From Paracoccaceae bacterium (GTDB lineage: Bacteria; Pseudomonadota; Alphaproteobacteria; Rhodobacterales; Rhodobacteraceae), in the NCBI GenBank assembly GCA_016124615.1, contig WGNF01000003.1:620001-684000 (forward strand): DNA of 64,000 nt, given 5' to 3'. The notes beneath the pieces are model-generated. The model made no database searches and was not told the origin of the DNA. It saw only the letters and a program-made list of their open reading frames with translations. The position numbers were made by a program, and so were the translations under genes. This document shows, piece by piece, positions 1-64,000 of the stretch; the first letter of the stretch is position 1; each line of letters begins with the position of its first letter.

Positions 1-549
1 GGTGTCGGTCACCGCCTCGGTGGTGTAGCCGCGCTGCGCCCGGTCGCGGTGGATTTTCTGGATCCATTCGAGGTTGACCACCGGCACCACGCCGATCTTC
101 AGGTCGGCGTGCTGGGGCAGGTTGACCGCGTCATTCACCACGCAGCCGTGCAGGCCCTCGTAGAACAAGAGGTCCGATCCGTCCTCGAACGGCGCCCAAT
201 CGGTGAACTTGCCCGGCGCCACGCCATAGGCCTCAGCCTCGCGCGCGTCGTGGACATAGTGACGGGTGCGGCCCTTGCCGGTCTCGCTGTATTCGCGGAA
301 CACCCGCTCCAGCTCGCCCAACTCGTTGGCTTCATAGGAGAAATGCGAAAAGGTGTGATCGCCCTCGGCATAGCGCTTTTCCAGCTCGGCCTTCATCGCC
401 GCGCGGTCGAAGCGGTGGAAGGCATCGCCCTCGATCGACACCGCCTTGAAGCCCTCGCGGCGGAAAATCTGGTCGAAGGTGTTCTTGACCGTGGTGGTGC
501 CCGCGCCGGAGGATCCGGTGACCGAGATGATGGGGTGTTTCTTGCTCAT
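1..549 (-). CDS. cbbP: phosphoribulokinase (partial, C-terminus outside window)
   Basis: Phosphorylates ribulose 5-phosphate with ATP to give ribulose 1,5-bisphosphate, the CO2 acceptor of the Calvin cycle (cytoplasm). Translating the minus strand from the ATG at 549 gives MSKKHPIISVTGSSGAGTTT, with the P-loop GSSGAGTTT near residues 12-20, followed by HRFDR and the HTFSHFS segment typical of proteobacterial-type PRK. 183 residues are visible and the frame is open to base 1, so about one third is missing. The ORF track does not list it because no stop is in the window. It starts 4 bp after the cbbF stop, so the two genes form an operon transcribed away from cbbR. Confidence 0.95.
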   Translation of the reverse strand, partial: MSKKHPIISVTGSSGAGTTTVKNTFDQIFRREGFKAVSIEGDAFHRFDRAAMKAELEKRYAEGDHTFSHFSYEANELGELERVFREYSETGKGRTRHYVHDAREAEAYGVAPGKFTDWAPFEDGSDLLFYEGLHGCVVNDAVNLPQHADLKIGVVPVVNLEWIQKIHRDRAQRGYTTEAVTDT

Positions 550-553
550 GCTC

Positions 554-1564
554 TCAACTCCGGAACAGGCCGCGCTTGCCGAACAGGGCGGATGTCTCCT
601 CCTCCGGCAGGTCATGGTAGGCGGCGACGCGGGCGACCTTGTCGGCCGACCCGAAAATCAGGGGGGTGCGAACGTGCAGGCTGGTGACCGTCTGCCCCAT
701 CAGCGGGTCGGCGCCATCGGTGGCCCCGCCACCCGCCTGCACCAGCAGAAAGGCGATCGGCGCGCCCTCGTAAAGCAGCCGCAACCGGCCGTTCTCGTAG
801 CCCTTGCGGTCGTCGCGGGGGTAAAGGAAAATCCCGCCGCGGGTCAGGATGCGGTGCGTTTCGGCCACCAACGAGGCGATCCAGCGCATGTTGAAGTTCT
901 TGCCGCGCGGCCCCTCGGCCCCCGCCACCAGATCGTCGACGTAAGACCGGATCGGCTGCGGCCAGTGCCGGTAGTTCGAGGCGTTGATCGCGAATTCCGA
1001 CGACTTGGCCGGAACCTGCACATTTGTCTGCACCAGCCGGAACTGCCGGGTATCGGAGTCGAGCACGTATTTCAGCACGCCCGCGCCGAAGGTGACGACA
1101 AGGCAGCACTGCGGCCCGTAGATGATGTAGCCGCCCGCGATCTGTTCCGATGCCGGGCGCAGAAAGCTGGCCTCGGCCGTCTCGGCGGCGGGAAAGATCG
1201 AGAAGATGGTGCCGATGGACACGTTCACGTCGATGTTTGACGAGCCGTCCAGCGGGTCGATTGCCAGCGCCAGATCGCCAGTCGGGCCCAGCGTGACCAC
1301 GTCATCCTGCTCTTCCGAGGCGTAGAAGCGCACCGCGGTGCCGGTCAGCGCGTCGCGAAAGGCGTCATCGGCGATCACGTCGAGCGCCTTCTGCCCGTCG
1401 CCGCCCGCGTTGACGCCGACCGCACCGGCCAGATCGGCGTCGTCAAGCCCGCCGCGTGCAATGCGCCGGGCAAGGTCCGCGCCAACCGCGGCGAGGCGGT
1501 TCATCACCTGCTGCAGCTGCGCCGGAACTTCGGTCCCGGCAAAGGCGGGTTGGTCTAGCGGCAT
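554..1564 (-). CDS. cbbF: class I fructose-1,6-bisphosphatase
   Basis: Hydrolyses fructose 1,6-bisphosphate (and sedoheptulose 1,7-bisphosphate in the CBB form) to regenerate ribulose phosphates. The 336-aa protein is full length for the family. It carries the metal/substrate signature [11 protein letters not shown] near residue 105, preceded by ASEEQDD, and later [17 protein letters not shown] and [11 protein letters not shown]. It is the first gene of the cbbFP operon, reads divergently from cbbR, and lies 4 bp before cbbP. That pairing marks it as the autotrophic isoenzyme rather than a gluconeogenic glpX type. Confidence 0.95.
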
Positions 1565-1615
1565 CGCACTCCTCCCAAAGCATCGATTCTGTCTTCAGCA
1601 TTGCGGAAGGGGCGA

Positions 1616-1633
1616 TTAGATGACATTTAATAA
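1616..1633. promoter_or_regulatory. candidate CbbR operator
   Basis: The 96-bp gap between cbbF and cbbR holds two overlapping matches to the CbbR half-site pattern TNA-N7/8-TNA: TTA-N8-TTA (1616-1629) and TGA-N7-TAA (1621-1633). LysR-type CbbR is known to bind such sites in the divergent cbb promoter. The match is short and degenerate, so it rests mainly on position. Confidence 0.5.
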
Positions 1634-1660
1634 ACCAAGCGTCTCCATCAGGATTTTGGA

Positions 1661-2584
1661 ATGAACCTGTCCGATGCCGTCACACTGAAGCAGATGCGCG
1701 CCCTGTCGGCAGTCGCGCGCCACGGCTCGATCACCGCCGCAGCCGAGGCACTGCGCCTGTCGCCACCGGCGATTCACAGCCAGCTCAAGGGGTTGGAGGC
1801 GATTGTTGAGACGCCTGTTTTACAGCGCACCTCGGATACCGCCGGTTCGCAGCTGACCGAGGCCGGGCGCGCGCTGCTGGAGGCGGCCGAGCGGATCGAG
1901 GTCATTCTGTCGCAGTGCGGCGGTCAGGTGGACGCTTTGTCGCGGGGGCAGGCGGGCAAGGTCGTGCTGGGCGTGGTTTCGACCGGAAAGTATTTCGCGC
2001 CGAAACTCGTCAAGCGTCTCAAGACGTTATGCCCCGAGATTGATATCGTGCTGCGGGTCGGGAACCGCGACGACGTGATCCGCGATCTGGAACGCCACGC
2101 CGCCGATCTGACCGTGATGGGCCGGCCGCCGCGCTGGCCGCCGCTGGAAACCGAGCCGCTCGGGCCGCATCCGCACGGCCTTGTTGCGGCGCCGGATCAT
2201 CCGCTGGCGGGCAAGCATGGCGTGACGGCCGCCGATCTGGCCAGCCAGACCTTTCTGGCGCGCGAAGACGGCTCTGGCACGCGCATCCTGATGACGCGCT
2301 ACCTTGACCGCATCGGCGACGGGCAGGTGTTCGAGACGGTCGAGATGGGCTCGAACGAGACCATCAAGCAGGCGGTGATCGCGGGCCTCGGCATCGCGCT
2401 GTTGTCGTTGCACACGGTGATGGACGAATTGCACGCTGGGCGGCTGGTGCTGATCGACGCGCCGGGGCTGCCGATCGTGCGGCACTGGTTTCTGGTCTGG
2501 CCCGCCGACAAACCGATGCGGCCTGTCACCGACCGCGTGCGCGGCGCGATCCTGGAACTGAACGGGGGTTTCCTGCCAGAGTGA
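1661..2584 (+). CDS. cbbR: CbbR, LysR-family regulator of the Calvin cycle operon
   Basis: A transcriptional activator of divergent cbb genes that senses metabolites such as RuBP. The 307-aa protein has an N-terminal winged helix-turn-helix (residues about 10-65, with VARHGSITAAAEALRLSPPAIHSQLKGLE) and a LysR substrate-binding domain (about 90-300). It is divergent from cbbFP across 96 bp, the classical cbbR arrangement. Its 3' side is followed by an AT-richer 67-bp stretch and then the IS30 left end, so whatever originally lay downstream has been displaced. Confidence 0.9.
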   Translation: MNLSDAVTLKQMRALSAVARHGSITAAAEALRLSPPAIHSQLKGLEAIVETPVLQRTSDTAGSQLTEAGRALLEAAERIEVILSQCGGQVDALSRGQAGKVVLGVVSTGKYFAPKLVKRLKTLCPEIDIVLRVGNRDDVIRDLERHAADLTVMGRPPRWPPLETEPLGPHPHGLVAAPDHPLAGKHGVTAADLASQTFLAREDGSGTRILMTRYLDRIGDGQVFETVEMGSNETIKQAVIAGLGIALLSLHTVMDELHAGRLVLIDAPGLPIVRHWFLVWPADKPMRPVTDRVRGAILELNGGFLPE

Positions 2585-2651
2585 TCTGCAATGCTCTGGT
2601 GGTGCTTTATATTACATAATACTGATTATAGGAATCAGATCTGTAAGCGGG

Positions 2652-3766
2652 GTGGATTCAAGATTGAAGTGCGACTTTTGAGCAAAAACAATGTCTTGCC
2701 CAAGGGAGGATTCGCATGCCCCGCTCCTATCTCCACCTCAGCCTTGAAGACCGTCGCAAGATCGCCCGCTGGCATGACGCCAGGATGCCCGTGCTGGAGA
2801 TCGCCCAGCGGCTCGGTCGCCACCGTGCGACGATCCATCGCGAGCTGAAGCGCAACCGCTTCGTCGATGCCGAACTTCAGCACCTCTCTGGCTATTATGC
2901 TGTAAACGCGCAGTCATTGGCTGAGTCCCGTCGTGCCGGTCTGCGCAAGCTGATCCGTCACCGAGACTTGCACGATGTGGTTGTTGATCGGCTCAAGACA
3001 GGCTGGACGCCCGAGCAGATCGCCGGTCGTTTGCGCCTGGATGACAGTGCGCTTTGTGTCAGCCACGAGACGATCTACCAGTTCGCCTATTCGAGGGATG
3101 GCCATGCCATCGACCTGTGGCGGCATCTGCCTGAGCATCACCGCCGCAGGCGTGGTCGTGGCAAGAGGCGTGCGCAAGCCCATAGATTCGCTGAGGAACT
3201 GGCGATTTCTAACCGTCCTGAGATCGTGGGCACCCGCGAGGAGTTCGGCCATTGGGAGGGAGATCTGATCCAGTTCCGCAAGGAATTGGGCCCGGCCAAT
3301 GTAACCTCGCTGGTCGAGCGGGTCAGCCGCTTCACCCTCCTCCTCAAGAACCCGGATCGGCGGTCAAAGCCCGTGATGGAGGAGATCATCGCCGGACTGT
3401 CCCCCCTCCCATTCCACGCCCGCCGCTCGATCACCTTCGACCGTGGTTTCGAGTTCCTCGCTTGGCCTCACTTGCAGGCCGGCCTCGGTGTCGCGACCTG
3501 GTTCTGCGACCCGCAGGCGCCCTGGCAAAAGGGCACCAACGAGAACACCAACGGTCGTGCCCGCCGCTATCTACCCCGCGAGACGGATCCGACGGCGCTG
3601 ACAAATCGCTCCTTGGCGGCGATTTGCCAGCGCCTCAACGCCACGCCCCGAAAGTGCCTCGGGTACCGAACCCCCGCCGAAGTCTTCCGCGAAAAGGTCT
3701 TGGCCGAGGCAGGCGCCCTGCCCTAAGCTCTGTGCCGGTCAAATGCGCACTTCGGCCTGAATCCAC
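2652..3766 (+). mobile_element. IS30-family insertion sequence
   Basis: A complete element of about 1115 bp bounded by imperfect inverted repeats. The left end begins GTGGATTCAAGATTGAAGTG. The reverse complement of the right end reads GTGGATTCAGGCCGAAGTG. The repeats enclose one intact transposase gene. No matching 2-3 bp target duplication is evident (left flank ggg, right flank aat), which suggests that one flank was altered by a deletion after insertion. Confidence 0.85.
2716..3726 (+). CDS. IS30-family transposase
   Basis: A DDE transposase of 336 aa. An N-terminal helix-turn-helix (LSLEDRRKIARWHDARMPVLEIAQRLGRHRATIHRELKRN) binds the IS ends. The integrase core has the acidic residues in HWEGDLI, TFDRGFEF and WQKGTNENTNGRARRYLP, the last being the typical IS30 E region. 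The frame is intact, so the element may still be active. The ATG at 2716 follows an AAGGGAGGA ribosome-binding site. Confidence 0.95.
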   Translation: MPRSYLHLSLEDRRKIARWHDARMPVLEIAQRLGRHRATIHRELKRNRFVDAELQHLSGYYAVNAQSLAESRRAGLRKLIRHRDLHDVVVDRLKTGWTPEQIAGRLRLDDSALCVSHETIYQFAYSRDGHAIDLWRHLPEHHRRRRGRGKRRAQAHRFAEELAISNRPEIVGTREEFGHWEGDLIQFRKELGPANVTSLVERVSRFTLLLKNPDRRSKPVMEEIIAGLSPLPFHARRSITFDRGFEFLAWPHLQAGLGVATWFCDPQAPWQKGTNENTNGRARRYLPRETDPTALTNRSLAAICQRLNATPRKCLGYRTPAEVFREKVLAEAGALP

Positions 3767-3768
3767 AA

Positions 3769-5046
3769 TGTCTGAGTGACCGGCAGGTTCAGCGCCTGCT
3801 CAAGACCTTTCGCGACGATGGCGCCGTCGCCCTGCGGCACAAGGCGCGTGGCCGGCCCTCGAACAACCGCCGCCTCGCAGGCTTGCGCGATCTGACCCTG
3901 GCCCTTGTGCGGGAACGCTATGCCGACTTTGGCCCGACGCTCGCGGCCGAGAAGCTGGCCGAACGCGACGGCGTGAAGGTCTCGCGCGAGACCCTGCGCA
4001 AATGGATGGTCGAGGATGGGCTCTGGCTCTCGCGCAGTCAGCGGCGCGTGTTCCATCGACCGCGGCTGCGCCGGGAATGTTATGGCGAGTTGATCCAGAT
4101 CGACGGCTCGGATCATCGCTGGTTCGAAGATCGCGATGCGCCCTGCACGCTGATCGTGGCGGTGGATGACGCGACGGGCGCGATCCAGGAGATGCGCTTC
4201 GTGCCGTCCGAAAGCACCTTTGCCTATTTCGAGATGCTGGCGGGCTATCTGCGCAGCCATGGCAAGCCCGTTTCCTTCTACTCCGACAAGCATTCCGTGT
4301 TCCGGGTGGCCAAGGCGGACGCCAAATCCGGCCACCAGACGACGCAGTTCGGGCGCGCGCTGTTGGAGCTAAACATCGAGATTCTCTGTGCAAATTCCAG
4401 CCAGGCCAAAGGTCGCGTCGAACGCAAGAACCGCACCCTGCAGGATCGTCTGGTCAAAGAGATGCGGCTGGACAATGTGACCGGCATGAAGGCTGGGAAC
4501 GCCTGGCTGCCGGGCTACATCCAGCGCCACAACCAGCAGTTTGCCCGCACCCCTGCCCGCCCTGACAACCTGCATCGCGCCGTGACCGAAAGCCCGGACC
4601 GCCTGCATGACATTCTGTGCTGGCGCGATGAGCGCTACGTCGGCCAGCAGCTGACGTTTTCTTACGAGCGCAAGCGCATCATGCTGGAAGAGACCGAGGT
4701 TTCGCGCGGCCTCGTTGGTAAATATGTGGACACCTATGCCTGGCCCGACGGGCGGTTCGAGGTGCGCTGGAAGGCGCTTTCGCTGCCCTACCGGGCCTTC
4801 GACCCTGACCAGCAACGCATCACCCATGCGGCGATCACCGAGAACAAACATCTCTCGGCGGCCTTGGCCTACGCCAAGAAGATCCAGAACACCCGCCTGG
4901 CCGCAGACGCGGTCAAGATCGGCAAGCAGCGGACGAAATACACGCCCACTGGCCGTAAGCCTCCGGGGCCCAAGGGAAGGATCGAAAAGGCCGCCGACCG
5001 GCGCCGCGCAGAAGCCGCAGGTCGAACCCAGCATGCCGCAGAATGA
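3769..5046 (+). pseudogene. 5'-truncated IS1202/ISNCY-like transposase
   Basis: The track starts this ORF at 3883. The same frame is open up to the IS30 right end and still reads like the family (LSDRQVQRLLKTFRDDGA...HKARGRPSN). The real N-terminus, including the first part of its helix-turn-helix, is therefore missing, cut away at the IS30 junction. The remaining 387+ residues hold the core: IQIDGSDHRWFEDR, FYSDKHSVF and SQAKGRVERKNRTLQDRLVKEM, typical of ISNCY/IS1202-group transposases. No 5' portion can be recognised on the left of IS30, so insertion was accompanied or followed by a deletion. Confidence 0.8.
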
Positions 5047-5121
5047 CCCTGACCGCAGGACCGGTCAGGCCTGCGATATTGGGGGTCTCCGCCCTGCCCG
5101 GTCCTGCTCCGGCATCTCAGG

Positions 5122-5167
5122 CGACACTTCCACTTTGCAGGACAGACGACGTTCCAACTTGTTGACA
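5122..5167 (+). repeat. tandem imperfect repeat at the right end of the IS1202-like element
   Basis: Two adjacent related copies are seen: CGACACTTCCACTTTGCAGGACA (5122-5144) and CGACGTTCCAACTTGTTGACA (5147-5167). Their position 75-120 bp after the transposase stop suggests they form the transposase-binding right terminus. That would put the IS boundary near 5167, only 23 bp from the soxB stop. The boundary is an inference. Confidence 0.4.
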
Positions 5168-5190
5168 ACAAGATACCACCTGCGGCCCCC

Positions 5191-6882
5191 TCAGGTGCCG
5201 GTGACCACCACCGAGGTGTTCGGGTCGATCGTCACGCTGCCCTTGCGCTTCACCCAGCCTTCGACCAGATCCCAGATCGCAGGCCCCTCTGTGCCTTCGT
5301 TGACGCTGGCCCAGCCGGCCACGACATAAGTCTTCGCCGGGTCGATCGCTTCGCCGGTTTTCAGCAGCATCATGTTGGTCAGCCGTGCGCCCTGCGGTTT
5401 GGAAATGTCGATGTGGTAGCCCATGCCGCCGACCCGCACCATGTCGCCGCCCTGCTGGTAATACGGATCGGGGTTGAACAGGTTGTCGGCCACGTCCTCG
5501 AGGATCGCCTTCAGCGCGGCGCCGGTCATCTCGCTGCGGTAGGCATTCGGATAGCTCATCGCGGTCGCGTTGAACAAATCCTCGCGGGTAATCGGTTGAT
5601 CGGGCAGCACGCTCGGCCCCCAGCGGAAGCCCGGCGACAGCGCGATATCGGCCTCTCGGTCCTCGATCAGCGCGGTGCAGATCAGGTCGTCCCAGGTGCC
5701 GTTGAAGTTGCCGCGCCGGTACAGAAGGCTGCCGGTGTGGCCGATCACCTCCTTGAGGTCGGCCTCAAAGGGCGCGCGCTGGGTCGCGATCAGGCCCGAA
5801 ACCTCGGCGTCGGGCGTGATGACATCGGCGAAGATCGGGATCAGACGGTGACGGAAGCCCTTGATTTCCTTTCCTTGTACGTCCAGATCAAGCCGCGTGA
5901 CGAACTTCCCGTTCGAGCCCGAGGCGATCAGCATCGTCTTGCCCACCTGGATCGGCTCGGGCAGCGCGTCATGGGTGTGGCCGGTCAGGATCACGTCGAT
6001 GCCGGGCACCTGCGCCGCCATCTTGCGATCGACGTCAAAGCCGTTGTGCGACAGCAGCACGACCAGATCGGCACCCTTGCCCTTCACCTCGGCCACCATC
6101 GCGGCCATGCGGTCCTCGCGCACGCCAAAGCTCAGCTTGGGGAACATCCACTTCGGGTTGGCGATCGGCAGATAGGGGAAGGCCTGCCCGATCACCGCGA
6201 TCTTGACCCCGCCACGCTCGAAGATCTTGTAGGGGTCGTAGGCCGGTTCGTCCCATTCGTTGTCGTAGATGTTGGCGCCGAGGAACGGGAACGGCAGCGC
6301 CTTGACGATCTCGGTCACGCGGTCGATGCCCAGGGTGAATTCCCAATGCGAGGTCATCGCGTCGGGCTTCAGCGCGTTCATCACGTTCACCATGTCCTGC
6401 CCGGCGGTCTTCAGCACGGTGTAAGACCCGTGCCAGGTATCGCCGCCGTCCAGCAGCAGCGCCTCGGGCCGCGCGGCGCGGATCGCCTTGATGACAGTCG
6501 CCATCCGGTCGATGCCGCCCATCTTGCCGTAGGTCCTGGCCAGCGCGGTGAAATCCTCATAGGTCAGCGCATAGGCCTCGGGCGAGCCCGGCTTCAGGTT
6601 GAACAGCTTCAGGAAATCGGCGCCGGTGACATGCGGCGGCAGGCCCGCATCGGCGCCGACGCCGATGTTGATTTCGGGCTCGCGGAACCAGGTCGGCACC
6701 AGCTGGCCGTGGATGTCGGTGATGTGGATCAGCGTGACGTTGCCGTAGCTGTCGAAGTCCAGCAGCGTGTTCTGTGTCAGCGCCTGTTGCGCCGCCAGCC
6801 GGGCCCAGTTGCCGATGCCGGAGGCCCCCCAGATTGCCGAGGTCGCCACTGTCGCCTGCAGGAAATCACGCCGCGAGATCAT
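5191..6882 (-). CDS. soxB: SoxB, sulfate thiol esterase of the Sox system
   Basis: A periplasmic dimanganese hydrolase that releases sulfate from the cysteine-bound thiosulfonate on SoxY. The 563-aa protein starts with a Tat signal (MISRRDFLQATVATSAIW). Metallophosphatase motifs follow: HITDIHGQ (residues 53-60), DGGDTWHGS (about 155), LSHNGFDVD and TGHTHDALP. A 5'-nucleotidase C-terminal domain ends the protein. It is last in the minus-strand soxXYZAB order, 103 bp after soxA. soxCD, which follows soxB in Paracoccus-type clusters, is replaced here by an IS scar. Confidence 0.97.
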   Translation of the reverse strand: MISRRDFLQATVATSAIWGASGIGNWARLAAQQALTQNTLLDFDSYGNVTLIHITDIHGQLVPTWFREPEINIGVGADAGLPPHVTGADFLKLFNLKPGSPEAYALTYEDFTALARTYGKMGGIDRMATVIKAIRAARPEALLLDGGDTWHGSYTVLKTAGQDMVNVMNALKPDAMTSHWEFTLGIDRVTEIVKALPFPFLGANIYDNEWDEPAYDPYKIFERGGVKIAVIGQAFPYLPIANPKWMFPKLSFGVREDRMAAMVAEVKGKGADLVVLLSHNGFDVDRKMAAQVPGIDVILTGHTHDALPEPIQVGKTMLIASGSNGKFVTRLDLDVQGKEIKGFRHRLIPIFADVITPDAEVSGLIATQRAPFEADLKEVIGHTGSLLYRRGNFNGTWDDLICTALIEDREADIALSPGFRWGPSVLPDQPITREDLFNATAMSYPNAYRSEMTGAALKAILEDVADNLFNPDPYYQQGGDMVRVGGMGYHIDISKPQGARLTNMMLLKTGEAIDPAKTYVVAGWASVNEGTEGPAIWDLVEGWVKRKGSVTIDPNTSVVVTGT

Positions 6883-6985
6883 CCGAAATCCTCCAAGACC
6901 CGCGAGGCGGTCGCCCGGCGGACAGCCACGTTGTCATGGGAAACGGGCAGGCGCGCCGGTGGCGGCACCCCTGCCCCAGATCGGC

Positions 6986-7852
6986 CTACGGCCGGACCGA
7001 GACGCCTTCGATCGACAGCCCGTTGCCGCGCGAGGCGACGTAAAGCTCCAGCTCGCGCAGCGGGTCGGTGCCTTCCTTGTAGCTTTCGGCACGGGTATCG
7101 CGCACGCAGCCGTAAAAGCGGTTGTGGATCGAGACCATGTTGGTGGTCTTCAGCCGGTAGACCGGGAAGCCGTTGATCTGGCCTTGCGACAGCCGCTCGT
7201 CGCGAACATGGTCGCCGAAGTGCATCTCGTGGCAACTGGCGCAGGACAGTTCCAGCAGGCCGGTGCGGGTGTAGTACAACTTCTCACCCTCTTTCCAGAA
7301 GGGCGCCGCGGCACCGTCGGTGGCCACATCCACCGGCATCCCGCGCGACTGCATCGAGATGGCCGAGGTCAGGCCGGACATTTCGTTGCTGTTCCAGCCA
7401 AGCGCCTTGGCGCCCATGCGGTTGGTCACGCAATCGTTGATGTAGTCTTCCAGCGACCAGAGCTTGCCGGCCTTGTTGACCTTGGGCATCGAGGCGCGCA
7501 CGCCCTTCATGCTGTCGATCCCGTTGTGGCACGAGGCGCAGGATTTGCCCTCGGTTCCCATCACGGTGGACCAGGCGGCGTTGCCCGCATCGACCGCCAG
7601 CATCGCCGGGTTGGAAAAGTCGTCGGTCTCCATCGCCTGCGTCGTCGGGTCGTGGAACAGCCAGCCGGAATACACTTCCTTGAGGCCCGGAATATTGGCC
7701 GGGGCCGGAACGCGGGTGACCAGTTTGGTATCGCCGTTGATTACCAGATCGACGCCCGGATCGGGGTCGGCGGCGCGCGCCATTCCCCCGACCGACAGGG
7801 CCAGCAGGCCCAGGGCCATCATCGCCGTCGCTTGCTTGCGCAATTTCATCAT
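6986..7852 (-). CDS. soxA: SoxA, diheme c-type cytochrome subunit of SoxAX
   Basis: With SoxX it couples thiosulfate oxidatively to the SoxY cysteine in the periplasm. The 288-aa protein has a Sec signal (cleavage after GGMARA), two heme motifs CASCHN (C105-C108-H109) and CASCHE (C204-C207-H208), and C249 in HNRFYGCVRD, matching the cysteine that serves as axial ligand and active-site persulfide. Both hemes are retained, as in the diheme subclass. It is preceded by a GGAGGAGAG ribosome-binding site and lies 34 bp after soxZ. Confidence 0.97.
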   Translation of the reverse strand: MMKLRKQATAMMALGLLALSVGGMARAADPDPGVDLVINGDTKLVTRVPAPANIPGLKEVYSGWLFHDPTTQAMETDDFSNPAMLAVDAGNAAWSTVMGTEGKSCASCHNGIDSMKGVRASMPKVNKAGKLWSLEDYINDCVTNRMGAKALGWNSNEMSGLTSAISMQSRGMPVDVATDGAAAPFWKEGEKLYYTRTGLLELSCASCHEMHFGDHVRDERLSQGQINGFPVYRLKTTNMVSIHNRFYGCVRDTRAESYKEGTDPLRELELYVASRGNGLSIEGVSVRP

Positions 7853-7886
7853 CTCTCCTCCCTGACGAGCGTGAAACGCGAGGCGC

Positions 7887-8216
7887 TTAGCCGAGCGCTA
7901 TGGTTTTTGAGTCCGAGTAGACGGAGCCGTCGTCATCGTACCAGGTGAACTTGAAATCCCCCGCCGCGTCGATCTTGGCGTCGAATTCGATGTAGGGGTT
8001 GGTCGAGATCGCGGGGTCGAGCGTCATGTCGATCACGTTCTTGCCGTTGAAGTCGCAGGTGAAGCGGTTGATGATCTCGCGCGGGATCGGCTTGCCGTCC
8101 TTGTCCTTGGTCTGACCGGAAATCATCGGGTGACTGATCAGCGTCTTGATGGTGATCACGTCGCCGACTTTCGCGGTCGCCGGAACCTTTACCCGCGGGG
8201 TGACATTGCTAGCCAT
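7887..8216 (-). CDS. soxZ: SoxZ, sulfur carrier complex subunit
   Basis: A partner of SoxY. The SoxYZ heterodimer carries the sulfur substrate through the Sox cycle. The 109-aa, signal-less immunoglobulin-fold protein has typical family segments (GDVITIKTLISHPM, INRFTCDFNG, FTWYDDDGSVYSD). The lack of a signal is normal, because SoxZ is exported piggyback with the Tat-exported SoxY. It lies 54 bp downstream of soxY. Confidence 0.96.
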   Translation of the reverse strand: MASNVTPRVKVPATAKVGDVITIKTLISHPMISGQTKDKDGKPIPREIINRFTCDFNGKNVIDMTLDPAISTNPYIEFDAKIDAAGDFKFTWYDDDGSVYSDSKTIALG

Positions 8217-8270
8217 GTGGTCGCTCTCCTAAGCTGGTGGTGGCTGCGTTGCGTGTCGGTCGCTGGCCGC

Positions 8271-8690
8271 TCAGCCGCCGCAGCCGCCGATGGTCACCTT
8301 CACCGTCGAGGTGACCTTGACGAATTTTCCGTCGCTCATCTTGGCGATTGCGATCACGTCCTGGGTCTTGGCCAGTCGCATCCGCGTGCCCGCCTTCTGC
8401 GACCCGGCCGCCGGGCCGAAATTGAAGGTCGCGACCTCGGGCGTCGGGTTGCCGGGCGCCAGGATCATGATCGCCACCGCGCCGGGGGCATCGACGCTGA
8501 CCGGCACCGTGTTGCCGTTCTCGGCGATCTCGGGCAGCGTCAGCGTCAGCCCGCCGGTGCCCAAAGCCGCGCCGCCGGTGAAGGTCGCGATCGCGGCATC
8601 CTCGGCTGCCGCATAGGCCGCCGGGGCCAGGACGGCCAGCGCCATGCCGCCAATCCCGACCGCAAGCGCGTCTCGTCTGGAAAGTTTCAT
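8271..8690 (-). CDS. soxY: SoxY, sulfur-carrying subunit
   Basis: Binds sulfur intermediates covalently on its C-terminal cysteine. The protein ends in VKVTIGGCGG, the swinging-arm GGCGG motif. A Tat signal begins MKLSRRDALAVGIGG and ends near AAYA. The start was placed at the second Met of the track ORF (8690, not 8702) because GGAG lies 6 nt upstream of it. That gives 139 aa, the usual SoxY length. Order soxX-soxY-soxZ as in other Rhodobacterales. Confidence 0.96.
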   Translation of the reverse strand: MKLSRRDALAVGIGGMALAVLAPAAYAAAEDAAIATFTGGAALGTGGLTLTLPEIAENGNTVPVSVDAPGAVAIMILAPGNPTPEVATFNFGPAAGSQKAGTRMRLAKTQDVIAIAKMSDGKFVKVTSTVKVTIGGCGG

Positions 8691-8730
8691 CCTGATCTCC
8701 ATGTCGGTAAGCCCTGCTAGCCGCGGGCCG

Positions 8731-9204
8731 TCATTTGAACGTCATAAGGAAGGCAACGACATCCTCGACCTGCTGGGCCGTCAGGATGGGCTGGATCGGG
8801 CCGGTGGGCGCCTTGGCGGTATAGCCATCGCCCGGCCGGATGAAGCCCGAGGTCTTGTAGAACGAGGGCATCAGGGTGTCCGGGAAGGTCATCTTGGCAT
8901 TCGCCACGATGCCGCGCAGCTGCGCCTCGGTGTATTTCGAGCCGACACCGTCCAGCGCGGGGCCGATGTCGCCGGGATCGGCGAACTTGGCCCAGCCTGC
9001 GGCCACATGGCAGGCGATGCAATTGCCCATCGGGCGGGTCGTCGCCACCTTCAGGCCGTCGGCCGGATCACCCGCCACGCCGGTCAGGGATTGCGCGACC
9101 GCGCCATTGTCGAATTTCACGGCGTCCGGCACCGTGTCGGCGGTCGCGACGGCTGCGCAAAGCGGAAGCGCAACAAGCGCGCCCAGCACGATCAGTCGTT
9201 TCAT
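8731..9204 (-). CDS. soxX: SoxX, monoheme c-type cytochrome subunit of SoxAX
   Basis: Accepts electrons from SoxA during attachment of thiosulfate to SoxYZ and passes them to c-type cytochromes. The 157-aa protein has a Sec signal (MKRLIVLGALVALPLCAAVATA) and one heme motif CIACH (C62-C65-H66). The Met in TLMPSFYKTSG is a likely distal ligand. It is the first gene of the soxXYZAB unit, and its promoter must lie in the 156-bp gap to soxW. Confidence 0.96.
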   Translation of the reverse strand: MKRLIVLGALVALPLCAAVATADTVPDAVKFDNGAVAQSLTGVAGDPADGLKVATTRPMGNCIACHVAAGWAKFADPGDIGPALDGVGSKYTEAQLRGIVANAKMTFPDTLMPSFYKTSGFIRPGDGYTAKAPTGPIQPILTAQQVEDVVAFLMTFK

Positions 9205-9285
9205 TGGAGTCCTCCCTGACTTCCTCCGAGATGGAGGCGCCCTCCCCGACGATCCTCCGACTCAAACCGTAACGGCAAGGTGATC

Positions 9286-9309
9286 TTTCGCGCAACGAAA
9301 AATTCCAGA
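9286..9309. promoter_or_regulatory. candidate sox regulator site in the soxW-soxX gap
   Basis: TTTCG-CGCAA-CGAAA is a perfect 5-bp inverted repeat (9286-9300), followed by the hexamer TCCAGA (9304-9309), which recurs in the soxV-soxS gap at 10722-10727. Known SoxR (ArsR family) regulators act at both the wx and sv intergenic regions. Assignment of this exact site is inference. Confidence 0.35.
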
Positions 9310-9333
9310 TTCGCCATGTCTTATTTTGCGACG

Positions 9334-9354
9334 CCGGGGGCGAAGCCTCCCCGG
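9334..9354 (-). terminator. possible hairpin terminator after soxW
   Basis: On the minus strand CCGGGG...CCCCGG encloses a TTCG-containing loop, starting 7 bases after the soxW stop. There is no clear T-run after it, so it may attenuate rather than terminate transcription into soxX. Confidence 0.3.
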
Positions 9355-9360
9355 CCCCGG

Positions 9361-9930
9361 TCAGTTTTTCACATCCATCGGAAAATGCTCGGCAAAATAA
9401 CGCTGGAAGCCCTGCCCGCTGTCATAGCCGTGGTCGCGCACATAGGTGAACATGGCCAGCGTGGTGTTCTTGCCGAAGGCGCCAGGCATCAGCATCACCG
9501 CCGCCTGCGCCGCCGTCTTGCCCGCCGGCACCTCTTCCGGCAGGAAGATCATCGTCGGCGTGAAGACGATGTTCCAGCGCGCCGCCATGTCTTTTTCCGG
9601 CAGCACCTTGCCGTCGAAATCGGTCACCGGCGTATCGCCGTAGAGGTTGATCTGATCGACGAAATAGGTGTCGCGGATGATCTTGTCGATCGCCGGAACG
9701 GGGAACACCTCTTCATGCATCTTGGCGCAGTAGATGCAGCCGCGCTGTTCCACGATCAGCAACAGCCGCTTGTGCTGCGCGTTGGCCTCGGCCAGATCGT
9801 CGCGCAGGTCCTTGAACGTGTCCTGCAACCAGGTGGGCTTGTGCAGCCCGTCATCTCCGATCGGCACCACCGCATGGGCGGGGCCCGCCAGCGCCACGGC
9901 GGCGGCAATGGCAACAGCAATACGACGCAT
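9361..9930 (-). CDS. soxW: SoxW, periplasmic thioredoxin
   Basis: A thiol-disulfide protein kept reduced by SoxV, thought to keep the SoxY cysteine competent. The 189-aa protein has a Sec signal ending AGPAHA and the redox motif CIYC (C65-C68) in LLLIVEQRGCIYCAKMHEEVF, plus the cis-Pro segment FTPTMIFLPEE. It lies 19 bp after soxV in a soxVW operon. The motif context matches the SoxW/thioredoxin_2 group rather than DsbA. Confidence 0.92.
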   Translation of the reverse strand: MRRIAVAIAAAVALAGPAHAVVPIGDDGLHKPTWLQDTFKDLRDDLAEANAQHKRLLLIVEQRGCIYCAKMHEEVFPVPAIDKIIRDTYFVDQINLYGDTPVTDFDGKVLPEKDMAARWNIVFTPTMIFLPEEVPAGKTAAQAAVMLMPGAFGKNTTLAMFTYVRDHGYDSGQGFQRYFAEHFPMDVKN

Positions 9931-9949
9931 GATGTCCTCCCTCTCAGGC

Positions 9950-10699
9950 TTATTGCAGCGTGCTTTCCCAGTTGAAATGGCGGATCAGGAAATCCGCGAT
10001 GTAGCCGACCGAATGGGTGGCGATCAGCGCGGCGAACAGGATCAGCATAACCCCCATCGCCTTTTCCACCAGTCCCAGATAGCGCCGGTTGCGCCCGACC
10101 CAAGCCAGAAACGGCCGCGCGAAAATGGCCGCGATCACGAAGGGCAGCGTCATCGCCAGCCCGTAGACCAGCAAAAGCCCGCCGCCGCGCACCAGATCGC
10201 CCGAGCCGCTGGCCACGAACAGGATCGCCGCCAGCGCCGGGCCGACGCAGGGCGTCCAGCCAAAGCCGAAGGCCAGCCCCATCACATAGGCGCCGATCAG
10301 CGTGGTCGGGTTCGTCTTCGACTCGATCCGCGCCTCGCGGTACAGGAACGGGATCCGCACCAGCCCGAGGAAATGCAGCCCGAACAGCGCCAGCACCGCC
10401 GCCGCGACCCAGGACAGCTGGTTTTTCCACTGGATGAAGGCCGATCCCAGCGCGGTCGCCCCCAGCCCCAGCAGCACGAAAATCGTCGTCACCCCCAGCG
10501 CGAAGGCCACCGCCGAGATCACCAGCCGCCGGTGCGCGCCCGGCGCAAGCCCGCCGGGGCTGCCGTCGCCGCGCAGATCCTGCATTGAAATTCCGGCCAT
10601 GTAGCACAGGTAAAACGGCACGATGGGCAGGATGCAGGGCGACAGGAACGACAGGATGCCTGCCACCGCCGCGCCGCCAAACGAGATGTCGAAGTTCAT
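9950..10699 (-). CDS. soxV: SoxV, CcdA/DsbD-type membrane thiol transporter
   Basis: Carries reducing power across the inner membrane to SoxW. The 249-aa, roughly six-helix CcdA-family protein has the two redox cysteines in LSPCILPIVPFYLCYMAG (helix 1) and FGFGWTPCVGPALAA (helix 4). The track begins at 10924, but the family start MNFDISFGG is at 10699 and is used here. The gene is divergent from soxS and followed by soxW. Confidence 0.93.
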   Translation of the reverse strand: MNFDISFGGAAVAGILSFLSPCILPIVPFYLCYMAGISMQDLRGDGSPGGLAPGAHRRLVISAVAFALGVTTIFVLLGLGATALGSAFIQWKNQLSWVAAAVLALFGLHFLGLVRIPFLYREARIESKTNPTTLIGAYVMGLAFGFGWTPCVGPALAAILFVASGSGDLVRGGGLLLVYGLAMTLPFVIAAIFARPFLAWVGRNRRYLGLVEKAMGVMLILFAALIATHSVGYIADFLIRHFNWESTLQ

Positions 10700-10721
10700 C
10701 TGCTGTGCGCCTTGCTGAATA

Positions 10722-10744
10722 TCCAGAAACAAATTACGATTTGT
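10722..10744. promoter_or_regulatory. candidate SoxR operator in the soxV-soxS gap
   Basis: ACAAAT-TACG-ATTTGT (10729-10744) is a perfect 6-bp inverted repeat in the middle of the 70-bp divergent gap, preceded by TCCAGA (10722-10727). An ArsR-type SoxR is known to repress at this gap in other sox clusters. The soxR gene itself is not adjacent here. Confidence 0.5.
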
Positions 10745-10769
10745 ATATGCTTTGAGGGAGGCGTCAATC

Positions 10770-11174
10770 ATGCAGGTCGGTCCAGCCGCGCGGCGCCGCG
10801 GCTTTGGCGTCGCCGCGATCCTTGCCACGCTGGTGCTTGCCGCCGCCCCGGCGCAGGCGGCGTTGCAGCTGATCATGTTCGAACAGCCGGGCTGCCCGTG
10901 GTGCGCACGCTGGGATGCCGCCATCGCGCCGATCTACCCCAAGACCACCGAGGGCGCCGAGGCGCCGCTGACCCGGATGGATATTCACGCCGCCCTGCCC
11001 GCCGACATCAAGCTGGCCCGCGCGCCGCAGTTCACCCCGACCTTCGTGCTGTTGCAGGACGGCAGCGAAGTCGGTCGCATCGAGGGCTACCCCGGCGAGG
11101 ATTTCTTCTGGGGCATGCTCGACGGCCTTCTGGCCCGCGCCGTGCCGCCGCTGCCGACCGGGCCCAAGACATGA
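10770..11174 (+). CDS. soxS: SoxS, periplasmic thioredoxin-like protein
   Basis: A periplasmic thiol protein that reactivates SoxYZ in Paracoccus. The 134-aa protein has a signal ending AAAPAQA and the motif CPWC (C42-C45) in MFEQPGCPWCARWDA. The track starts at a TTG (10752). The ATG at 10770 is chosen because GAGGGAGG lies 8 nt upstream. In the standard layout soxR precedes soxS. Here soxS is promoter-proximal and is followed by a DUF302 gene with a 4-bp overlap. Confidence 0.9.
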   Translation: MQVGPAARRRGFGVAAILATLVLAAAPAQAALQLIMFEQPGCPWCARWDAAIAPIYPKTTEGAEAPLTRMDIHAALPADIKLARAPQFTPTFVLLQDGSEVGRIEGYPGEDFFWGMLDGLLARAVPPLPTGPKT

Positions 11175-11617
11175 CGCGGCCCGCGCTTCTGGCCGCGCTG
11201 TTCGCGCTTCTGGCCGCCCCGGCGCTGGCCGACCCGCCGACCGTGGTCACCATCACCGGCACCTTCGACGACGCCACGTTCGAGCTGCAGAACGCCATCA
11301 CCAACGCCGGTCTGGTGATCGATTCGGTCAGCCATACCGGCGACATGCTGGAACGCACCAAAACCGCCGTCGGTGCCACCCGGACGATCTTCACCCATGC
11401 CGATGTCTTCAGCTTCTGCTCGGCCAAGGTCAGCCGCGAGGTGATGGAGGCCGATCCGATGAACGTTCAGTTCTGCCCCTACCACATCTTTGTCGCCGAA
11501 CAGCCAGAGGCGCCGGGGCGCATCCTGATCGGCCATCAGGTCTATACCGGCCCGGCAATGGACAAGGTGAACGCGCTGCTGGACGGCATCATCAAGGATG
11601 CGCTGTCCAGCAACTGA
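11171..11617 (+). CDS. exported DUF302-domain protein
   Basis: A 148-aa protein of unknown biochemical function. A Sec signal (MTRPALLAALFALLAAPALA) is followed by a DUF302 domain: FELQNAITNAGLVIDSVSHTGDMLERT, then FSFCSAKVSREVMEADPMNVQFCPYHIFV. Its start overlaps the soxS stop (ATGA), so it is probably translationally coupled to soxS and made with the Sox proteins. Two cysteines in the FC..FCPY region could make it a thiol or heme/sulfur-binding periplasmic accessory, but that is inference. The annotated start lies well inside the 301-aa track ORF. Confidence 0.85.
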   Translation: MTRPALLAALFALLAAPALADPPTVVTITGTFDDATFELQNAITNAGLVIDSVSHTGDMLERTKTAVGATRTIFTHADVFSFCSAKVSREVMEADPMNVQFCPYHIFVAEQPEAPGRILIGHQVYTGPAMDKVNALLDGIIKDALSSN

Positions 11618-11629
11618 CCGGCTGCGCCG

Positions 11630-12196
11630 TCAGAACTCGCCGGTCGATGCCTTGTCGAGGATGGCCAGCATCGTGGCGCGCACCTTTTCGGCCTCGGGCA
11701 GCAGCTCGGGCGGCAGCGGGCGGCCGCCGTGGATCATCATGTCCATGTCCAGCGTGTAAAGCCACAGCGCCCCGGTCTTGTCCTCGACCAGCGCGACGCG
11801 GCAGGGCAGATAGGCGGAATAGGCTTCCGAGTAATCTACCATCTTCGCCGCTGTCAGCGGGTTGCAGTAAAGGTAGATCTTCAGCTTGCGCCAGGGCTTG
11901 CCCTGCATCGCGGCGATCTGGTCGCCCAGCGGCAGCGACCCCACGTCCTTGATGTTCTCGGCCAGCGCCACCGACTGGATCGACTGATCCACATCGTCGA
12001 AACTGAGCCCGGCGGCCACCTTGCGCTTCCACACCGTCGCATCGGCCGCGTTGCCGGTTGCGGCCAGCCGTTCGGCCATGTGCCAGTACACCATCGGCGC
12101 CTGCGGGTCGAACCCGGAAAAGACCCAGGCGCCGTAGCCCAGACCCAGCACCGCCGCCAGCCCGATCAATGCCAGCACATTACGCAGAAACGTCAT
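11630..12196 (-). CDS. membrane-anchored DUF302-domain protein
   Basis: A 188-aa protein with an N-terminal transmembrane anchor (MTFLRNVLALIGLAAVLGLGYGAWVF) and a C-terminal DUF302 domain (KLKIYLYCNPLTAAKMVDYSEAYSAYLPCRVALVEDKTGALWLYTLDMDMMIHGG). It is convergent with the other DUF302 gene, 12 bp between their stops. Two divergent members of one family touching soxS suggests a paired accessory role in the periplasm. Function unknown. Confidence 0.85.
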   Translation of the reverse strand: MTFLRNVLALIGLAAVLGLGYGAWVFSGFDPQAPMVYWHMAERLAATGNAADATVWKRKVAAGLSFDDVDQSIQSVALAENIKDVGSLPLGDQIAAMQGKPWRKLKIYLYCNPLTAAKMVDYSEAYSAYLPCRVALVEDKTGALWLYTLDMDMMIHGGRPLPPELLPEAEKVRATMLAILDKASTGEF

Positions 12197-12292
12197 CCGC
12201 AGCCTCCCCGCCTCAGGAACGTATCCGTTTTAGAGAATATAACCGACGATCCGGCGCCGCTTGTCAAGCACCGATGCCGCGCCCTGCCCCGG

Positions 12293-13549
12293 TCAGCCGT
12301 AACGCGCCGCGGTCAACCCCTCGAACGAGATCTCGGGCGTCCGGCCCAGCACCAGATCGGCGACCGCGCGGCCAGAGCCGCAGGCCATCGTCCAGCCCAG
12401 CGTGCCATGCCCGGTGTTGAGGTAGAGGTTGGGATATTGCGTCGGCCCCAGCACCGGGGTGCCGTCGGGCGTCATGGGCCTGAGCCCGGTCCAGCCCTCG
12501 GCCCGCTCAAGATCGCCGCCGCCGGGAAAGAGATCGCCGATGACGTGCCGCACCGTGTCGGTGGCATGCGGCCCCAGACGGTTGGAATAGCCCGCGATCT
12601 CGGCCTGACCGGCGACGCGGATCCGGTCGCCCAGCCGGGTGATCGCAACCTTGTGGGTCTCGTCCATGATGGTCGATTGCGGCGCCCGCGCGTCATCGGT
12701 CACCGGCAGCGTGACGGAATAGCCCTTCACCGGGTAGACCGGCAGCCGCAGCCCGACCGGTTTCAGCAGGCGGGGCGCATAGCTTCCCAGCGCGCAGACA
12801 TAGGCATCGCCGGTCACCCGGCCCATCTGGTTGGTATCGACGCCAACGACGCGGCCGTTTTCCACCGCGATCTGCTCGATGGTCTGGGCATAGTGGAACT
12901 GCACCCCCAGCGCGGCGGCCTTGTCGGCCAGCGCCATCGTGAACATGCGGCAATCCCCGGTGCGGTCGGCGGTCAACCGCAGGCCCCCCACGAACTTGTC
13001 GCGCACCCCGGCCAGCGCCGGTTCCACCGCCACGCAGCCGTCGGGGTCAAGTACTTCGAAGGGCGAGTCGAACTCCGCCAGGATTGCCTGATCGGCCTTC
13101 GAGCCCTTCAGCTGCTTTTCGGTCCGGAACAATTGCAGCGTGCCCTGCGCGCGGCCGTCATATTCGATCCCGGTTTCGGCGATCAGGTCGGGCAGCACGT
13201 CGCGGCTGTAGTTCGAGATCCGCACCATCCGCGACTTGTTCAGCGCATAGCTTTTCTCGTTGCAATTCATCAGCATCTGCGCGCCCCAGACCCACATCGT
13301 CGGGCTGATCAGCGGCCAGATGAACAGCGGGCGCCGCTTCATGAACAGCCACTTCACCGCCTTCATCGGGATCCCCGGCGCGGCCCAGGGCGAGGTCATG
13401 CCATAAGACAGCTCGCCCGCGTTGGCATAGCTCGTCTCCAGCCCCGGCCCGGCCTGACGGTCCAGCACGATGACCTCGGCGCCCGCGCGCGCAAGGTAGT
13501 AGGCCGTGGTGACACCGATCACCCCTGCCCCCATCACGACAATCTTCAT
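12293..13549 (-). CDS. dadA: D-amino acid dehydrogenase
   Basis: An FAD enzyme at the inner membrane that oxidatively deaminates D-amino acids (classically D-alanine) to 2-oxo acids, passing electrons to the respiratory chain. The 418-aa protein has the Rossmann motif GAGVIGVTTAYYLARAG at the N-terminus. DadA hallmarks follow: ETSYANAGELSYGMTSPWAAPGIP, GRAQGTLQLFRTEKQ, ADRTGDCRMFT, and WTGLRPMTPDGTPVLG...LNTGHGTLGWTMACGSG near the C-terminus. The start was taken at MKIVVMGAG (13549), discarding about 200 spurious residues of the track ORF. Confidence 0.93.
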   Translation of the reverse strand: MKIVVMGAGVIGVTTAYYLARAGAEVIVLDRQAGPGLETSYANAGELSYGMTSPWAAPGIPMKAVKWLFMKRRPLFIWPLISPTMWVWGAQMLMNCNEKSYALNKSRMVRISNYSRDVLPDLIAETGIEYDGRAQGTLQLFRTEKQLKGSKADQAILAEFDSPFEVLDPDGCVAVEPALAGVRDKFVGGLRLTADRTGDCRMFTMALADKAAALGVQFHYAQTIEQIAVENGRVVGVDTNQMGRVTGDAYVCALGSYAPRLLKPVGLRLPVYPVKGYSVTLPVTDDARAPQSTIMDETHKVAITRLGDRIRVAGQAEIAGYSNRLGPHATDTVRHVIGDLFPGGGDLERAEGWTGLRPMTPDGTPVLGPTQYPNLYLNTGHGTLGWTMACGSGRAVADLVLGRTPEISFEGLTAARYG

Positions 13550-13680
13550 GGCAGCGTTCCCCTGTTGCGCGCGTCGTTCCGTCAACAGGCATGCACCACA
13601 AAAGCCACCCGCGCCAAGGCCCTGCGCGACATCCGCGCCCGATCCGGCCCGCGCCTGCCACTTTGCCGGGCAGCCGGGGA

Positions 13681-13715
13681 GGATCCCGGCGCGGCCTGGG
13701 GCCGGGCCGGGATCC
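13681..13715. repeat. 35-nt near-perfect hairpin in a divergent promoter region
   Basis: GGATCCCGGC (13681-13690) and GCCGGGATCC (13706-13715) are perfect 10-bp arms. An inner GGCC-tgg-GGCC stem gives 14 pairs with a 2x2 internal loop. It lies between two genes that start here (dadA leftward, AGE epimerase rightward), so it is not placed as a terminator. Confidence 0.6.
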
Positions 13716-13790
13716 GGCCTCCGCTGTGGCGGTCGCACATGACGCGCGCGCCCGGCCCTGCTAGAAGCGGGGCAACAGAGGGGGCGCGGG

Positions 13791-15050
13791 ATGAGCGGAC
13801 AGGCACAGTGGATCGGCACCGGCGGCAGCGATCTGGTCACGCGGGCGAGCCATCGCGACTGGCTGATGGCGCAGGCGACCGGGCTGATCGGCTTTTTCCA
13901 GCGCGCCGCGCTGAACCCGGTGGGCGGGTTCTTCGCCCTTGACGACGCCGGGCGCCCGCTGCCCCCCGGCCCCAAGGGCATGGTGCGCGGGCTGCACGAG
14001 ACGACGCGGATGGTGCATTGCTTCGCCATCGCGCATCTCTTGGGCCTGCCGGGCGCCGACCGGATGATCGACCACGGCATGGCCTTCCTGGCCTCGCACC
14101 ACCACGACCGGGCCAACGGCGGCTGGTTCTGGACGGTGAACGATGCGGGGCCGGTGGATGCCACCAAACAGGCCTATGGCCACGCTTTCGTGCTGCTGGC
14201 CGGCGCCTCGGCCAAGGTGGTGGGCCATCCCGGTGCCGATGCGCTGATCGCCGGGGTGACAGAGGTGCTGCGCGCCCGGTTCTGGGATGATGCGGCCGGG
14301 GCAACGACCGAGGAATACGGCCCCGACTGGTCGCCCTTGGGCGATTACCGTGGCCAGAATTCCAACATGCACCTGACCGAGGCGCTGATGGCGGCGTTCG
14401 AGGCGACCCATGACGCGACCTATCTGACGATGGCCGAACGCATCGCCGGGCTGATCATCGACCGCCACGCCCGCGCCGAGGGCTGGCGCGTCGCCGAACA
14501 TTTCCACGCCGACTGGTCGGTGGATCGCGGCTATGAGGGCGACCCGATGTTCCGCCCGGCGGGCACCACCCCCGGCCACGCGCTGGAATGGTCGCGCCTG
14601 CTGACGCAACTGTGGGAACTGGGCCAGCGCCGCCACGGCTGGATGATCGAGGCGGGGCGGGCGCTGTTCCTGCACACCTGCGCCATCGGCTGGGATGCGG
14701 CGCGCGGCGGGTTCTACTACACGCTCGACTGGAACGACCGACCGACGCGCAGCGACCGCTACTGGTGGCCCTGCGCCGAAGGCATCGGTGCCTCCGCCGT
14801 ACTGCGCCAGACCGGCGGCGATGCGCGGTTCGAGGAATGGTATCGCCGGATCTGGGATTTCACCGAACGCCAGCTGATCGACCACGATCACGGCGGCTGG
14901 TTCCCCGAGCTTGACGATGACCTGCGCCCGGTCAGCCGCGTCTTCACCGGCAAGCCCGACCTGTACCACGCGCTGCAGGCCTGCCTGATCCCGCTGCTGC
15001 CCGCCAGCGGCAGCATCACCCGCGGGCTGGCGGCGCAGGTCGCGGGCTGA
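13791..15050 (+). CDS. AGE-family aldose-ketose isomerase / N-acylglucosamine 2-epimerase-like
   Basis: A 419-aa (alpha/alpha)6-barrel protein of the AGE superfamily (mannose isomerase/YihS/AGE type), cytoplasmic. Recognisable segments are RGLHETTRMVHCFAIAHLLG, KQAYGHAFVLLAGAS, NSNMHLTEALMAAFEATHD, TPGHALEWSRLLTQLWELG and WWPCAEGIGAS, with the conserved His residues that catalyse ring opening and proton transfer. The substrate cannot be fixed from sequence: mannose/fructose, sulfoquinovose or N-acyl sugars are possible. GGGGGCGCGGG precedes the ATG. It ends back to back with the ABC operon (adjacent stops). Confidence 0.8.
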   Translation: MSGQAQWIGTGGSDLVTRASHRDWLMAQATGLIGFFQRAALNPVGGFFALDDAGRPLPPGPKGMVRGLHETTRMVHCFAIAHLLGLPGADRMIDHGMAFLASHHHDRANGGWFWTVNDAGPVDATKQAYGHAFVLLAGASAKVVGHPGADALIAGVTEVLRARFWDDAAGATTEEYGPDWSPLGDYRGQNSNMHLTEALMAAFEATHDATYLTMAERIAGLIIDRHARAEGWRVAEHFHADWSVDRGYEGDPMFRPAGTTPGHALEWSRLLTQLWELGQRRHGWMIEAGRALFLHTCAIGWDAARGGFYYTLDWNDRPTRSDRYWWPCAEGIGASAVLRQTGGDARFEEWYRRIWDFTERQLIDHDHGGWFPELDDDLRPVSRVFTGKPDLYHALQACLIPLLPASGSITRGLAAQVAG

Positions 15051-15860
15051 TCAGGCCCAGTTCGCCTGATCCGGGTCGGGCAGCGGGATCGCGTCCAGCA
15101 GCTCGCGCGTGTAGGCCGCTTGCGGGTGGTCGAACACGTCGGCGGTGGCGGCGTTTTCCACGATCTCGCCCTGTTGCAGCACCATGACGCGGGTGCAGAG
15201 GCGGCGGATCACCGACAGGTCGTGGCTGATGAAGGCAAGCGTCAGGCCAAGGTCTTTCACCAGCCGTTCCAGCAGGTTCAGCACCTGCGCCTGACTTGAC
15301 ACATCCAGACCCGAGACGATTTCATCGGCCAGAATGAACTCTGGCGCCATCGCGATGGCGCGGGCAATGCCGATACGCTGGCGCTGGCCGCCCGACAGCT
15401 CGTGCGGGTAGCGGTTGCGGAAGGCGCGCGGCAGGCCGACATGGTCCAGTGCCTCGTCCACCCGCGCCGACACGCGGTCCAGCCCGTGCAGGCGCAACGG
15501 CCCCGCGATGATGCCCGCAACCCGGCGGCGCGGGTTCAGCGAGGACATCGGGTCCTGAAAGATCATCTGCATCCGCCGCCGCATCGGGCGCAAGGCGGCC
15601 TCGTCCAGATGGGTGATGTCGCGCCCGTCAAAGCGGATCGTGCCGCCGGTCGGCTCCAGCAGCCGGATCAGTGTGCGGCCCAGCGTCGATTTCCCCGACC
15701 CCGAGCCGCCGACGATGCCCACCACCGCCCCGCGCGGAATGTCGAAGCTCAGCCCCTTCAATATCTCCAGCCGGGGCGCGCGGCCGATCAGCGGCTTTTG
15801 CGTCATGTCGGCCAGCGACACGCGCAGGTTTTCCACCCGGATCAACGGCTCATCGGGCAT
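15051..15860 (-). CDS. Dpp/Opp-type ABC transporter ATPase (DppF-like)
   Basis: The second ATP-hydrolysing subunit of a peptide/opine/nickel-class importer. Walker A GSGSGKSTLG, ABC signature LSGGQRQRIGIARAIA, Walker B FILADEIVSGLD, and the C-terminal oligopeptide domain tail. The track start (15884) was moved to the ATG at 15860, which has GGAG 7 nt upstream and gives 269 aa with an 11-bp overlap of the preceding gene. Last gene of the leftward operon FAD-SBP-B-C-D-F. Confidence 0.88.
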   Translation of the reverse strand: MPDEPLIRVENLRVSLADMTQKPLIGRAPRLEILKGLSFDIPRGAVVGIVGGSGSGKSTLGRTLIRLLEPTGGTIRFDGRDITHLDEAALRPMRRRMQMIFQDPMSSLNPRRRVAGIIAGPLRLHGLDRVSARVDEALDHVGLPRAFRNRYPHELSGGQRQRIGIARAIAMAPEFILADEIVSGLDVSSQAQVLNLLERLVKDLGLTLAFISHDLSVIRRLCTRVMVLQQGEIVENAATADVFDHPQAAYTRELLDAIPLPDPDQANWA

Positions 15861-16728
15861 CGCGCCACTCCGTCTCGGCGGCATCCACTTCGGCGCGAAC
15901 CGCGTCGATCACCGCCTCGCTGACCGGCATCAGGCTGGCCCAGGGGTCGGTGTATTTCGGCGTCGCGGCCAAAAGCGCGGCGGAATAGGGATGCGCGGGG
16001 GCGCGGAAGAAATCGGCCACCGTGGTATCCTCCACCATCAGGCCCGCATAAAGCACCGACAGGCTTTGGCAGACCTTCGACACCACGCCCAGATCATGCG
16101 TCACGAACAGAAGCGTGGTGCCGTGGCGCGCCTGCATCGCCGCGATCAACCGCAGGATCTGCTTTTGCACCGTCACATCCAGCGCGGTTGTCGGCTCGTC
16201 CGCGATGATCAGGCGCGGCTCGGCGGCGAAGGCCGAGGCGATCAGGATGCGCTGCCGCATTCCCCCCGAAAGCTCGTGCGGATAGCTGCGCATCACCCGC
16301 GCCGGGTCGGGAATATGCACCTCGGCCAGCAGCTCCAACGCCCGCGCTTCGGCTTTAGCGCGTTTCCAGCCGAGGATATCCACCAGCCGGTCGGTGACCT
16401 GCCCGCCGATCCGGCGCGAGGGGTTCAGCGCGGTCAGCGGGTCTTGCGGGATCAGGGCGGCGTTGGCGCCGACGCGCTTGCGCCGCTCGGCCGGGGGAAG
16501 GCGCAACAGATCGACATCGCCCAACCAGATCTCGCCCTCCACCACCTCGACGGACCGCGGCAGGATGCCCAGCACCGCCTTGCCGATCATGCTTTTGCCG
16601 GCGCCGCTTTCACCCACCAGCCCGCGCACCTCGCCCGCCGCAACCTCCAGCGAGACCGACCGCAACAGCCGGGCGCCAGAGTCGCGCAGCGCGACCGACA
16701 GGTTTCTGATCCGCAGATACCCGCTCAT
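15850..16728 (-). CDS. Dpp/Opp-type ABC transporter ATPase (DppD-like)
   Basis: A 292-aa ATPase: Walker A GESGAGKSMIGKA, signature LSGGMRQRILIASAFA, Walker B LIIADEPTTALDVT, and a C-terminal HPYSAALLAATP segment typical of the oligopeptide-transporter ATPase extension. It overlaps the permease stop (ATGA) upstream and the second ATPase downstream. It works with the two permeases and the binding protein encoded just upstream. Confidence 0.9.
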   Translation of the reverse strand: MSGYLRIRNLSVALRDSGARLLRSVSLEVAAGEVRGLVGESGAGKSMIGKAVLGILPRSVEVVEGEIWLGDVDLLRLPPAERRKRVGANAALIPQDPLTALNPSRRIGGQVTDRLVDILGWKRAKAEARALELLAEVHIPDPARVMRSYPHELSGGMRQRILIASAFAAEPRLIIADEPTTALDVTVQKQILRLIAAMQARHGTTLLFVTHDLGVVSKVCQSLSVLYAGLMVEDTTVADFFRAPAHPYSAALLAATPKYTDPWASLMPVSEAVIDAVRAEVDAAETEWRDAR

Positions 16729-17576
16729 CGCAGCACCGGATCAAAGCGGTCCTTCAACCCTTCGCCGAACTGGCTGAAGCTGAGGACGGTGAGGAACAGC
16801 GCGATCAGCGGGAACACCAGCACCCACCACGCCTGATGGACGGAAATGCGCCCCTCGGCGATCATGCCGCCCCAGGTTGGCTGATCGGTGGAAATCGACA
16901 GGTTCACGAAGGACAGGATCGCCTCGACAATCACCGAGATGCCCATTTCCAGCGACAAAAGCGCGACGATGGTGGGCAGCACGTTGGGCAGAATCTCGGC
17001 CAGCATGATGCGCCCGCGCGGCATTCCGGCAACCTGCGCCGAGGCAACGTAATCCATCGCGCCCTGATTCATCGCCTCGGCCCGGATCACGCGGGCAAAG
17101 CGGGTCCAGTCGATCACCACGATGGCGATGATGATCGACATCAGGCCCGGCCCCAACACCGCGATCAAGAGGATCGCGAACAGAACCGGCGGAAACGCCA
17201 TCCAGATATCCACCAGACGCGAGATGAGGCGGTCGGCCCAGCCCCGGAAATAGCCTGCGATCAGGCCAAGCGCCGAGCCGATGGTGGCGGTCAGCGTGCC
17301 CGCGACGAAGGCCACGATCAGCGCGACGCGCGCGCCCCAGATGATGCGGCTCAGCACGTCGCGGCCAAGGCTGTCGGTGCCCAGCCAAAAACCCGGCTCT
17401 GTCTGCGGCACCCAGAACGGCGGCAGGCGGCCCGACATCAGGTCTTGCGCCAGCGGGTCTTGCGGGCTGATCCACGGCGCCAGCAGCGCGGCCAGCAGCA
17501 CAAGCGCCAGCCAGCCGCCCGACAGCCAGAGCCGCAGGCCCAGACGGCGGCGGATTGCGGCGCGCCCGTCAAGCAT
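16725..17576 (-). CDS. Dpp/Opp-type ABC transporter permease (DppC-like)
   Basis: An inner-membrane permease with an N-terminal helix followed by the BPD_transp_1 domain (GTDSLGRDVLSRIIWGARVALIVAFVAGTL, then an EAA loop near AQVAGMPRGRIMLAEILPNVLPTIV). The start is set at MLDGRAAIRRRLG (17576), overlapping the DppB stop by 8 bp, rather than at the track start 17603. The alternative start cannot be excluded. Confidence 0.88.
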   Translation of the reverse strand: MLDGRAAIRRRLGLRLWLSGGWLALVLLAALLAPWISPQDPLAQDLMSGRLPPFWVPQTEPGFWLGTDSLGRDVLSRIIWGARVALIVAFVAGTLTATIGSALGLIAGYFRGWADRLISRLVDIWMAFPPVLFAILLIAVLGPGLMSIIIAIVVIDWTRFARVIRAEAMNQGAMDYVASAQVAGMPRGRIMLAEILPNVLPTIVALLSLEMGISVIVEAILSFVNLSISTDQPTWGGMIAEGRISVHQAWWVLVFPLIALFLTVLSFSQFGEGLKDRFDPVLR

Positions 17577-18579
17577 GACGCAGCCGGGGATTGAGCGCGG
17601 CATAGGTCATGTCCACCACCAGATTGACCGCGGTGAACAGCAGCGCAAAAACGATGACGATGCCCTGTATCAGCGGCAGATCGCGGTTGATCACCGCGTC
17701 GATGGCCATGTTGCCCAGACCCTCATAGGAAAATAGCCGCTCAACGATCACCGTGCCGCCGATCAGAAAGGTGAACTGCACCCCGATCAGCGTCAGCGTC
17801 GGCAGGATCGCGTTCGGCAGCGCCTCGCGCAGGATCACATGGTTCTCGCCATAGCCCTTGGTGCGGGTCAGCGTGACGTAATCAAGGTGCATGGTTTCCT
17901 TCAGCGATTGCTTCAGAAGCTGCCCGATGATCGCCGCCAACGGCAGCGCCAGCGCCAGCGCGGGCATGAACATGTGCGACAGCAGGTCGGCGGTCAGATC
18001 AAAGCGCAGCCGCAGCACGCTTTCGACCAGATAGAACTGCGTGGTGAACGGCAGCTTCAGATCCGGCGTGACCCGGCCCGAGATCTGGAACACCGGCACC
18101 AGCACCCCGAACAAGATGATCAAGAGCAGCCCCCACAGGAAATCCGGCACCGACATTGCCACGCCATTGGCCACGTCGATCCCCGCCTCCACCCGCGTGC
18201 CGCGCTTGCGGGTGCCGGTCAGCGCCGCCACCCCGCCCAGCAGAACCGCCATCACCAGCGCCATCACCGACAGTTCCAGCGTTGCGGGCAACCGCCCCAG
18301 CACCAGCCCCAACACCGGCTGCCGCAGCGAGATCGAGGTGCCGAAGTCGCCATGCAGCACGCCCCAGCCCCAGATCAGGAACTGCTGCGGGATCGACTTG
18401 TCGAAACCGTAAAGTGCGCGCAGCCGGTCAATATCGGCGGCGGTGGCATTCGGCGGCAGCATCATCGCGATCGGATTGCCGGGCACCACCCGGATCACCA
18501 CAAAGACGATCACCGCCACGCCAAACAGCGTGACGGCCGTGGTCGCGAGGCGCGCCAGTATGGTCCTGAGCAAAAGCAC
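17569..18579 (-). CDS. Dpp/Opp-type ABC transporter permease (DppB-like)
   Basis: A permease of about 336 aa with the family N-terminus (LLLRTILARLATTAVTLFGVAVIVFVVIRVVPGNP), the LYGFDKSIPQQFLIWGWGVLHGDFGTSI segment and an EAA loop (TRTKGYGENHVILREALPNAILPTLT). A GTG at 18579 with GGAAAG 7 nt upstream is preferred. The track ATG at 18612 would add 11 residues. Confidence 0.88.
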   Translation of the reverse strand: MLLLRTILARLATTAVTLFGVAVIVFVVIRVVPGNPIAMMLPPNATAADIDRLRALYGFDKSIPQQFLIWGWGVLHGDFGTSISLRQPVLGLVLGRLPATLELSVMALVMAVLLGGVAALTGTRKRGTRVEAGIDVANGVAMSVPDFLWGLLLIILFGVLVPVFQISGRVTPDLKLPFTTQFYLVESVLRLRFDLTADLLSHMFMPALALALPLAAIIGQLLKQSLKETMHLDYVTLTRTKGYGENHVILREALPNAILPTLTLIGVQFTFLIGGTVIVERLFSYEGLGNMAIDAVINRDLPLIQGIVIVFALLFTAVNLVVDMTYAALNPRLRHA

Positions 18580-18633
18580 GATGGGTCTTTCCGGTCGGAT
18601 GGGGCGCGCCACGCGGGCACGCCCCGGCTAAGG

Positions 18634-20160
18634 TCAGGCGCGGGTCATCAGGGCGGGCAGCACGGCGCCAGAGCCATGCGGAACCACCTTCACGCGCTTG
18701 TCGAACAGGATCGGCTGGACATATTGCAGCAACGGCAGCACGTCGCATTCCTCGGCGACGTATTTGTCCACCGCCTTCCAGCCCGCGATGCGCTTGGCCT
18801 CGTCCGCCTCGCCCCAGAGCGGGCCGATCATCGCGTCCACATCCGCCGATTTCCACGACGAATGCGGCGACGGCCCGAACATCGCGAAGCCGGTCGAGGT
18901 GGTCGGGTCAGCGATCGCATCGCCCCAGTTGTAGAACGCGGCGGGCGCCAGCTTGTGTGCCGCGCGCAACTCGTAATGCTTGGCGATCTCATAGACCTCG
19001 ATGGTCGCCTCGATGCCCACCTTGCGCCACATGCCGACGATGGCCTGCACCATCTCGTAATCCTTGGGCTTGTAGCCTTTGGTGGTCTGGATGGTGAAAT
19101 TCACCGGCTTCGCGGTGGAATACCCCGAGGCCGCCAGCAGCTTTTTCGACAGTTCGGGGTCATGCGCGACCTTGATATCGGGGTCATAGGCGGCATAGCC
19201 CGGCGCATCCAGCGTGTCGATCGGCACGCCATAGCCCGACAGCAGGCGGGCGATGATCAGCTTCTTGTCAACCGCGTGGCAGGCCGCCTGCCGCACGTTC
19301 TTGTCTTTCATCACCGAGTCGCTGTTGAGGAAGATCATGCCGATGTCGGTGATCGGATGCGACACCCCGCCCAGCTTACCCGCCCGCAGCCGGTCGTATT
19401 CCTCGTAGGGCATTTCCAGCGTGACATGGGCGTTGCCGGATTCGACCTCGGCCACGCGGCTGGCGGCGTCGGGCACGAACTTGATGGTGACCGTCTCGAA
19501 TTCGGGCTTGCCGCCCCAATAGGTCGGGTTCGCCTTCAGCCGCACGAAGGCGTCGCGCTCGAAGTGGTCCACCATATAGGGGCCGGTGCCGACCGGCTTG
19601 GCCTCGAACCCTTCGGCGCCGACCTTTTCGTAATAGGCCTTGGGCATCACGTAGCCGGTCAGGAAGGCCATCCATTTGAAGATCGTCGGGTCGAACTGCA
19701 CCACGTCGGCGGTGATCTTGTTGCCGTCGATCTTGAAGTTGGCAATGTTCTTCCAGGTGAACTGGATCGGGTTGCCGGTCTTCGGGTCCGCCGCGCGTTC
19801 CAGCGACCAGACCACATCCTCGGCGCTGAACGGGCTGCCGTCGTGCCAGGTCACGCCGTCGCGCACCGTCATGTGAATCTGCTTGCGGTCATCGCTCCAG
19901 CCCCATTCGGTCAGCAGGCCGGGGGCGAAGCTGAGGTCGGGGTTCTGGCCGATGAACATGTCGAACACCGACTGGTAGATGCCCTGAATGGTCGGGTTCA
20001 CCGCCGACCCGCCCACGGTCGGGTCCCAACTGGGCAGATCGACGTTGTAGGCGATCACCAGCTCGTCGATGGCGGCGGCGAAGGTGGGCAGGCCGACGGT
20101 GGCGAAGGCCAGCGTCGCGGTGGATAACTTCAGCAGGCTGCGGCGTGTCATCTGGGTCAT
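18634..20160 (-). CDS. Dpp/Opp-type ABC transporter substrate-binding protein
   Basis: A periplasmic SBP_bac_5 receptor of 508 aa. A Tat-like signal (MTQMTRRSLLKLSTATLAFATVGLPTFAAA) precedes class C features: LLTEWGWSDDRKQIHMTVRDGVTWHDGSPFSAEDVVWSLER and FKWMAFLTGYVMPKAYYEKVGAEGFEAKPVGTGPYMV. It determines the imported substrate, which is not predictable here. Placement behind a FAD oxidoreductase and opposite indolepyruvate-oxidoreductase genes suggests a nitrogenous or aromatic compound rather than simple dipeptides (inference). Confidence 0.9.
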   Translation of the reverse strand: MTQMTRRSLLKLSTATLAFATVGLPTFAAAIDELVIAYNVDLPSWDPTVGGSAVNPTIQGIYQSVFDMFIGQNPDLSFAPGLLTEWGWSDDRKQIHMTVRDGVTWHDGSPFSAEDVVWSLERAADPKTGNPIQFTWKNIANFKIDGNKITADVVQFDPTIFKWMAFLTGYVMPKAYYEKVGAEGFEAKPVGTGPYMVDHFERDAFVRLKANPTYWGGKPEFETVTIKFVPDAASRVAEVESGNAHVTLEMPYEEYDRLRAGKLGGVSHPITDIGMIFLNSDSVMKDKNVRQAACHAVDKKLIIARLLSGYGVPIDTLDAPGYAAYDPDIKVAHDPELSKKLLAASGYSTAKPVNFTIQTTKGYKPKDYEMVQAIVGMWRKVGIEATIEVYEIAKHYELRAAHKLAPAAFYNWGDAIADPTTSTGFAMFGPSPHSSWKSADVDAMIGPLWGEADEAKRIAGWKAVDKYVAEECDVLPLLQYVQPILFDKRVKVVPHGSGAVLPALMTRA

Positions 20161-20196
20161 GGTTGCGTTTCCCTGTTGGTGGTTCTTGTTTTGTCG

Positions 20197-21771
20197 TCAA
20201 TTTCCGGCCAGCGACCGGGCCAGCAGATACCCGGCCCCTGCCCCGGTTCCCGCGCCCGGCCAGACGGCCGCGCCGGTCAGATGCAGCCCCTTGATCGGGG
20301 TCGATCCATCCGCCCGGCCCCGCGCCGGACGAAAGAGGAAGTGCTGCGACAGATGGTGGCTGCCGCAGACCTGATCGCCGCCGACAAGGTTGGGATTGTC
20401 GGCCTCCAGCTCCAACGGCGAGACCACGGTGCGCGCGATGATCTTCGCACGGGTGCCGGGTGCCGCGGCCTCCAGCATGTCCAGCGCGCGATCGGCCATC
20501 TGGTCTTTCACTACGGCCCAGTCGGTCGCGGTGATCTGGCCAGCGGCATCGCCCGCGATGGTGCCCGGCACCATGCGCACCTGCATCCACAGCACATGCT
20601 TGCCCGCAGGCGCGCGGCTGGGGTCCACGGCGGTCGGCTGCCCGACCACGATCACCGGCTGATCGGGCAGCAGCCCGGCCTTGGCCTGCGCATAGGTCCG
20701 CGCCATCTGGTCGAGCGAGGGCGCGAGGTGGACATAGGCGAACTGCCGCAATTCCGGCCCTGCCGCCCAGTCCGGCAGATCGTCCATCGCGAGGTGGATC
20801 ATCAGGGTGCCCGGCGCATGGGCGAAGCCCGCCATCGCGGCATCAAAGCCCGCATCACCCGTGCCACCGTCCAGCAGCCGCGCCAACGCGCCCGGCGCCA
20901 CGTTGGCGATCACCGCGCGGCGGGCCGTGATCTGCCGCCCGTCGGCCAGCACGATGCCGGTCGCCCGCCCGCCGCCCTGCAGCACGCGCGCCACCTGGGC
21001 GTTGCATTCGACCGAACCGCCGCGCGCCGTGACCATCGCCACCAGCGCGCGGATCATCGTGTCGGCGCCGCCCTTGCCCAGCAGCATGCCAAAGGACTGG
21101 TTCGCCATCGCCTCCAGATACGGAAACATCGCGCCGCCCGCGATGTCGGGCGCGAAATCGAGATGCATCCCCCAGGCGCCCAGCGTTGCCCGCACTTCGG
21201 GCGCGCGGAAGGTATCCGTCAGCCAGCGGCGTGGCGACATCAGCAGAAAGCGCAGCAGATCAAGCGCGCCGCCGGTCCCGTTGCGCCGCCATGTTTTGAA
21301 TGCGAAAGATGCAAGCGCACGGGTTTTCATCGGGCTGCCCAGCAGCGCGAAAAGATCGGCCGCCCGATTCGGGAAACCGGCAACAAGGTCGCCCCACGTC
21401 TTTGCGTCCTCGGGCGACAGCGCCGCTATCCGTTGTGTCGTGGCGGCCAGATCGGTGCCCACACCCAGCCAGCGCCCATCGGGAAAGACCGAGGCGAAGC
21501 ACTGTGCCACCGGCGCGAATTCCAGCCCATAGCGCTGCAATTCGGCGCCATACTGCCGAAAGAACGGCGATCCGGCGAATAACGACAGGTTCATCGCGCC
21601 CCAGTCGTGACGAAATCCGGGCGCCGTCAGCGGCAATGTCTTGACCGCGCCACCGGGGGCTGCGGCCTGCTCGAACACCCCTACCCGCCAGCCCTTCGCC
21701 GCCAGATGTGCCGCGCAGGCCAGGCTGTTATGCCCGGCGCCGATGATCACCGCATCGTAAGAACCGCTCAC
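20197..21771 (-). CDS. NAD(P)/FAD-dependent oxidoreductase, phytoene-desaturase-like (copy 1)
   Basis: A COG1233-type flavoprotein of 524 aa with Rossmann motif VIIGAGHNSLACAAHLAAKGWRVGVFEQAAAPGGAVKT and a C-terminal FAD-closing segment GLHLTGAAVWPGAGTGAGAGYLLA. A GTG start at 21771 is chosen because AGGAGG lies 6 nt upstream. The track start adds 29 unsupported residues. It is the first gene of the ABC operon and a paralog of the product of 22690-24249 across the divergent promoter, sharing NLVGGD near the C-terminus. The carotenoid-like name is family-level only, and amine or side-chain oxidation is more plausible here. Confidence 0.82.
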   Translation of the reverse strand: MSGSYDAVIIGAGHNSLACAAHLAAKGWRVGVFEQAAAPGGAVKTLPLTAPGFRHDWGAMNLSLFAGSPFFRQYGAELQRYGLEFAPVAQCFASVFPDGRWLGVGTDLAATTQRIAALSPEDAKTWGDLVAGFPNRAADLFALLGSPMKTRALASFAFKTWRRNGTGGALDLLRFLLMSPRRWLTDTFRAPEVRATLGAWGMHLDFAPDIAGGAMFPYLEAMANQSFGMLLGKGGADTMIRALVAMVTARGGSVECNAQVARVLQGGGRATGIVLADGRQITARRAVIANVAPGALARLLDGGTGDAGFDAAMAGFAHAPGTLMIHLAMDDLPDWAAGPELRQFAYVHLAPSLDQMARTYAQAKAGLLPDQPVIVVGQPTAVDPSRAPAGKHVLWMQVRMVPGTIAGDAAGQITATDWAVVKDQMADRALDMLEAAAPGTRAKIIARTVVSPLELEADNPNLVGGDQVCGSHHLSQHFLFRPARGRADGSTPIKGLHLTGAAVWPGAGTGAGAGYLLARSLAGN

Positions 21772-21797
21772 ATCGCGCCTCCTGCTGTCACCTTCAT

Positions 21798-21813
21798 ATT
21801 TGCAAATGCATTT
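21798..21813. promoter_or_regulatory. overlapping palindromes, candidate MarR operator
   Basis: ATTTGCAAATGCATTT contains two overlapping perfect 10-bp palindromes, ATTTGCAAAT (21798-21807) and AAATGCATTT (21804-21813). They sit in the 122-bp divergent promoter between the two FAD/ABC/cyclase operons. The MarR gene encoded in the rightward operon is the obvious candidate binder. Confidence 0.5.
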
Positions 21814-21893
21814 AATTCTGTCTAGTATCTTGTCAGAAGCAACAGGGCGCCACGGCACGGATTGCTACGGCGTCCCATCAGGGAGTTCGGACG

Positions 21894-22685
21894 ATGACGG
21901 CTGCAAGCACTCTGGAAAGCCTTGGCGCGCTTTTGATGTCTGGCGGGGTCGAGGTGGTTGACCTCGCGGGCCCGCTTGGCCCCGATACGCCGCTCTTGAA
22001 ACTGCCGCCGGATTTCGCCCGAGACACGCCGAAGATCGAGGTTCACAAGATCTCGGAATACGACAAGGACGGCCCGTTCTGGGCCTGGAACTGGCTGAAG
22101 ATCGGCGAGCATTCCGGCACCCATTTCGACGCGCCGCACCACTGGATCACCGGCAAGGATTACCCCGACGGCTATACCGACACGATTCCGGTGCAGAACT
22201 TCGTGGCCCCGGTCAATGTGATCGACTGTTCGGCCGAAACCGCCGCCAACCCCGATTTCCTGCTGACCTCCGATGGCGTGAAGGCGTGGGAGGCAAAGCA
22301 CGGCGCCATCGCCAAGGGCGAATGGGTGGTGATGCGCACCGACTGGGACAAGCGCAGCAATGACGAGGCGCTGTATCTGAACGCCGACGCGACCGGCCCG
22401 CACTCGCCGGGGCCGACGCCCGATTGCATCGACTACATCCTGTCGCAAGGCGCGCTTGGCTGGGGCACGCAGTGCATCGGCACCGACGCGGGGCAAGCCG
22501 GAGGCATGACGCCCCCCTTCCCGGCGCACAATCTGTTGCACAAGGCCAACCGCTACGGCCTCGCCAGCCTTGCCAACCTCGACAAGCTGCCCGCCAAGGG
22601 GGCGATCCTGATCGTGGCGCCGCTGAAGCTGGTGCAGGGCACCGGCAGCCCGATCCGCGCGCTGGCGCTGATCCCGCGCGCGTAA
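21894..22685 (+). CDS. cyclase-family metal hydrolase, isatin-hydrolase/kynurenine-formamidase-like
   Basis: A 263-aa PF04199 protein. The Mn/Zn-binding signature HSGTHFDAPHHW lies near residue 81, with conserved segments VVMRTDWDKR, IGTDAGQAGG and PAHNLLHKANRYGLASLANL. Family members hydrolyse amide or lactam rings such as isatin to isatinate or N-formylkynurenine to kynurenine. It opens the rightward operon that contains IorAB, so an indole- or tryptophan-derived substrate fits, but this is inference. Cytoplasmic; no signal peptide. Confidence 0.85.
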   Translation: MTAASTLESLGALLMSGGVEVVDLAGPLGPDTPLLKLPPDFARDTPKIEVHKISEYDKDGPFWAWNWLKIGEHSGTHFDAPHHWITGKDYPDGYTDTIPVQNFVAPVNVIDCSAETAANPDFLLTSDGVKAWEAKHGAIAKGEWVVMRTDWDKRSNDEALYLNADATGPHSPGPTPDCIDYILSQGALGWGTQCIGTDAGQAGGMTPPFPAHNLLHKANRYGLASLANLDKLPAKGAILIVAPLKLVQGTGSPIRALALIPRA

Positions 22686-22689
22686 CGAA

Positions 22690-24249
22690 ATGGAGCGGTT
22701 CGATCACGTCATCATCGGCAGCGGCATCAATGCGTTGGTGTCCGCCGCGATGCTGTCGGGCAAGGGGGCCCGCGTTCTGCTGCTGGAACGCGAGGCGGAA
22801 ATCGGCGGCTGTCTGAAGACCGCCGAGATCACCCTGCCCGGCTTCCATCATGACGTGATGGCCGCGACTTTCGTGCTGTTCCTGACCTCGCCCGCCCATG
22901 CCGCGCTCGGGGCCGACCTCGCGCGGCATGGCCTGACCTTCTGCCACACGCCGCACCCCACCGCCGTGCTGCGCCCCGACGGGCGGGCGCTGGTGCTGAC
23001 GATGGACCGGGCGGCGAATGTGGCGGCGTTCAACGCGCTGGCAGCGGGCGATGGCGACAGCCACGCCGCCGATGCGGGCGAGATCGAGGCCGATGCGCCG
23101 TTCCTGTTCGCGCTGCTGGGCGGCGCGTTGTGGAGTTGGCCGACGCTGAAGTTACTGGTGCGGCAGGCCTGGGCGCGTAGCCCGCGCGGGCTGGCGGCAT
23201 GGTTCGGGCGCGCACTGGTTCCAGCGCGCGGGCGGCTGGAGACGCGCTACGCCTCGGACATGGTGCAGGCGCTTTGGGCGCCTTGGGTCTTGCACACCGG
23301 GCTGACCCCCGAAAGCGCGTATTCCGGCCAGATGGGCAAGGTCATCGCCTTCGCGCTGGAGGCTGCCGGGGCGCCGGTGGTCAAGGGCGGATCGGGTGCG
23401 GCGGCCACCGCGTTCCGCAAGCTGATCGAGGAACGTGGCGGCGTGATCCGCACCGGGGTGGATGTGGATCGCATCCGGGTGACGGACGGTCGCGCCACCG
23501 GCATTGTCACCGCCGCGGGCGAAGAGATCGGCGCGGGCAACGTCATCGCCTCGGTCACGCCGGGGCAGCTGTACGGGCGCCTGCTGCGGGACGAGGCCCC
23601 CGCGACGGGCGCGAAGGCCGCCAGCGCCTTTCGCCACGGTCGCGGCGATTTCCAGTTGCACTTCGCCCTGAGCGAGCCGCCCGAATGGCTGACGCCGGGG
23701 CTGGATCAGGTCGCGCTGATCCACCTCAGCGATGGCATCGACGCGGTGTCGAAATCGGCGAACGAGGCCGAACGCGGAATGCTGCCCGCCACGCCCACGA
23801 TCTGCGTCGGCCAGCCGCACCGGCTTGACCCCAGCCGCTGCCCGGACGGCAAGGCGATCCTGTGGCTGCAAATCCCGGATGCGCCGCGCGTGATCAAGGG
23901 TGACGCGGCGGGCGAAATCGCCACCACGCCGGACTGGACCGAAACCACCCGCGAGGCTTTCGCCGACCGGATCGAGGATATCCTGTCGCGCCACATCCGC
24001 GACTTCGAGCGGATCAAGCTTGCCCGCCGCGCCATCTCGCCCGCCGATTTGCAGGCGATGAACATCAACCTTGTCGGCGGCGATCCCTATGGCGGCGCCT
24101 GTTCGATCGACCAGTTCTTCCTGTGGCGGCCGTTTGCGGCGGCGGTTGATACGGTGGCCAACCTGCACCAGATCGGCGCCTCGGTGCATCCCGGCCCCGG
24201 CCTTGGCGGCGGTTCCGGCTATCTGCTGGCAAAAAGGCTCGGGGCATGA
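22690..24249 (+). CDS. NAD(P)/FAD-dependent oxidoreductase, phytoene-desaturase-like (copy 2)
   Basis: A 519-aa flavoprotein with Rossmann motif HVIIGSGINALVSAAMLSGKGARVLLLEREAEIGGCLKT at the very N-terminus and a C-terminal NLVGGDPYGGACSIDQFFLWRP...GGGSGYLLAKRL segment. It starts 4 bp after the cyclase gene and overlaps the MarR gene by ATGA. It is paralogous to the product of 20197-21771, suggesting either consecutive oxidations or a two-subunit enzyme. The substrate is unknown. Confidence 0.83.
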   Translation: MERFDHVIIGSGINALVSAAMLSGKGARVLLLEREAEIGGCLKTAEITLPGFHHDVMAATFVLFLTSPAHAALGADLARHGLTFCHTPHPTAVLRPDGRALVLTMDRAANVAAFNALAAGDGDSHAADAGEIEADAPFLFALLGGALWSWPTLKLLVRQAWARSPRGLAAWFGRALVPARGRLETRYASDMVQALWAPWVLHTGLTPESAYSGQMGKVIAFALEAAGAPVVKGGSGAAATAFRKLIEERGGVIRTGVDVDRIRVTDGRATGIVTAAGEEIGAGNVIASVTPGQLYGRLLRDEAPATGAKAASAFRHGRGDFQLHFALSEPPEWLTPGLDQVALIHLSDGIDAVSKSANEAERGMLPATPTICVGQPHRLDPSRCPDGKAILWLQIPDAPRVIKGDAAGEIATTPDWTETTREAFADRIEDILSRHIRDFERIKLARRAISPADLQAMNINLVGGDPYGGACSIDQFFLWRPFAAAVDTVANLHQIGASVHPGPGLGGGSGYLLAKRLGA

Positions 24250-24728
24250 ACGATCTGGCCAAACCGCTGCTGGAAGATGTGCCGCGTCTGGGCGAGATGG
24301 GGCTGCACAACTACGCGCCCTATCTGATGAACCGCATCATGGGCCGCTACAACGCCAGCCTGCGCGACGACATGGCCTCTTTGGGCCTGACCACGCCAAA
24401 GATGCGGGCGCTGGCGGTGCTGTCGGTGATCGACGGCCTGCAGATCCGCGAGCTGGCGGTTTACGCCGTGGTCGAGCAATCGACGTTGAGCCGCGCGCTG
24501 GACGGGCTGGAGGCCGAGGGGCTGGTGCGCCGCGACAGCGACCCAGGCGACAGCCGCGCCACCCGCGTCACCATCTCCGAAGCCGGGCGGGCGGCGTTCG
24601 AGACGCTGTGGCCGACGATGGCGCGCAGCTATGCGCGCATGTTCGCGGGTATCCCGACCGCCGAGCGGGCGGCCTTCGTGGCGACACTGCAACGGGTGCT
24701 GGCCAATATCCGCAAGCACGATTTCTGA
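24246..24728 (+). CDS. MarR-family transcriptional regulator
   Basis: A 160-aa winged-helix regulator: LRDDMASLGLTTPKMRALAVLSVIDGLQIRELAVYAVVEQSTLSRALDGLEAEGLVRRDSDPGDSRATRVTISEAG is the recognition helix, wing and the DxR signature. The gene is embedded in the operon by ATGA overlap. It is probably an autoregulating repressor of the divergon through the 21798-21813 palindromes, relieved by a pathway ligand. Confidence 0.9.
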   Translation: MNDLAKPLLEDVPRLGEMGLHNYAPYLMNRIMGRYNASLRDDMASLGLTTPKMRALAVLSVIDGLQIRELAVYAVVEQSTLSRALDGLEAEGLVRRDSDPGDSRATRVTISEAGRAAFETLWPTMARSYARMFAGIPTAERAAFVATLQRVLANIRKHDF

Positions 24729-24755
24729 GGCCGCAACCGGCCGGCAGGGGGAACG

Positions 24756-25310
24756 ATGAGCACCACACCACAGACCCAAGGCCCGATCCCCGGTTTGCGC
24801 GGAATCGACCACATCGGCCTGACCGTGCCCGATCTGGATCAGGCGGCGGCGTTCTTCACCGGGGTGCTGGGCTGCACCACCGTCGCCCGCTTCGGCCCCT
24901 TCCGCGACGATACCGGCAACTTCATGGCGGATGTGCTGGACGTGCATCCCCGCGCGGTGATCGAGTCGATCGTGCTGCAACGCTGCGGCCACGGCAGCAA
25001 TATCGAGCTGTTCGCCTATACCGCGCCAGACCAGACCACCCTGCACCCGCGCAACAGCGACATCGGCGCGCATCATCTGGCCTTCTACGTCGATGACATC
25101 GACGCCGCCGCCGAAAGCCTGCGCGCGCGCGGCATCGCCACCCATATGGGCCCGATCCCGATCAGCGACGGCCCGGTCGCGGGCCAGTCGATCCTTTACT
25201 TCAAGGCGCCCTGGGGGCTGCAACTGGAACTGATCTCCTACCCCGGCGGGATGGCCTACGAGCGCGGGGCCGCGACGGTCCTGTGGTCGCCCCGCACCCC
25301 GGCCGCCTGA
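24756..25310 (+). CDS. VOC-superfamily protein (glyoxalase/extradiol-dioxygenase fold)
   Basis: A 184-aa protein with two beta-alpha-beta-beta-beta modules. The putative metal ligands are the His in IDHIGLTVPDLDQA, the Glu in NIELFAYTA, the His in GAHHLAFYVDDID and the Glu in LQLELISYPGG. VOC members include glyoxalases, epimerases, dioxygenases and resistance proteins, so the reaction is open. Its place between marR and iorAB points to a catabolic enzyme acting on an intermediate of this pathway. Confidence 0.8.
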   Translation: MSTTPQTQGPIPGLRGIDHIGLTVPDLDQAAAFFTGVLGCTTVARFGPFRDDTGNFMADVLDVHPRAVIESIVLQRCGHGSNIELFAYTAPDQTTLHPRNSDIGAHHLAFYVDDIDAAAESLRARGIATHMGPIPISDGPVAGQSILYFKAPWGLQLELISYPGGMAYERGAATVLWSPRTPAA

Positions 25311-25333
25311 CCTGCCCACCGAGGAGACTGCCG

Positions 25334-27499
25334 ATGGCTGAACGTTCATTCACACAAGAAGTCGGAAAACTTCGCCTCGGTGCGGGCGAGACCTTCACCG
25401 GCGAAGGTATTCTGGCCATCACCAAGGCGCTGTTGGAAAACGGTGTGGGCTATGTCGGCGGCTATCAGGGCGCGCCGATCAGCCACCTGATGGATGTGCT
25501 GGCCGATGCCGAGGATATTCTGGCCGACCTTGGCGTGCGCTACGAGGCGAACGCGTCAGAGGCGGCGGCGACCGCGATGCTGGCCGCCTCGGTGCATTAC
25601 CCGATCCGGGGGGCGGTGACCTACAAGGGGCCGGTGGGCGTCAACGTCGGGTCGGATGCGCTGGCCAACCTCGCCTCCTCCGGCGTGACGGGCGGCGCGC
25701 TGGTGATCGTGGGCGAGGATTACGGCGAAGGCTCCTCGATCATGCAGGAACGCAGCCACGCCTTTGCCATGAAAAGTCAGGTCTGGCTGATGGACCCGCG
25801 GCCCAACCTGCCCTCGATCACGCAGGCGGTGGGGCAAGGCTTCGCGCTGTCGGAGGCGTCGAACACGCCGGTGATGCTGATGGTGCGCATCCGGTCGTGC
25901 CACGTCACCGGCACGTTCCAGACCCGCGACAACCAGCGCCCCGCGCTGACGGTGAAGGACGCGCTGGCCAACCCGCGCAGCGATTTCAACCGGGTCGTGC
26001 TGCCGCCGATGTCCTTCGTGCAGGAACAGGACAAGGTGAAGAACCGCTGGCCCGCAGCACAGCGATTCATCCGCGAGAACGGGTTGAACGAACGCTTTGG
26101 CCCCGCAGCGGCGCCGGTCGGGATCGTGCTGCAGGGCGGCATGTACAACGGCGTCATCCGCGCGCTGCAACGGCTGGGGCTGGCCGACCTGCATGGCGAA
26201 AGCGAGGTGCCGCTTTACATTCTGAACGTCACCTACCCGCTTGTTCCCGAAGAGTTTCTGGATTTCTGCGCTGGCAAGGACGCGGTTCTGGTGATCGAGG
26301 AAGGCCAGCCCGAATTTCTTGAGCAGGCCTTTGCCGCCATGCTCTATCGCGCAGGCCACACGATCCGGCTGCACGGCAAGGATGTGCTGCCGATGGCGGG
26401 CGAATACACCGGTCAGGTGATGCTGGACGGGATCGAGGGCTTTCTGCGCAAGGCCGCCCCCGGCTACTTGCCTGCGCAGCGCCGCGCGCCCAACGCCGAG
26501 GCGGCACCCATCCCCGACCTGTCCAGAACCGTGCCGATCCGCCCGCCGGGCTTCTGCACCGGCTGCCCGGAACGGCCGATCTTCGCCGCGCTGAAGATGG
26601 TTCAGGGCGAGCTGGGCAAGCACCAGATCGCCGGTGACATCGGCTGCCACCTCTTCGCCTGCCTGCCACCGTTCGAGATCGGCGGCTCCACCATGGGCTA
26701 CGGCCTCGGCCCGGCCTCCAACGCGGCCTTTGACGGGGGCGGAGAGAAACGCTCCGTCTCGATCCTCGGCGATGGCGGGTTCTGGCACAACGGCCTCTCG
26801 TCCTCGATCGGCAACGCGGTGTTCAACAATTCGGATTCGGTCACCGTCATCGTCGACAACTTCTATTCGGCGGCGACCGGCGGGCAGGACGTCATGTCCT
26901 CACGCGCCGACAACCGGTCCAAATCCACCAAACACCCGATTTCGCAGGCGCTGAAGGGCGTCGGCGTCGGCTGGGTGCGCCAGATCGACCGCACCTATGA
27001 CGTGCCCAAGATGCTGGCGACGCTGCGCGAGGCGCTGACCACCGATTACAAAGGCCCCAAGGTCATCGTCGCCTCGTCCGAATGCATGTTGAACAAGCAG
27101 CGCCGCGAACGGCCCCTGCGCAATCAGGCGATCCGGGATGGCCGCCGCGTCGAGGCGCCGCGCTTTGGCGTGGACGAGGATATCTGCACCGGCGATCACG
27201 CCTGCATCCGGCTTTCGGGATGCCCCTCGCTCAGCCTCAAGCGGCTCGACGATCCGCTGCGCGACGATCCGGTCGCCTCGATCGACCAAAGCTGCGTCGG
27301 CTGCGGCAACTGCGGCGAGGTTGCGGATGCCGCGGTCCTGTGCCCCTCGTTCTACCGCGCCGACGTCGTGCACAATCCCGGCGCGTGGGAACGCCGCCGG
27401 GCGGGCTGGCGCGCCGGCATCATCGGCTGGTTGCAACAGCGCCGCCAACGCGGGCGGCTCGACTTTTCGGCAAGCGTTGCCGGTGGAGGCCAAGCATGA
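25334..27499 (+). CDS. iorA: indolepyruvate ferredoxin oxidoreductase, alpha subunit
   Basis: A TPP-dependent oxidative decarboxylation subunit converting arylpyruvates (indolepyruvate, phenylpyruvate) plus CoA to aryl-acetyl-CoA. The 721-aa protein has a PFOR-type N-terminal domain (GYVGGYQGAPISHLMDVLADAE, YEANASEAAATAMLAAS), a central CTGCPERPIFAALK segment, and a TPP-binding motif (GDGGFWHNGLSSSIGNAVFNNSDSVTVIVDN). The C-terminal ferredoxin region has CTGDHACIRLSGCPS and CVGCGNCGEVADAAVLCPS. The start at 25334 follows GAGGAGACTGCCG; the track start adds 17 residues. The gene overlaps iorB by ATGA. Confidence 0.93.
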   Translation: MAERSFTQEVGKLRLGAGETFTGEGILAITKALLENGVGYVGGYQGAPISHLMDVLADAEDILADLGVRYEANASEAAATAMLAASVHYPIRGAVTYKGPVGVNVGSDALANLASSGVTGGALVIVGEDYGEGSSIMQERSHAFAMKSQVWLMDPRPNLPSITQAVGQGFALSEASNTPVMLMVRIRSCHVTGTFQTRDNQRPALTVKDALANPRSDFNRVVLPPMSFVQEQDKVKNRWPAAQRFIRENGLNERFGPAAAPVGIVLQGGMYNGVIRALQRLGLADLHGESEVPLYILNVTYPLVPEEFLDFCAGKDAVLVIEEGQPEFLEQAFAAMLYRAGHTIRLHGKDVLPMAGEYTGQVMLDGIEGFLRKAAPGYLPAQRRAPNAEAAPIPDLSRTVPIRPPGFCTGCPERPIFAALKMVQGELGKHQIAGDIGCHLFACLPPFEIGGSTMGYGLGPASNAAFDGGGEKRSVSILGDGGFWHNGLSSSIGNAVFNNSDSVTVIVDNFYSAATGGQDVMSSRADNRSKSTKHPISQALKGVGVGWVRQIDRTYDVPKMLATLREALTTDYKGPKVIVASSECMLNKQRRERPLRNQAIRDGRRVEAPRFGVDEDICTGDHACIRLSGCPSLSLKRLDDPLRDDPVASIDQSCVGCGNCGEVADAAVLCPSFYRADVVHNPGAWERRRAGWRAGIIGWLQQRRQRGRLDFSASVAGGGQA

Positions 27500-29034
27500 G
27501 CGTCGCTCTTTCCCCCCGCGCCGCCGACCCGCGCCTTTGCGGCATTCTCAAGCTGGCGGTGATGGCGGTGGGCGGTCAGGGCGGCGGCGTGCTGACCGAC
27601 TGGATCGAAGAGGTCGCGCGCGCAGATGGCTATGCGGTGCAGGCGACCTCGGTCGCGGGCGTCGCACAGCGCACCGGCGCCACGATCTATTACGTCGAGA
27701 TGGCCCCCCTCGGCGACCGCGCCCCGGTCTTCTCGCTGCTGCCCGCGGCGGGCGATGTCGATATCCTGATCGCGGCAGAGCTGATGGAGGCGGGCCGCGC
27801 GATCCTGCGCGGCTTCGTCACGCCCGACCGCACGACGCTGATCGCCTCGACCCACCGCGCGCTGGCGGTATCGGAAAAGACCCTGCCCGGCGACGGCATC
27901 GCCAATGCCGAAGAGGTTCTGGCCGCCGCCGCGATTGCCGCGCAACGCACCATCGTCTTCGACATGGAAAGGATCGCGGTGGAGTCCGGCACCGTCATCT
28001 CGGCCAGCCTGTTCGGCGCGCTGGCGGGGTCGGGCGCCCTGCCCTTTCCCCGCGCCGCATTCGAGGCGGCAATCCGCGGCTCTGGCCGTGGCGTCGAGGC
28101 CAGCCTGCGCGCCTTCGCCCGCGCCTATGACGCGGCGCAGACCGACGCCGCCCCACCAGAGGCGAAACCGGCAAAGCCCGCAGCCACCGCCCCGCGTGGC
28201 ACTTCCAAACTCGTCGGTCAATGGGCGGCCCTCACCGCCGCCGCCCAGACGCTGCCCGCGCCGGTGCAGGCGATGGCGCTGGCGGGCCTGCGCAAGGTGG
28301 TGGATTTTCAGGACATCGCCTATGGCCGCGAATACCTCGACCGCCTCGCCACCGTGCAGCGCGCCGACAGCGCGGCGCAGGGCTGGCGGCTGACGCAGGA
28401 GGCAGCAAAATACATCGCCAACGCGATGGCCTATGACGACGTGATCCGCGTCGCCGACCTGAAGACGCGCGCGCCCCGCTTGGGGCGCATCCGCACCGAA
28501 ATGGGTGCGACCGACGCCACGCTGCTGCAGGTCACCGAATTCCTGCACCCCCGCGCCGAGGAAATCGTCGGCCTTCTGCCCTCCGGTCTCGGCGCCCGGA
28601 TCGAGGCGAACCCGGCCCGCATGGCGCGCATCGACCGGCGGTTCGGCAAGGGGCGACGGCTGCGCAGCGACAGCCTCTGGGCTTTCGCGCAACTCTACGT
28701 CTTGGGGGGCCTGCGCGGCTGGCGCCGTCACACCCTGCGCCACAAGGTCGAACAGCAGCATCTGGGCGCCTGGCTCGCCGCCGCCCTCGCCCATATGCCG
28801 GACCGCTACGATCTGGCGGTCGAGGTGATCCGCACCCGCCGCCTGATCAAGGGCTATTCCGATACGCATTCCCGTGGCCTGTCGAAATACGACCGGGTGA
28901 TGGCGGGGATTACACTGGTCGCCGCGCGCGACGACGCCGCCGACTGGGCCTGCCGCCTGCGCGAAGCCGCGCTGATGGATGAGGCGGGCGCCGCGCTGGA
29001 CGGGGCACTGATGACGATCAAGTCCTTCGCCTGA
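27496..29034 (+). CDS. iorB: indolepyruvate oxidoreductase subunit beta with C-terminal extension
   Basis: The gamma-type PFOR domain (residues about 20-205; MAVGGQGGGVLTDWIEEVARADGYAVQATSVAGVAQRTGATIYYVEM) completes the 2-oxoacid oxidoreductase with IorA. Residues about 230-512 form an additional helical domain of the DUF6537 kind found in proteobacterial IorB (WRLTQEAAKYIANAMAYDDVIRVADLKTRAPRLGRIR...TLRHKVEQQHLGAWLAA). The short Ala/Pro-rich linker (PPEAKPAKPAATAP) marks the boundary. The start at 27496 overlaps the iorA stop, and the track ORF overextends. Last gene of the operon. Confidence 0.92.
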   Translation: MSVALSPRAADPRLCGILKLAVMAVGGQGGGVLTDWIEEVARADGYAVQATSVAGVAQRTGATIYYVEMAPLGDRAPVFSLLPAAGDVDILIAAELMEAGRAILRGFVTPDRTTLIASTHRALAVSEKTLPGDGIANAEEVLAAAAIAAQRTIVFDMERIAVESGTVISASLFGALAGSGALPFPRAAFEAAIRGSGRGVEASLRAFARAYDAAQTDAAPPEAKPAKPAATAPRGTSKLVGQWAALTAAAQTLPAPVQAMALAGLRKVVDFQDIAYGREYLDRLATVQRADSAAQGWRLTQEAAKYIANAMAYDDVIRVADLKTRAPRLGRIRTEMGATDATLLQVTEFLHPRAEEIVGLLPSGLGARIEANPARMARIDRRFGKGRRLRSDSLWAFAQLYVLGGLRGWRRHTLRHKVEQQHLGAWLAAALAHMPDRYDLAVEVIRTRRLIKGYSDTHSRGLSKYDRVMAGITLVAARDDAADWACRLREAALMDEAGAALDGALMTIKSFA

Positions 29035-29060
29035 AGGCCGGCGCGCCCGGCCCCCAGCTT

Positions 29061-29112
29061 CTTTCTGGCAAAAATATCCCGCAGGGGGTCCGGGGGCCGC
29101 GCAGGCCCCCGG
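29061..29112. terminator. intergenic hairpin/terminator element between convergent genes
   Basis: CCGGGGGCC-gcgca-GGCCCCCGG (29090-29112) is a perfect 9-bp stem with a 5-nt loop between the convergent iorB and LLM monooxygenase genes. It is preceded by cttctttctggcaaaaata. Read on the minus strand, the hairpin is followed within 15 nt by ATATTTTTGCC, an acceptable terminator for the leftward gene. The whole unit resembles a dispersed intergenic element of Rhodobacteraceae genomes (from memory, not searched). Confidence 0.65.
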
Positions 29113-29125
29113 CTCTGTATCAGCC

Positions 29126-30217
29126 TCAGCGAAGGCCGCGCGCTTGCAGGATCGGCAGCACTGTGTCGCGGAAATACGGGAATTCCTGCACATAATCGAC
29201 AAAGCTGAGCGTGGTGCCCCGGAACCCCGCCGCATGCAGCGCGCAGATGCCGTCGGCGACCTGCTCTGGCGTGCCGACCAGCGGAAAGCCGCCATGCCCC
29301 GCCGCCATCAGATCGCGGATATGGGCCAGCAGATCGTGCGGAAAGCTTTGCGCATGGGCGAACTGCAACCGCACCAGATTGTCCACCGCAACCCAGTCCG
29401 CGTTGGTCTTGGCGGTATATTCCAGCCAGGCGCGCGCCTCTGCCTCGGTCGGGCGGCAGATGACATGGCTGAAGGTCAGCACATCCACCTTGCGGCCCTT
29501 CGCCGCCGCCTGCCCTTTCAGCTCGGCAATCTCGGCGGTGGACCGTGACAGGTCGATCGCCGGGGTGAACAGGAAATCGGCGTTGTCGGTGGCAAAGCCG
29601 CGCCCCTGCGGCGAGCCTGCCGCGTTGATGATCGGCACCCCGCCTCGCAGCGGCTTCGGGTCGCCCTTCACGCCTTTCAGGTGGAAATACTTGCCATCCC
29701 AGTCGAAATGCGTGTCCGACGTCCAGAGCTTGCGCACCACGTCGAACCATTCCTGCGCATAGCCATAGCGCGTTTCGTGATCGTCGGGCAGCGTCAGGCC
29801 AAGCGCCTCGTATTCCGGCTTGTTCCAGCCGGCCACGATGTTCAGCCCCGCCCGCCCGGCGCCGATCTGGTCGATGGTGGCGATCTGCTTGGCCACCACC
29901 ACCGGATTGTTCGCGGCGGTGTGGATGGTCGCGAACACGGCGATCTTCTTCGTCGAGGCCAGCAAGGCGGCGGCCCAGGTCATCGTCTCCAGCACGCCGC
30001 CGTGAAAATCGGTCTCGCCGCCGTAGCCGATCCAGCGGGCGATCGGCAGCATGAAGTCGATGCCCGCATCATCCAGCAACCGGCCAAGCGCCAGGTTGTT
30101 TTCCCAGCTGTTCACCCAGCGTTCGGGCACCTTGGTAACGGTCATGCCGGACGAACAGTTCGACGAAAACGTGCCCAGCAGAAAGCGGTCGCCCACCAGC
30201 ATCGGGTTGTCTGTCAT
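29126..30217 (-). CDS. LLM-class flavin-dependent monooxygenase
   Basis: A 363-aa bacterial-luciferase-like TIM barrel using FMNH2 supplied by a separate reductase. The N-terminal signature LGTFSSNCSSGMTVTKVPERWVNSWENNLALGRLLDDAGIDFMLPIARWIGYGG places it in the RutA/SsuD/SfnG-like branch, which oxygenates pyrimidines, sulfonates or sulfones. GRAGLNIVAGWNKPEYEALG is also typical. The substrate cannot be assigned. It is divergent from a MarR-like regulator across 108 bp with a clear palindrome, so it is probably an inducible single-gene unit. No flavin reductase is adjacent. Confidence 0.87.
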   Translation of the reverse strand: MTDNPMLVGDRFLLGTFSSNCSSGMTVTKVPERWVNSWENNLALGRLLDDAGIDFMLPIARWIGYGGETDFHGGVLETMTWAAALLASTKKIAVFATIHTAANNPVVVAKQIATIDQIGAGRAGLNIVAGWNKPEYEALGLTLPDDHETRYGYAQEWFDVVRKLWTSDTHFDWDGKYFHLKGVKGDPKPLRGGVPIINAAGSPQGRGFATDNADFLFTPAIDLSRSTAEIAELKGQAAAKGRKVDVLTFSHVICRPTEAEARAWLEYTAKTNADWVAVDNLVRLQFAHAQSFPHDLLAHIRDLMAAGHGGFPLVGTPEQVADGICALHAAGFRGTTLSFVDYVQEFPYFRDTVLPILQARGLR

Positions 30218-30246
30218 GGTATTTCTCCCTGTTTGTTTGATTTTAT

Positions 30247-30261
30247 GATAGAAAGTCTATC
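30247..30261. promoter_or_regulatory. candidate operator in the LLM-MarR divergent promoter
   Basis: GATAGA-AAG-TCTATC is a perfect 6-bp inverted repeat centred in the AT-rich 108-bp gap. It is likely the site for the regulator encoded at 30326. Confidence 0.5.
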
Positions 30262-30325
30262 GTAAATTCAATTTGCGTCAACCGCGTTGGTTGGCCAGAC
30301 TGTCAGCGAAACAGGGGGTGCAGGG

Positions 30326-30880
30326 ATGTCGCGCAAGCCGTTGGAAACCAAGGATGCCTCGCCGCGCGAGGCGCTGGATTACCGCTGGCATCTGGCGCAG
30401 AGCGGGGTCGAGATCGACACCACCGAACTGGAATTCGCGCTGATGCGCGCAACCGAGGGATTCGGGCGCTGGCAGTCGGAATGTCTGGCGGGGGTGGTCG
30501 ATCTGGCCGCCACCGGGCCGGAGAACGCGCTTTTGCACATCATCCGCATGAACGAACGGCCCAAGACGATCAAGGATCTGGCCCGCCTGACCAACCGCGA
30601 TGACGTGCCCAACATCCAGTATTCGCTGCGCAAGCTGATCGGCGCCGGGCTGGTGGAGCGCAAGGGCGCAGGCCGGTCCGGCGTCACCTACGAGGTGACG
30701 GCGCGCGGGCGCACGGTGACCGACGATTACGGCGATCTGCGCCGCCGCCTGCTGATCGCGGCCATCGCCGCCCTGCCCGACCTGCCCGCGCGGCTGCAAG
30801 AGGCCACGCGAACGCTGAACCTGCTGTCGGGCCTATACGAAGAAGTGGCGCGGGTCGCGGCGACGCATCGGCGCGGCTAG
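30326..30880 (+). CDS. MarR-like winged-helix regulator
   Basis: A 184-aa DNA-binding protein. The region ENALLHIIRMNERPKTIKDLARLTNRDDVPNIQYSLRKLIGAGLVERKGAGRSGVTYEVTARGRTVTDDYG forms helix-turn-helix plus wing, close to the MarR-type regulators of aromatic or pyrimidine catabolism. The start at 30326 (not the track's 30287) follows GGGGTGCAGGG. It is divergent from the LLM monooxygenase, which it presumably represses, and convergent with the aminotransferase gene. Confidence 0.85.
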   Translation: MSRKPLETKDASPREALDYRWHLAQSGVEIDTTELEFALMRATEGFGRWQSECLAGVVDLAATGPENALLHIIRMNERPKTIKDLARLTNRDDVPNIQYSLRKLIGAGLVERKGAGRSGVTYEVTARGRTVTDDYGDLRRRLLIAAIAALPDLPARLQEATRTLNLLSGLYEEVARVAATHRRG

Positions 30881-30885
30881 GCAGC

Positions 30886-32013
30886 TCAGGCCAGCGCGGC
30901 GCCCAGAACCTCCAGCATCCGGTCCACGCCCGCCTCGGTCGTCATCCCCCCCGGTGACAGCCGCAGAAGCTGGCCACGGGCGTCGGCAAACACTCCCGCC
31001 GCGCGAAACTGCGCCAGCACCCCGGCGGCGGGTGTGCGGTCGGGCAGGTTCAGCATCACGCTGCCGCCGCGCTCGGCCTCGTCGCGGGGGCTGGCGTGCC
31101 GCAGGCCGAACGGCTCGACCCCGGCGATGATGCGATCCGACAGCGCGCGGTTGTGGGCAAGGATCGCGGCATGATCCTGCGCCGCGTGCCAATCCAGCGC
31201 GGGCAAGCTTGCCGCCGCCGCCATCACGCCGGGCGTGCCATTGTCAAACCGGCGGATATCGGGCGCGAAAGCGAATTTGTCGAGCGCCCAGGAAAACGGA
31301 TTGTCCTGGCTGAACCAGCCGCGCAGCTCGGGCTGGCAGGCCACGATCAGCGGCGCCGCGACCTGCAATATCCCTGCGCCCGGCGTGCCGCACATCCATT
31401 TCAGGCTGGTCGAGATCGCGAAATCCACCGTCGGCTCTGTCACGCTGAACGGCAGCAGCCCGGCGCCTTGCGTTATATCCACCCCCACCACGCTGCCCAT
31501 CGCCCGCCCCTGCGCCACCAGCGGCGCCAGATCGCAGCGGTGCGAGGAAATCGAGCTGACCCAGGTGATCAGCCCAAGGCCCACATCCGGGCCCCAGCGG
31601 TCCAGCATGTCTTCGTCCCGCACCCAGGTTTCGCCCTGCCGCATTGGCACCGTGTCGAGCGTGAAGCCCAGCCGGGGCGCAAGGCCGGTCAGCAGGAAGT
31701 GGTTGCTGGGAAAGCAATCGGCGCCGACCAGCACGCGCTTGCCGCGCAGCCGCCCGGCGGGCAGCGCAGTGATCAGCGCGTGCATCGCGGCGGTGACGTT
31801 TTCGGTGGTGGTCAGCGTGCCGGGGGCCGCCCCGATCAGCGCCGACCAGCGGTCGATGAAGCGCTGCCGTAGCGGCAGAATCGCGCCCCACTGGCCATCG
31901 TCGGCGGCGCCCCAGGCCGTGGCGAAACCAGCCATCGCGGCGGCCAGATCGGCGGCCTTGCGGGGATACTGCCCGATGGAGTGGTAAAGGAAATAGGCGG
32001 AACCGTCGGTCAT
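30886..32013 (-). CDS. class V aminotransferase-fold PLP enzyme, kynureninase-like
   Basis: A 375-aa fold-type I PLP enzyme. The cofactor lysine is in DFAISTSLKWMCGTPGAG. VLVGADCFPSNHFLL, VGVDITQGAGLLPFSV and the C-terminal LLRLSPGGMTTEAGVDRMLEVL resemble kynureninase/cysteine-desulfurase-type class V proteins. The actual reaction (C-C lyase, aminotransferase or desulfurase-like) is unresolved. It lies 26 bp downstream of an amino-acid ABC permease, which suggests it acts on the imported amino acid. The start is the ATG at 32013. The 618-aa track ORF adds a spurious upstream region. Confidence 0.8.
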   Translation of the reverse strand: MTDGSAYFLYHSIGQYPRKAADLAAAMAGFATAWGAADDGQWGAILPLRQRFIDRWSALIGAAPGTLTTTENVTAAMHALITALPAGRLRGKRVLVGADCFPSNHFLLTGLAPRLGFTLDTVPMRQGETWVRDEDMLDRWGPDVGLGLITWVSSISSHRCDLAPLVAQGRAMGSVVGVDITQGAGLLPFSVTEPTVDFAISTSLKWMCGTPGAGILQVAAPLIVACQPELRGWFSQDNPFSWALDKFAFAPDIRRFDNGTPGVMAAAASLPALDWHAAQDHAAILAHNRALSDRIIAGVEPFGLRHASPRDEAERGGSVMLNLPDRTPAAGVLAQFRAAGVFADARGQLLRLSPGGMTTEAGVDRMLEVLGAALA

Positions 32014-32039
32014 GCTGTCTGTCTCTTGTGCTGGCTGCG

Positions 32040-32714
32040 TCAGTGTTGGCCCTTGCGGGCATAGCGCCGTTCCAGCCGCCCGGTCAGCCGGACAAGGGGC
32101 CAGAGGATCGCCACATAGATGATCGCCGCGCCGATCAGCGGCGTGGGGTTGGCAAACAACGCCTGCGCGTCGGTCGCCTGTTTCAGCAGGTCGTTCATCG
32201 CCACTACCGAGGCCAGCGAGGTATCCTTGATCAGCGACACCGAACTGGAGGCAAGCGGCGGGATCACCAGCCGGATCGCCTGCGGCAGCACCACCTTGTG
32301 CATGGTGCGCCAGAACGGCAGGCCCAGCGAGGCCGAGGCCTCGAACTGGCCGCGCGGCACCGCCTCGACGCCCGCCCGCACGATTTCGGCGGTATAGGCG
32401 GCCATCACCATCGACAGCGCAACCGCCGCCGCCTGAAACGACGAGAAGGTGATGCCGACGAAGGGCAGCGCATAATAGATCAGGATCAGCACGACCAGCA
32501 TCGGCATCGCCCGCATCAGGTCGATGTAGAGAATCGCCAGCACCCGCAGCGCGCGCGGCGCGTAAAGCCGCATCAGGCAGACCAGCACCCCGGCGGCACT
32601 GCCCACGATGATCGCGGTTATCCCGAGCATCAGCGTATTGCCAAGCCCGCGGATCAGGATCGGAAAGGCCCGCAGCAGGACGGACCAGTTGAAGAAGATA
32701 TCTATGACGTTCAT
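32040..32714 (-). CDS. polar amino acid ABC transporter permease
   Basis: A 224-aa HisM/GlnP-type permease with about five helices and the EAA loop EASASLGLPFWRTMHKVVLPQAIRLVIPPLASSSVSLIKDTSLASVVA, which contacts the ATPase. It pairs with the binding protein upstream (61 bp). Only one permease and no ATPase are encoded here, so it is probably homodimeric and borrows an ATPase encoded elsewhere. Confidence 0.9.
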   Translation of the reverse strand: MNVIDIFFNWSVLLRAFPILIRGLGNTLMLGITAIIVGSAAGVLVCLMRLYAPRALRVLAILYIDLMRAMPMLVVLILIYYALPFVGITFSSFQAAAVALSMVMAAYTAEIVRAGVEAVPRGQFEASASLGLPFWRTMHKVVLPQAIRLVIPPLASSSVSLIKDTSLASVVAMNDLLKQATDAQALFANPTPLIGAAIIYVAILWPLVRLTGRLERRYARKGQH

Positions 32715-32775
32715 GCGGCGCGTCCGGGGGGCACAGGGGCAAGGGCGGCGACCCGAAGGCCGCCGCCCGCGCCGG

Positions 32776-33579
32776 TCAATCGGCCGAAGTCGGCACCGGC
32801 ATCGGCGTCAGCGTCACGCTGCCCGCCGCCGGGTCCACCCCGAACCATTTCTTGTAGATCGTGGCCATCGTGCCATCGGTCTTCATGTCGGACAGCGCGC
32901 TGTTGATCTTTTCCAGCATGTCCGAGCCCTTGGGCAGCATCATCGCGAATTTCTCGCCGGTCGGGATCTCGACCGGCACAGCGAGGCCCTTCATCTGGTT
33001 CATCGCATAGCGCAGGCCGACCACATCGTTCGCGACTGCATCGACGCGCCCGGCGGTCAGGTCGGTCAGCATGTTGGATACGGTGTCATAGCTCTTGTAG
33101 TCGGTGTAACCGATCTCGGCCGCGCGATCCTTCAGCCACTTCTCGCCGAACGAGGTGGCGATCGCGCCGACCGTCTTGCCCTTCAGATCGGCGACCGAGG
33201 TGACCCCGGCGCCGTCCTTGGTGGCGATCCCCAGCGCCCCGGTCACGATCGGCTGGGTGAACGACTGGCTTTGCAGCCGGTCGTTGGTGATCGTCAGCGA
33301 CGAGATCACGATATCGACCCGATGCGAGGCCGTGGCGACGAAGAGCGCCTTGAAATCGAGCCCCTGAATGTCGGTGGTCATGCCCAGCCGCTTGGCGATC
33401 TCGTTGACGATATCGACCTCGAAGCCCTGAAAGGCGCCGCTGGCGTCCTTGAACTCCCACGGCGGGTTGGCCGGGTAGGAGCCGACGCGCAGCACCCCGG
33501 CCGCGATCCCCTGCACGGCCGAAACGGCAAAGGCCGCCCCGGCGATCAGACCCATGAGGGCCCGGCGATTGATTGTCAT
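32776..33579 (-). CDS. amino acid ABC transporter substrate-binding protein (SBP_bac_3)
   Basis: A 267-aa periplasmic receptor. The signal MTINRRALMGLIAGAAFAVSAVQGIAAG precedes LRVGSYPANPPWEFKDASGAFQGFEVDIVNEIAKRLG, LDFKALFVATASHRVDIVISSLTITNDR and the C-terminal IYKKWFGVDPA. The ATG at 33579 has AGGAGG 7 nt upstream; the track start is 22 codons too early. It is the first gene of the SBP-permease-PLP enzyme unit. Confidence 0.9.
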   Translation of the reverse strand: MTINRRALMGLIAGAAFAVSAVQGIAAGVLRVGSYPANPPWEFKDASGAFQGFEVDIVNEIAKRLGMTTDIQGLDFKALFVATASHRVDIVISSLTITNDRLQSQSFTQPIVTGALGIATKDGAGVTSVADLKGKTVGAIATSFGEKWLKDRAAEIGYTDYKSYDTVSNMLTDLTAGRVDAVANDVVGLRYAMNQMKGLAVPVEIPTGEKFAMMLPKGSDMLEKINSALSDMKTDGTMATIYKKWFGVDPAAGSVTLTPMPVPTSAD

Positions 33580-33730
33580 GCGTAACCTCCTGTCGCTGCC
33601 GGGCCTGTTGCCCGGCTTGTTGCTTGTTGTCAGCGGGCGGCCCAACCGGCGCCGCAGATCCCCGATGCTGCCACGATTTCGGCGGCAGACCTAGCGGTAT
33701 TTTAAACTTGAAGGAAAACTCCTCGCCATA

Positions 33731-35014
33731 TCATTCCCCCCGCGCGTCCAGCGCATCACGCAGCATCGCCAGCGGCAGATGCGCGTTCGGCGCATAGCGC
33801 ATCAGCCCGTGCCAGGGGATCGGCGCGGGCGGGCCACTGGGCACCGGCAGGTCCGCTGCTGGCACACCGCCCGCCCAATCGGCCAGCACGCGGCCCAGCA
33901 TCGTCGTCATCGCGATGCCGCGCCCGTTGCAGGCAATCCCGGCCATCAGGCCGGGCGCAGGCTCGATCAGATGCGGCAGGAAATCCGGCATCACCGCCGC
34001 CTGCCCCGACCACGCATGTTCCAGCGGTGGCAGGTCGGGCAGATCGAGCAGGCGCGACAGCCGCCGGTGGATCGCGCGCGGCACCCGGTAATCCGCGCCG
34101 GGGCCAAGAATGTGCATCCCGCCGCTGATCAACCGGTTGTTGGCGTCAAAGCGGAAGGTGAACAGGTTGCGCCGCGTATCGGATACGCATTGCCCGCCCG
34201 GCAACAGCCGCGTGCGCACCGCGGCGGGCAGGGGCGCCGTCGCGATCTGATAGACACGCAGCGGAAAGAACGACCGCGCCACAGCGGGTTGCAGGCCACC
34301 GATATGGGCGTTGGTTGCCAGCACGACGCGGGCCGCGCGCACCGATCCAGCGCCGCTGCGCGCGATCCACCCGCCGGGGGCCGCGTGAAGGCTAGTGACC
34401 GGCGTGTCCTCGAACACCACCGCCCCCGCCCGCTCGGCCGCCGCCGCCAGCCCGCGCGCATAGGCGACCGGGTTCAGCACGCCGCCCGAGTGGTCGATCC
34501 AGCCGCCCGCATAGCCGCGCGCGCCGGTCATGTGCGCCACCTGACCTGCATCGAGAACCGCAACCGGGCGGCCCCGATCCGCCCATTGCCGGGCACGGGC
34601 GCGGATCGCCTGCATCGCGGCCTCGGTTGGCGCGGGCTGGATCCAGCCGCTTTGCAGCGCATCGCAGGCGATGGCGTGGTCGCGGATCAGCCCGAACACC
34701 AGATCCGCGCTTGCCGCCGCGAACCCGACCAGCCGCGCGCCCCTGTCAGGGCCAAGGCGCGCCAGCACCGCGTCGGGGTCCACCCGCGCGAAATTCGGCA
34801 CCACAAAGCCCGCGTTGCGCCCGCTGGCCCCCGCCGCGATCCGATCCGCCTCCACCACCACAACGCGCAAGCCCGCCGTTGCGGCATGGAGCGCGCAGGA
34901 CAGCCCGGTGAATCCGGCGCCGATGACCAGCAGATCGGCCTCGACCTCTGCCACGTCCAGCGGCGGGCGCGCGGCAACCGCGCCGCTGACCACATGCCAA
35001 AGCGAGGGTGTCAC
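33731..35014 (-). CDS. FAD-dependent amine/D-amino-acid oxidase (DAO family)
   Basis: A 427-aa flavoprotein: DLLVIGAGFTGLSCALHAATAGLRVVVVEADRIAAGASGRNAGFVVPNFARVD is a DAO-family Rossmann fold with the GASGRNAG loop, and NGRGIAMTTMLGRVLADWAGG is the C-terminal FAD segment. It resembles gamma-glutamylputrescine oxidase and glycine-oxidase-like enzymes. A GTG start at 35014 overlaps the LivM-type stop (GTGA), so it is the last gene of the GFHM ABC operon and probably oxidises the imported amine or amino acid. Confidence 0.85.
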   Translation of the reverse strand: MTPSLWHVVSGAVAARPPLDVAEVEADLLVIGAGFTGLSCALHAATAGLRVVVVEADRIAAGASGRNAGFVVPNFARVDPDAVLARLGPDRGARLVGFAAASADLVFGLIRDHAIACDALQSGWIQPAPTEAAMQAIRARARQWADRGRPVAVLDAGQVAHMTGARGYAGGWIDHSGGVLNPVAYARGLAAAAERAGAVVFEDTPVTSLHAAPGGWIARSGAGSVRAARVVLATNAHIGGLQPAVARSFFPLRVYQIATAPLPAAVRTRLLPGGQCVSDTRRNLFTFRFDANNRLISGGMHILGPGADYRVPRAIHRRLSRLLDLPDLPPLEHAWSGQAAVMPDFLPHLIEPAPGLMAGIACNGRGIAMTTMLGRVLADWAGGVPAADLPVPSGPPAPIPWHGLMRYAPNAHLPLAMLRDALDARGE

Positions 35015-35964
35015 GCGTCGCCCCCGCCCGGTTTGGCCTTGCGCCGCGTGGGGCCGAAGAAGCCCTGCGGCCGGGCCAGCAGGATGACGCACAGCATCAC
35101 GCCGATGGCCACGATCTGCAACGCGGCGGCGCGGGCCTGAAACTCCGTGGGGACCAGCGCCGCCGTCAGCGCCCCCGCGCCGACCCAGACCGCCCAGACC
35201 ACCACCGCCCCGGCCAGCGCGCCCCGGTTCGAGCCCGAGCCACCAACCATCAGCATCGCCCAGACCTGAAACGTCAGCGTCGGCACATAGTCATCCGGCG
35301 CGATAAACCCGATCAGATGCGCCTGCACCGCCCCCGCCAGCCCCATCACCGCGCCCCCCGCCGCGAATGCCTGAATGCGGTAAGACCGGGCCGATTTGCC
35401 CAGCGAGACCGCCGCCCGTTCATCCTCGCGCAGCGCCCGCAGCACCCGACCCCAGGGGCTTTTCGTCAGGTGCTGAAGCGCCAGATAGGTCACCGCCGTC
35501 ACTGCAAGAACCACCGCGAAGTTGCTGAAATTGAACAGAACAGGGTGATCGGCCAACGCCCCGAACGGACGCGGGATGAAGGCCACGCCAAATGGCCCCC
35601 CGGTCAGCCCGACGGCGTTCAGCGCCACGAGTTGCGCCACGACAGCCACGCCGAAGGTGGTGATGGCAAGGTAATCCGCCTTCAGCCGCAGCGTGGCAAA
35701 GCCGGTCAGCGCCGCCGCCGCCCCTGCCAGCACCATCGCGCCAAGCCAGCCAACCGCGATCGGCAACCCGAAGCCGCCGATGCGGTCTGCCACCGCGGGC
35801 GTGGTCAGCAACGCCGAGGTATAGGCGCCGATCGCCACGAACCCCGCGATGCCCACGTTGAAAAGCCCGGTCAGCCCCCATTGCAGGTTCAGCCCCAGCG
35901 CGATCAGCCCGAAGATCAGCGCGGTGGACAGGAAGAAAGCGGCGTAGCCCAGAAGGTCGATCAT
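35011..35964 (-). CDS. LivM-type ABC transporter permease
   Basis: A 317-aa HAAT-family inner-membrane permease: GLNLQWGLTGLFNVGIAGFVAIGAYTSALLTTP and LRLKADYLAITTFGVAVVAQLVALNAVGLTGGPFG are family hallmarks, followed by the cytoplasmic loop SPWGRVLRALREDERAAVSLGKSARSYRIQAFA. It has an ATGA overlap with the LivH-type gene. The real start is MIDLLGYAAFFLST, 27 codons inside the track ORF. Confidence 0.9.
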   Translation of the reverse strand: MIDLLGYAAFFLSTALIFGLIALGLNLQWGLTGLFNVGIAGFVAIGAYTSALLTTPAVADRIGGFGLPIAVGWLGAMVLAGAAAALTGFATLRLKADYLAITTFGVAVVAQLVALNAVGLTGGPFGVAFIPRPFGALADHPVLFNFSNFAVVLAVTAVTYLALQHLTKSPWGRVLRALREDERAAVSLGKSARSYRIQAFAAGGAVMGLAGAVQAHLIGFIAPDDYVPTLTFQVWAMLMVGGSGSNRGALAGAVVVWAVWVGAGALTAALVPTEFQARAAALQIVAIGVMLCVILLARPQGFFGPTRRKAKPGGGDA

Positions 35965-36869
35965 CGCTCGCGCACTCCAAAGATGCCGTTGGGGCGGACC
36001 AGCAGAACCGCCATCAGGATCACGAACGCCACCGCCTGCCGCCATTCGGCACCGATCAGCTGCACCGCGCCCGCCTCGGACAGGCCGATGATCAGCCCGC
36101 CCAGCACGGCGCCCGGCACGCTGCCGATGCCGCCAAGGATCGCGGCGGCAAACATCGGCAGCAGCAGATCAAGCCCCATCAGCGGCCGGATCTGCACGAT
36201 CACCCCCACCATGATGCCCGCCGCGCAGGCCAGTGCCCCGCCCAACAGCCAGGTCGCGCGCACCACGCGGGCAACGTCGATGCCGACGACACGCGCCAGC
36301 GCCGCGTTCTGGCTGTAGGCCTGCATCTCGCGCCCGGTGCGGCTGCGCGTCATGAACAGGTGCATCGCGGTGACCAGCACCACCGTCATGCCCAGCAGCA
36401 CGATCTGGTCGGGCGTGATGCGAATTCCCCAGCCCACCGGCATCGCCATCTGGATGCTGCGGCTGAAATAGGTCGGGCGCGAGGTGAAGGTAAACTCCAG
36501 CAAACTGCGCAGCGCCATCGAGGCGCCAAAGCTGGCCATCACGACGATGATCGACTGGCCCCGCGCCCGCAATCGCGCAAACAGCACCGCGTCAAGTGCC
36601 AGCGCCATCAGGCCGGTCAGCACCATGCCAGCCAGCCCCGCCACGATCAGCGGCCAACCGAACGACAGCGGGCCAAGCGGCGCGGTCGCCCCGAAAGTGG
36701 CGCCGATCACGCCGACCAGCGTGAGCGTGGCATAGGTGCCCCAGGCCATGAAATCGCCATGCGCGAAGTTGGAAAAGCGCAGGATCGAATAGGTCAGCGT
36801 GATCCCGATGGCACCAAGCCCCACCATTGATCCCGACAACACCCCGTCGACCAGAAATTGCAGGTTCAT
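35961..36869 (-). CDS. LivH-type ABC transporter permease
   Basis: A 302-aa HAAT-family permease starting MNLQFLVDGVLSGSMVGLGAIGITLTYSILRFSNFAHGDFMAWGTY, the typical LivH opening, with the loop SRTGREMQAYSQNAALARVVGIDVARVVRATWLLG. It overlaps the upstream ATPase gene and the downstream LivM gene by ATGA. The track start at 36926 is too early. Confidence 0.9.
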   Translation of the reverse strand: MNLQFLVDGVLSGSMVGLGAIGITLTYSILRFSNFAHGDFMAWGTYATLTLVGVIGATFGATAPLGPLSFGWPLIVAGLAGMVLTGLMALALDAVLFARLRARGQSIIVVMASFGASMALRSLLEFTFTSRPTYFSRSIQMAMPVGWGIRITPDQIVLLGMTVVLVTAMHLFMTRSRTGREMQAYSQNAALARVVGIDVARVVRATWLLGGALACAAGIMVGVIVQIRPLMGLDLLLPMFAAAILGGIGSVPGAVLGGLIIGLSEAGAVQLIGAEWRQAVAFVILMAVLLVRPNGIFGVRER

Positions 36870-37600
36870 CGCGCGCCCTCCTTCCGCTGGCCCAGGTAAA
36901 GTTCGGCGATGATCGGGTCGTGCCAAAGGCTTGCGGCGGGTCCTTCATGTGCCACCCGGCCCTCGACCAGCACATAGGCCCGGTCGCCGATCGCCAGCGC
37001 GGCGCGGGCGTTCTGTTCCACCAGAACGATGGTCAGACCCGCGCGCCGCATCTCGGCCAGCTGGGCAAAGACCATCTCGACGAACTTGGGCGACAGCCCG
37101 GCCGAGGGTTCATCCAGCATCAGCACGCGCGGCCGCACGATCAGCGCCCGCGCCGCCGCCAGCATCTGGCGCTGCCCGCCCGACAGGCTGCCCGCCGGAA
37201 GACGGCGCTGGCGCGCGAGGTCAGGGAACATCTGGAACATCTCGTCGATGCGCCCGGCAATCTCGGCGCGGGCCAGCACCCCCGCCGACACACGCAGGTT
37301 GTCCTGCACCGACATCAGTGGAAACACATTGTCGGTCTGCGGCACGAAGGCCAGCCCGCGCCGCACCATCTGATGCGCGGGCACCTGCGTGATCTCTTGC
37401 CCGTCCAGCGCGACAGAGCCGGAGGTCACTGGAACAAGCCCCGCTATCGCCTTGATGAGGCTTGACTTCCCGGCACCGTTCGGGCCGAGGATCACGACGA
37501 TTTCGGCGGCATTCGCCTGCATCGTGGCGCCGCGCACGATCGACAGCCCCGGCTCATATCCCGCGACCAGCGCATCAACCTGAAGGATCGGGCCGGTCAT
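36866..37600 (-). CDS. LivF-type ABC transporter ATPase
   Basis: A 244-aa ATPase with Walker A LGPNGAGKSSLIKAIAG, signature LSGGQRQMLAAARALI, Walker B VLMLDEPSAGLSP and LVEQNARAALAIGDRAYVLVEGRV, the LivF switch and tail. It has ATGA overlaps on both sides. It starts at MTGPILQVDALVAGY (37600). Confidence 0.91.
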   Translation of the reverse strand: MTGPILQVDALVAGYEPGLSIVRGATMQANAAEIVVILGPNGAGKSSLIKAIAGLVPVTSGSVALDGQEITQVPAHQMVRRGLAFVPQTDNVFPLMSVQDNLRVSAGVLARAEIAGRIDEMFQMFPDLARQRRLPAGSLSGGQRQMLAAARALIVRPRVLMLDEPSAGLSPKFVEMVFAQLAEMRRAGLTIVLVEQNARAALAIGDRAYVLVEGRVAHEGPAASLWHDPIIAELYLGQRKEGAR

Positions 37601-38370
37601 GCGGCGCCCCCCAGATAGGCCTCGATCACGCGCGGATCGCGGGCCACCTCGTCTGGCGTGCCTTCGCACAGCGCGGCACCGGCGGCCATCACCAGAACGC
37701 GGTGGCACAGGCGGGTGACCATGTCGATATTGTGTTCGATCAGCAGAAAGGTGACGCCGCGCGCGTTGATGTCGCGGATACGGTCGATGATCACCTCCAG
37801 CAGCGTGGCATTCACCCCGGCGGCGGGTTCGTCCAGCAGGATGATGCCGGGGTCGGCCATCAGCACGCGCGCCAGTTCCAGCAGTTTGCGCTGCCCGCCC
37901 GACAGAACGCGCGCCGGTTCCTCGGCCAACCGCGCCAGCAGCACGAGGTCCAGCAGGCCGCGCGCCTTGTCGCGCGCCGCGCGTTCCTCGGCGGCGATGC
38001 GGCGGGGGGTGGTGAAATTCGCCCAGAACCGCTCTCCGGTCTGGTGCTGGCGGGCCAGCAGCATGTTGTCCATCAACGTCAGGTCGGGAAACGGGCGCGG
38101 GATCTGGAAGGTGCGGCCAAGCCCGCGCGCAAGGCGGCTATGGGGCGGCGCCCCTGCCACCTCGACCCCGTTCAGGCGGATCGACCCGGACGAAGGTGCA
38201 ACCGCCCCCGCCAGCAGGTCGAACATCGTCGTCTTGCCCGCGCCGTTCGGGCCGATCAGGCCCAGGATTTCCTGCGGCGCCACCGCGAACGACATGCCGT
38301 CAACCGCCGTGACGCCGCCAAACCGCTTGGTCACCTTCTGCGCTTCCAACACGGGGGGCGGCGTGGGCAT
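37597..38370 (-). CDS. LivG-type ABC transporter ATPase
   Basis: A 257-aa ATPase: TKRFGGVTAVDGMSFAVAPQEILGLIGPNGAGKTTMFDLLAG, GLGRTFQIPRPFPDLTLMDNMLLA, signature LSGGQRKLLELARVLM, Walker B IILLDEPAAGVNATL. The ATG at 38370 with AGGAAG 5 nt upstream is preferred over the track's GTG at 38376. It is the first gene of the leftward operon, divergent from the GntR gene. The cognate periplasmic receptor is probably the LivK-type gene at 41141. Confidence 0.9.
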   Translation of the reverse strand: MPTPPPVLEAQKVTKRFGGVTAVDGMSFAVAPQEILGLIGPNGAGKTTMFDLLAGAVAPSSGSIRLNGVEVAGAPPHSRLARGLGRTFQIPRPFPDLTLMDNMLLARQHQTGERFWANFTTPRRIAAEERAARDKARGLLDLVLLARLAEEPARVLSGGQRKLLELARVLMADPGIILLDEPAAGVNATLLEVIIDRIRDINARGVTFLLIEHNIDMVTRLCHRVLVMAAGAALCEGTPDEVARDPRVIEAYLGGAA

Positions 38371-38390
38371 CGACACTTCCTATCTTTGAT

Positions 38391-38415
38391 GTGTGATCAC
38401 ACTTGATTTGATCAC
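38391..38415. promoter_or_regulatory. candidate FCD-GntR operator pair
   Basis: GTGTGATCACAC (38391-38402) is a perfect 12-bp palindrome. A second TGATCA core lies at 38409-38414, centred 15 bp away. Both are in the 102-bp divergent promoter between the LivG-type and GntR genes. TGATCA-type centres fit FadR/FCD regulators, making the adjacent GntR protein the likely ligand. Confidence 0.55.
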
Positions 38416-38472
38416 GTTATCGGCGCCTAATGGTTCACGCAAGATGATTCTTTTCCGGGGGCACGGCACGCA

Positions 38473-39186
38473 ATGAACGAAAAGGCAGGCCCGATGAGCA
38501 TCAGCCTTGCACCGGTCGGGCGCGAGACCGTGCAGGACCGGGTCTATGCCGAACTGCGTCGCGCGCTGATCGGCGGGCTGTTCGCGCCGTCGCAGGTGCT
38601 GACGATCCGGGGGCTGGCCGACGCGCTGATGACCTCGACCATGCCGGTGCGCGAGGCGCTGGGGCGGCTGATCTCGGAGCAGGCGCTGGAGGCGCTGCCG
38701 AACCGCACGATCCGGGTGCCGCCGATCACGCTGGAGCGGATCGACGACCTGCTGCGCGCGCGCGTGCTGATCGAGGGCGAGGCGATCGCGCTGGCCGCGC
38801 CGCATATGGATGCGCCCCGCCTTGCCACGGTGCGCAAGATCATGACCGAGTGGCAGCGGCTGCGCCTTGGCGGCAATCCCCAGACGGTGGACCGCGAGGT
38901 CGCGCTGAATCAGGCCTTCCATTTCGAGATTTACCACGCCTGCGGGTCGTCGGTGCTGATCCCGATGATCGAAAGCCTGTGGCTGCAATCCGGCCCCTGC
39001 ACCCGTGCCGCGATCTTTGCCTTTTCCGAGGCCGGCGAAAGTGATGCCGCGCTGTTTCACCTGCGCATTCTGGAGGCGCTGGAGGCGGGCGATGCGGCGG
39101 CGGCGCGGGCGGCGCTGGTGGCCGACATCAGCCGCCCCTTCGCCTTTCTGCGCGACAAGTTGTTAAGCGAAGGAGTGACAGCATGA
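38473..39186 (+). CDS. GntR-family (FCD domain) transcriptional regulator
   Basis: A 237-aa regulator with an N-terminal winged helix (DRVYAELRRALIGGLFAPSQVLTIRGLADALMTSTMPVREALGRLISEQALEALPNRTIRVP) and a C-terminal FCD ligand-binding domain (ALNQAFHFEIYHACGSSVLIPMIESLWLQSGP, with FH.EIY and the H in FHLRILEALEAGD as likely metal/ligand residues). It is translationally coupled to the next gene by ATGA. It probably controls both the leftward ABC operon and its own operon. Confidence 0.92.
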   Translation: MNEKAGPMSISLAPVGRETVQDRVYAELRRALIGGLFAPSQVLTIRGLADALMTSTMPVREALGRLISEQALEALPNRTIRVPPITLERIDDLLRARVLIEGEAIALAAPHMDAPRLATVRKIMTEWQRLRLGGNPQTVDREVALNQAFHFEIYHACGSSVLIPMIESLWLQSGPCTRAAIFAFSEAGESDAALFHLRILEALEAGDAAAARAALVADISRPFAFLRDKLLSEGVTA

Positions 39187-39668
39187 CGGGGCTGATCGAA
39201 ATTTCCGAACCGAAGTCGGGGCTTACGGTGCGCGCGGCGCTGATCGGCGCCAAGGCGCCGGTGAATACCGCCTTCCTGTGGCGCTGGCTGGCCGAAGAAC
39301 GCGTGGTGCCGTCGATCCACGCGATCTGGACCGGCCCAGAGATTTCCTGCCCGATCCCGCATGCGCAGGTGGCGGGCGAGGATGCCCTGCCGCCCGAGAA
39401 TGCGACGCTGACGCCGCAGCCGGGCGATGTGGTGCTGACCTATGTGCCGACCCATGTCTGGGGCGGCAACCCGGTGCCGGTCTTCGATATCGGCCTGTTC
39501 TATGGCCCCGGCGCGCGGATGTTGTTTCCGATCGGCTGGCTCGCCGGGTCGGTGGTGGCGCAGGTGGTGCCAGAGGATCGCGCTGCGCTCGCCGAGGGCT
39601 GCGCCCGCATCCGCCAGACCGGCGCCTGCGAGATCACCTTCCGCCGCCTGCCCGAGGCCAGCGCATGA
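39183..39668 (+). CDS. DUF3830 family protein (cyclophilin-like fold)
   Basis: A 161-aa uncharacterised protein. The segments LTVRAALIGAKAPVNTAFLWRWLAEERVVPSIHAIWTGPEISCPIP and PQPGDVVLTYVPTHVWGGNPVPVFDIGLFYGPGARMLFPIGWLAGSVVAQV match the DUF3830 pattern, whose structures have a cyclophilin-like beta barrel. No catalytic function is established. It sits in a chain of 4-bp-overlapping genes (GntR, DUF3830, TIGR04076-like, AKR), so it is likely needed stoichiometrically for metabolism of the compound sensed by GntR. Confidence 0.8.
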   Translation: MTGLIEISEPKSGLTVRAALIGAKAPVNTAFLWRWLAEERVVPSIHAIWTGPEISCPIPHAQVAGEDALPPENATLTPQPGDVVLTYVPTHVWGGNPVPVFDIGLFYGPGARMLFPIGWLAGSVVAQVVPEDRAALAEGCARIRQTGACEITFRRLPEASA

Positions 39669-40006
39669 GCGACGATTTCGAACTTTACGACCTGCGGGTC
39701 GAGATCGTGGCGCCGGAAGGGGCGCGGATTTACTGCGGCACCCCCGGCGACTGGTTCGAGCTGCGCGGCGAACAGTTGCATCTGCCGCCGGGGCAAGGCT
39801 TCTCGATCTACTCGCTGGCCGCGATCCTGCCGCTGTTGCCCGCCAAGCAGCGCATGACGCATCCAAACGACTGGATGACATCCGACGCGGAAATCGCCTG
39901 CCCCGACCCGAACTGCCCGTCGCGCCTGCGCATCACGCGGATCGGCAAACGCCGGTTCAGCCATGCCGAGACCACCGCCGTTCCCCTGCCCCGGAGTGTT
40001 GAATGA
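39665..40006 (+). CDS. TIGR04076-like small protein
   Basis: A 113-aa cytoplasmic protein: YDLRVEIVAPEGARIYCGTPGDWFELRGEQLHLPPGQGFSIYSLAAILPLLPAKQRM follows the TIGR04076 layout (short beta domain with GD.F and a YAL..ILP.L segment). A C-terminal CPDPNCPSRLRITRIGKRRF has a C-x4-C pair that could bind metal. Function unknown. Overlaps of 4 bp with both neighbours tie it to DUF3830 and the aldo/keto reductase. Confidence 0.7.
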   Translation: MSDDFELYDLRVEIVAPEGARIYCGTPGDWFELRGEQLHLPPGQGFSIYSLAAILPLLPAKQRMTHPNDWMTSDAEIACPDPNCPSRLRITRIGKRRFSHAETTAVPLPRSVE

Positions 40007-41058
40007 CGACCGTTCCCACCATCGCCCTGCGACCGGGGCACGAGATTTCCCGCGTGATCCGCGGCGGCTGGCAGCTTGCGGGCGGCCACGGGCCGGTGGA
40101 CCGGGCGCAGACCATTGCCGATATGGTGGCCTTCGCCGAGGCGGGCATCGTCACCTTCGACTGCGCCGACATCTATACCGGCGTGGAAGAGATGATCGGT
40201 GCCTTTCGCGCCGAATATGGCCGCACACACGGCGCCGCCGCCTTGGCGCGGATCAAGGTGCATACCAAGCTGGTGCCTGACCTCGAAGACCTGGCAACCC
40301 TCGACCGCGCCTATATCCGCCGCATTGTCGAAACCTCGCTGAAACGGCTGCGAACAGAGCGGCTCGACCTCGTGCAGTTCCACTGGTGGGATTACGCGGT
40401 GCCGCGCTATCTCGACGCCGTGGGCTGGCTGGACGAGTTGCGGCGCGAGGGCAAGGTGGCCCATGTCGGCGGCACAAACTTCGACACCGCGCGCACGCTG
40501 GAAATCATCGGCGCCGGGGTGCCGCTGGTCTCGATGCAGGTGCAATACAGCCTGATCGACGCGCGGCCGGAACGGCTGCTGGCCAAGGCAGCGCTGGCAC
40601 ATGACATGTGGATACTGGCCTATGGGTCGGTGGCGGGCGGGTTTCTGGGTGACCGCTGGCTGGGCCAACCCGAACCGGTGGGAGAACTGGAGAACCGGTC
40701 GCTGACCAAATACAAGCTGATCATCGACGATTTCGGCGGCTGGGATCTGTTCCAGGCCCTGCTGCGCGCCCTGCGTGCGATTGCAGACCGGCACGGCACC
40801 GACATCGCCACGGTGGCAAGCGCCGCAATGCTGGACCGCCCGGCGGTGGCGGCGGTGATCGTGGGCGCGCGCAACCGCAGCCATCTGGCCCGCAACGTGC
40901 AGGTGGCGACGCTGGCGCTGACCGCCGCCGACCGGGCCGAAATCGCGGCGGTGCTGGCACAGGCAACGGTGCCCGAGGGCGACACCTACACGCTGGAACG
41001 CGACCGCAACGGGCGGCACGGCCAGATTATCAAATACAACCTGAACAAGGCATCCTGA
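40003..41058 (+). CDS. aldo/keto reductase
   Basis: A 351-aa TIM-barrel NAD(P)H-dependent oxidoreductase. The catalytic tetrad is visible as Asp and Tyr in TFDCADIYTGVEEMIG, Lys in IKVHTKLVPDLED and His in LDLVQFHWWD. The NADPH-binding end includes VIVGARNRSHLARNVQ. It is coupled to the TIGR04076-like gene by ATGA. It probably reduces or oxidises a carbonyl intermediate of the pathway fed by the ABC importer; the substrate is unknown. Confidence 0.88.
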   Translation: MTTVPTIALRPGHEISRVIRGGWQLAGGHGPVDRAQTIADMVAFAEAGIVTFDCADIYTGVEEMIGAFRAEYGRTHGAAALARIKVHTKLVPDLEDLATLDRAYIRRIVETSLKRLRTERLDLVQFHWWDYAVPRYLDAVGWLDELRREGKVAHVGGTNFDTARTLEIIGAGVPLVSMQVQYSLIDARPERLLAKAALAHDMWILAYGSVAGGFLGDRWLGQPEPVGELENRSLTKYKLIIDDFGGWDLFQALLRALRAIADRHGTDIATVASAAMLDRPAVAAVIVGARNRSHLARNVQVATLALTAADRAEIAAVLAQATVPEGDTYTLERDRNGRHGQIIKYNLNKAS

Positions 41059-41140
41059 GCCGATGCCAAGATCGCCGGGGATGCCTGAACCGGCGACAGA
41101 AACGCAGAACAGGCGGCCACTCCAACGGATGAGGATGAAC

Positions 41141-42388
41141 ATGAAAACGTCAATGATTGCTATACTTTCCGGGATGATGTTGATGCCGGTCGCGGCCTCT
41201 GCCTGCGATATCACGGTGGGTCTCGTGCTGGAACTGACCGGGCCTGCGGGCGAATACGGTCAAGCGGGCGCCAAATCGGTGGAAATGGCCTTCCGCGATC
41301 TAAACGACGCGGGCGGCGTTGCGGGCTGCACGCTGAAAACCGACACCCGAGACAGCCAGACCCAGCCCAACGTGGCGGTGGATGCGGCAACGCAACTGGT
41401 GCAGGTGGCGAAGGTGCCCGCGATCATCGGCGGCATCATCTCGCCGATGACGATCCCGATCCTGACCTCGGTGACCGCGCCCGCGCATGTGCTGCAAGTT
41501 TCGCCCGCGTCCTCGTCGCCGACGCTGACCGCACTTGGCGAGGCGGGCAAGACCAACGGCGTGTTCTTCCGCACCATCACCTCGGATGCGCTGCAAGGCG
41601 TGGCGGCGGCCAAGTTCGCCATCGACAAGGGCTTCAAGAAGATCGCGATCATCCATCAGAACAACGACTTCGGCGTCAATCTGGTGAAGGAATTCACGGC
41701 CCCCTACAAGGCGCTTGGCGGCACCATCGTGTCGGTCACGCCCTACAACGCCAAACAATCGAGCTATGCCAGCGAAGTGACGGCGGCGATGGCGGGCAAC
41801 CCGGATGCGCTTTACCTGATCTCGGACCCGGTTGATGGTGCCACCATCGCGCGGACCTGGATCAGCCAGGGCGGCGTGCAGAAATTCCTGCTCAATGACG
41901 GGATGAACTCGGACGATTTCATCAACAGCGTCGGCAAGGAGTATCTGGGCCAGGCCTATGGCACCTCGTCCGGCACCAGCCCGACCGCCTCGACTGCCTA
42001 TTTCAACGCGAATTACAAGGCGTTTTCGGGCATCGACCCGGCAGCCCCGGCGGCGGACCGGTCTTATGACGCGGGGGCCTTGGTGGGCCTTGCCATCGCC
42101 ATCGCGGGCGGGCCGGATGCGGCCAAACTGCCAGCGGCGATGTATAAGGCGGTCGATCCGGCGGGCACCCCGATCTATGCCGGCAAGGAAGAGTTCGCCA
42201 AGGCGCTGAAGCTGATCGCCGATGGCAAGCCGATCAAGTACGAGGGCGTCATCGGGCCGGTCGAGTTCGACAAATACGGCGACATTTCCGGCCCGTTCCG
42301 GTTGTGGCAGATCGTCGACGGCAAAGTGACGACGGTTGGCGAGATGACGCAGTCCGACGTGGACGCGGTGAAGGCCCAGATCAAGTAG
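41141..42388 (+). CDS. LivK-type ABC transporter substrate-binding protein
   Basis: A 415-aa periplasmic-binding protein of the Peripla_BP_6 class. The signal MKTSMIAILSGMMLMPVAASA is followed by CDITVGLVLELTGPAGEYGQAGAKSVEMAFRDLNDAGGVAG, AIIGGIISPMTIPILT and IAIIHQNNDFGVNLVKEF. The start MKTSM (41141) is chosen because GATGAGG lies upstream; the track begins 26 codons earlier. It is the receptor for the GFHM transporter encoded on the other strand, last in the GntR operon. Confidence 0.9.
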   Translation: MKTSMIAILSGMMLMPVAASACDITVGLVLELTGPAGEYGQAGAKSVEMAFRDLNDAGGVAGCTLKTDTRDSQTQPNVAVDAATQLVQVAKVPAIIGGIISPMTIPILTSVTAPAHVLQVSPASSSPTLTALGEAGKTNGVFFRTITSDALQGVAAAKFAIDKGFKKIAIIHQNNDFGVNLVKEFTAPYKALGGTIVSVTPYNAKQSSYASEVTAAMAGNPDALYLISDPVDGATIARTWISQGGVQKFLLNDGMNSDDFINSVGKEYLGQAYGTSSGTSPTASTAYFNANYKAFSGIDPAAPAADRSYDAGALVGLAIAIAGGPDAAKLPAAMYKAVDPAGTPIYAGKEEFAKALKLIADGKPIKYEGVIGPVEFDKYGDISGPFRLWQIVDGKVTTVGEMTQSDVDAVKAQIK

Positions 42389-42403
42389 TACCGCCGCACC
42401 AAC

Positions 42404-42432
42404 CGCGCCGCCGGGCGATCCCCGGCGGCGCG
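42404..42432. terminator. strong hairpin between convergent genes
   Basis: CGCGCCGCCGGG-cgatc-CCCGGCGGCGCG is a perfect 12-bp GC-only stem with a 5-nt loop between the stops of the LivK-type gene and the leftward FAD oxidoreductase. There is no T-run, so it probably acts as a bidirectional stem-type terminator or 3'-end stabiliser. Confidence 0.6.
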
Positions 42433-42434
42433 TC

Positions 42435-43808
42435 CTAGTGGATGCGCACGCCCTGCCGGATCAGTTCGGCCTGAACCGCGCCGATATCCACCGCCGCGAG
42501 CTCGGCGCCCGCCCTCACGGCCAGCGCCGCCGCCACACCCGCACCCTGCCCGGCGACCGCGCAGCAGGCCATGTTGCGCGTCGCGGCATGGGCGATGCGG
42601 TCGCCGCCGATGGCGCGGCCGGTGACGAGCAAGCCCTGCACCCCTTTCGGCAGCATGGCGCGATAGGGTATGTGCATGTAGCGGCCGGTCGAGGGGATCA
42701 CCAACACCCCGTAACCGTCGATGAACTCCGGGTAAATCCCGATGCTGTCGTCAAACCGCGCCTGCCCGCGCACGTCGGCCTCGGTCAGGTTGTAGACGGC
42801 GTCGATCTTGCGGGTGTCGCGGATGCCGATGGTCATGCCGAAGTTGCGCAGCCGCGCGCCGGAACAGCCGGGCATGAAGCGCCGCAGCGCCTCGATCGCC
42901 AGCATCGCCTGCTTGCGACCCTCGATCTCGCCCCGTGTCATGCTGTCGGGATCGGTCCCGTCCACCCCGGCCAGGTGGACAAGGTTCATGTAGGTCAGCT
43001 CGCCGGTATCATGCAGCGCGCCCCAGGTGCCCGCGATGGTGTTCAGATGCGGCGGGATCACCCCCGCCTTGATCGCCTGCGCGAAGGGCTTTTTCAGGAA
43101 GGGCGAGAACATGTCGTCTTCCTTGCCGTCGGTCTGCACCGTCCATTCGCCGGTCGACCAGTCCTTGTAGGTCTGCGGATCGGCGGCGACCTCGGCCAGA
43201 AAGGCGGCCTTGTCGACCCCGGCCAGATGGAACATCACGCTGGCGGCCTGCATCGCCTCGGTCGGGGTTTTCTGCGTCACTGCCCCGGCCCGATGGGCAA
43301 TGTCGGCGTCGCCGGTGGCGTCGATCACCACGCGGGCGAGGATCGCCTCGCGCCCCGCCTTGGATTCGACGATGATCCCGGCGATGCGGTCGCCCTCCAT
43401 CACGGGTGCCACAAAGCTGCGGTGCAGCATGGCGTGAAGGCCCGCCTCTTCCACCAGCCGGTCGGCGACCAGCTTGAAGCCCTCGCTGTCCAGTTCATAG
43501 CTCAGCGACTGGCTTTCCGGCACCGCCGCCCCCGCCGCCTTGGCGCGCTGCTCGAACTCCCAGCCGATGCCGCCCGCCTCTACCGTGGCTTCGCGGCGAT
43601 ACCAGGCGAAGCCCTCGACGCCGACGGTGGTGATGTTGCCGCCGAAGCAGCCAAACCGCTCGACCAGGCAGACCCGCGCCCCGGCGCGCGCCGCCACCAG
43701 GGCCGCCGCCAGCCCGCCGGGGCCGGAGCCGACGACCAGAACATCGGTGCGGTGAATCACCTCGACCCGGCGCGCGGGTTCAAGCAGGAAGTCGGGCAGA
43801 TCGGGCAT
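42435..43808 (-). CDS. FAD-dependent oxidoreductase (FAD_oxidored, PF12831-like)
   Basis: A 457-aa flavoprotein with VLVVGSGPGGLAAALVAARAGARVCLVERFGCFGGNITTVGVEGFAW at the N-terminus, VVIDATGDADIAHRAGA in the middle, and GLLVTGRAIGGDRIAHAATRNMACCAVAGQGAGVAAALAV at the C-terminus. These are the hallmarks of the PF12831 family (related to fumarate reductase/HdrA-like flavoproteins). The substrate is unknown. It faces the LivK-type gene across a hairpin. It may belong to the same catabolic region, though it has its own promoter next to tRNA-Ser. Confidence 0.85.
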   Translation of the reverse strand: MPDLPDFLLEPARRVEVIHRTDVLVVGSGPGGLAAALVAARAGARVCLVERFGCFGGNITTVGVEGFAWYRREATVEAGGIGWEFEQRAKAAGAAVPESQSLSYELDSEGFKLVADRLVEEAGLHAMLHRSFVAPVMEGDRIAGIIVESKAGREAILARVVIDATGDADIAHRAGAVTQKTPTEAMQAASVMFHLAGVDKAAFLAEVAADPQTYKDWSTGEWTVQTDGKEDDMFSPFLKKPFAQAIKAGVIPPHLNTIAGTWGALHDTGELTYMNLVHLAGVDGTDPDSMTRGEIEGRKQAMLAIEALRRFMPGCSGARLRNFGMTIGIRDTRKIDAVYNLTEADVRGQARFDDSIGIYPEFIDGYGVLVIPSTGRYMHIPYRAMLPKGVQGLLVTGRAIGGDRIAHAATRNMACCAVAGQGAGVAAALAVRAGAELAAVDIGAVQAELIRQGVRIH

Positions 43809-43994
43809 GGGGTTCTCTCGAGGCAACGGAAGACCCGGAAGCTGCCCCGGAATGGAACGGGCGTCCATCGAGTTTGCGACAGATTGTCCGCATCGAGGGA
43901 CATCCGGCGCCGCGCCGTTGGCCTTCCGCCCGCGAGACCCGCCCCGCCGCTCTGCCTTGAACTCCCCCGTCGCCGTGATAAGCATCGCCATCTG

Positions 43995-44084
43995 GGATGG
44001 GTGGCCGAGCGGTCTATGGCTCCAGTCTTGAAAACTGGCGTGGGGGTGACTCCACCGTGGGTTCGAATCCCACCCCATCCGCCA
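43995..44084 (+). tRNA. tRNA-Ser(UGA)
   Basis: Acceptor stem GGATGGG/CCCATCC, discriminator G and an encoded CCA. The anticodon arm CCAGT-CTTGAAA-ACTGG shows anticodon TGA, reading UCA serine codons. A long variable arm (GTGGGGGTGACTCCAC region) is typical of class II tRNA-Ser, and the T arm is GTGGG-TTCGAAT-CCCAC. 90 nt in all. A possible promoter upstream is TTGAAC (43957) with GATAAG near 43977, but the spacing is short. The DNA just downstream drops in GC. Confidence 0.95.
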
Positions 44085-44238
44085 TTTTATATTGATTTCG
44101 TTATAAAAAACGGCGCCTTTTCCTTACTCCCAATTTAGCCCGGAAAAGTAAAAACGTTTGGTTGCTTCGGCTTGTGGCGCAAAATGTTTGCCCGTCGCGC
44201 CGCTACAGCCGCTGACAGGCACTTAGCCATTCAATGAA

Positions 44239-44793
44239 TCACGGCGGGCAGAGGCTCTGGCCGGATGAGTTCAACAGAGCTACTGCAGCGGGGTCACCCT
44301 CTAACGCACCCTGCACCACCGATGCGCAGGCAGAAAACGGCATTTTTACAAATGTTGTCGCCGCATTGCCGGCGTCTGCGTGATCTACCCCAAGATCGGC
44401 CAACCGCCCAAAAACATCCGAGATTCTGAGGACATCCGGCGAAACTCTTGAGCGAATGATGGTCACACCGAAATACGTCTCATCGCCATATGTCTCGCCC
44501 GGCTTCGTGTCATCGACCTTGCAGGTTGTGAGGACGATGGCGCTTGCCGGATAGCATGGGCCTGGCGAGCAAAACTGTGGCGGTCTTCCATCTTTGAAGG
44601 TGACATATTGCGAGACCGCGTCGAAAATGTCGCCACGATGAAGGACTGGGCCCGAAGTCCCTATGGGCGCAACGTCTCCGGTCGCGACTCCTTGGCATGG
44701 GTTTTCTTGGTCTGCTTCGGCGCCGTCAGCCCAGGCCATAACAAGTGCAAAAGCTATCCAAATGCTGAGCCTGAGAATCGCCGTCACTCGCAT
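44239..44793 (-). CDS. hypothetical exported cysteine-rich protein
   Basis: A 184-aa protein not recognised. An N-terminal signal (MRVTAILRLSIWIAFALVMAWADGAEA) is followed by a mature domain with six cysteines (NPCQG, QFCSPGPCYP, TTCKV, SACAS, SLCPP), consistent with disulfides in the periplasm. Sampled stretches run near 50% GC against an estimated two-thirds in neighbours. The gene lies about 155 bp downstream of tRNA-Ser on the opposite strand, so it may have arrived by transfer. No catalytic motif can be seen. Confidence 0.65.
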   Translation of the reverse strand: MRVTAILRLSIWIAFALVMAWADGAEADQENPCQGVATGDVAPIGTSGPVLHRGDIFDAVSQYVTFKDGRPPQFCSPGPCYPASAIVLTTCKVDDTKPGETYGDETYFGVTIIRSRVSPDVLRISDVFGRLADLGVDHADAGNAATTFVKMPFSACASVVQGALEGDPAAVALLNSSGQSLCPP

Positions 44794-44921
44794 GGCCCCT
44801 TCATCAAAGTCTTGATATTGGCACGCATTTGGCTCACATCACCATTGCGTTCACCGCATTCCGTGCCATCCTGACCACCTTCGCGCCACAGGCCAACCGC
44901 TCATCCGGCCGCGCCGCGCCG

Positions 44922-45086
44922 TCAGCCCTTCTTCTTCGCCTCGACGGCGGCTTTCATGCGGGCCAGCAGTTCGGCCTTGGTTTCCCGCGCGCCGAAGGGG
45001 TTCTTGGCCGAGCCCTTGGCGTTGTGTTCCTGATGCTTGGGCGCGTTTCTCGGCGGGATCGCGCCGCCCGATTTGCTGTAGTCCAT
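44922..45086 (-). CDS. 54-aa conserved-looking small protein
   Basis: Not in the ORF track (too short). It reads MDYSKSGGAIPPRNAPKHQE...KAELLARMKAAVEAKKKG, very basic and hydrophilic. AGGGCAAAGGG directly precedes the ATG at 45086. The KAELLARMKAA helix near the C-terminus looks like a family of small alphaproteobacterial proteins of unknown role (from memory). It is transcribed in the same direction as the GH43 gene that follows, which it may precede or accompany only by chance. Confidence 0.65.
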   Translation of the reverse strand: MDYSKSGGAIPPRNAPKHQEHNAKGSAKNPFGARETKAELLARMKAAVEAKKKG

Positions 45087-45143
45087 CCCTTTGCCCTCAC
45101 GATTGGCGCTGCGTCAGGTTCTCTTGCCTGAAACGGCCCGGCG

Positions 45144-46730
45144 CTACAAGGCGGCGCCCGGCCGGTAGGCGAAGCGGGTGAACGTCGCCTCGGCCGCCTG
45201 CCCCGAGGTGTCGAAGGCGACCATGCCGACGAAGGCGCCGGTGAAGCTGCCATGCTCGCCCCGCCCGCCCTCGTCCGAGATCACCGCGGCGTCGAGCGTA
45301 GGGCCGATCGCCTGCCACGCGCCGCCTTGCCGCCAGAAGAACTGCTGGCACGCATGATCGACCGAAACGCGCAGTTCCAGCGGCCCCGCCCCTACCGGCA
45401 CCGGCGCGGCGGGCAGGGTCAGTGCCGCGTCCGGCCAGTCGCCGGGGCAGGACAGGATGGTCAGCGCCCGGCCGATCCCCGGCTCGTCGGTCAGCATCAG
45501 GGCGTGGAACTTGTGCCGGTTGTAATAGGTCGTCAGCCCCGCCGCCTGCTGGTAGCTTTGCGGGTCGAAGCTCAGCTCGGTTTCCGCACCGTAGACGAAA
45601 TCCTCCTGCCGCCGGGCCACCAGCGCCTGTTCGAACCAGCTGCCAAGGCTTTCGCGCCCGATCAGCACCAGCCCCGCGGGGGTCAGCCGAAAGATGCGGG
45701 TGGGGTCCGGTGTGCGCAGCCACTGAAACTCGGGCGGCAGCGGGCCGGGGCCGAAGCGGCGTTCCACCGCCCGGCGCGGGGCGGCGGTGGCGGCCAGCGG
45801 CACCTCGACGCGGGGCACCTGCCCGCCCGCCTCCAGATAAAGCCAGCCGTCGCGCCAGACCACGCGTTCCAGCCCGGTCTCGCGCCCCATCGGGCTGAAC
45901 CGGCCGGGCAGCGGGCGGCTCATCAGGAAGGTGTGCCAGCCGGTGCCGTCCGGTGCCTCGACATACTGGCCGTGGCCGCTGCGCTGGATCGGATGGTCGG
46001 GTGCCGCGGCGCAGGTCATCAGGTGGCGGTCGGGGTGGACCTCATACGGTCCCCACAGGCTGCGTGACCGCGCCATCGTCACCGCATGGTCATAGCCGGT
46101 GCCGCCCTCGGCGGTGGTCAGGTAGTACCAGCCGTCGCGCTTGAACAGGTGCGGCGCCTCGGTCAGCCCGCGCGGCGTGCCGTCGAAGATGTTCGCGACC
46201 GGGCCGAAAAGCCCCCGCTCCGGCGACCATTCCTGCAACAGGATGCCATCGAACGAGGCGTGTTTCGGGTTGCCGCCGGTGCCGCGCCCGCGATGGTTCC
46301 AGCGCATGTTCACCACGTATTTGCGGCCGTCATCGTCGTGGAACAGCGACGGATCGAAGCCCGAGGAATTGACGTAGATCGGGTCCGACCAGTCGCCGTC
46401 GATGCTCTCACAGGTGGTGATAGAGTTCGGCGTGTCCTTGAACGCGCCATCCAGCCGTTTGACATCGGTGTAGACCAGCCAGAACCGGCCATCCGCATGC
46501 GAAAGGCAGGGCGCCCAGATGCCGCAACTGTCGGGGTTGCCGCGCATATCCAGCAGCGCGGCCCGGTTCAGCGGGCGCGCCACCAGCGCCCAGTTCACCA
46601 GATCGCGGGAGTGGTGGATCTGCACCCCCGGATACCATTCGAAGGTCGAGGTGGCGATGTAGTAGTCCGCCCCTACCCGGCAGATCGAGGGGTCGGCGTT
46701 GAAGCCGGGCAGGATCGGATTGCGGATCAT
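45144..46730 (-). CDS. glycoside hydrolase family 43, beta-xylosidase-like
   Basis: A 528-aa cytoplasmic enzyme (no signal) that removes xylose or arabinose from imported xylo-oligosaccharides. The five-bladed propeller domain starts MIRNPILPGFNADPSICRVGADYYIATSTFEWYPGVQIHHSRDLVNW, with the Asp in NADPSI as general base, the Asp in SGFDPSLFHDDDGRKY as pKa modulator and the Glu in GLTEAPHLFKRDGWYYL as acid. Residues about 320-528 form the beta-sandwich typical of GH43 subfamily 11 xylosidases. Last gene of the leftward carbohydrate operon. Confidence 0.9.
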   Translation of the reverse strand: MIRNPILPGFNADPSICRVGADYYIATSTFEWYPGVQIHHSRDLVNWALVARPLNRAALLDMRGNPDSCGIWAPCLSHADGRFWLVYTDVKRLDGAFKDTPNSITTCESIDGDWSDPIYVNSSGFDPSLFHDDDGRKYVVNMRWNHRGRGTGGNPKHASFDGILLQEWSPERGLFGPVANIFDGTPRGLTEAPHLFKRDGWYYLTTAEGGTGYDHAVTMARSRSLWGPYEVHPDRHLMTCAAAPDHPIQRSGHGQYVEAPDGTGWHTFLMSRPLPGRFSPMGRETGLERVVWRDGWLYLEAGGQVPRVEVPLAATAAPRRAVERRFGPGPLPPEFQWLRTPDPTRIFRLTPAGLVLIGRESLGSWFEQALVARRQEDFVYGAETELSFDPQSYQQAAGLTTYYNRHKFHALMLTDEPGIGRALTILSCPGDWPDAALTLPAAPVPVGAGPLELRVSVDHACQQFFWRQGGAWQAIGPTLDAAVISDEGGRGEHGSFTGAFVGMVAFDTSGQAAEATFTRFAYRPGAAL

Positions 46731-46734
46731 CGGA

Positions 46735-47874
46735 TCACGCCATCAGGGCTTGCGCGGCGGCGGGCGGCAGCGCATCGGGGCGGGCGCAGCTGGTGGTCAG
46801 CGTGACCATCTGCCCGGTTTCGCCCGAGCGCAGGATCGCCGTCATCACGTCGACCGCATGCAGCGCCAGGTCCAGCGCGCAGCGGTGCGGCCGCCCCTCG
46901 TTGATCGCCGCCGCCATCTCGGCCAGCCCGGCGGTGCGGTAGTTGGCTTTCATCACGCCGTGATTGTCTTGGTTGGGGACGCCCAGCGGATGGTCCGGTT
47001 GCACCAGTTCCTCGATCTTGCCATCCCGCCCGGCAATCTCGACCTTGCCGGAAAACCAGTTCGGATCGGGCAGGAACAGCGTGCCCTCGGTGCCGTAAAG
47101 CTCCATGTTGCCATGCCGATGCGCCCAGACATCCCACGAGGTGGAGAGGGTGATGGTCGCGCCGCTCGCGAACGACAGCAGCGCGTGGATATTGGTCGGC
47201 GTCCTGACCGGGATCACATCGCCCTTGCGGGGTTCCGAACTGATGGTGCGCGTCGGCGTGGCCATCGAGGTCAGCGCCGCGACCCGCACCACCGGGCCGA
47301 TCAACTGGATCAGGTTGGTGACGTAGTAGGGCCCCAGATCCAGCATCGGCCCGCCGCCCGGCAGGAAGAAGAAATCCGGGTTCGGGTGCCAGTGTTCCAT
47401 GCCGTGGCTCATCACATGGGCGGTGCCGGCGACAACGGTGCCGATGCGCCCGGCGTCGATCGCCGCCCGCGCCGCCTGATGCGCGCCGCCAAGGAACGTG
47501 TCGGGGGCAGACCCCACGCGCAGCCCCTTTGCCGCCGCCAGCGCGCGCAGTTCCTCGCCTTCGGCAAGGCTCAGCACCATCGGCTTTTCCGAATAGGCGT
47601 GCTTGCCCGCCTGAAGGATGGATTTCGTCACCGCGAAATGGGCATCGGGGATGGTCAGGTTCACCACCATGTCGATATCCGGCGCCGCCAGCAGCCCGGC
47701 CACGGTTTCGGCGCGAACGCCGTATTCCGTTGCCCGCGCCTGCGCGGCGGCCGGGTTCACATCCGCCACCGCCCGGATTTCGAGACCCTTGAACAGCGGC
47801 GCAAGCCGCAGATAGGCGGCCGAGATATTGCCGCAGCCGATGATGCCAACGCCTTGCATGTTGGCCCCCGTCAC
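46735..47874 (-). CDS. Gfo/Idh/MocA-family oxidoreductase
   Basis: A 379-aa NAD(P)-dependent sugar/inositol dehydrogenase. The Rossmann motif VGIIGCGNISAAYLRLA, the EKP motif (YSEKPMVLSLAEGEEL) and the substrate domain GGGPMLDLGPYYVTNLIQLIGP are visible. A GTG at 47874 overlaps the upstream gene stop (GTGA); an ATG at 47859 preceded by GGGGG is an alternative. Together with the isomerase upstream it probably processes the sugar released by the GH43/GH2 enzymes. Confidence 0.88.
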   Translation of the reverse strand: MTGANMQGVGIIGCGNISAAYLRLAPLFKGLEIRAVADVNPAAAQARATEYGVRAETVAGLLAAPDIDMVVNLTIPDAHFAVTKSILQAGKHAYSEKPMVLSLAEGEELRALAAAKGLRVGSAPDTFLGGAHQAARAAIDAGRIGTVVAGTAHVMSHGMEHWHPNPDFFFLPGGGPMLDLGPYYVTNLIQLIGPVVRVAALTSMATPTRTISSEPRKGDVIPVRTPTNIHALLSFASGATITLSTSWDVWAHRHGNMELYGTEGTLFLPDPNWFSGKVEIAGRDGKIEELVQPDHPLGVPNQDNHGVMKANYRTAGLAEMAAAINEGRPHRCALDLALHAVDVMTAILRSGETGQMVTLTTSCARPDALPPAAAQALMA

Positions 47875-48626
47875 AGCTTGCGCGCCGCCGCGATGGCGCG
47901 GCTGGCGAAACGGTGGGGGTCGCTGGGCTTGTCATGTTCCATCACGAACCAGGTGCAGCCCGCCTTGCGCAGCGCGGGCAGGATCGTGGCCCAGCCGATG
48001 GTGCCGTAGCCGAGGTCGGCCCAGCCGTCTTCATCGACGCACTCGCCCTGCGGCGCGATGTCCTTCAGATGCGCGGCCATCAGGCGGGGGCCGTATTTTG
48101 CGATCGTCGCCATCGGATCGGCCCCGGCGCGCACCGCCCAGGCCACGTCGAACTCCAGCCCGATATGGTCATCGGCGGCCAGGATCAGGTCGATCGGCAG
48201 CGCGCCATCGGCAGTCGGCCGGAATTCGAAATCGTGGTTGTGGTAGCCGAAGCGCAGCCCGGCGTCGCGGTAGCGCTTGCCAACCTCGGCCAGACCCTTG
48301 GCATAGGCGGCCCAGCCCGCTGCATCGGTCGGGCGCTGATCGGGCAGGATGTAGGGCACGATCACCGCCTTGACGCCCAACGCGCGCGCAATTTCCAGCA
48401 CGCGATCGGGTTCGCCCTTGCACATGTCGAAGGAAAAATGGCCGGTCGGCATCGTCAGCCCGGTGTCTTTCAGCCCGGCCTCCAGCATGCCAAGGGACGA
48501 GGCATCGGCGTAGAGCGCGCCATAGCCTTCTACCTGCGCATAGCCAAGATCGGCCAGCATGTGCAGCGTGTCGGTCAGCGGCGGAAACATGCGGGAGCTG
48601 TAGAGCTGATAGGAAAAGTCGGTCAT
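47871..48626 (-). CDS. sugar phosphate isomerase/epimerase (xylose isomerase-like TIM barrel)
   Basis: A 251-aa AP_endonuc_2 family protein. Metal-binding residues are suggested by RFGYHNHDFEFR, IGLEFDVAWAVRAGADP, MAAHLKDIAPQG and the final WFVMEHDKPSDP. It often pairs with Gfo/Idh dehydrogenases in inositol or rare-sugar catabolism. It overlaps the dehydrogenase start and lies 11 bp after the GH2 gene. The start at MTDFSYQLYS (48626) lies 69 codons inside the track ORF. Confidence 0.87.
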   Translation of the reverse strand: MTDFSYQLYSSRMFPPLTDTLHMLADLGYAQVEGYGALYADASSLGMLEAGLKDTGLTMPTGHFSFDMCKGEPDRVLEIARALGVKAVIVPYILPDQRPTDAAGWAAYAKGLAEVGKRYRDAGLRFGYHNHDFEFRPTADGALPIDLILAADDHIGLEFDVAWAVRAGADPMATIAKYGPRLMAAHLKDIAPQGECVDEDGWADLGYGTIGWATILPALRKAGCTWFVMEHDKPSDPHRFASRAIAAARKL

Positions 48627-48637
48627 GGTCGGGCCTT

Positions 48638-51031
48638 TCAGGTGCCGTAGGTGGCGGAATGCAGATCGCGAAGCGTGAAGCGCGGCGCGGGGCCGGGCGT
48701 CGTGGGGGTGAAGCGGATCGTGGCCGGGTGGCCGGGGAAGAGGTGCAGGGCATTGCCGGAAAAGCGGCCGGGCTGATCCGCCTCGATGGCGACGAAGAGG
48801 GCGAGGGCCCGCGCGGACAGCGTGATGTCCCATCCCGTTTCCGCCGCCGAGACGCTGAGTTCCACGCCTGCGGGCAACAGGTCATAGGCCTTGTAGGGTT
48901 GCGGCGCAAAGATGTCGCCGCCGATGCGGCGGCCGTCGGCGTGGGTCCACACGAAGGTCAGCATCTCATCCGCCGCCAGCGCGCCGGCCGGGATGTGCAG
49001 CGCCAGCGCCGCGGCGTCGGGCGGCACGGTGAGGGTTTCGCGGGCCAGCGGGCGGGTGGCGCCGCGCATGTCCACCGCCGCCGCGCCGACGGTCAGGGTC
49101 AGCGGCGCGCCGGTGTCGTTGACCGCGCGCAACTCGATGCCGCCCGCCACCGGCACGGCGGAGACGACAACCGGCGCATAGAACCGTTTCGCCATGTAGT
49201 GCAGAAGCTTCCAGCCGCCGCCGTGGTCGAGGCTGGACCATGAACAGACCGGCCAGGTATCGTTCAATTGCCAGTAAAGCGTGCCCATGCAATGCGGCTT
49301 CAGGCTGCGCCAATGGCTGACGGCAGTCTTGATCGCCAGCCCCTGCTGGATCTGACTGAGGTAGACGAAATTCTCGAACCCCACCGGAAAGCGGAAAGAC
49401 CGGAACATGGTTTCCGCGATCCGCGCATTTCCGCCCGCGTTCTTCTGGTGGCTTTCCATCGCCGGCGAAGCGATGTTGAAATCGGCCGGGTCGGCGAAAC
49501 GGCGGATGACTTCCATCGAGGGGTAGGACTGGAAGCCGAATTCTGAGCAAAAGCGCGGCGAGACATCGCGATAGTGGTCGAAATCGCGCCCCTCGTGCCA
49601 GACCGACCAGAAATGCATGTCGCCGGACCGGTCATCATGCCAGGCATCGCCGAACGACATCGGGCCCAGCGAGGGCGAGGACGGCCACCAGATCGCATCC
49701 GGCGCGGTGGCCTTCAGCGCCCCCTCGATCGTGCGGTTCAGCCGGTCGTAGGCGACCAGATAGCGGTCGCGGTTCTTGCGGCTTTCCTCGAACCACGTCA
49801 GGGCGCCCAGAAGTTCATTGTCGCCGCACCAGAGCGCGAGGCAGGCATGGTGGTTGAGGCGGGCGACCTGTTCTGCGACTTCGGCGGCGACGCCGGTCAG
49901 AAAATCCTCGGTCGCTGGGTAAAGGTGGCAGGCGAACATGAAATCCTGCCAGACCATCAGGCCCAGCTCGTCGCAGAGGTCGTAGAACCAGTCCGGTTCG
50001 TACCGCCCGCCGCCCCAGAGGCGGATCATGTTCATGTTGGCGTCGACGGCGGATTGCAGCAGGTCGCGGCAGCTTTCGGGCGTGATCGCCGATCCCAGCG
50101 CGTCGGCCGGGATCCAGTTCGCGCCCTTCATGAACACCTCGCGCCCGTTGACGCGAAAGGCAAAGCGGGCGCCGGTGGCATCCTTGTCGGTGATCAGTTC
50201 CACCTGACGCAGGCCGATGCGGCGGGTCTGGCTGTGCGCGCCCAGCGTGGCGGTCAGGCTGTGCAGCACCTGGGCGCCCTGCCCCGCCGGCCACCAGAGC
50301 GCGGGCGTGTCGAGATGCAGGATCACCTCGGCCCGGCCCGCACTGACCGGCGCCTCGGCGTGGGCCCCGGCGAGGGTGAAGCGGACCGGCGCGCCTTCAG
50401 TGGCGCCCGCCGTATGTGCGGCGACGCGGACAAGGACCCGATCCCCGGCGTGATCCTGCGACACGATCAGCGCGGTGATGCGGGCCGCCTCCGGCTCCAA
50501 CCGGATCGCGCCGTAAAGGCCGAAGGGGGCCAGCGCGATGTTCCAGTCCCAGCCGAAATCGCATTGCGGCTTGCGCAGCATGTTGCCGTTGGGAATGGGG
50601 CAGTTGTTCTGGCTGTAGGGCACCGGGAAGGGTTGCGCCGCAGCCCGCGTGGCCGCCTCGCGCACCGGCGAGCGGAAGCGGATGGCGATCTCGTTCTCGC
50701 CCCGCCGCAGCGCGCGAGAGGCGTCGGCACGGTGATCGCGGAACATGCTATCGGCCTGCAGGACGGTGACACCGTTGATGGCGATCTCGGCCACCGTGTC
50801 CAGCATCGTCGCGACCAGTGTCAAATCGGTGCGCTCGGCGGTGAAACGGCGGGTCAGCGCCCAGTCGCGTTCGGCGATCCAGCGCAGCCCGTATTCGTTG
50901 CGGCCAAAATAGGGGTCGGGGATCAGGCCCGCCTTGTGCAGCGCGCTGATGCCGTCGCCGGGCAGCACCATCGGGGCGGAAAAGGCCCCGGTCTCATCGC
51001 GCAGATGCCAGAGGCCACAGAGGTCGATCAT
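48638..51031 (-). CDS. glycoside hydrolase family 2, beta-mannosidase-like
   Basis: A 797-aa cytoplasmic exo-glycosidase. The N-terminal sugar-binding domain (ERDWALTRRFTAERTDLTLVATMLDTVAEIAINGV) is followed by an Ig-like domain and a TIM barrel with NANMNMIRLWGGGRYEPDWFYDLCDELGLMVWQDFMFACHLYP. The acid/base Glu is in WCGDNELLG and the nucleophile in CSEFGFQSYPSMEV. GTLYWQLNDTWPVCSWSSLDHGGGWKLLHY is characteristic of beta-mannosidases. It acts on manno-oligosaccharides or glycan fragments imported by the adjacent CUT1 transporter. Confidence 0.9.
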   Translation of the reverse strand: MIDLCGLWHLRDETGAFSAPMVLPGDGISALHKAGLIPDPYFGRNEYGLRWIAERDWALTRRFTAERTDLTLVATMLDTVAEIAINGVTVLQADSMFRDHRADASRALRRGENEIAIRFRSPVREAATRAAAQPFPVPYSQNNCPIPNGNMLRKPQCDFGWDWNIALAPFGLYGAIRLEPEAARITALIVSQDHAGDRVLVRVAAHTAGATEGAPVRFTLAGAHAEAPVSAGRAEVILHLDTPALWWPAGQGAQVLHSLTATLGAHSQTRRIGLRQVELITDKDATGARFAFRVNGREVFMKGANWIPADALGSAITPESCRDLLQSAVDANMNMIRLWGGGRYEPDWFYDLCDELGLMVWQDFMFACHLYPATEDFLTGVAAEVAEQVARLNHHACLALWCGDNELLGALTWFEESRKNRDRYLVAYDRLNRTIEGALKATAPDAIWWPSSPSLGPMSFGDAWHDDRSGDMHFWSVWHEGRDFDHYRDVSPRFCSEFGFQSYPSMEVIRRFADPADFNIASPAMESHQKNAGGNARIAETMFRSFRFPVGFENFVYLSQIQQGLAIKTAVSHWRSLKPHCMGTLYWQLNDTWPVCSWSSLDHGGGWKLLHYMAKRFYAPVVVSAVPVAGGIELRAVNDTGAPLTLTVGAAAVDMRGATRPLARETLTVPPDAAALALHIPAGALAADEMLTFVWTHADGRRIGGDIFAPQPYKAYDLLPAGVELSVSAAETGWDITLSARALALFVAIEADQPGRFSGNALHLFPGHPATIRFTPTTPGPAPRFTLRDLHSATYGT

Positions 51032-51037
51032 CGCGGC

Positions 51038-52111
51038 TCAGAGCCTCTTTTCCGTGGTCTTGTCGAACAGCGACGCCCGTGCCGGATCGAACCCGATCAG
51101 CAGCCGGTCGCCGGATTGCACGCGCGCCTGCCCATCCATCCGGAACCGCACCGGGATGCCCGCGAGGGTGGCCCAGGCCAGCGTGTCGGATCCCATCGGT
51201 TCGACGATCTCGATCTCGACCTCGGTCGCGAACGGCAAGCCGCGCGCCACCTCGCCCGACAGGATATGCTCGGGGCGGATGCCGTACCACGCGGGCCCGG
51301 CGCCGGGGGCGCCCTGAAACGCGTAGTTGGTCAGCGGCAGCAGGGTGCCGCCGGTGGCGAAGCCGTCGCCCGCCAGCGCGCCGTCGAAAAAGTTGATCTC
51401 GGGGCTGCCGATGAAGCCCGCGACGTATTTGTTCTGCGGCCGGTTGTAGATCTCTGTCGGGCTATCGAGTTGCTGGATCACGCCGCCCTTCATGATGGCG
51501 ATGCGGTCGGCCAGCGTCATCGCCTCGATCTGGTCATGCGTCACGTAGATCATCGTGTTCTTCAGGCGGTGGTGCAGGCGCTTGATTTCCACCCGCAGAT
51601 CGGCGCGCAGCTTGGCGTCGAGGTTCGACAGCGGTTCATCGAACAGGAACACGTCGACATCGCGCACCAGCGCGCGGCCGATGGCCACCCTCTGCCGCTG
51701 GCCGCCCGACAGCGCGCCGGGCTTGCGTTTCAGCAGCGGCCCGATCTGCAGCACCTCGGCCGCGCGCGCCACCCGTTTGGCGATTTCATCCTTCGGCATC
51801 CGCGCGTTGCGCAGGCCAAAGGACAGGTTCCCCTCGACCGTCATCTGCGGGTAAAGCGCGTAGGACTGGAACACCATGCCGATGCCGCGCTCGGACGGCT
51901 CGGCCCAGGTAACGTTGCGCCCGGCGATATGGATCTCGCCGGCCGACACGTCCAGGAGGCCCGCGATGCAGTTCAGAAGCGTGGACTTGCCGCAGCCCGA
52001 GGCGCCCAGAAGCACCAGGAATTCGCCCTCGGCGATGTCGAGGTTCAGCGTGTTCAGCACGGTCAGGGCGCCGAATTTCAGCGTGAGGTCTTTCACGAGC
52101 ACCGAGGTCAT
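51038..52111 (-). CDS. CUT1 ABC transporter ATPase (UgpC/MalK type)
   Basis: A 357-aa ATPase with Walker A GASGCGKSTLLNCIAG, signature LSGGQRQRVAIGRALV, Walker B VFLFDEPLSNLDAKLR and switch His in IYVTHDQIEAMTLADRIAIMKGG. A C-terminal TOBE regulatory domain (YGIRPEHILSGEVARG...) follows. It energises the two permeases encoded upstream and lies 6 bp before the GH2 gene. Confidence 0.94.
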   Translation of the reverse strand: MTSVLVKDLTLKFGALTVLNTLNLDIAEGEFLVLLGASGCGKSTLLNCIAGLLDVSAGEIHIAGRNVTWAEPSERGIGMVFQSYALYPQMTVEGNLSFGLRNARMPKDEIAKRVARAAEVLQIGPLLKRKPGALSGGQRQRVAIGRALVRDVDVFLFDEPLSNLDAKLRADLRVEIKRLHHRLKNTMIYVTHDQIEAMTLADRIAIMKGGVIQQLDSPTEIYNRPQNKYVAGFIGSPEINFFDGALAGDGFATGGTLLPLTNYAFQGAPGAGPAWYGIRPEHILSGEVARGLPFATEVEIEIVEPMGSDTLAWATLAGIPVRFRMDGQARVQSGDRLLIGFDPARASLFDKTTEKRL

Positions 52112-52115
52112 GGGA

Positions 52116-53024
52116 TCAGCCTTTCACCGCTCCGGCGGCGATGCCGCGCACGAAGAGCTTGCCGGAGACGAAATAAACGATCAGCGGGACAAGGCCGGTC
52201 AACAGCGTCGCCGCCATGTTGACGTTGTATTCCTTGACCCCCTGAACCGAGTTGACGATGTTGTTCAGCTGCACCGTCATCGGGTAGAGGTCGGGCTTGG
52301 TGTAGATCACGCCGAACAGGAAATCGTTCCAGATGCCGGTGACCTGCAGGATCATGGCCACCACGACGATGGGCAGCGACATCGGCAGCATCACCCGAAA
52401 GAAGATGCCCCAGAACCCCGCCCCATCGACCCGCGCCGCCTTGAACAGCTCTTCCGGGATCGAGCCGAAGTAGTTTCGGAACAAGAGCGTCAGGATCGGC
52501 ATGCCAAAGATCGAATGCACGATGATCAGGCCCCAGAGCGTGCCGTAAAGGCCGATGTCGCGCAGCAGGATCACGATCGGGTAGATCAGCACCTGATAGG
52601 GAATGAAGGCGCCGAAGACGAGGATGCCGAAGAACATCTCGGACCCGCGGAACCGCCACAGCGACAGCGCGTAGCCGTTGATCGAGGCGATGGCGATCGA
52701 GATCGCGACCGAGGGCACGGTGATCCGGACGGAGTTCCAGAACCCGCGCGACAGGCCATCGCAGTTCAACCCGGTGCAAGCCTCGGCCCAGGCCTTGATC
52801 CAGGGCTGGAAGGTGATCTGCACTGGCGGCGAGAAGATGTTGCCCAGCCGGATTTCCGGCATCGTCTTCAGCGAGGTGACGATCATCACGTAAAGCGGCA
52901 GCGCGTAATAGGCCGCGATCAGCACCAGCGCGCCGTAAAGGGTGATGTTGCGGGCCGAAAAGGCGCGGCGCGGGCGCGGGCCCTGCGGCACGGCCGGATC
53001 GCCGGGGGGGATTGCGCTAGCCAC
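52116..53024 (-). CDS. CUT1 sugar ABC transporter permease (MalG type)
   Basis: A 302-aa inner-membrane permease of about six helices with the EAA loop EELFKAARVDGAGFWGIFFRVMLPMSLPIVVVAMILQ. It starts at a GTG (53024) preceded by GGAGGCAAGAAAC and overlaps the other permease by 8 bp. It pairs with the MalF-type subunit upstream. Confidence 0.92.
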   Translation of the reverse strand: MASAIPPGDPAVPQGPRPRRAFSARNITLYGALVLIAAYYALPLYVMIVTSLKTMPEIRLGNIFSPPVQITFQPWIKAWAEACTGLNCDGLSRGFWNSVRITVPSVAISIAIASINGYALSLWRFRGSEMFFGILVFGAFIPYQVLIYPIVILLRDIGLYGTLWGLIIVHSIFGMPILTLLFRNYFGSIPEELFKAARVDGAGFWGIFFRVMLPMSLPIVVVAMILQVTGIWNDFLFGVIYTKPDLYPMTVQLNNIVNSVQGVKEYNVNMAATLLTGLVPLIVYFVSGKLFVRGIAAGAVKG

Positions 53025-53910
53025 GTTTCTTGCCTCCGAACTCCAGATAGGCCCAGGGGATGATGACGATGGCGACCGCCAGCAGCATCATGGTGGAGGC
53101 GGCGAAGCCCTGTCCGAGGTTCTGCGCCCGGAACATGAAGTCGTAGACGTATTTCGCCGGCACTTCGGAGGATATTCCCGGCCCGCCCCCGGTCTGGGCC
53201 ACGATCAGGTCGTAAAGCTTCACGATGCCGCTGGCGATGATGACCAGCGTGGTGATGAACACGGGCCGCATCATCGGGATGATGATGAAGATATAGGTCT
53301 TCCACATCGGAATCCCGTCGACGCGCGCGGCTTTCCAGATCTCCTCGTCGATGCCGCGCAGCCCGGCCAGCATCAGGCACATGATCAGCCCGGTGCCCTG
53401 CCACAGCCCGGCGATCAGAACGCCGTAGATGACGATCTCCTGATTGTAGAGCGGGTCGAACACGAACTTGGAAAACCCGAGGCCGCGGATGATGTGCTGC
53501 ACGCCGAAATCGGGGTTCAGGATCCATTGCCACACCAGCCCGGTGACGATGAACGACAGCGCGAAGGGATACAGGAAGATCGTGCGGAACACGTTCTCGA
53601 ACCGGATTTTCTGGTCCAGCAGCGCGGCCAGCACAAAGCCGATCACCAGACTGAACACCAGCGACAGCACGCCGTAGATCGCCAGATTCTCGATCGACAC
53701 GATCCAGCGCGCGGTCGACCACAGCCGGTCGTATTGGCTCAGCCCGACGAAATGCAGCCGCGGCAGCAGTTTGGAATCGGTGAAGGAGTACAGCACCGTC
53801 CAGAGCGTGCCGCCGACGAAGACGAACATCGCCGTCAGGATCATGGGAACCGACGCAACCTTGGCGTTCAGGTTGCGCAGCAACTGGCTGGGACGCTGGG
53901 TCTCAGGCAT
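53017..53910 (-). CDS. CUT1 sugar ABC transporter permease (MalF type)
   Basis: A 297-aa permease with EAA loop DEEIWKAARVDGIPMWKTYIFIIIPMMRPVFITTLVII and IVKLYDLIVAQTGGGPGISSEV, typical of MalF/UgpA-like subunits. The ATG at 53910 is chosen over 53916 because GGAGG lies 5 nt upstream of it. Confidence 0.92.
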   Translation of the reverse strand: MPETQRPSQLLRNLNAKVASVPMILTAMFVFVGGTLWTVLYSFTDSKLLPRLHFVGLSQYDRLWSTARWIVSIENLAIYGVLSLVFSLVIGFVLAALLDQKIRFENVFRTIFLYPFALSFIVTGLVWQWILNPDFGVQHIIRGLGFSKFVFDPLYNQEIVIYGVLIAGLWQGTGLIMCLMLAGLRGIDEEIWKAARVDGIPMWKTYIFIIIPMMRPVFITTLVIIASGIVKLYDLIVAQTGGGPGISSEVPAKYVYDFMFRAQNLGQGFAASTMMLLAVAIVIIPWAYLEFGGKKRG

Positions 53911-53984
53911 CCGCACCTCCAGGTTTGGTCAGATCAAGGGGGAAGGCGCCGACCTGCGGGGGTCGGCGCCTGTCGGGCGATGGC

Positions 53985-55217
53985 TCAGTTCGCGGTGCCG
54001 ATGATGGCCGCGAATTTCTTCTGCGCGTCATCCGGCGTGATCGACATGTCGTTGAAGAACTGGCTCATCAGGTCGTTGATCTGGGTCGTGGTGTCGGGGC
54101 TGATCAGCTCGTCCGTGCTCTTGATCACGTTCCCGGCCTTCAGGATCGCCAGACCCTTCTTCATGCAGTCGTTCGCGGTGCTCAGGTCGACGTCGCCGCG
54201 CACCGGCATGGAGCCTTTCTTCAGGTTGAACGCCACCTGCGTGGCGGGCGACAGCATCACCTTCGCCAGCACTTCCTGCGCCGCCGACTTCGCCGGGTCG
54301 GACAGTTTGGGGAAGTAGATCGAGTCGCCGCCGGTGGTGATGTAGGGGTTCGGCTCGCCCAGCCCCGGCAGGCAGGTGTAGTCCTTGCCGGCGACCTGCT
54401 TGGCAACCTGGAATTCGCCCTGCGCCCAGTCGCCCATGCTTTGCGCCGCGGCCTTGGCGGTAATCACCATGTTGGTGGCCTGGTTCCAGTCCTGCACGTT
54501 CGAGCCTTGCGCCAGCTGGCGCGCATCGTCGGCGGCCTTGAAGATCTTGGCCATGTCAGGCCCGGCGGCAACCTTGGCGTCCTTGTCCTGGAAGATCTTC
54601 AGGTACAGATCCTTGCCGCCAAGCGCGAGGATCAGGTTGTTGAACAGGCCGGTTACCTGCCAGGATTGCTGGCCCAGTGCCAGCGGCTGGATGCCCGCCT
54701 TGCGCAGCGCCGGACCATCGGCGACGAACTCCTCCCAGTTTGCCGGAACCGGCAGGTTGGCCTTGGCAAAGGCCGCATTCGACAGCCACAGCCATTGCCA
54801 GGCGTGGATGTTCACCGGAACGCAGTAGATGTGGCCCTGATAGGTGCAGCCTTCCAGCAGCGACTTCGGGTTGATCACATCGGCCCAGTGCTCGGCCTTG
54901 GCCACGTCGTCCAGATTGCGCATCAGCCCGGCCTGCACCAGTTCCTCGGCCTGACGACCGTGGTTGAACTGGGTCGCCCCCATCGGATCGCCGCCGGTAA
55001 TGCGGCTGACCATGATCGGGCGCGCGGTATCACCCGACCCGGCGATGGCGCCATCTACCCAGTGGTTGCCGGTCGCGTCGAAGGCTTTGGCGAATTCCTT
55101 CACTGCGGCGGATTCCCCGCCCGAGGTCCACCAATGCGTCACCTCAAGATCGGTGGCGTTTGCAATCGTGGCCCCGCAGAACGCGCTGGCCGCCAGAAGT
55201 GCCGTCATCAACTTCAT
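53985..55217 (-). CDS. sugar ABC transporter substrate-binding protein (SBP_bac_1)
   Basis: A 410-aa periplasmic receptor. The signal MKLMTALLAASAFCGATIANA precedes TDLEVTHWWTSGGESAAVKEFAKAFDATG, followed by HIYCVPVNIHAWQWLWLSNAAFAKANLPVPANWEEF. It resembles glucose/mannose- and oligosaccharide-binding cluster B proteins. It is the first gene of the leftward operon, downstream of a long inverted repeat that is a probable LacI site. Confidence 0.93.
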   Translation of the reverse strand: MKLMTALLAASAFCGATIANATDLEVTHWWTSGGESAAVKEFAKAFDATGNHWVDGAIAGSGDTARPIMVSRITGGDPMGATQFNHGRQAEELVQAGLMRNLDDVAKAEHWADVINPKSLLEGCTYQGHIYCVPVNIHAWQWLWLSNAAFAKANLPVPANWEEFVADGPALRKAGIQPLALGQQSWQVTGLFNNLILALGGKDLYLKIFQDKDAKVAAGPDMAKIFKAADDARQLAQGSNVQDWNQATNMVITAKAAAQSMGDWAQGEFQVAKQVAGKDYTCLPGLGEPNPYITTGGDSIYFPKLSDPAKSAAQEVLAKVMLSPATQVAFNLKKGSMPVRGDVDLSTANDCMKKGLAILKAGNVIKSTDELISPDTTTQINDLMSQFFNDMSITPDDAQKKFAAIIGTAN

Positions 55218-55236
55218 TATCAGTCCTCCCTGACTT

Positions 55237-55270
55237 CTAAATCGTTATAGAATTGGCTACAACGATTTAG
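55237..55270. promoter_or_regulatory. candidate LacI-family operator
   Basis: CTAAATCGTT (55237-55246) and AACGATTTAG (55261-55270) are perfect 10-bp inverted arms separated by 14 bp, 20 bp upstream of the ABC receptor start and 132 bp before the divergent LacI gene. The wide spacing could also be two facing half-operators. Confidence 0.6.
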
Positions 55271-55401
55271 CTTTTCAAATCAAGCTGGAACTTGAGCCGC
55301 GTCGGACCTATACGGAAAGCAGTACAAGCCCCTGAGTCTGCACGGATTCACCGGCACGCGCTGCGCCGGTTCAACGACGGCGGAGGAGTTGGGCGAACAA
55401 G

Positions 55402-56472
55402 ATGACCGATTCGGAACAGCCATCACACGTGCCGGTTGAAGCGCCGGACCCGGTCGCACGGCCCACGCTCAAGACCATCGCCCGTCTTGCCGGGCTGGCG
55501 GTGCCCACGGTGTCGCGCGCGCTCGGCGATGCGCCCGACATCGGCGAGGAAACCAAGCGCCGCGTCAAGGAAATCGCCCAACAGATCGGCTACCGGCCAA
55601 ACCGGGCGGGGGTGCGGCTGCGGACCGGGCGGACCAACGTGCTTTCGCTGGTGATGTCGACGGAACATGACCAGATGAACCACACCGCGCGGCTGATCAC
55701 GGCCGTTGCGGGGGCGTTGCGCGGCACGCCCTACCACATGATCATCACGCCCTACTTCCCCGACGAGGATCCGATGGTCCCGATCCGCTACATCGTCGAG
55801 ACCGGATCGGCGGACGGCCTGATCCTCAACCAGACCGAGCCCGAGGATCCGCGCGTCACCTATATGATGGCGCACGACTTTCCCTTCGTTACCCACGGTC
55901 GCACCAACATCTGCGACCGCCACTCCTATGTCGATTTCGACAACTACGCCTTTGCGGCGGATGCGGTGGCGGCGCTGGCCCGGCGCGGGCGGCGGCGGAT
56001 CGTGCTGCTGGCGCCACCGCTGACGCAATCCTATTCGCAGCACATGCTGGCCGGTGCGACCGAGGCCGCGGCCCGGTTGGGCGTCACGGTCACCTTGCTG
56101 GCTGACGCCGATGCGCAGGACGATTCCCCCCGCATCGCGCGGGCGCTGTCGGCCGCCCTGCTGGGGCCGGAACCGCCGGACGGCATGATCTCGCCCCGGG
56201 TCGGCGCCACGATGACGATGATTTCCACCGCCGAGGGATTCGGCCGCAAGCTGGGGCGGGATTTCGACATGGTCGCGAAAGAGGCGATCCCGGTGCTGGA
56301 AAGCTTCCGGCCCGGCATCATCATCGTGCATGAAGACATCGACCATGCCGGGCAATTCGCGGCGCGCGCCCTGATGCACCGCATCGCCCACCCGACCGAG
56401 CCGCCGATGCAGTCGCTGGCCACGCCCGACCCGATCGACCCGCCGGAAGGCGGTCAGACGGTGAAGCCGTAA
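55402..56472 (+). CDS. LacI-family transcriptional regulator
   Basis: A 356-aa repressor. The N-terminal helix-turn-helix TLKTIARLAGLAVPTVSRALGDAPDIGEETKRRVKEIAQQIGYRPNRAGVRLRTGRTNVLSLVM includes the LacI hinge. A periplasmic-binding-protein-like effector domain follows (SADGLILNQTEPEDPRV, VTHGRTNICDRHSYVDFDNY). It is divergent from the oligosaccharide operon and probably releases the operator at 55237-55270 on binding an imported sugar. Its 3' end overlaps the convergent glutamine-synthetase gene by 19 bp. Confidence 0.93.
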   Translation: MTDSEQPSHVPVEAPDPVARPTLKTIARLAGLAVPTVSRALGDAPDIGEETKRRVKEIAQQIGYRPNRAGVRLRTGRTNVLSLVMSTEHDQMNHTARLITAVAGALRGTPYHMIITPYFPDEDPMVPIRYIVETGSADGLILNQTEPEDPRVTYMMAHDFPFVTHGRTNICDRHSYVDFDNYAFAADAVAALARRGRRRIVLLAPPLTQSYSQHMLAGATEAAARLGVTVTLLADADAQDDSPRIARALSAALLGPEPPDGMISPRVGATMTMISTAEGFGRKLGRDFDMVAKEAIPVLESFRPGIIIVHEDIDHAGQFAARALMHRIAHPTEPPMQSLATPDPIDPPEGGQTVKP

Positions 56473-57833
56473 AGCTCCCACTCCACCTCGGTGACCTGTT
56501 GCGCCAGCGTCAGGTATTCGGCGCGCTTTATCGCGACAAAGCCCTGATGCAGCGCCTCGCCCAGCACCCGGCGGGCAAAGGCGGACCGATCCAGCCGGTC
56601 GATCGCCTCCAGCCAGCTGCGCGGCAGGTCGTGCGGCGCGGCACCGTCATAGGCGTTGCCCGTCGCGGGCGGGCCGGGGTCGCGCTGCGCCTCGATGCCG
56701 TCGAGCGCGCCGCCCAGCGTCACCGCCGCCACCAGATAGGGATTGGCATCCACCCCCGCCACGCGATGTTCGAAGTGGCGCGCCTTCGCGCTGCCCGCGG
56801 GCACCCGCAGCGCCACTGTGCGGTTCTCGACGCCCCAGGTGTCGTTGGCGGGCGAATAGACCACGCTGGCAAAGCGGCGCCAGGAATTCAGGAACGGCGC
56901 CAGCACCAGCATCGTATCGCCGATGGTTTCCCGGATGCCGCCGATGGCGTGCAGCATCAGCGGCGACAGCGCGCCCTCTGCCGGATCGGCGAAAAGGTTG
57001 GCGCCGTCCGCGTCGGCCAGCGACAGGTGCAGGTGCATCCCCGACCCCGACGAGGCGCCGAACGGCTTGGCCATGAAGCAGGCCTCCATCCCGAAGCGGC
57101 GCGCAGTGGCGCGCACCAGCCGCTTGGCGATAACCACGTCATCGGCGGCCCGCATCAGGTCGCGGTAGCGGATCGTCAGCTCATACTGCCCGGCGGCATA
57201 TTCCGAGATCAGGGTTTCCAGCGGCAGGTCCAGCGCCTTGGCGCCCGCGTAGACGGCATCGAAGAACGGCGACATCTCGTCCAGCTCATCGACCGACATG
57301 GTGTTGGTCTGGCGCGACCGCCGCCCGCTGAGCGGATAGCGCGCGGGCTGCACCCTTCCCTGCGCGTCGCGTTCACGGTCGACCAGATAGAACTCCAGCT
57401 CCAGCGCGCCCATGGGCGTGTAGCCCATCGTGCGGGCGCGCTGCACCTGCCGCACCAGCGCGTGGCGCGGCTCGGCGGCAAAGCCGCTGCCATCGGGGTT
57501 GTACATCGAGATCAGCACATGCCCGCGCCCGGTGGCGGGCATCAGCCCCAGCGTGCCGCCGATCGGCCAGCAGCGATGGTCGCCGCCGCCATCGTCCAGC
57601 ACGAGGCCGGTGCCCTCTACATCATCGCCCGCCACATCCTGCGCGAACATCGAGGCGGGAATGCCCCGCCCCGAGGTGAACAGGCTTTCCAGCTCATGCC
57701 GCCGGATCGACTTGCCACGGGCGATGCCGTGGCAGTCGATCAGCGCAATGTCGATCGCCTCGACCTCGGGGTAGCGGGCCAGAAACCGCTGCGCCTCGGC
57801 CGGATCGGCGCCGCCGGGAGGGGTGGTGGACAT
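56454..57833 (-). CDS. type III glutamine synthetase-like ligase (gamma-glutamyl-amine synthetase-like)
   Basis: A 459-aa ATP-dependent ligase of the GlnA/PuuA family. Catalytic segments visible are GALELEFYLVDRERD, SEYAAGQYELTIRY, FMAKPFGASSGSGMHLHLSL and NRTVALRVPAGSAKARHFEHRVAGVDANPYLVAA. This branch usually glutamylates amines (putrescine, isopropylamine, ethanolamine) rather than ammonia. The adjacent class III aminotransferase (19 bp upstream) supports an amine-catabolism role. The N-terminal ALIDCHGIARGKSI is typical of the PuuA-like group. Confidence 0.87.
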   Translation of the reverse strand: MSTTPPGGADPAEAQRFLARYPEVEAIDIALIDCHGIARGKSIRRHELESLFTSGRGIPASMFAQDVAGDDVEGTGLVLDDGGGDHRCWPIGGTLGLMPATGRGHVLISMYNPDGSGFAAEPRHALVRQVQRARTMGYTPMGALELEFYLVDRERDAQGRVQPARYPLSGRRSRQTNTMSVDELDEMSPFFDAVYAGAKALDLPLETLISEYAAGQYELTIRYRDLMRAADDVVIAKRLVRATARRFGMEACFMAKPFGASSGSGMHLHLSLADADGANLFADPAEGALSPLMLHAIGGIRETIGDTMLVLAPFLNSWRRFASVVYSPANDTWGVENRTVALRVPAGSAKARHFEHRVAGVDANPYLVAAVTLGGALDGIEAQRDPGPPATGNAYDGAAPHDLPRSWLEAIDRLDRSAFARRVLGEALHQGFVAIKRAEYLTLAQQVTEVEWELYGFTV

Positions 57834-57852
57834 GTGTGATCCCGTGGCCCTT

Positions 57853-59235
57853 TCAGGCCATCAGCCCCGCTTTGCGCTGCGCGGCCATCGACATGTCCAG
57901 CGTGCGGACGGCCTTTTCCATCAGCTCGTCGGCCTCGGCATGGGTCAGCACCAGCGGCGGCGCCAGCACCATGCGGTCGCCCACCGCGCGCATCACCAGT
58001 CCGTTGTCGAACGAGAAGTTGCGCGTCGCCATGCCGACATCCGCCGCCTCGGGGAAAGACGCGCGGCTGGCCTTGTTGGGCGTCAGCCGGATCGAGCCGA
58101 TCATGCCGGTCATCACCGCCTCGCCGACCATCGGATGATCGGCCAGCATGCGCCACTTGGCCTGCAGATAGGGCCCGATATCGTCGCGCACCCGCTCGAT
58201 CACCTTCTCGGTGCGCAGCAGGTTCAGCACGGCAACCCCCGCCGCGCAGGCGGCCGGGTGGCCGGAATAGGTGTAGCCGTGGGCGAATTCGCCGCCCTTG
58301 GCGATCAGCACGTCGGCCACCTTGTCCGACACCGCCACAGCACCCATCGGCACGTAGCCCGAGGTGATGCCCTTGGCCATCGTCATGAAATCCGGCTCGG
58401 TGCCCATCGTCTCGCAGCCGAACCAGTTGCCGGTGCGCCCGAAACCGCAGATCACCTCGTCCGAAATCAACAGGATGCCGCGCTCTTTCAGCCCGGCGGC
58501 CAGCGTCGGCCAGTAGGTTGCGGGCGGGATGATCACGCCGCCTGCGCCCTGAATCGGCTCGCCGATGAAGGCGGCGACGCGCTTGGACCCGATGCCGTCG
58601 ATCAGCGCCAGCGTGTCATTCGCCACCTTGCGGCCGAAATCCTCGGGCGACAGGTCGCCGCCTTCCTCCCACCAGCTGGGCTGCGGCGCGTGGAAGATGT
58701 TGCCGACCGGCACCCCGCCCTGCTTGTGCATCGAGCCGAAGCCGCCAAGCGCCGCCGCCGCCACGGTTGATCCATGATAGCCGCCACGCCGCGAGATGAA
58801 GATCTTGCGCTCCGGCTGATCCATCAGATCCCAGTAGTAGGCCGCCATGCGCAGGATCGTGTCGTTCGATTCCGACCCCGAGCCGGTGAAGAAGAAGTGG
58901 TTGAACTGCGGCGGCGTCACTTCCGACAGCAGCCGCGACATCTCGACGACCGACGGATGGGTCGTGTTGAAGAAGGTGTTGTAATACGGCAGCTCTTCCA
59001 GCTGCTTGGTCACCGCCTGCACGATCTCGGACCGCCCGTATCCCAGTGCCATGCACCACAGCCCGGCCATCCCGTCGAGGATGCGGTGGCCTTCGCTGTC
59101 GGTCAGATGAACGCCCGAGGCTTTGGTGATGACGCGCACGCCGCGCCCGTTCAGTTCCCGCGTGTTCGTGAACGGGTGCAGGTGGTGGGCCGCATCTTCT
59201 TGGCGCAGGTGGGTGGTCAGGTTGGAAAGGGTCAT
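57853..59235 (-). CDS. class III omega-aminotransferase
   Basis: A 460-aa PLP enzyme transferring a terminal amino group, commonly to pyruvate. The PLP lysine lies in DFMTMAKGITSGYVPMGAVAVS. Other hallmarks are FFTGSGSESNDTILRMAAYYW, FISRRGGYHGSTVAAAALGG, FIGEPIQGAGGVIIPPATYW and ISDEVICGFGRTGNWFG. It probably acts on polyamines, taurine-like amines or beta-amino acids. It is co-transcribed with the glutamine-synthetase-like gene. The 264 bp upstream, before dddQ ends, hold no gene that I can support. Confidence 0.9.
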   Translation of the reverse strand: MTLSNLTTHLRQEDAAHHLHPFTNTRELNGRGVRVITKASGVHLTDSEGHRILDGMAGLWCMALGYGRSEIVQAVTKQLEELPYYNTFFNTTHPSVVEMSRLLSEVTPPQFNHFFFTGSGSESNDTILRMAAYYWDLMDQPERKIFISRRGGYHGSTVAAAALGGFGSMHKQGGVPVGNIFHAPQPSWWEEGGDLSPEDFGRKVANDTLALIDGIGSKRVAAFIGEPIQGAGGVIIPPATYWPTLAAGLKERGILLISDEVICGFGRTGNWFGCETMGTEPDFMTMAKGITSGYVPMGAVAVSDKVADVLIAKGGEFAHGYTYSGHPAACAAGVAVLNLLRTEKVIERVRDDIGPYLQAKWRMLADHPMVGEAVMTGMIGSIRLTPNKASRASFPEAADVGMATRNFSFDNGLVMRAVGDRMVLAPPLVLTHAEADELMEKAVRTLDMSMAAQRKAGLMA

Positions 59236-59499
59236 GTCGATGGCTCCGAGACTGGGGCATTTCAGCAGGTAAGTGGCAAGGCGGCGTTCAGGAAGCAGAC
59301 ATCATCGGCGACGGCGCGCCGTCGCGGCACGGCGGCGCCGGACGGGCCAAAGCCCCCTGTCGGTGGTGACGATGCACATTGCGGCAAACCCCATCTCGTG
59401 CTGCTTTCGCACGCGGTCTTGTACGATCTGCGATCCCGAACGACAAGCACCCAAGCCTGTGGCAATCGCGACCCGCACGGGCGGCGGGTTCTGTATCCG

Positions 59500-60090
59500 T
59501 CAACCGACGCGCATTCGCGCCGCGCCGGACAGCCCCTGCCCCCGCCACAGGATCAAGGCCAAAACCGGCTCATCCTGCGTATCCATCGCGTGAGGCTGGT
59601 TCGAGCGGTGCAGCCGCGTGTCCTGCGGCGCGAGCCACCGCGAGGGCTCGCCTTCGGCATGAAAGAGCGCCCCGCCCGCGAGAATGTAGTAAAGTTCCTC
59701 TGCCTCGTGCAAGTGCATCGGATAGTGCAGGCCCGCATCCCAAAAGGCGATGTAGGCGCGCGCGGTATCCGAGTGAAAATGCCCGCCCGGCCCAACCAGT
59801 TCGAACCAGCCGTAGCGGTCCAGAAAGTCGCGACCGACCTCGGCCTCGGTATAGGTGTGTTGCCAGTTCGCATCGCGTGCGCTGAGCCTGACTGCTGACA
59901 CGACGGCGGCAGTCGCGGCTGTGGTGCGGGCGGAAAGCGCCTCGATCAGCCGGATTGCGGGCATCGCCAGCGGCGCCACCGCGCCGGGCACCGGTGCCGC
60001 GGGCCAGTCGGCAAAAGCGCGCAATTCCGGCGAGGCACGGAGCAGATCGCCGACGGCAGTCCGCAAGGCCTCTAGCCCCGGTGTGATCAT
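59500..60090 (-). CDS. dddQ: dimethylsulfoniopropionate lyase, DddQ type
   Basis: A cupin metalloenzyme that cleaves DMSP to dimethyl sulfide and acrylate. The 196 aa are the usual DddQ length. The cupin core AGLHYPMHLHEAEELYYILAGGALFHAEGE supplies His, His at +2, Glu at +6 and Tyr at +8, with a further His at +41 in NQPHAMDT. This is the metal/base set of the Ddd cupins. The N-terminal helical half (LLRASPELRAFADW) also fits. The ATG at 60090 lies 9 bp after the upstream DUF1989-GcvT gene stop, so it is the distal gene of that operon. Another cupin lyase specificity cannot be excluded. Confidence 0.85.
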   Translation of the reverse strand: MITPGLEALRTAVGDLLRASPELRAFADWPAAPVPGAVAPLAMPAIRLIEALSARTTAATAAVVSAVRLSARDANWQHTYTEAEVGRDFLDRYGWFELVGPGGHFHSDTARAYIAFWDAGLHYPMHLHEAEELYYILAGGALFHAEGEPSRWLAPQDTRLHRSNQPHAMDTQDEPVLALILWRGQGLSGAARMRVG

Positions 60091-60098
60091 CTCCGTGC

Positions 60099-62471
60099 TC
60101 AACTCTGCGGCCGCGTCTTCTTGGGGTCGTAATGCGACAGGCCGACGATCCGTGCAGGCAGCCGCTTTTGCTGGCCATCGAGCTTGCCCACCTCGATCTC
60201 GGTTCCCACCTCGGCATGGGCCACATCGACCCGCGCCAGCGCGATGTTCTTGCCCAAAAGCGGCGAGCGGACCGACGACGTAACCTCGCCCACCTGCGCG
60301 CGCCCGATGTGCAGGCAATCGCCGTGGCCGACATCGACGGCAGCGTCGATCTCCAGCCCGACGAACTTGCGGCTGGGGTGGTCCTTGCGGCGGATCAGCG
60401 CCTCGCGCCCGATGAAATCGTCGGTCTTCGACTTCAGCGGCACGGTAAAGCCGATGCCCGCCTCGAACGGGTCGGTCTGGTCAGTGAAATCATAGCCCGC
60501 AAAGATCAGCCCCGCCTCGATCCGCACCATGTCCAGCGCGGCAAGCCCCATCGGGCGCAGTCCCAGATCGCGCCCTTGGTCCCACACCCCATCGTAAAGG
60601 GCGGTGCCATCCTTGGGGTGGCAGAACACCTCGAACCCCAGCTCGCCGGTATAGCCGGTGCGCGACACCACCACAGGCGCGCCATTGGCATCGCCCAGCC
60701 GCCCGATGGTAAAGCGGAACCAGCCCAACTCCTCGATCGCGGGCTGGTGCGGCGGGGTCCAGATCATCCGTTTCAGGATCTCGCGCGAATTCGGGCCCTG
60801 CACGGCGATGTTGTGCAACTGGTCGGTGGAGGATCGCACCATCACCTTCAGCCCCAGCTTTTCCGCCTGCTCGCGCAGCCAGATGCCGCCGTAATCATCG
60901 CCGCCGATCCAGCGGAAGTTGTCGCGGCCGAGCCGGAACAGGGTGCCGTCGTCGATCATGCCGCCGTGGTCGTAGCACATCGCGGAATAGACCACCTGCC
61001 CCACGCTCAGTTTCTTGACGTCGCGCGTCAGCACCCATTGCATCAGCGCCTCGGCGTCCGGCCCGGTCACCTCAAACTTGCGCAAGGGCGACAGGTCCAG
61101 CACCACCGCCTTTTCGCGGCAGGCCCAGTATTCCTCGATCGCTCCGTTCGACGAATAGACCTGCGGCAGCCAGTAGCCCTTGTATTCCACCACATGCCGC
61201 GTCAGCGCCGAAATGCGGTCGTGGAAGGCGGTCTCTTTGGTCATCTTCGGCTCCGCATTGGGCGTGGCGCGCCAGGCGATGGCGCGCGAAAATTTCTCGG
61301 CGCCGGGATAGGTGCGCACATGGATATCCGACAGATACCAGCCGTTCGCCGGGGTGGTATCGTCGGGGCAGGCGGAACTGACGCAGATCAGATCGGTCAG
61401 CGCCCGGAACAGCACGTAATCGCCGGGCCGCGACCACGGTTCATCGGAATAAAGCACGCCATGCGCGTCGATGCCGGTATTGAAGAACAGGTTGACCGCC
61501 ATCCACCCCGGCCGCGCCGCCACGCCATGCGGCGCCAGCGCGCGGTTGAAATTGTCCGAGCAGTTGATGTGGCCGGGATAGCCGATGTCGTCGTAGTATT
61601 TCGCCGCACAGGCCATCGCGAAGGCGTCGTGGCGGCCCACGGTATCCTGCACCACCTCGATCAGCGGCAGCATGTCCTGATCGTAGTATTTCGAATGCAG
61701 CCCCGGCATCGAATAGGCGTGCCCCATCAGCGTGCGCGAGGTGGTCACGTCCAGCGCGTGTTCGATGCCCTGATCCAGCTTGCGCGCGGCAAAACACTGG
61801 AAATCGGTGCATTGCCGCCCGTCCACGTCGATCACCTGGATGTAATCGCCCGCCTTCACGAAATAGGCCTCGGCCGTGGCCGATTTCACCCGCAGGTCCA
61901 GCACCGGGTCGGCCAGCGGGTCCGGCAGGTCGAACCGGCCAACCATCTGCAAGCTGGCGCGGTGCAGGCGCAGGCCAAGCGGGGTCACCGTGTCCTGATC
62001 GCCCGGCGCCATCGCAGGCCCCGGTGCGGCAACGATCAGCACGCCGTCGCGGGTCGCGGTGAATGTCGCCTCGGTGCCCGCCGGGGTGGTGGTTTCGAAC
62101 ACCGTGACTGCCCCGGCCCTGGCAAGGTCGATCCCGCGCCGTTCAAGGCCCAGCCGCAACCCGCGCAGCCCCTGCCCCGCGTTGGCGGCCAGCAGCGCTT
62201 TCAGCCCCTCGGCCCGCGCATTCGGCGCCGCACCGATGAGGCCCGCGTCAATCGTGCCCTTGGGATCAGCCGCGACCAGTTCGGCAACCTGCCCGCCCTC
62301 GGTGTTCACCAGCGTGACGCGGTCGCCCGCGCCCAGCGTGACAAGGATCGCGCCGCCGCCCGGCACCTCGTAGCGTTCAAGGCCGGAACGGACGGCGAGC
62401 GAGTCGGGCATCAGGATGCGGCTCGGGCGCGGCGGGCCGGGGATCACGCGCGGATAGATCGAGTCCAGCAT
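60099..62471 (-). CDS. DUF1989-GcvT fusion protein (aminomethyltransferase family)
   Basis: A 790-aa fusion. Residues about 10-400 are DUF1989/urea-carboxylase-associated type (VKAGDYIQVIDVDGRQCTDFQCF, YPGHINCSDNFNRALAPHG, CVSSACPDDTTPANGW, Cys/His likely binding metal). Residues about 420-790 are a GcvT/folate-binding domain (VLDLSPLRKFEVTGPDAEALMQWVLTRDV, SRTGYTGELGFEVFCHPKDG, DMVRIEAGLIFAGYDF). GcvT folds transfer one-carbon units to tetrahydrofolate (glycine cleavage, dimethylglycine/sarcosine, DmdA). The start at 62471 is preferred for its GGAGG; the track ATG at 62498 lacks one. It is divergent from sarcosine-oxidase-like genes and upstream of dddQ. Confidence 0.88.
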   Translation of the reverse strand: MLDSIYPRVIPGPPRPSRILMPDSLAVRSGLERYEVPGGGAILVTLGAGDRVTLVNTEGGQVAELVAADPKGTIDAGLIGAAPNARAEGLKALLAANAGQGLRGLRLGLERRGIDLARAGAVTVFETTTPAGTEATFTATRDGVLIVAAPGPAMAPGDQDTVTPLGLRLHRASLQMVGRFDLPDPLADPVLDLRVKSATAEAYFVKAGDYIQVIDVDGRQCTDFQCFAARKLDQGIEHALDVTTSRTLMGHAYSMPGLHSKYYDQDMLPLIEVVQDTVGRHDAFAMACAAKYYDDIGYPGHINCSDNFNRALAPHGVAARPGWMAVNLFFNTGIDAHGVLYSDEPWSRPGDYVLFRALTDLICVSSACPDDTTPANGWYLSDIHVRTYPGAEKFSRAIAWRATPNAEPKMTKETAFHDRISALTRHVVEYKGYWLPQVYSSNGAIEEYWACREKAVVLDLSPLRKFEVTGPDAEALMQWVLTRDVKKLSVGQVVYSAMCYDHGGMIDDGTLFRLGRDNFRWIGGDDYGGIWLREQAEKLGLKVMVRSSTDQLHNIAVQGPNSREILKRMIWTPPHQPAIEELGWFRFTIGRLGDANGAPVVVSRTGYTGELGFEVFCHPKDGTALYDGVWDQGRDLGLRPMGLAALDMVRIEAGLIFAGYDFTDQTDPFEAGIGFTVPLKSKTDDFIGREALIRRKDHPSRKFVGLEIDAAVDVGHGDCLHIGRAQVGEVTSSVRSPLLGKNIALARVDVAHAEVGTEIEVGKLDGQQKRLPARIVGLSHYDPKKTRPQS

Positions 62472-62653
62472 CGGGCGTTCCTCCGCGGCAGTTTGCATTT
62501 CCAGAAACTTTATTTAACGCAAAGAATAACGACGCGGCACCTGCCCGGCAAGCCCCTTGCGCGCCAGGCCCATGCCCCGCGTGCGCCCATTCTGCGGCAT
62601 GGCTGAAACGGCGTGACCCATGTCGGAAATGACGCGGGCGCCAGCCTGCCCCG

Positions 62654-62669
62654 GCGCCATATTTGGCGC
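62654..62669. promoter_or_regulatory. palindrome upstream of the sarcosine-oxidase-like operon
   Basis: GCGCCA-tatt-TGGCGC is a perfect 6-bp inverted repeat 22 bp before the beta-subunit ATG in the 220-bp divergent region. It could be an operator. No regulator gene is adjacent in the window. Confidence 0.35.
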
Positions 62670-62691
62670 AAGAACAGGCTCGGGGATAAAC

Positions 62692-63942
62692 ATGCGCTAT
62701 TCCGGTTTCAGGGTGATCGCCGAGGCACTGACCGGCCACAAGGGCTGGACGCCCGCCTGGCGCGACCCCGCCCCGCAGCCAGCTTACGATTACATCATCG
62801 TTGGCGGCGGCGGCCACGGCCTTGCCACCGCCTATTATCTGGCCAAGGAGTTCCGGCAGGCGCGTATCGCGGTGCTGGAAAGGGGCTGGATCGGCGGCGG
62901 CAACGTCGGGCGCAATACCACGATCATCCGGTCCAACTACCTGCTCGATGGCAACGAGCCGTTCTATGAATTCTCGCTGAAACTGTGGGAGGGGCTGGAA
63001 CAGGACTTCAACTACAACGCGATGGTCAGCCAGCGCGGCATCCTGAACCTGATCCACACCGATGCGCAGCGCGACGCCTTCACCCGGCGCGGCAACGCGA
63101 TGATCCTGCACGGTGCCGATGCGCAGATGTACACCCGCGATCAGGTGCGCGAGATGTATCCCTTCCTCAACTTCGACAACGCCCGCTTTCCGATCAAGGG
63201 CGGCCTTGGCCAGAAACGCGGTGGCACCGTGCGCCACGATGCCGTGGCCTGGGGCTATGCCCGCGGGGCCGACGGGCGCGGGGTGGACATCATCCAGAAC
63301 TGCGAGGTCACCGGCTTCCGTATCGAGGGCGGTCGCGTTCTCGGCGTCGAAACCTCGCGCGGCTATATTGGCGCCGAGAAGATCGGCGTTGCGGTCGCGG
63401 GGTCGTCCAGCCGCGTCATGTCTCATGCCGGGATGCGCCTGCCGATGGAAAGCCATGTGCTGCAAGCCTTCGTATCCGAAGGGCTGAAACCCCTGCTCGA
63501 CGGCGTCATCACCTTTGGCGCGGGGCATTTCTACGTCAGCCAGTCCGACAAGGGCGGGCTGGTGTTCGGCGGCGATATCGACGGCTACAACTCCTACGCC
63601 CAACGCGGCAACCTCCCGGTGGTCGAGGATGTCTGCGAAGGCGGCATGGCGCTGATGCCGATGATCGGCCGCGCGCGGTTACTGCGCATGTGGGGCGGCG
63701 TGATGGACATGTCGATGGACGGCTCGCCGATCATCGATCGGACCGAAATCGACGGCCTCTATTTCAATGGTGGCTGGTGCTACGGCGGCTTCAAGGCGAC
63801 GCCCGCCTCGGGCTGGTGCTTTGCCCATCTGCTGGCCACCGACACCCCCCACCCGACCGCCACCGCCTATCGGTTCGATCGCTTCCGCAAGGGGCTGATG
63901 ATCGACGAAAAAGGCGTCGGCGCGCAGCCGAATCTGCATTGA
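62692..63942 (+). CDS. sarcosine oxidase beta subunit family protein
   Basis: A 416-aa flavoprotein of the heterotetrameric sarcosine oxidase family, oxidising N-methyl amines with H2O2 and formaldehyde or methylene-THF as products. The Rossmann motif YIIVGGGGHGLATAYYLAKEF and the segment NVGRNTTIIRSNYL are standard. GGTVRHDAVAWGYARGADGRGVDIIQ carries the His that binds FMN covalently in the family. The C-terminal FNGGWCYGGFKATPASGWCFAHLLA closes the FAD site. The start at 62692 follows CGGGGATAAAC; the track start is 24 codons too early. The family gene name soxB is avoided because sulfur-oxidation soxB is also present. Confidence 0.9.
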   Translation: MRYSGFRVIAEALTGHKGWTPAWRDPAPQPAYDYIIVGGGGHGLATAYYLAKEFRQARIAVLERGWIGGGNVGRNTTIIRSNYLLDGNEPFYEFSLKLWEGLEQDFNYNAMVSQRGILNLIHTDAQRDAFTRRGNAMILHGADAQMYTRDQVREMYPFLNFDNARFPIKGGLGQKRGGTVRHDAVAWGYARGADGRGVDIIQNCEVTGFRIEGGRVLGVETSRGYIGAEKIGVAVAGSSSRVMSHAGMRLPMESHVLQAFVSEGLKPLLDGVITFGAGHFYVSQSDKGGLVFGGDIDGYNSYAQRGNLPVVEDVCEGGMALMPMIGRARLLRMWGGVMDMSMDGSPIIDRTEIDGLYFNGGWCYGGFKATPASGWCFAHLLATDTPHPTATAYRFDRFRKGLMIDEKGVGAQPNLH

Positions 63943-63955
63943 GGGAGCCACAGAT

Positions 63956-64000
63956 ATGATCATCAACCACCCCCTTCTTGGCCCCCGTGACGCGCAGGAA
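63956..64000 (+). CDS. sarcosine oxidase delta subunit family protein (partial)
   Basis: The ATG at 63956 lies 13 bp after the beta-subunit stop, with GAGGGAGCC upstream. The 15 codons visible read MIINHPLLGPRDAQE, aligning with the delta-subunit opening (typically ...CP-x-CGPR). The two zinc-binding cysteines of the usual CPxCGPR motif are His and Leu here. The rest lies outside the window; alpha and gamma subunits would be expected to follow. Confidence 0.7.
   Translation, partial: MIINHPLLGPRDAQE

Follow-up and report, generated by a model that had tools for sequence, protein, structure and literature searches.

A truncated Sox cluster beside an insertion-sequence pair, and a type I sHdr gene set, in a Paracoccaceae bacterium

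In Hyphomicrobium denitrificans, SoxT1A, the Sox system and sHdr are each essential for thiosulfate oxidation (PMC10451225, PMC11582611). The genome studied here (G000) shares with it SoxXYZAB without SoxCD, a type I shdrC1B1AHC2B2 set with LbpA, DsrE and TusA, a YeeE-like SoxT and an ArsR-type regulator beside shdr (PMC10451225, PMC11582611). It differs from H. denitrificans in that sox, shdr and soxT are spread over three contigs, in that soxR is not found beside soxS, and in that no genes for lipoate assembly, which belong to the H. denitrificans cluster, are seen near shdr. The soxVW-XYZAB order and the divergent soxS are those of the complete Sox systems (soxXYZABCD) of Paracoccus and Rhodovulum, but soxCD is missing throughout the genus clade of G000. 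Purple and green sulfur bacteria also have a SoxCD-less, truncated Sox; they combine it with reverse Dsr and sulfur globules, whereas G000 has no dsrA above cut-off. Among Rhodobacteraceae, a truncated Sox is less common than a complete one (PMC10451225).

The window is a stretch of 64,000 nucleotides (C23:620001-684000) of the 4.25-Mb G000 assembly, which consists of 23 contigs and is 93.8% complete, a figure that applies to all gene absences reported for it. It was compared to seven genomes of the genus, its own included, four of which carry soxB (G000, G002, G003 and G006, the last with soxB interrupted by a contig end), and to 150 genomes of the family, one per genus. We consider it probable that the truncated Sox was inherited from the genus ancestor or earlier, that sulfane sulfur is oxidized by the type I sHdr, and that the insertion-sequence (IS) pair behind soxB and the accompanying rearrangement came later.

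The Sox cluster, the IS pair and the junction with cbbR

The genes soxB, soxA, soxZ, soxY and soxX form one cluster, and all score above the curated NCBIfam cut-offs (Table 1). There is one CXXCH motif in SoxX and there are two in SoxA; the N-terminus of SoxB is of the twin-arginine type. The initial annotation had described soxXYZAB together with soxV, soxW and soxS as intact, and the curated profile matches and usual positions of these genes bear this out. An Rfam search of positions 1-16000 gave no matches.

Table 1. Features of the sox-cbbR region, in window coordinates
Feature	Position	Strand	Evidence
cbbR, LysR-type regulator of Calvin-cycle genes	1661..2584	+	NF045990 above cut-off; 82% identical to G002 cbbR
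Conserved cbbR 3' flank, against G002 cbbR-RND intergenic DNA	2614..2634		20/21 bases identical
IS30-family element	2653..3765	+	NF033563; ends and flanks
ISNCY (IS1202-type) remnant	3766..5170	+	NF033594; alignment to L135/L136
soxB	5191..6882	-	TIGR04486, 827 bits
soxA	6986..7852	-	TIGR04484
soxZ	7887..8216	-	TIGR04490
soxY, C-terminal GGCGG	8271..8702	-	TIGR04488; tail
soxX	8731..9204	-	TIGR04485
soxW, thioredoxin-like	9361..9930	-	PF13098; position kept in relatives
soxV, CcdA/DsbD-like	9950..10699	-	DsbD-type match; position kept in relatives
soxS, thioredoxin-like	10752..11174	+	weak PF13098; position kept in relatives
Small secreted protein, function not assigned; start approximate	11168..11617	+	kept beside soxS in relatives
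DUF302 protein	11630..12196	-	PF03625; kept at same cluster end in relatives

SoxCD had also been reported as missing, and a search of the whole genome for soxC and soxD found neither; since the assembly is 93.8% complete, this absence is not absolute. The SoxC query retrieved nothing at E<=1e-70, and the SoxD query matched only one-haem cytochromes, over the C-terminal haem domain of SoxD. The sole PF00174 protein of G000 is MsrP-like and adjoins an msrQ-like gene, and a SoxC hidden elsewhere in the genome was therefore rejected. The PF00174 protein of G006 was rejected as SoxC in family assignment, and one in G001, a genome without soxB, is SorA-like. The Sox system of G000 is truncated: SoxXA, SoxYZ and SoxB are present and SoxCD, the enzyme of the final step, is absent.

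As had been noticed in the initial annotation, an IS1202-like element cut by an IS30 lies behind soxB; its distance from the soxB stop, given there as about 23 bp, measures 20 bp. The IS30 has an intact transposase gene (336 aa, 2716-3726) and imperfect terminal inverted repeats at 2653 and 3765, as befits the family. Its flanks read GGGG on the left and CAAT on the right, without target duplication, so its left side looks like a rearrangement junction and not like a plain insertion. The IS30 cuts the left side of the second element, which is identified as ISNCY by its transposase. The first 36 codons of that transposase are gone, and so is the left end, which in homologues takes up about 80 bp before the gene; with this end absent, ISNCY lacks the full pair of terminal repeats and a target duplication. 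The lost end was not found in the G000 stretches examined. Homology to Paracoccus sp. AK26 places the right end at about 5170. The ISNCY copies on AK26 plasmids share with the window copy the transposase family and the right terminal region, but the window copy lacks the left end and the 36 codons and has IS30 in their place. On contig C13 there is an 84-bp IS30 left-end remnant, 99% identical to the window copy (L134:2209-2292), the only other trace of this IS30 found in G000. An assembly artefact via a repeated IS was rejected, as the IS30 otherwise occurs only as this remnant.

The cbbR gene of G002 is separated by 162 bp from an RND-efflux operon that it faces. The same operon is conserved in G000 at C23:721455-730328, 98.9 kb from cbbR and with relative orientation unchanged, and the left tip of IS30 lies about 20 bp past the last conserved sequence downstream of cbbR. 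The IS pair marks a chromosome breakpoint, at the left tip of IS30. Because the RND operon is 98.9 kb away and conservation of the cbbR flank ends near that tip, the adjacency of sox and cbb is probably a derived join at IS30, with a polarity taken from one relative (G002). Of the proposed IS-linked joining of sox and cbb, the junction at the IS pair thus holds, as, probably, does the derived adjacency, while the removal of soxCD does not.

The opposite polarity, in which sox next to cbb is old, a 98.9-kb block was lost in G002 to bring cbbR and the RND operon together, and the IS merely landed in the gap, is unlikely, if by no means negligible. It draws on the fact that the RND neighbour is known from one relative only; it has against it the end of conserved cbbR-downstream DNA near the IS30 tip, the IS30 without target duplication and the other contexts in which soxB lies in G002, G003 and G006. 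For the derived join, we infer an order of events in which ISNCY would have inserted just behind soxB and IS30 then into ISNCY; a rearrangement ending at the left tip of IS30 would have cost ISNCY its left end and brought the block up against the cbbR 3' flank.

The place of the RuBisCO genes is the same in G002 (L132:12971-14521) and on C23 of G000 (L002); judged by eye, there appears to be a form II RuBisCO gene in the former and, in the latter, a set of form I that includes a cbbX-like gene.

The sHdr cluster and the predicted pathway

A search for the HdrB domain led to contig C3 of G000, where the genes stand in the order shdrC1-shdrB1-shdrA-H-shdrC2-shdrB2 (L195:5423-11194). Behind shdrB2 follow a small gene, a 146-aa GcvH-like gene, a DsrE-type carrier gene and tusA, with an ArsR-type regulator gene at the edge. 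The GcvH-like product is the candidate LbpA, preferred over GcvH from its place in the cluster. The sHdrA protein aligns over its full length with the 6TJR chain at 584 bits; its scores with methanogen HdrA do not exceed 185 bits. We take 6TJR, whose PDB name is generic, to be the Hyphomicrobium sHdrA. No lipoate-assembly genes were seen beside shdr in C3:136-163 kb; such genes are not among the criteria stated for the family. Type I sHdr is defined by shdrC1B1AHC2B2 in one syntenic cluster (PMC11582611), and by its gene content and order the G000 set is of this type. No sHdr core gene was found in 1.13 Mb of G002, about one-third of that genome, and a search of plasmids for sHdrA gave no match. 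In the literature searched, with supplementary tables outside its scope, we found no description of sHdr in Rhodobacteraceae; we make no claim to a first report.

The SoxT-like transporter of G000 is encoded on contig C5, unlinked from sox, as is that of G006; in G002 and G003 such a gene stands behind soxB, in opposite orientations (L102:13214-14278 and L103:5363-6427). No dsrA match above cut-off was obtained in the genus, and a reverse Dsr pathway was rejected for this reason. A second pair of HdrB-like and DsrE genes is present in G000 (contig C17, L193) and in G002 (L208:12920-16333); its neighbours in G002 are [NiFe]-hydrogenase genes, which suggests an Isp-type hydrogenase.

By its gene content, G000 is most likely a thiosulfate oxidizer that uses truncated Sox and sHdr in the manner of H. 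denitrificans. The steps that we infer from gene content and precedent are as follows. SoxXA would couple thiosulfate to SoxY, and SoxB would release one sulfate. The remaining sulfane sulfur would enter the cytoplasm via the SoxT-like importer, be passed on by the DsrE and TusA carriers and be oxidized to sulfite by sHdr-LbpA. Sulfur storage would then be transient at most, without lasting globules. Accumulation of sulfur, which had been suggested as a consequence of the missing SoxCD, is accordingly not the best prediction, given that a type I sHdr gene set is available in the genome for the SoxY-bound sulfur; the predicted products are sulfite and sulfate and not stored sulfur.

It is improbable that sHdr serves another substrate, such as organic sulfur compounds, and that the sulfur bound to SoxY is released and stored as extracellular zero-valent sulfur. 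The location of sox and sHdr on separate contigs would suit such a division of labour, but, dsrA and SoxCD both being absent, no sulfane-oxidizing system other than sHdr was found, and the SoxT-like importer and the DsrE and TusA carriers are at hand.

The age of the soxCD loss

SoxB is encoded in 94 of the 150 family genomes, and SoxC in 89 of these 94; the five with SoxB and without SoxC are G000, G060, G070, G094 and G117. With four exceptions, soxC lies about 0.5 kb or less behind soxB in these 89 genomes, so that its place in G000 is known, assembled and empty. Within the genus, soxC is absent genome-wide from all four soxB-bearing genomes, and the soxB genes of G002, G003 and G006 are orthologous to that of G000. 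Directly behind soxB, G002, G003 and G006 have no IS; the genes there are ordinary ones, SoxT-like (YeeE/YedE) in G002 and G003, in its two orientations, and DsrE-like in G006.

A quick SoxB tree with SH-aLRT support placed the window together with G002, G003, G006, L004 and L005 in a 99%-supported clade that contains SoxCD-less rows only; no soxC was found behind soxB within the 10 kb (L004) and 6.3 kb (L005) inspected. The SoxB of G060 forms a long branch and was given no weight. On the sequence evidence of this tree, soxCD was lost at or before the base of the SoxCD-less clade. Since the SoxB of the window lies within that clade, soxCD had already been lost when the IS inserted. Over the whole tree the SoxCD-less state requires at least five changes; thus, SoxCD loss recurs.

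According to the initial annotation, soxCD could have been lost in an IS-mediated deletion in the G000 lineage that also brought sox and cbb together, and the pathway left behind would be incomplete and might accumulate sulfur. The IS pair does sit exactly at the usual start of soxC, and the missing left end of ISNCY and the IS30 without target duplication mean that sequence to the left of IS30 has been lost or replaced. Such a deletion is nevertheless very improbable: three congeners lack soxC with no IS there, the whole SoxB clade is SoxCD-less, and the IS lies behind soxB with 20 bp of soxB's own flank left. IS-free relatives in the same state had been named beforehand as evidence against a deletion, and G002, G003 and G006, none of which keeps soxCD behind soxB, are such relatives. 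Just as poor is the chance that SoxCD is encoded in a part of the genome missing from the assembly, for which the completeness of 93.8% and the few family genomes with SoxC and soxB on different contigs leave some room, but the usual soxC site is assembled in G000 and yet empty, and the other soxB-bearing congeners (92%, 70% and 99% complete) are likewise without soxC.

Further SoxCD-less clusters were seen in the family in L066/L189 (Jhaorihella thermophila), L187 and L188. In L066/L189, soxB is followed by genes for a cytochrome c and a flavoprotein that resemble SoxE and SoxF; L187 and L188 each have just one of the SoxE- and SoxF-like genes. No soxC was present in the stretch examined behind soxB in L015, L018, L022 and L042; an AAA-ATPase gene in this position is common to L015 and L018, and an hflKC-like pair to L022 and L042. 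A Maritimibacter MAG has two soxW-like genes, arranged in tandem, in its cluster without SoxCD (L005:6295-7486). L020 (record WNWL01000005.1, entitled Oceanobacillus sp. HTM 045) and G010, a genome from the family of the window, have identical SoxB proteins, and the L020 record is therefore probably mislabelled or contaminated.

The tempting causal reading of the IS scar is thus corrected, and in its stead stands a testable physiology, that of truncated Sox with sHdr. This combination stands out in a family in which complete Sox prevails (89 of the 94 SoxB-positive genera have SoxC). Tentatively, and with the odds somewhat against it, the gain of type I sHdr may have made SoxCD dispensable, so that the whole clade exchanged a complete periplasmic oxidation of thiosulfate for one divided between periplasm and cytoplasm. 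If such a replacement did take place, the family, for which the SoxB tree calls for five or more changes, would be a natural test of what follows the loss of SoxCD.
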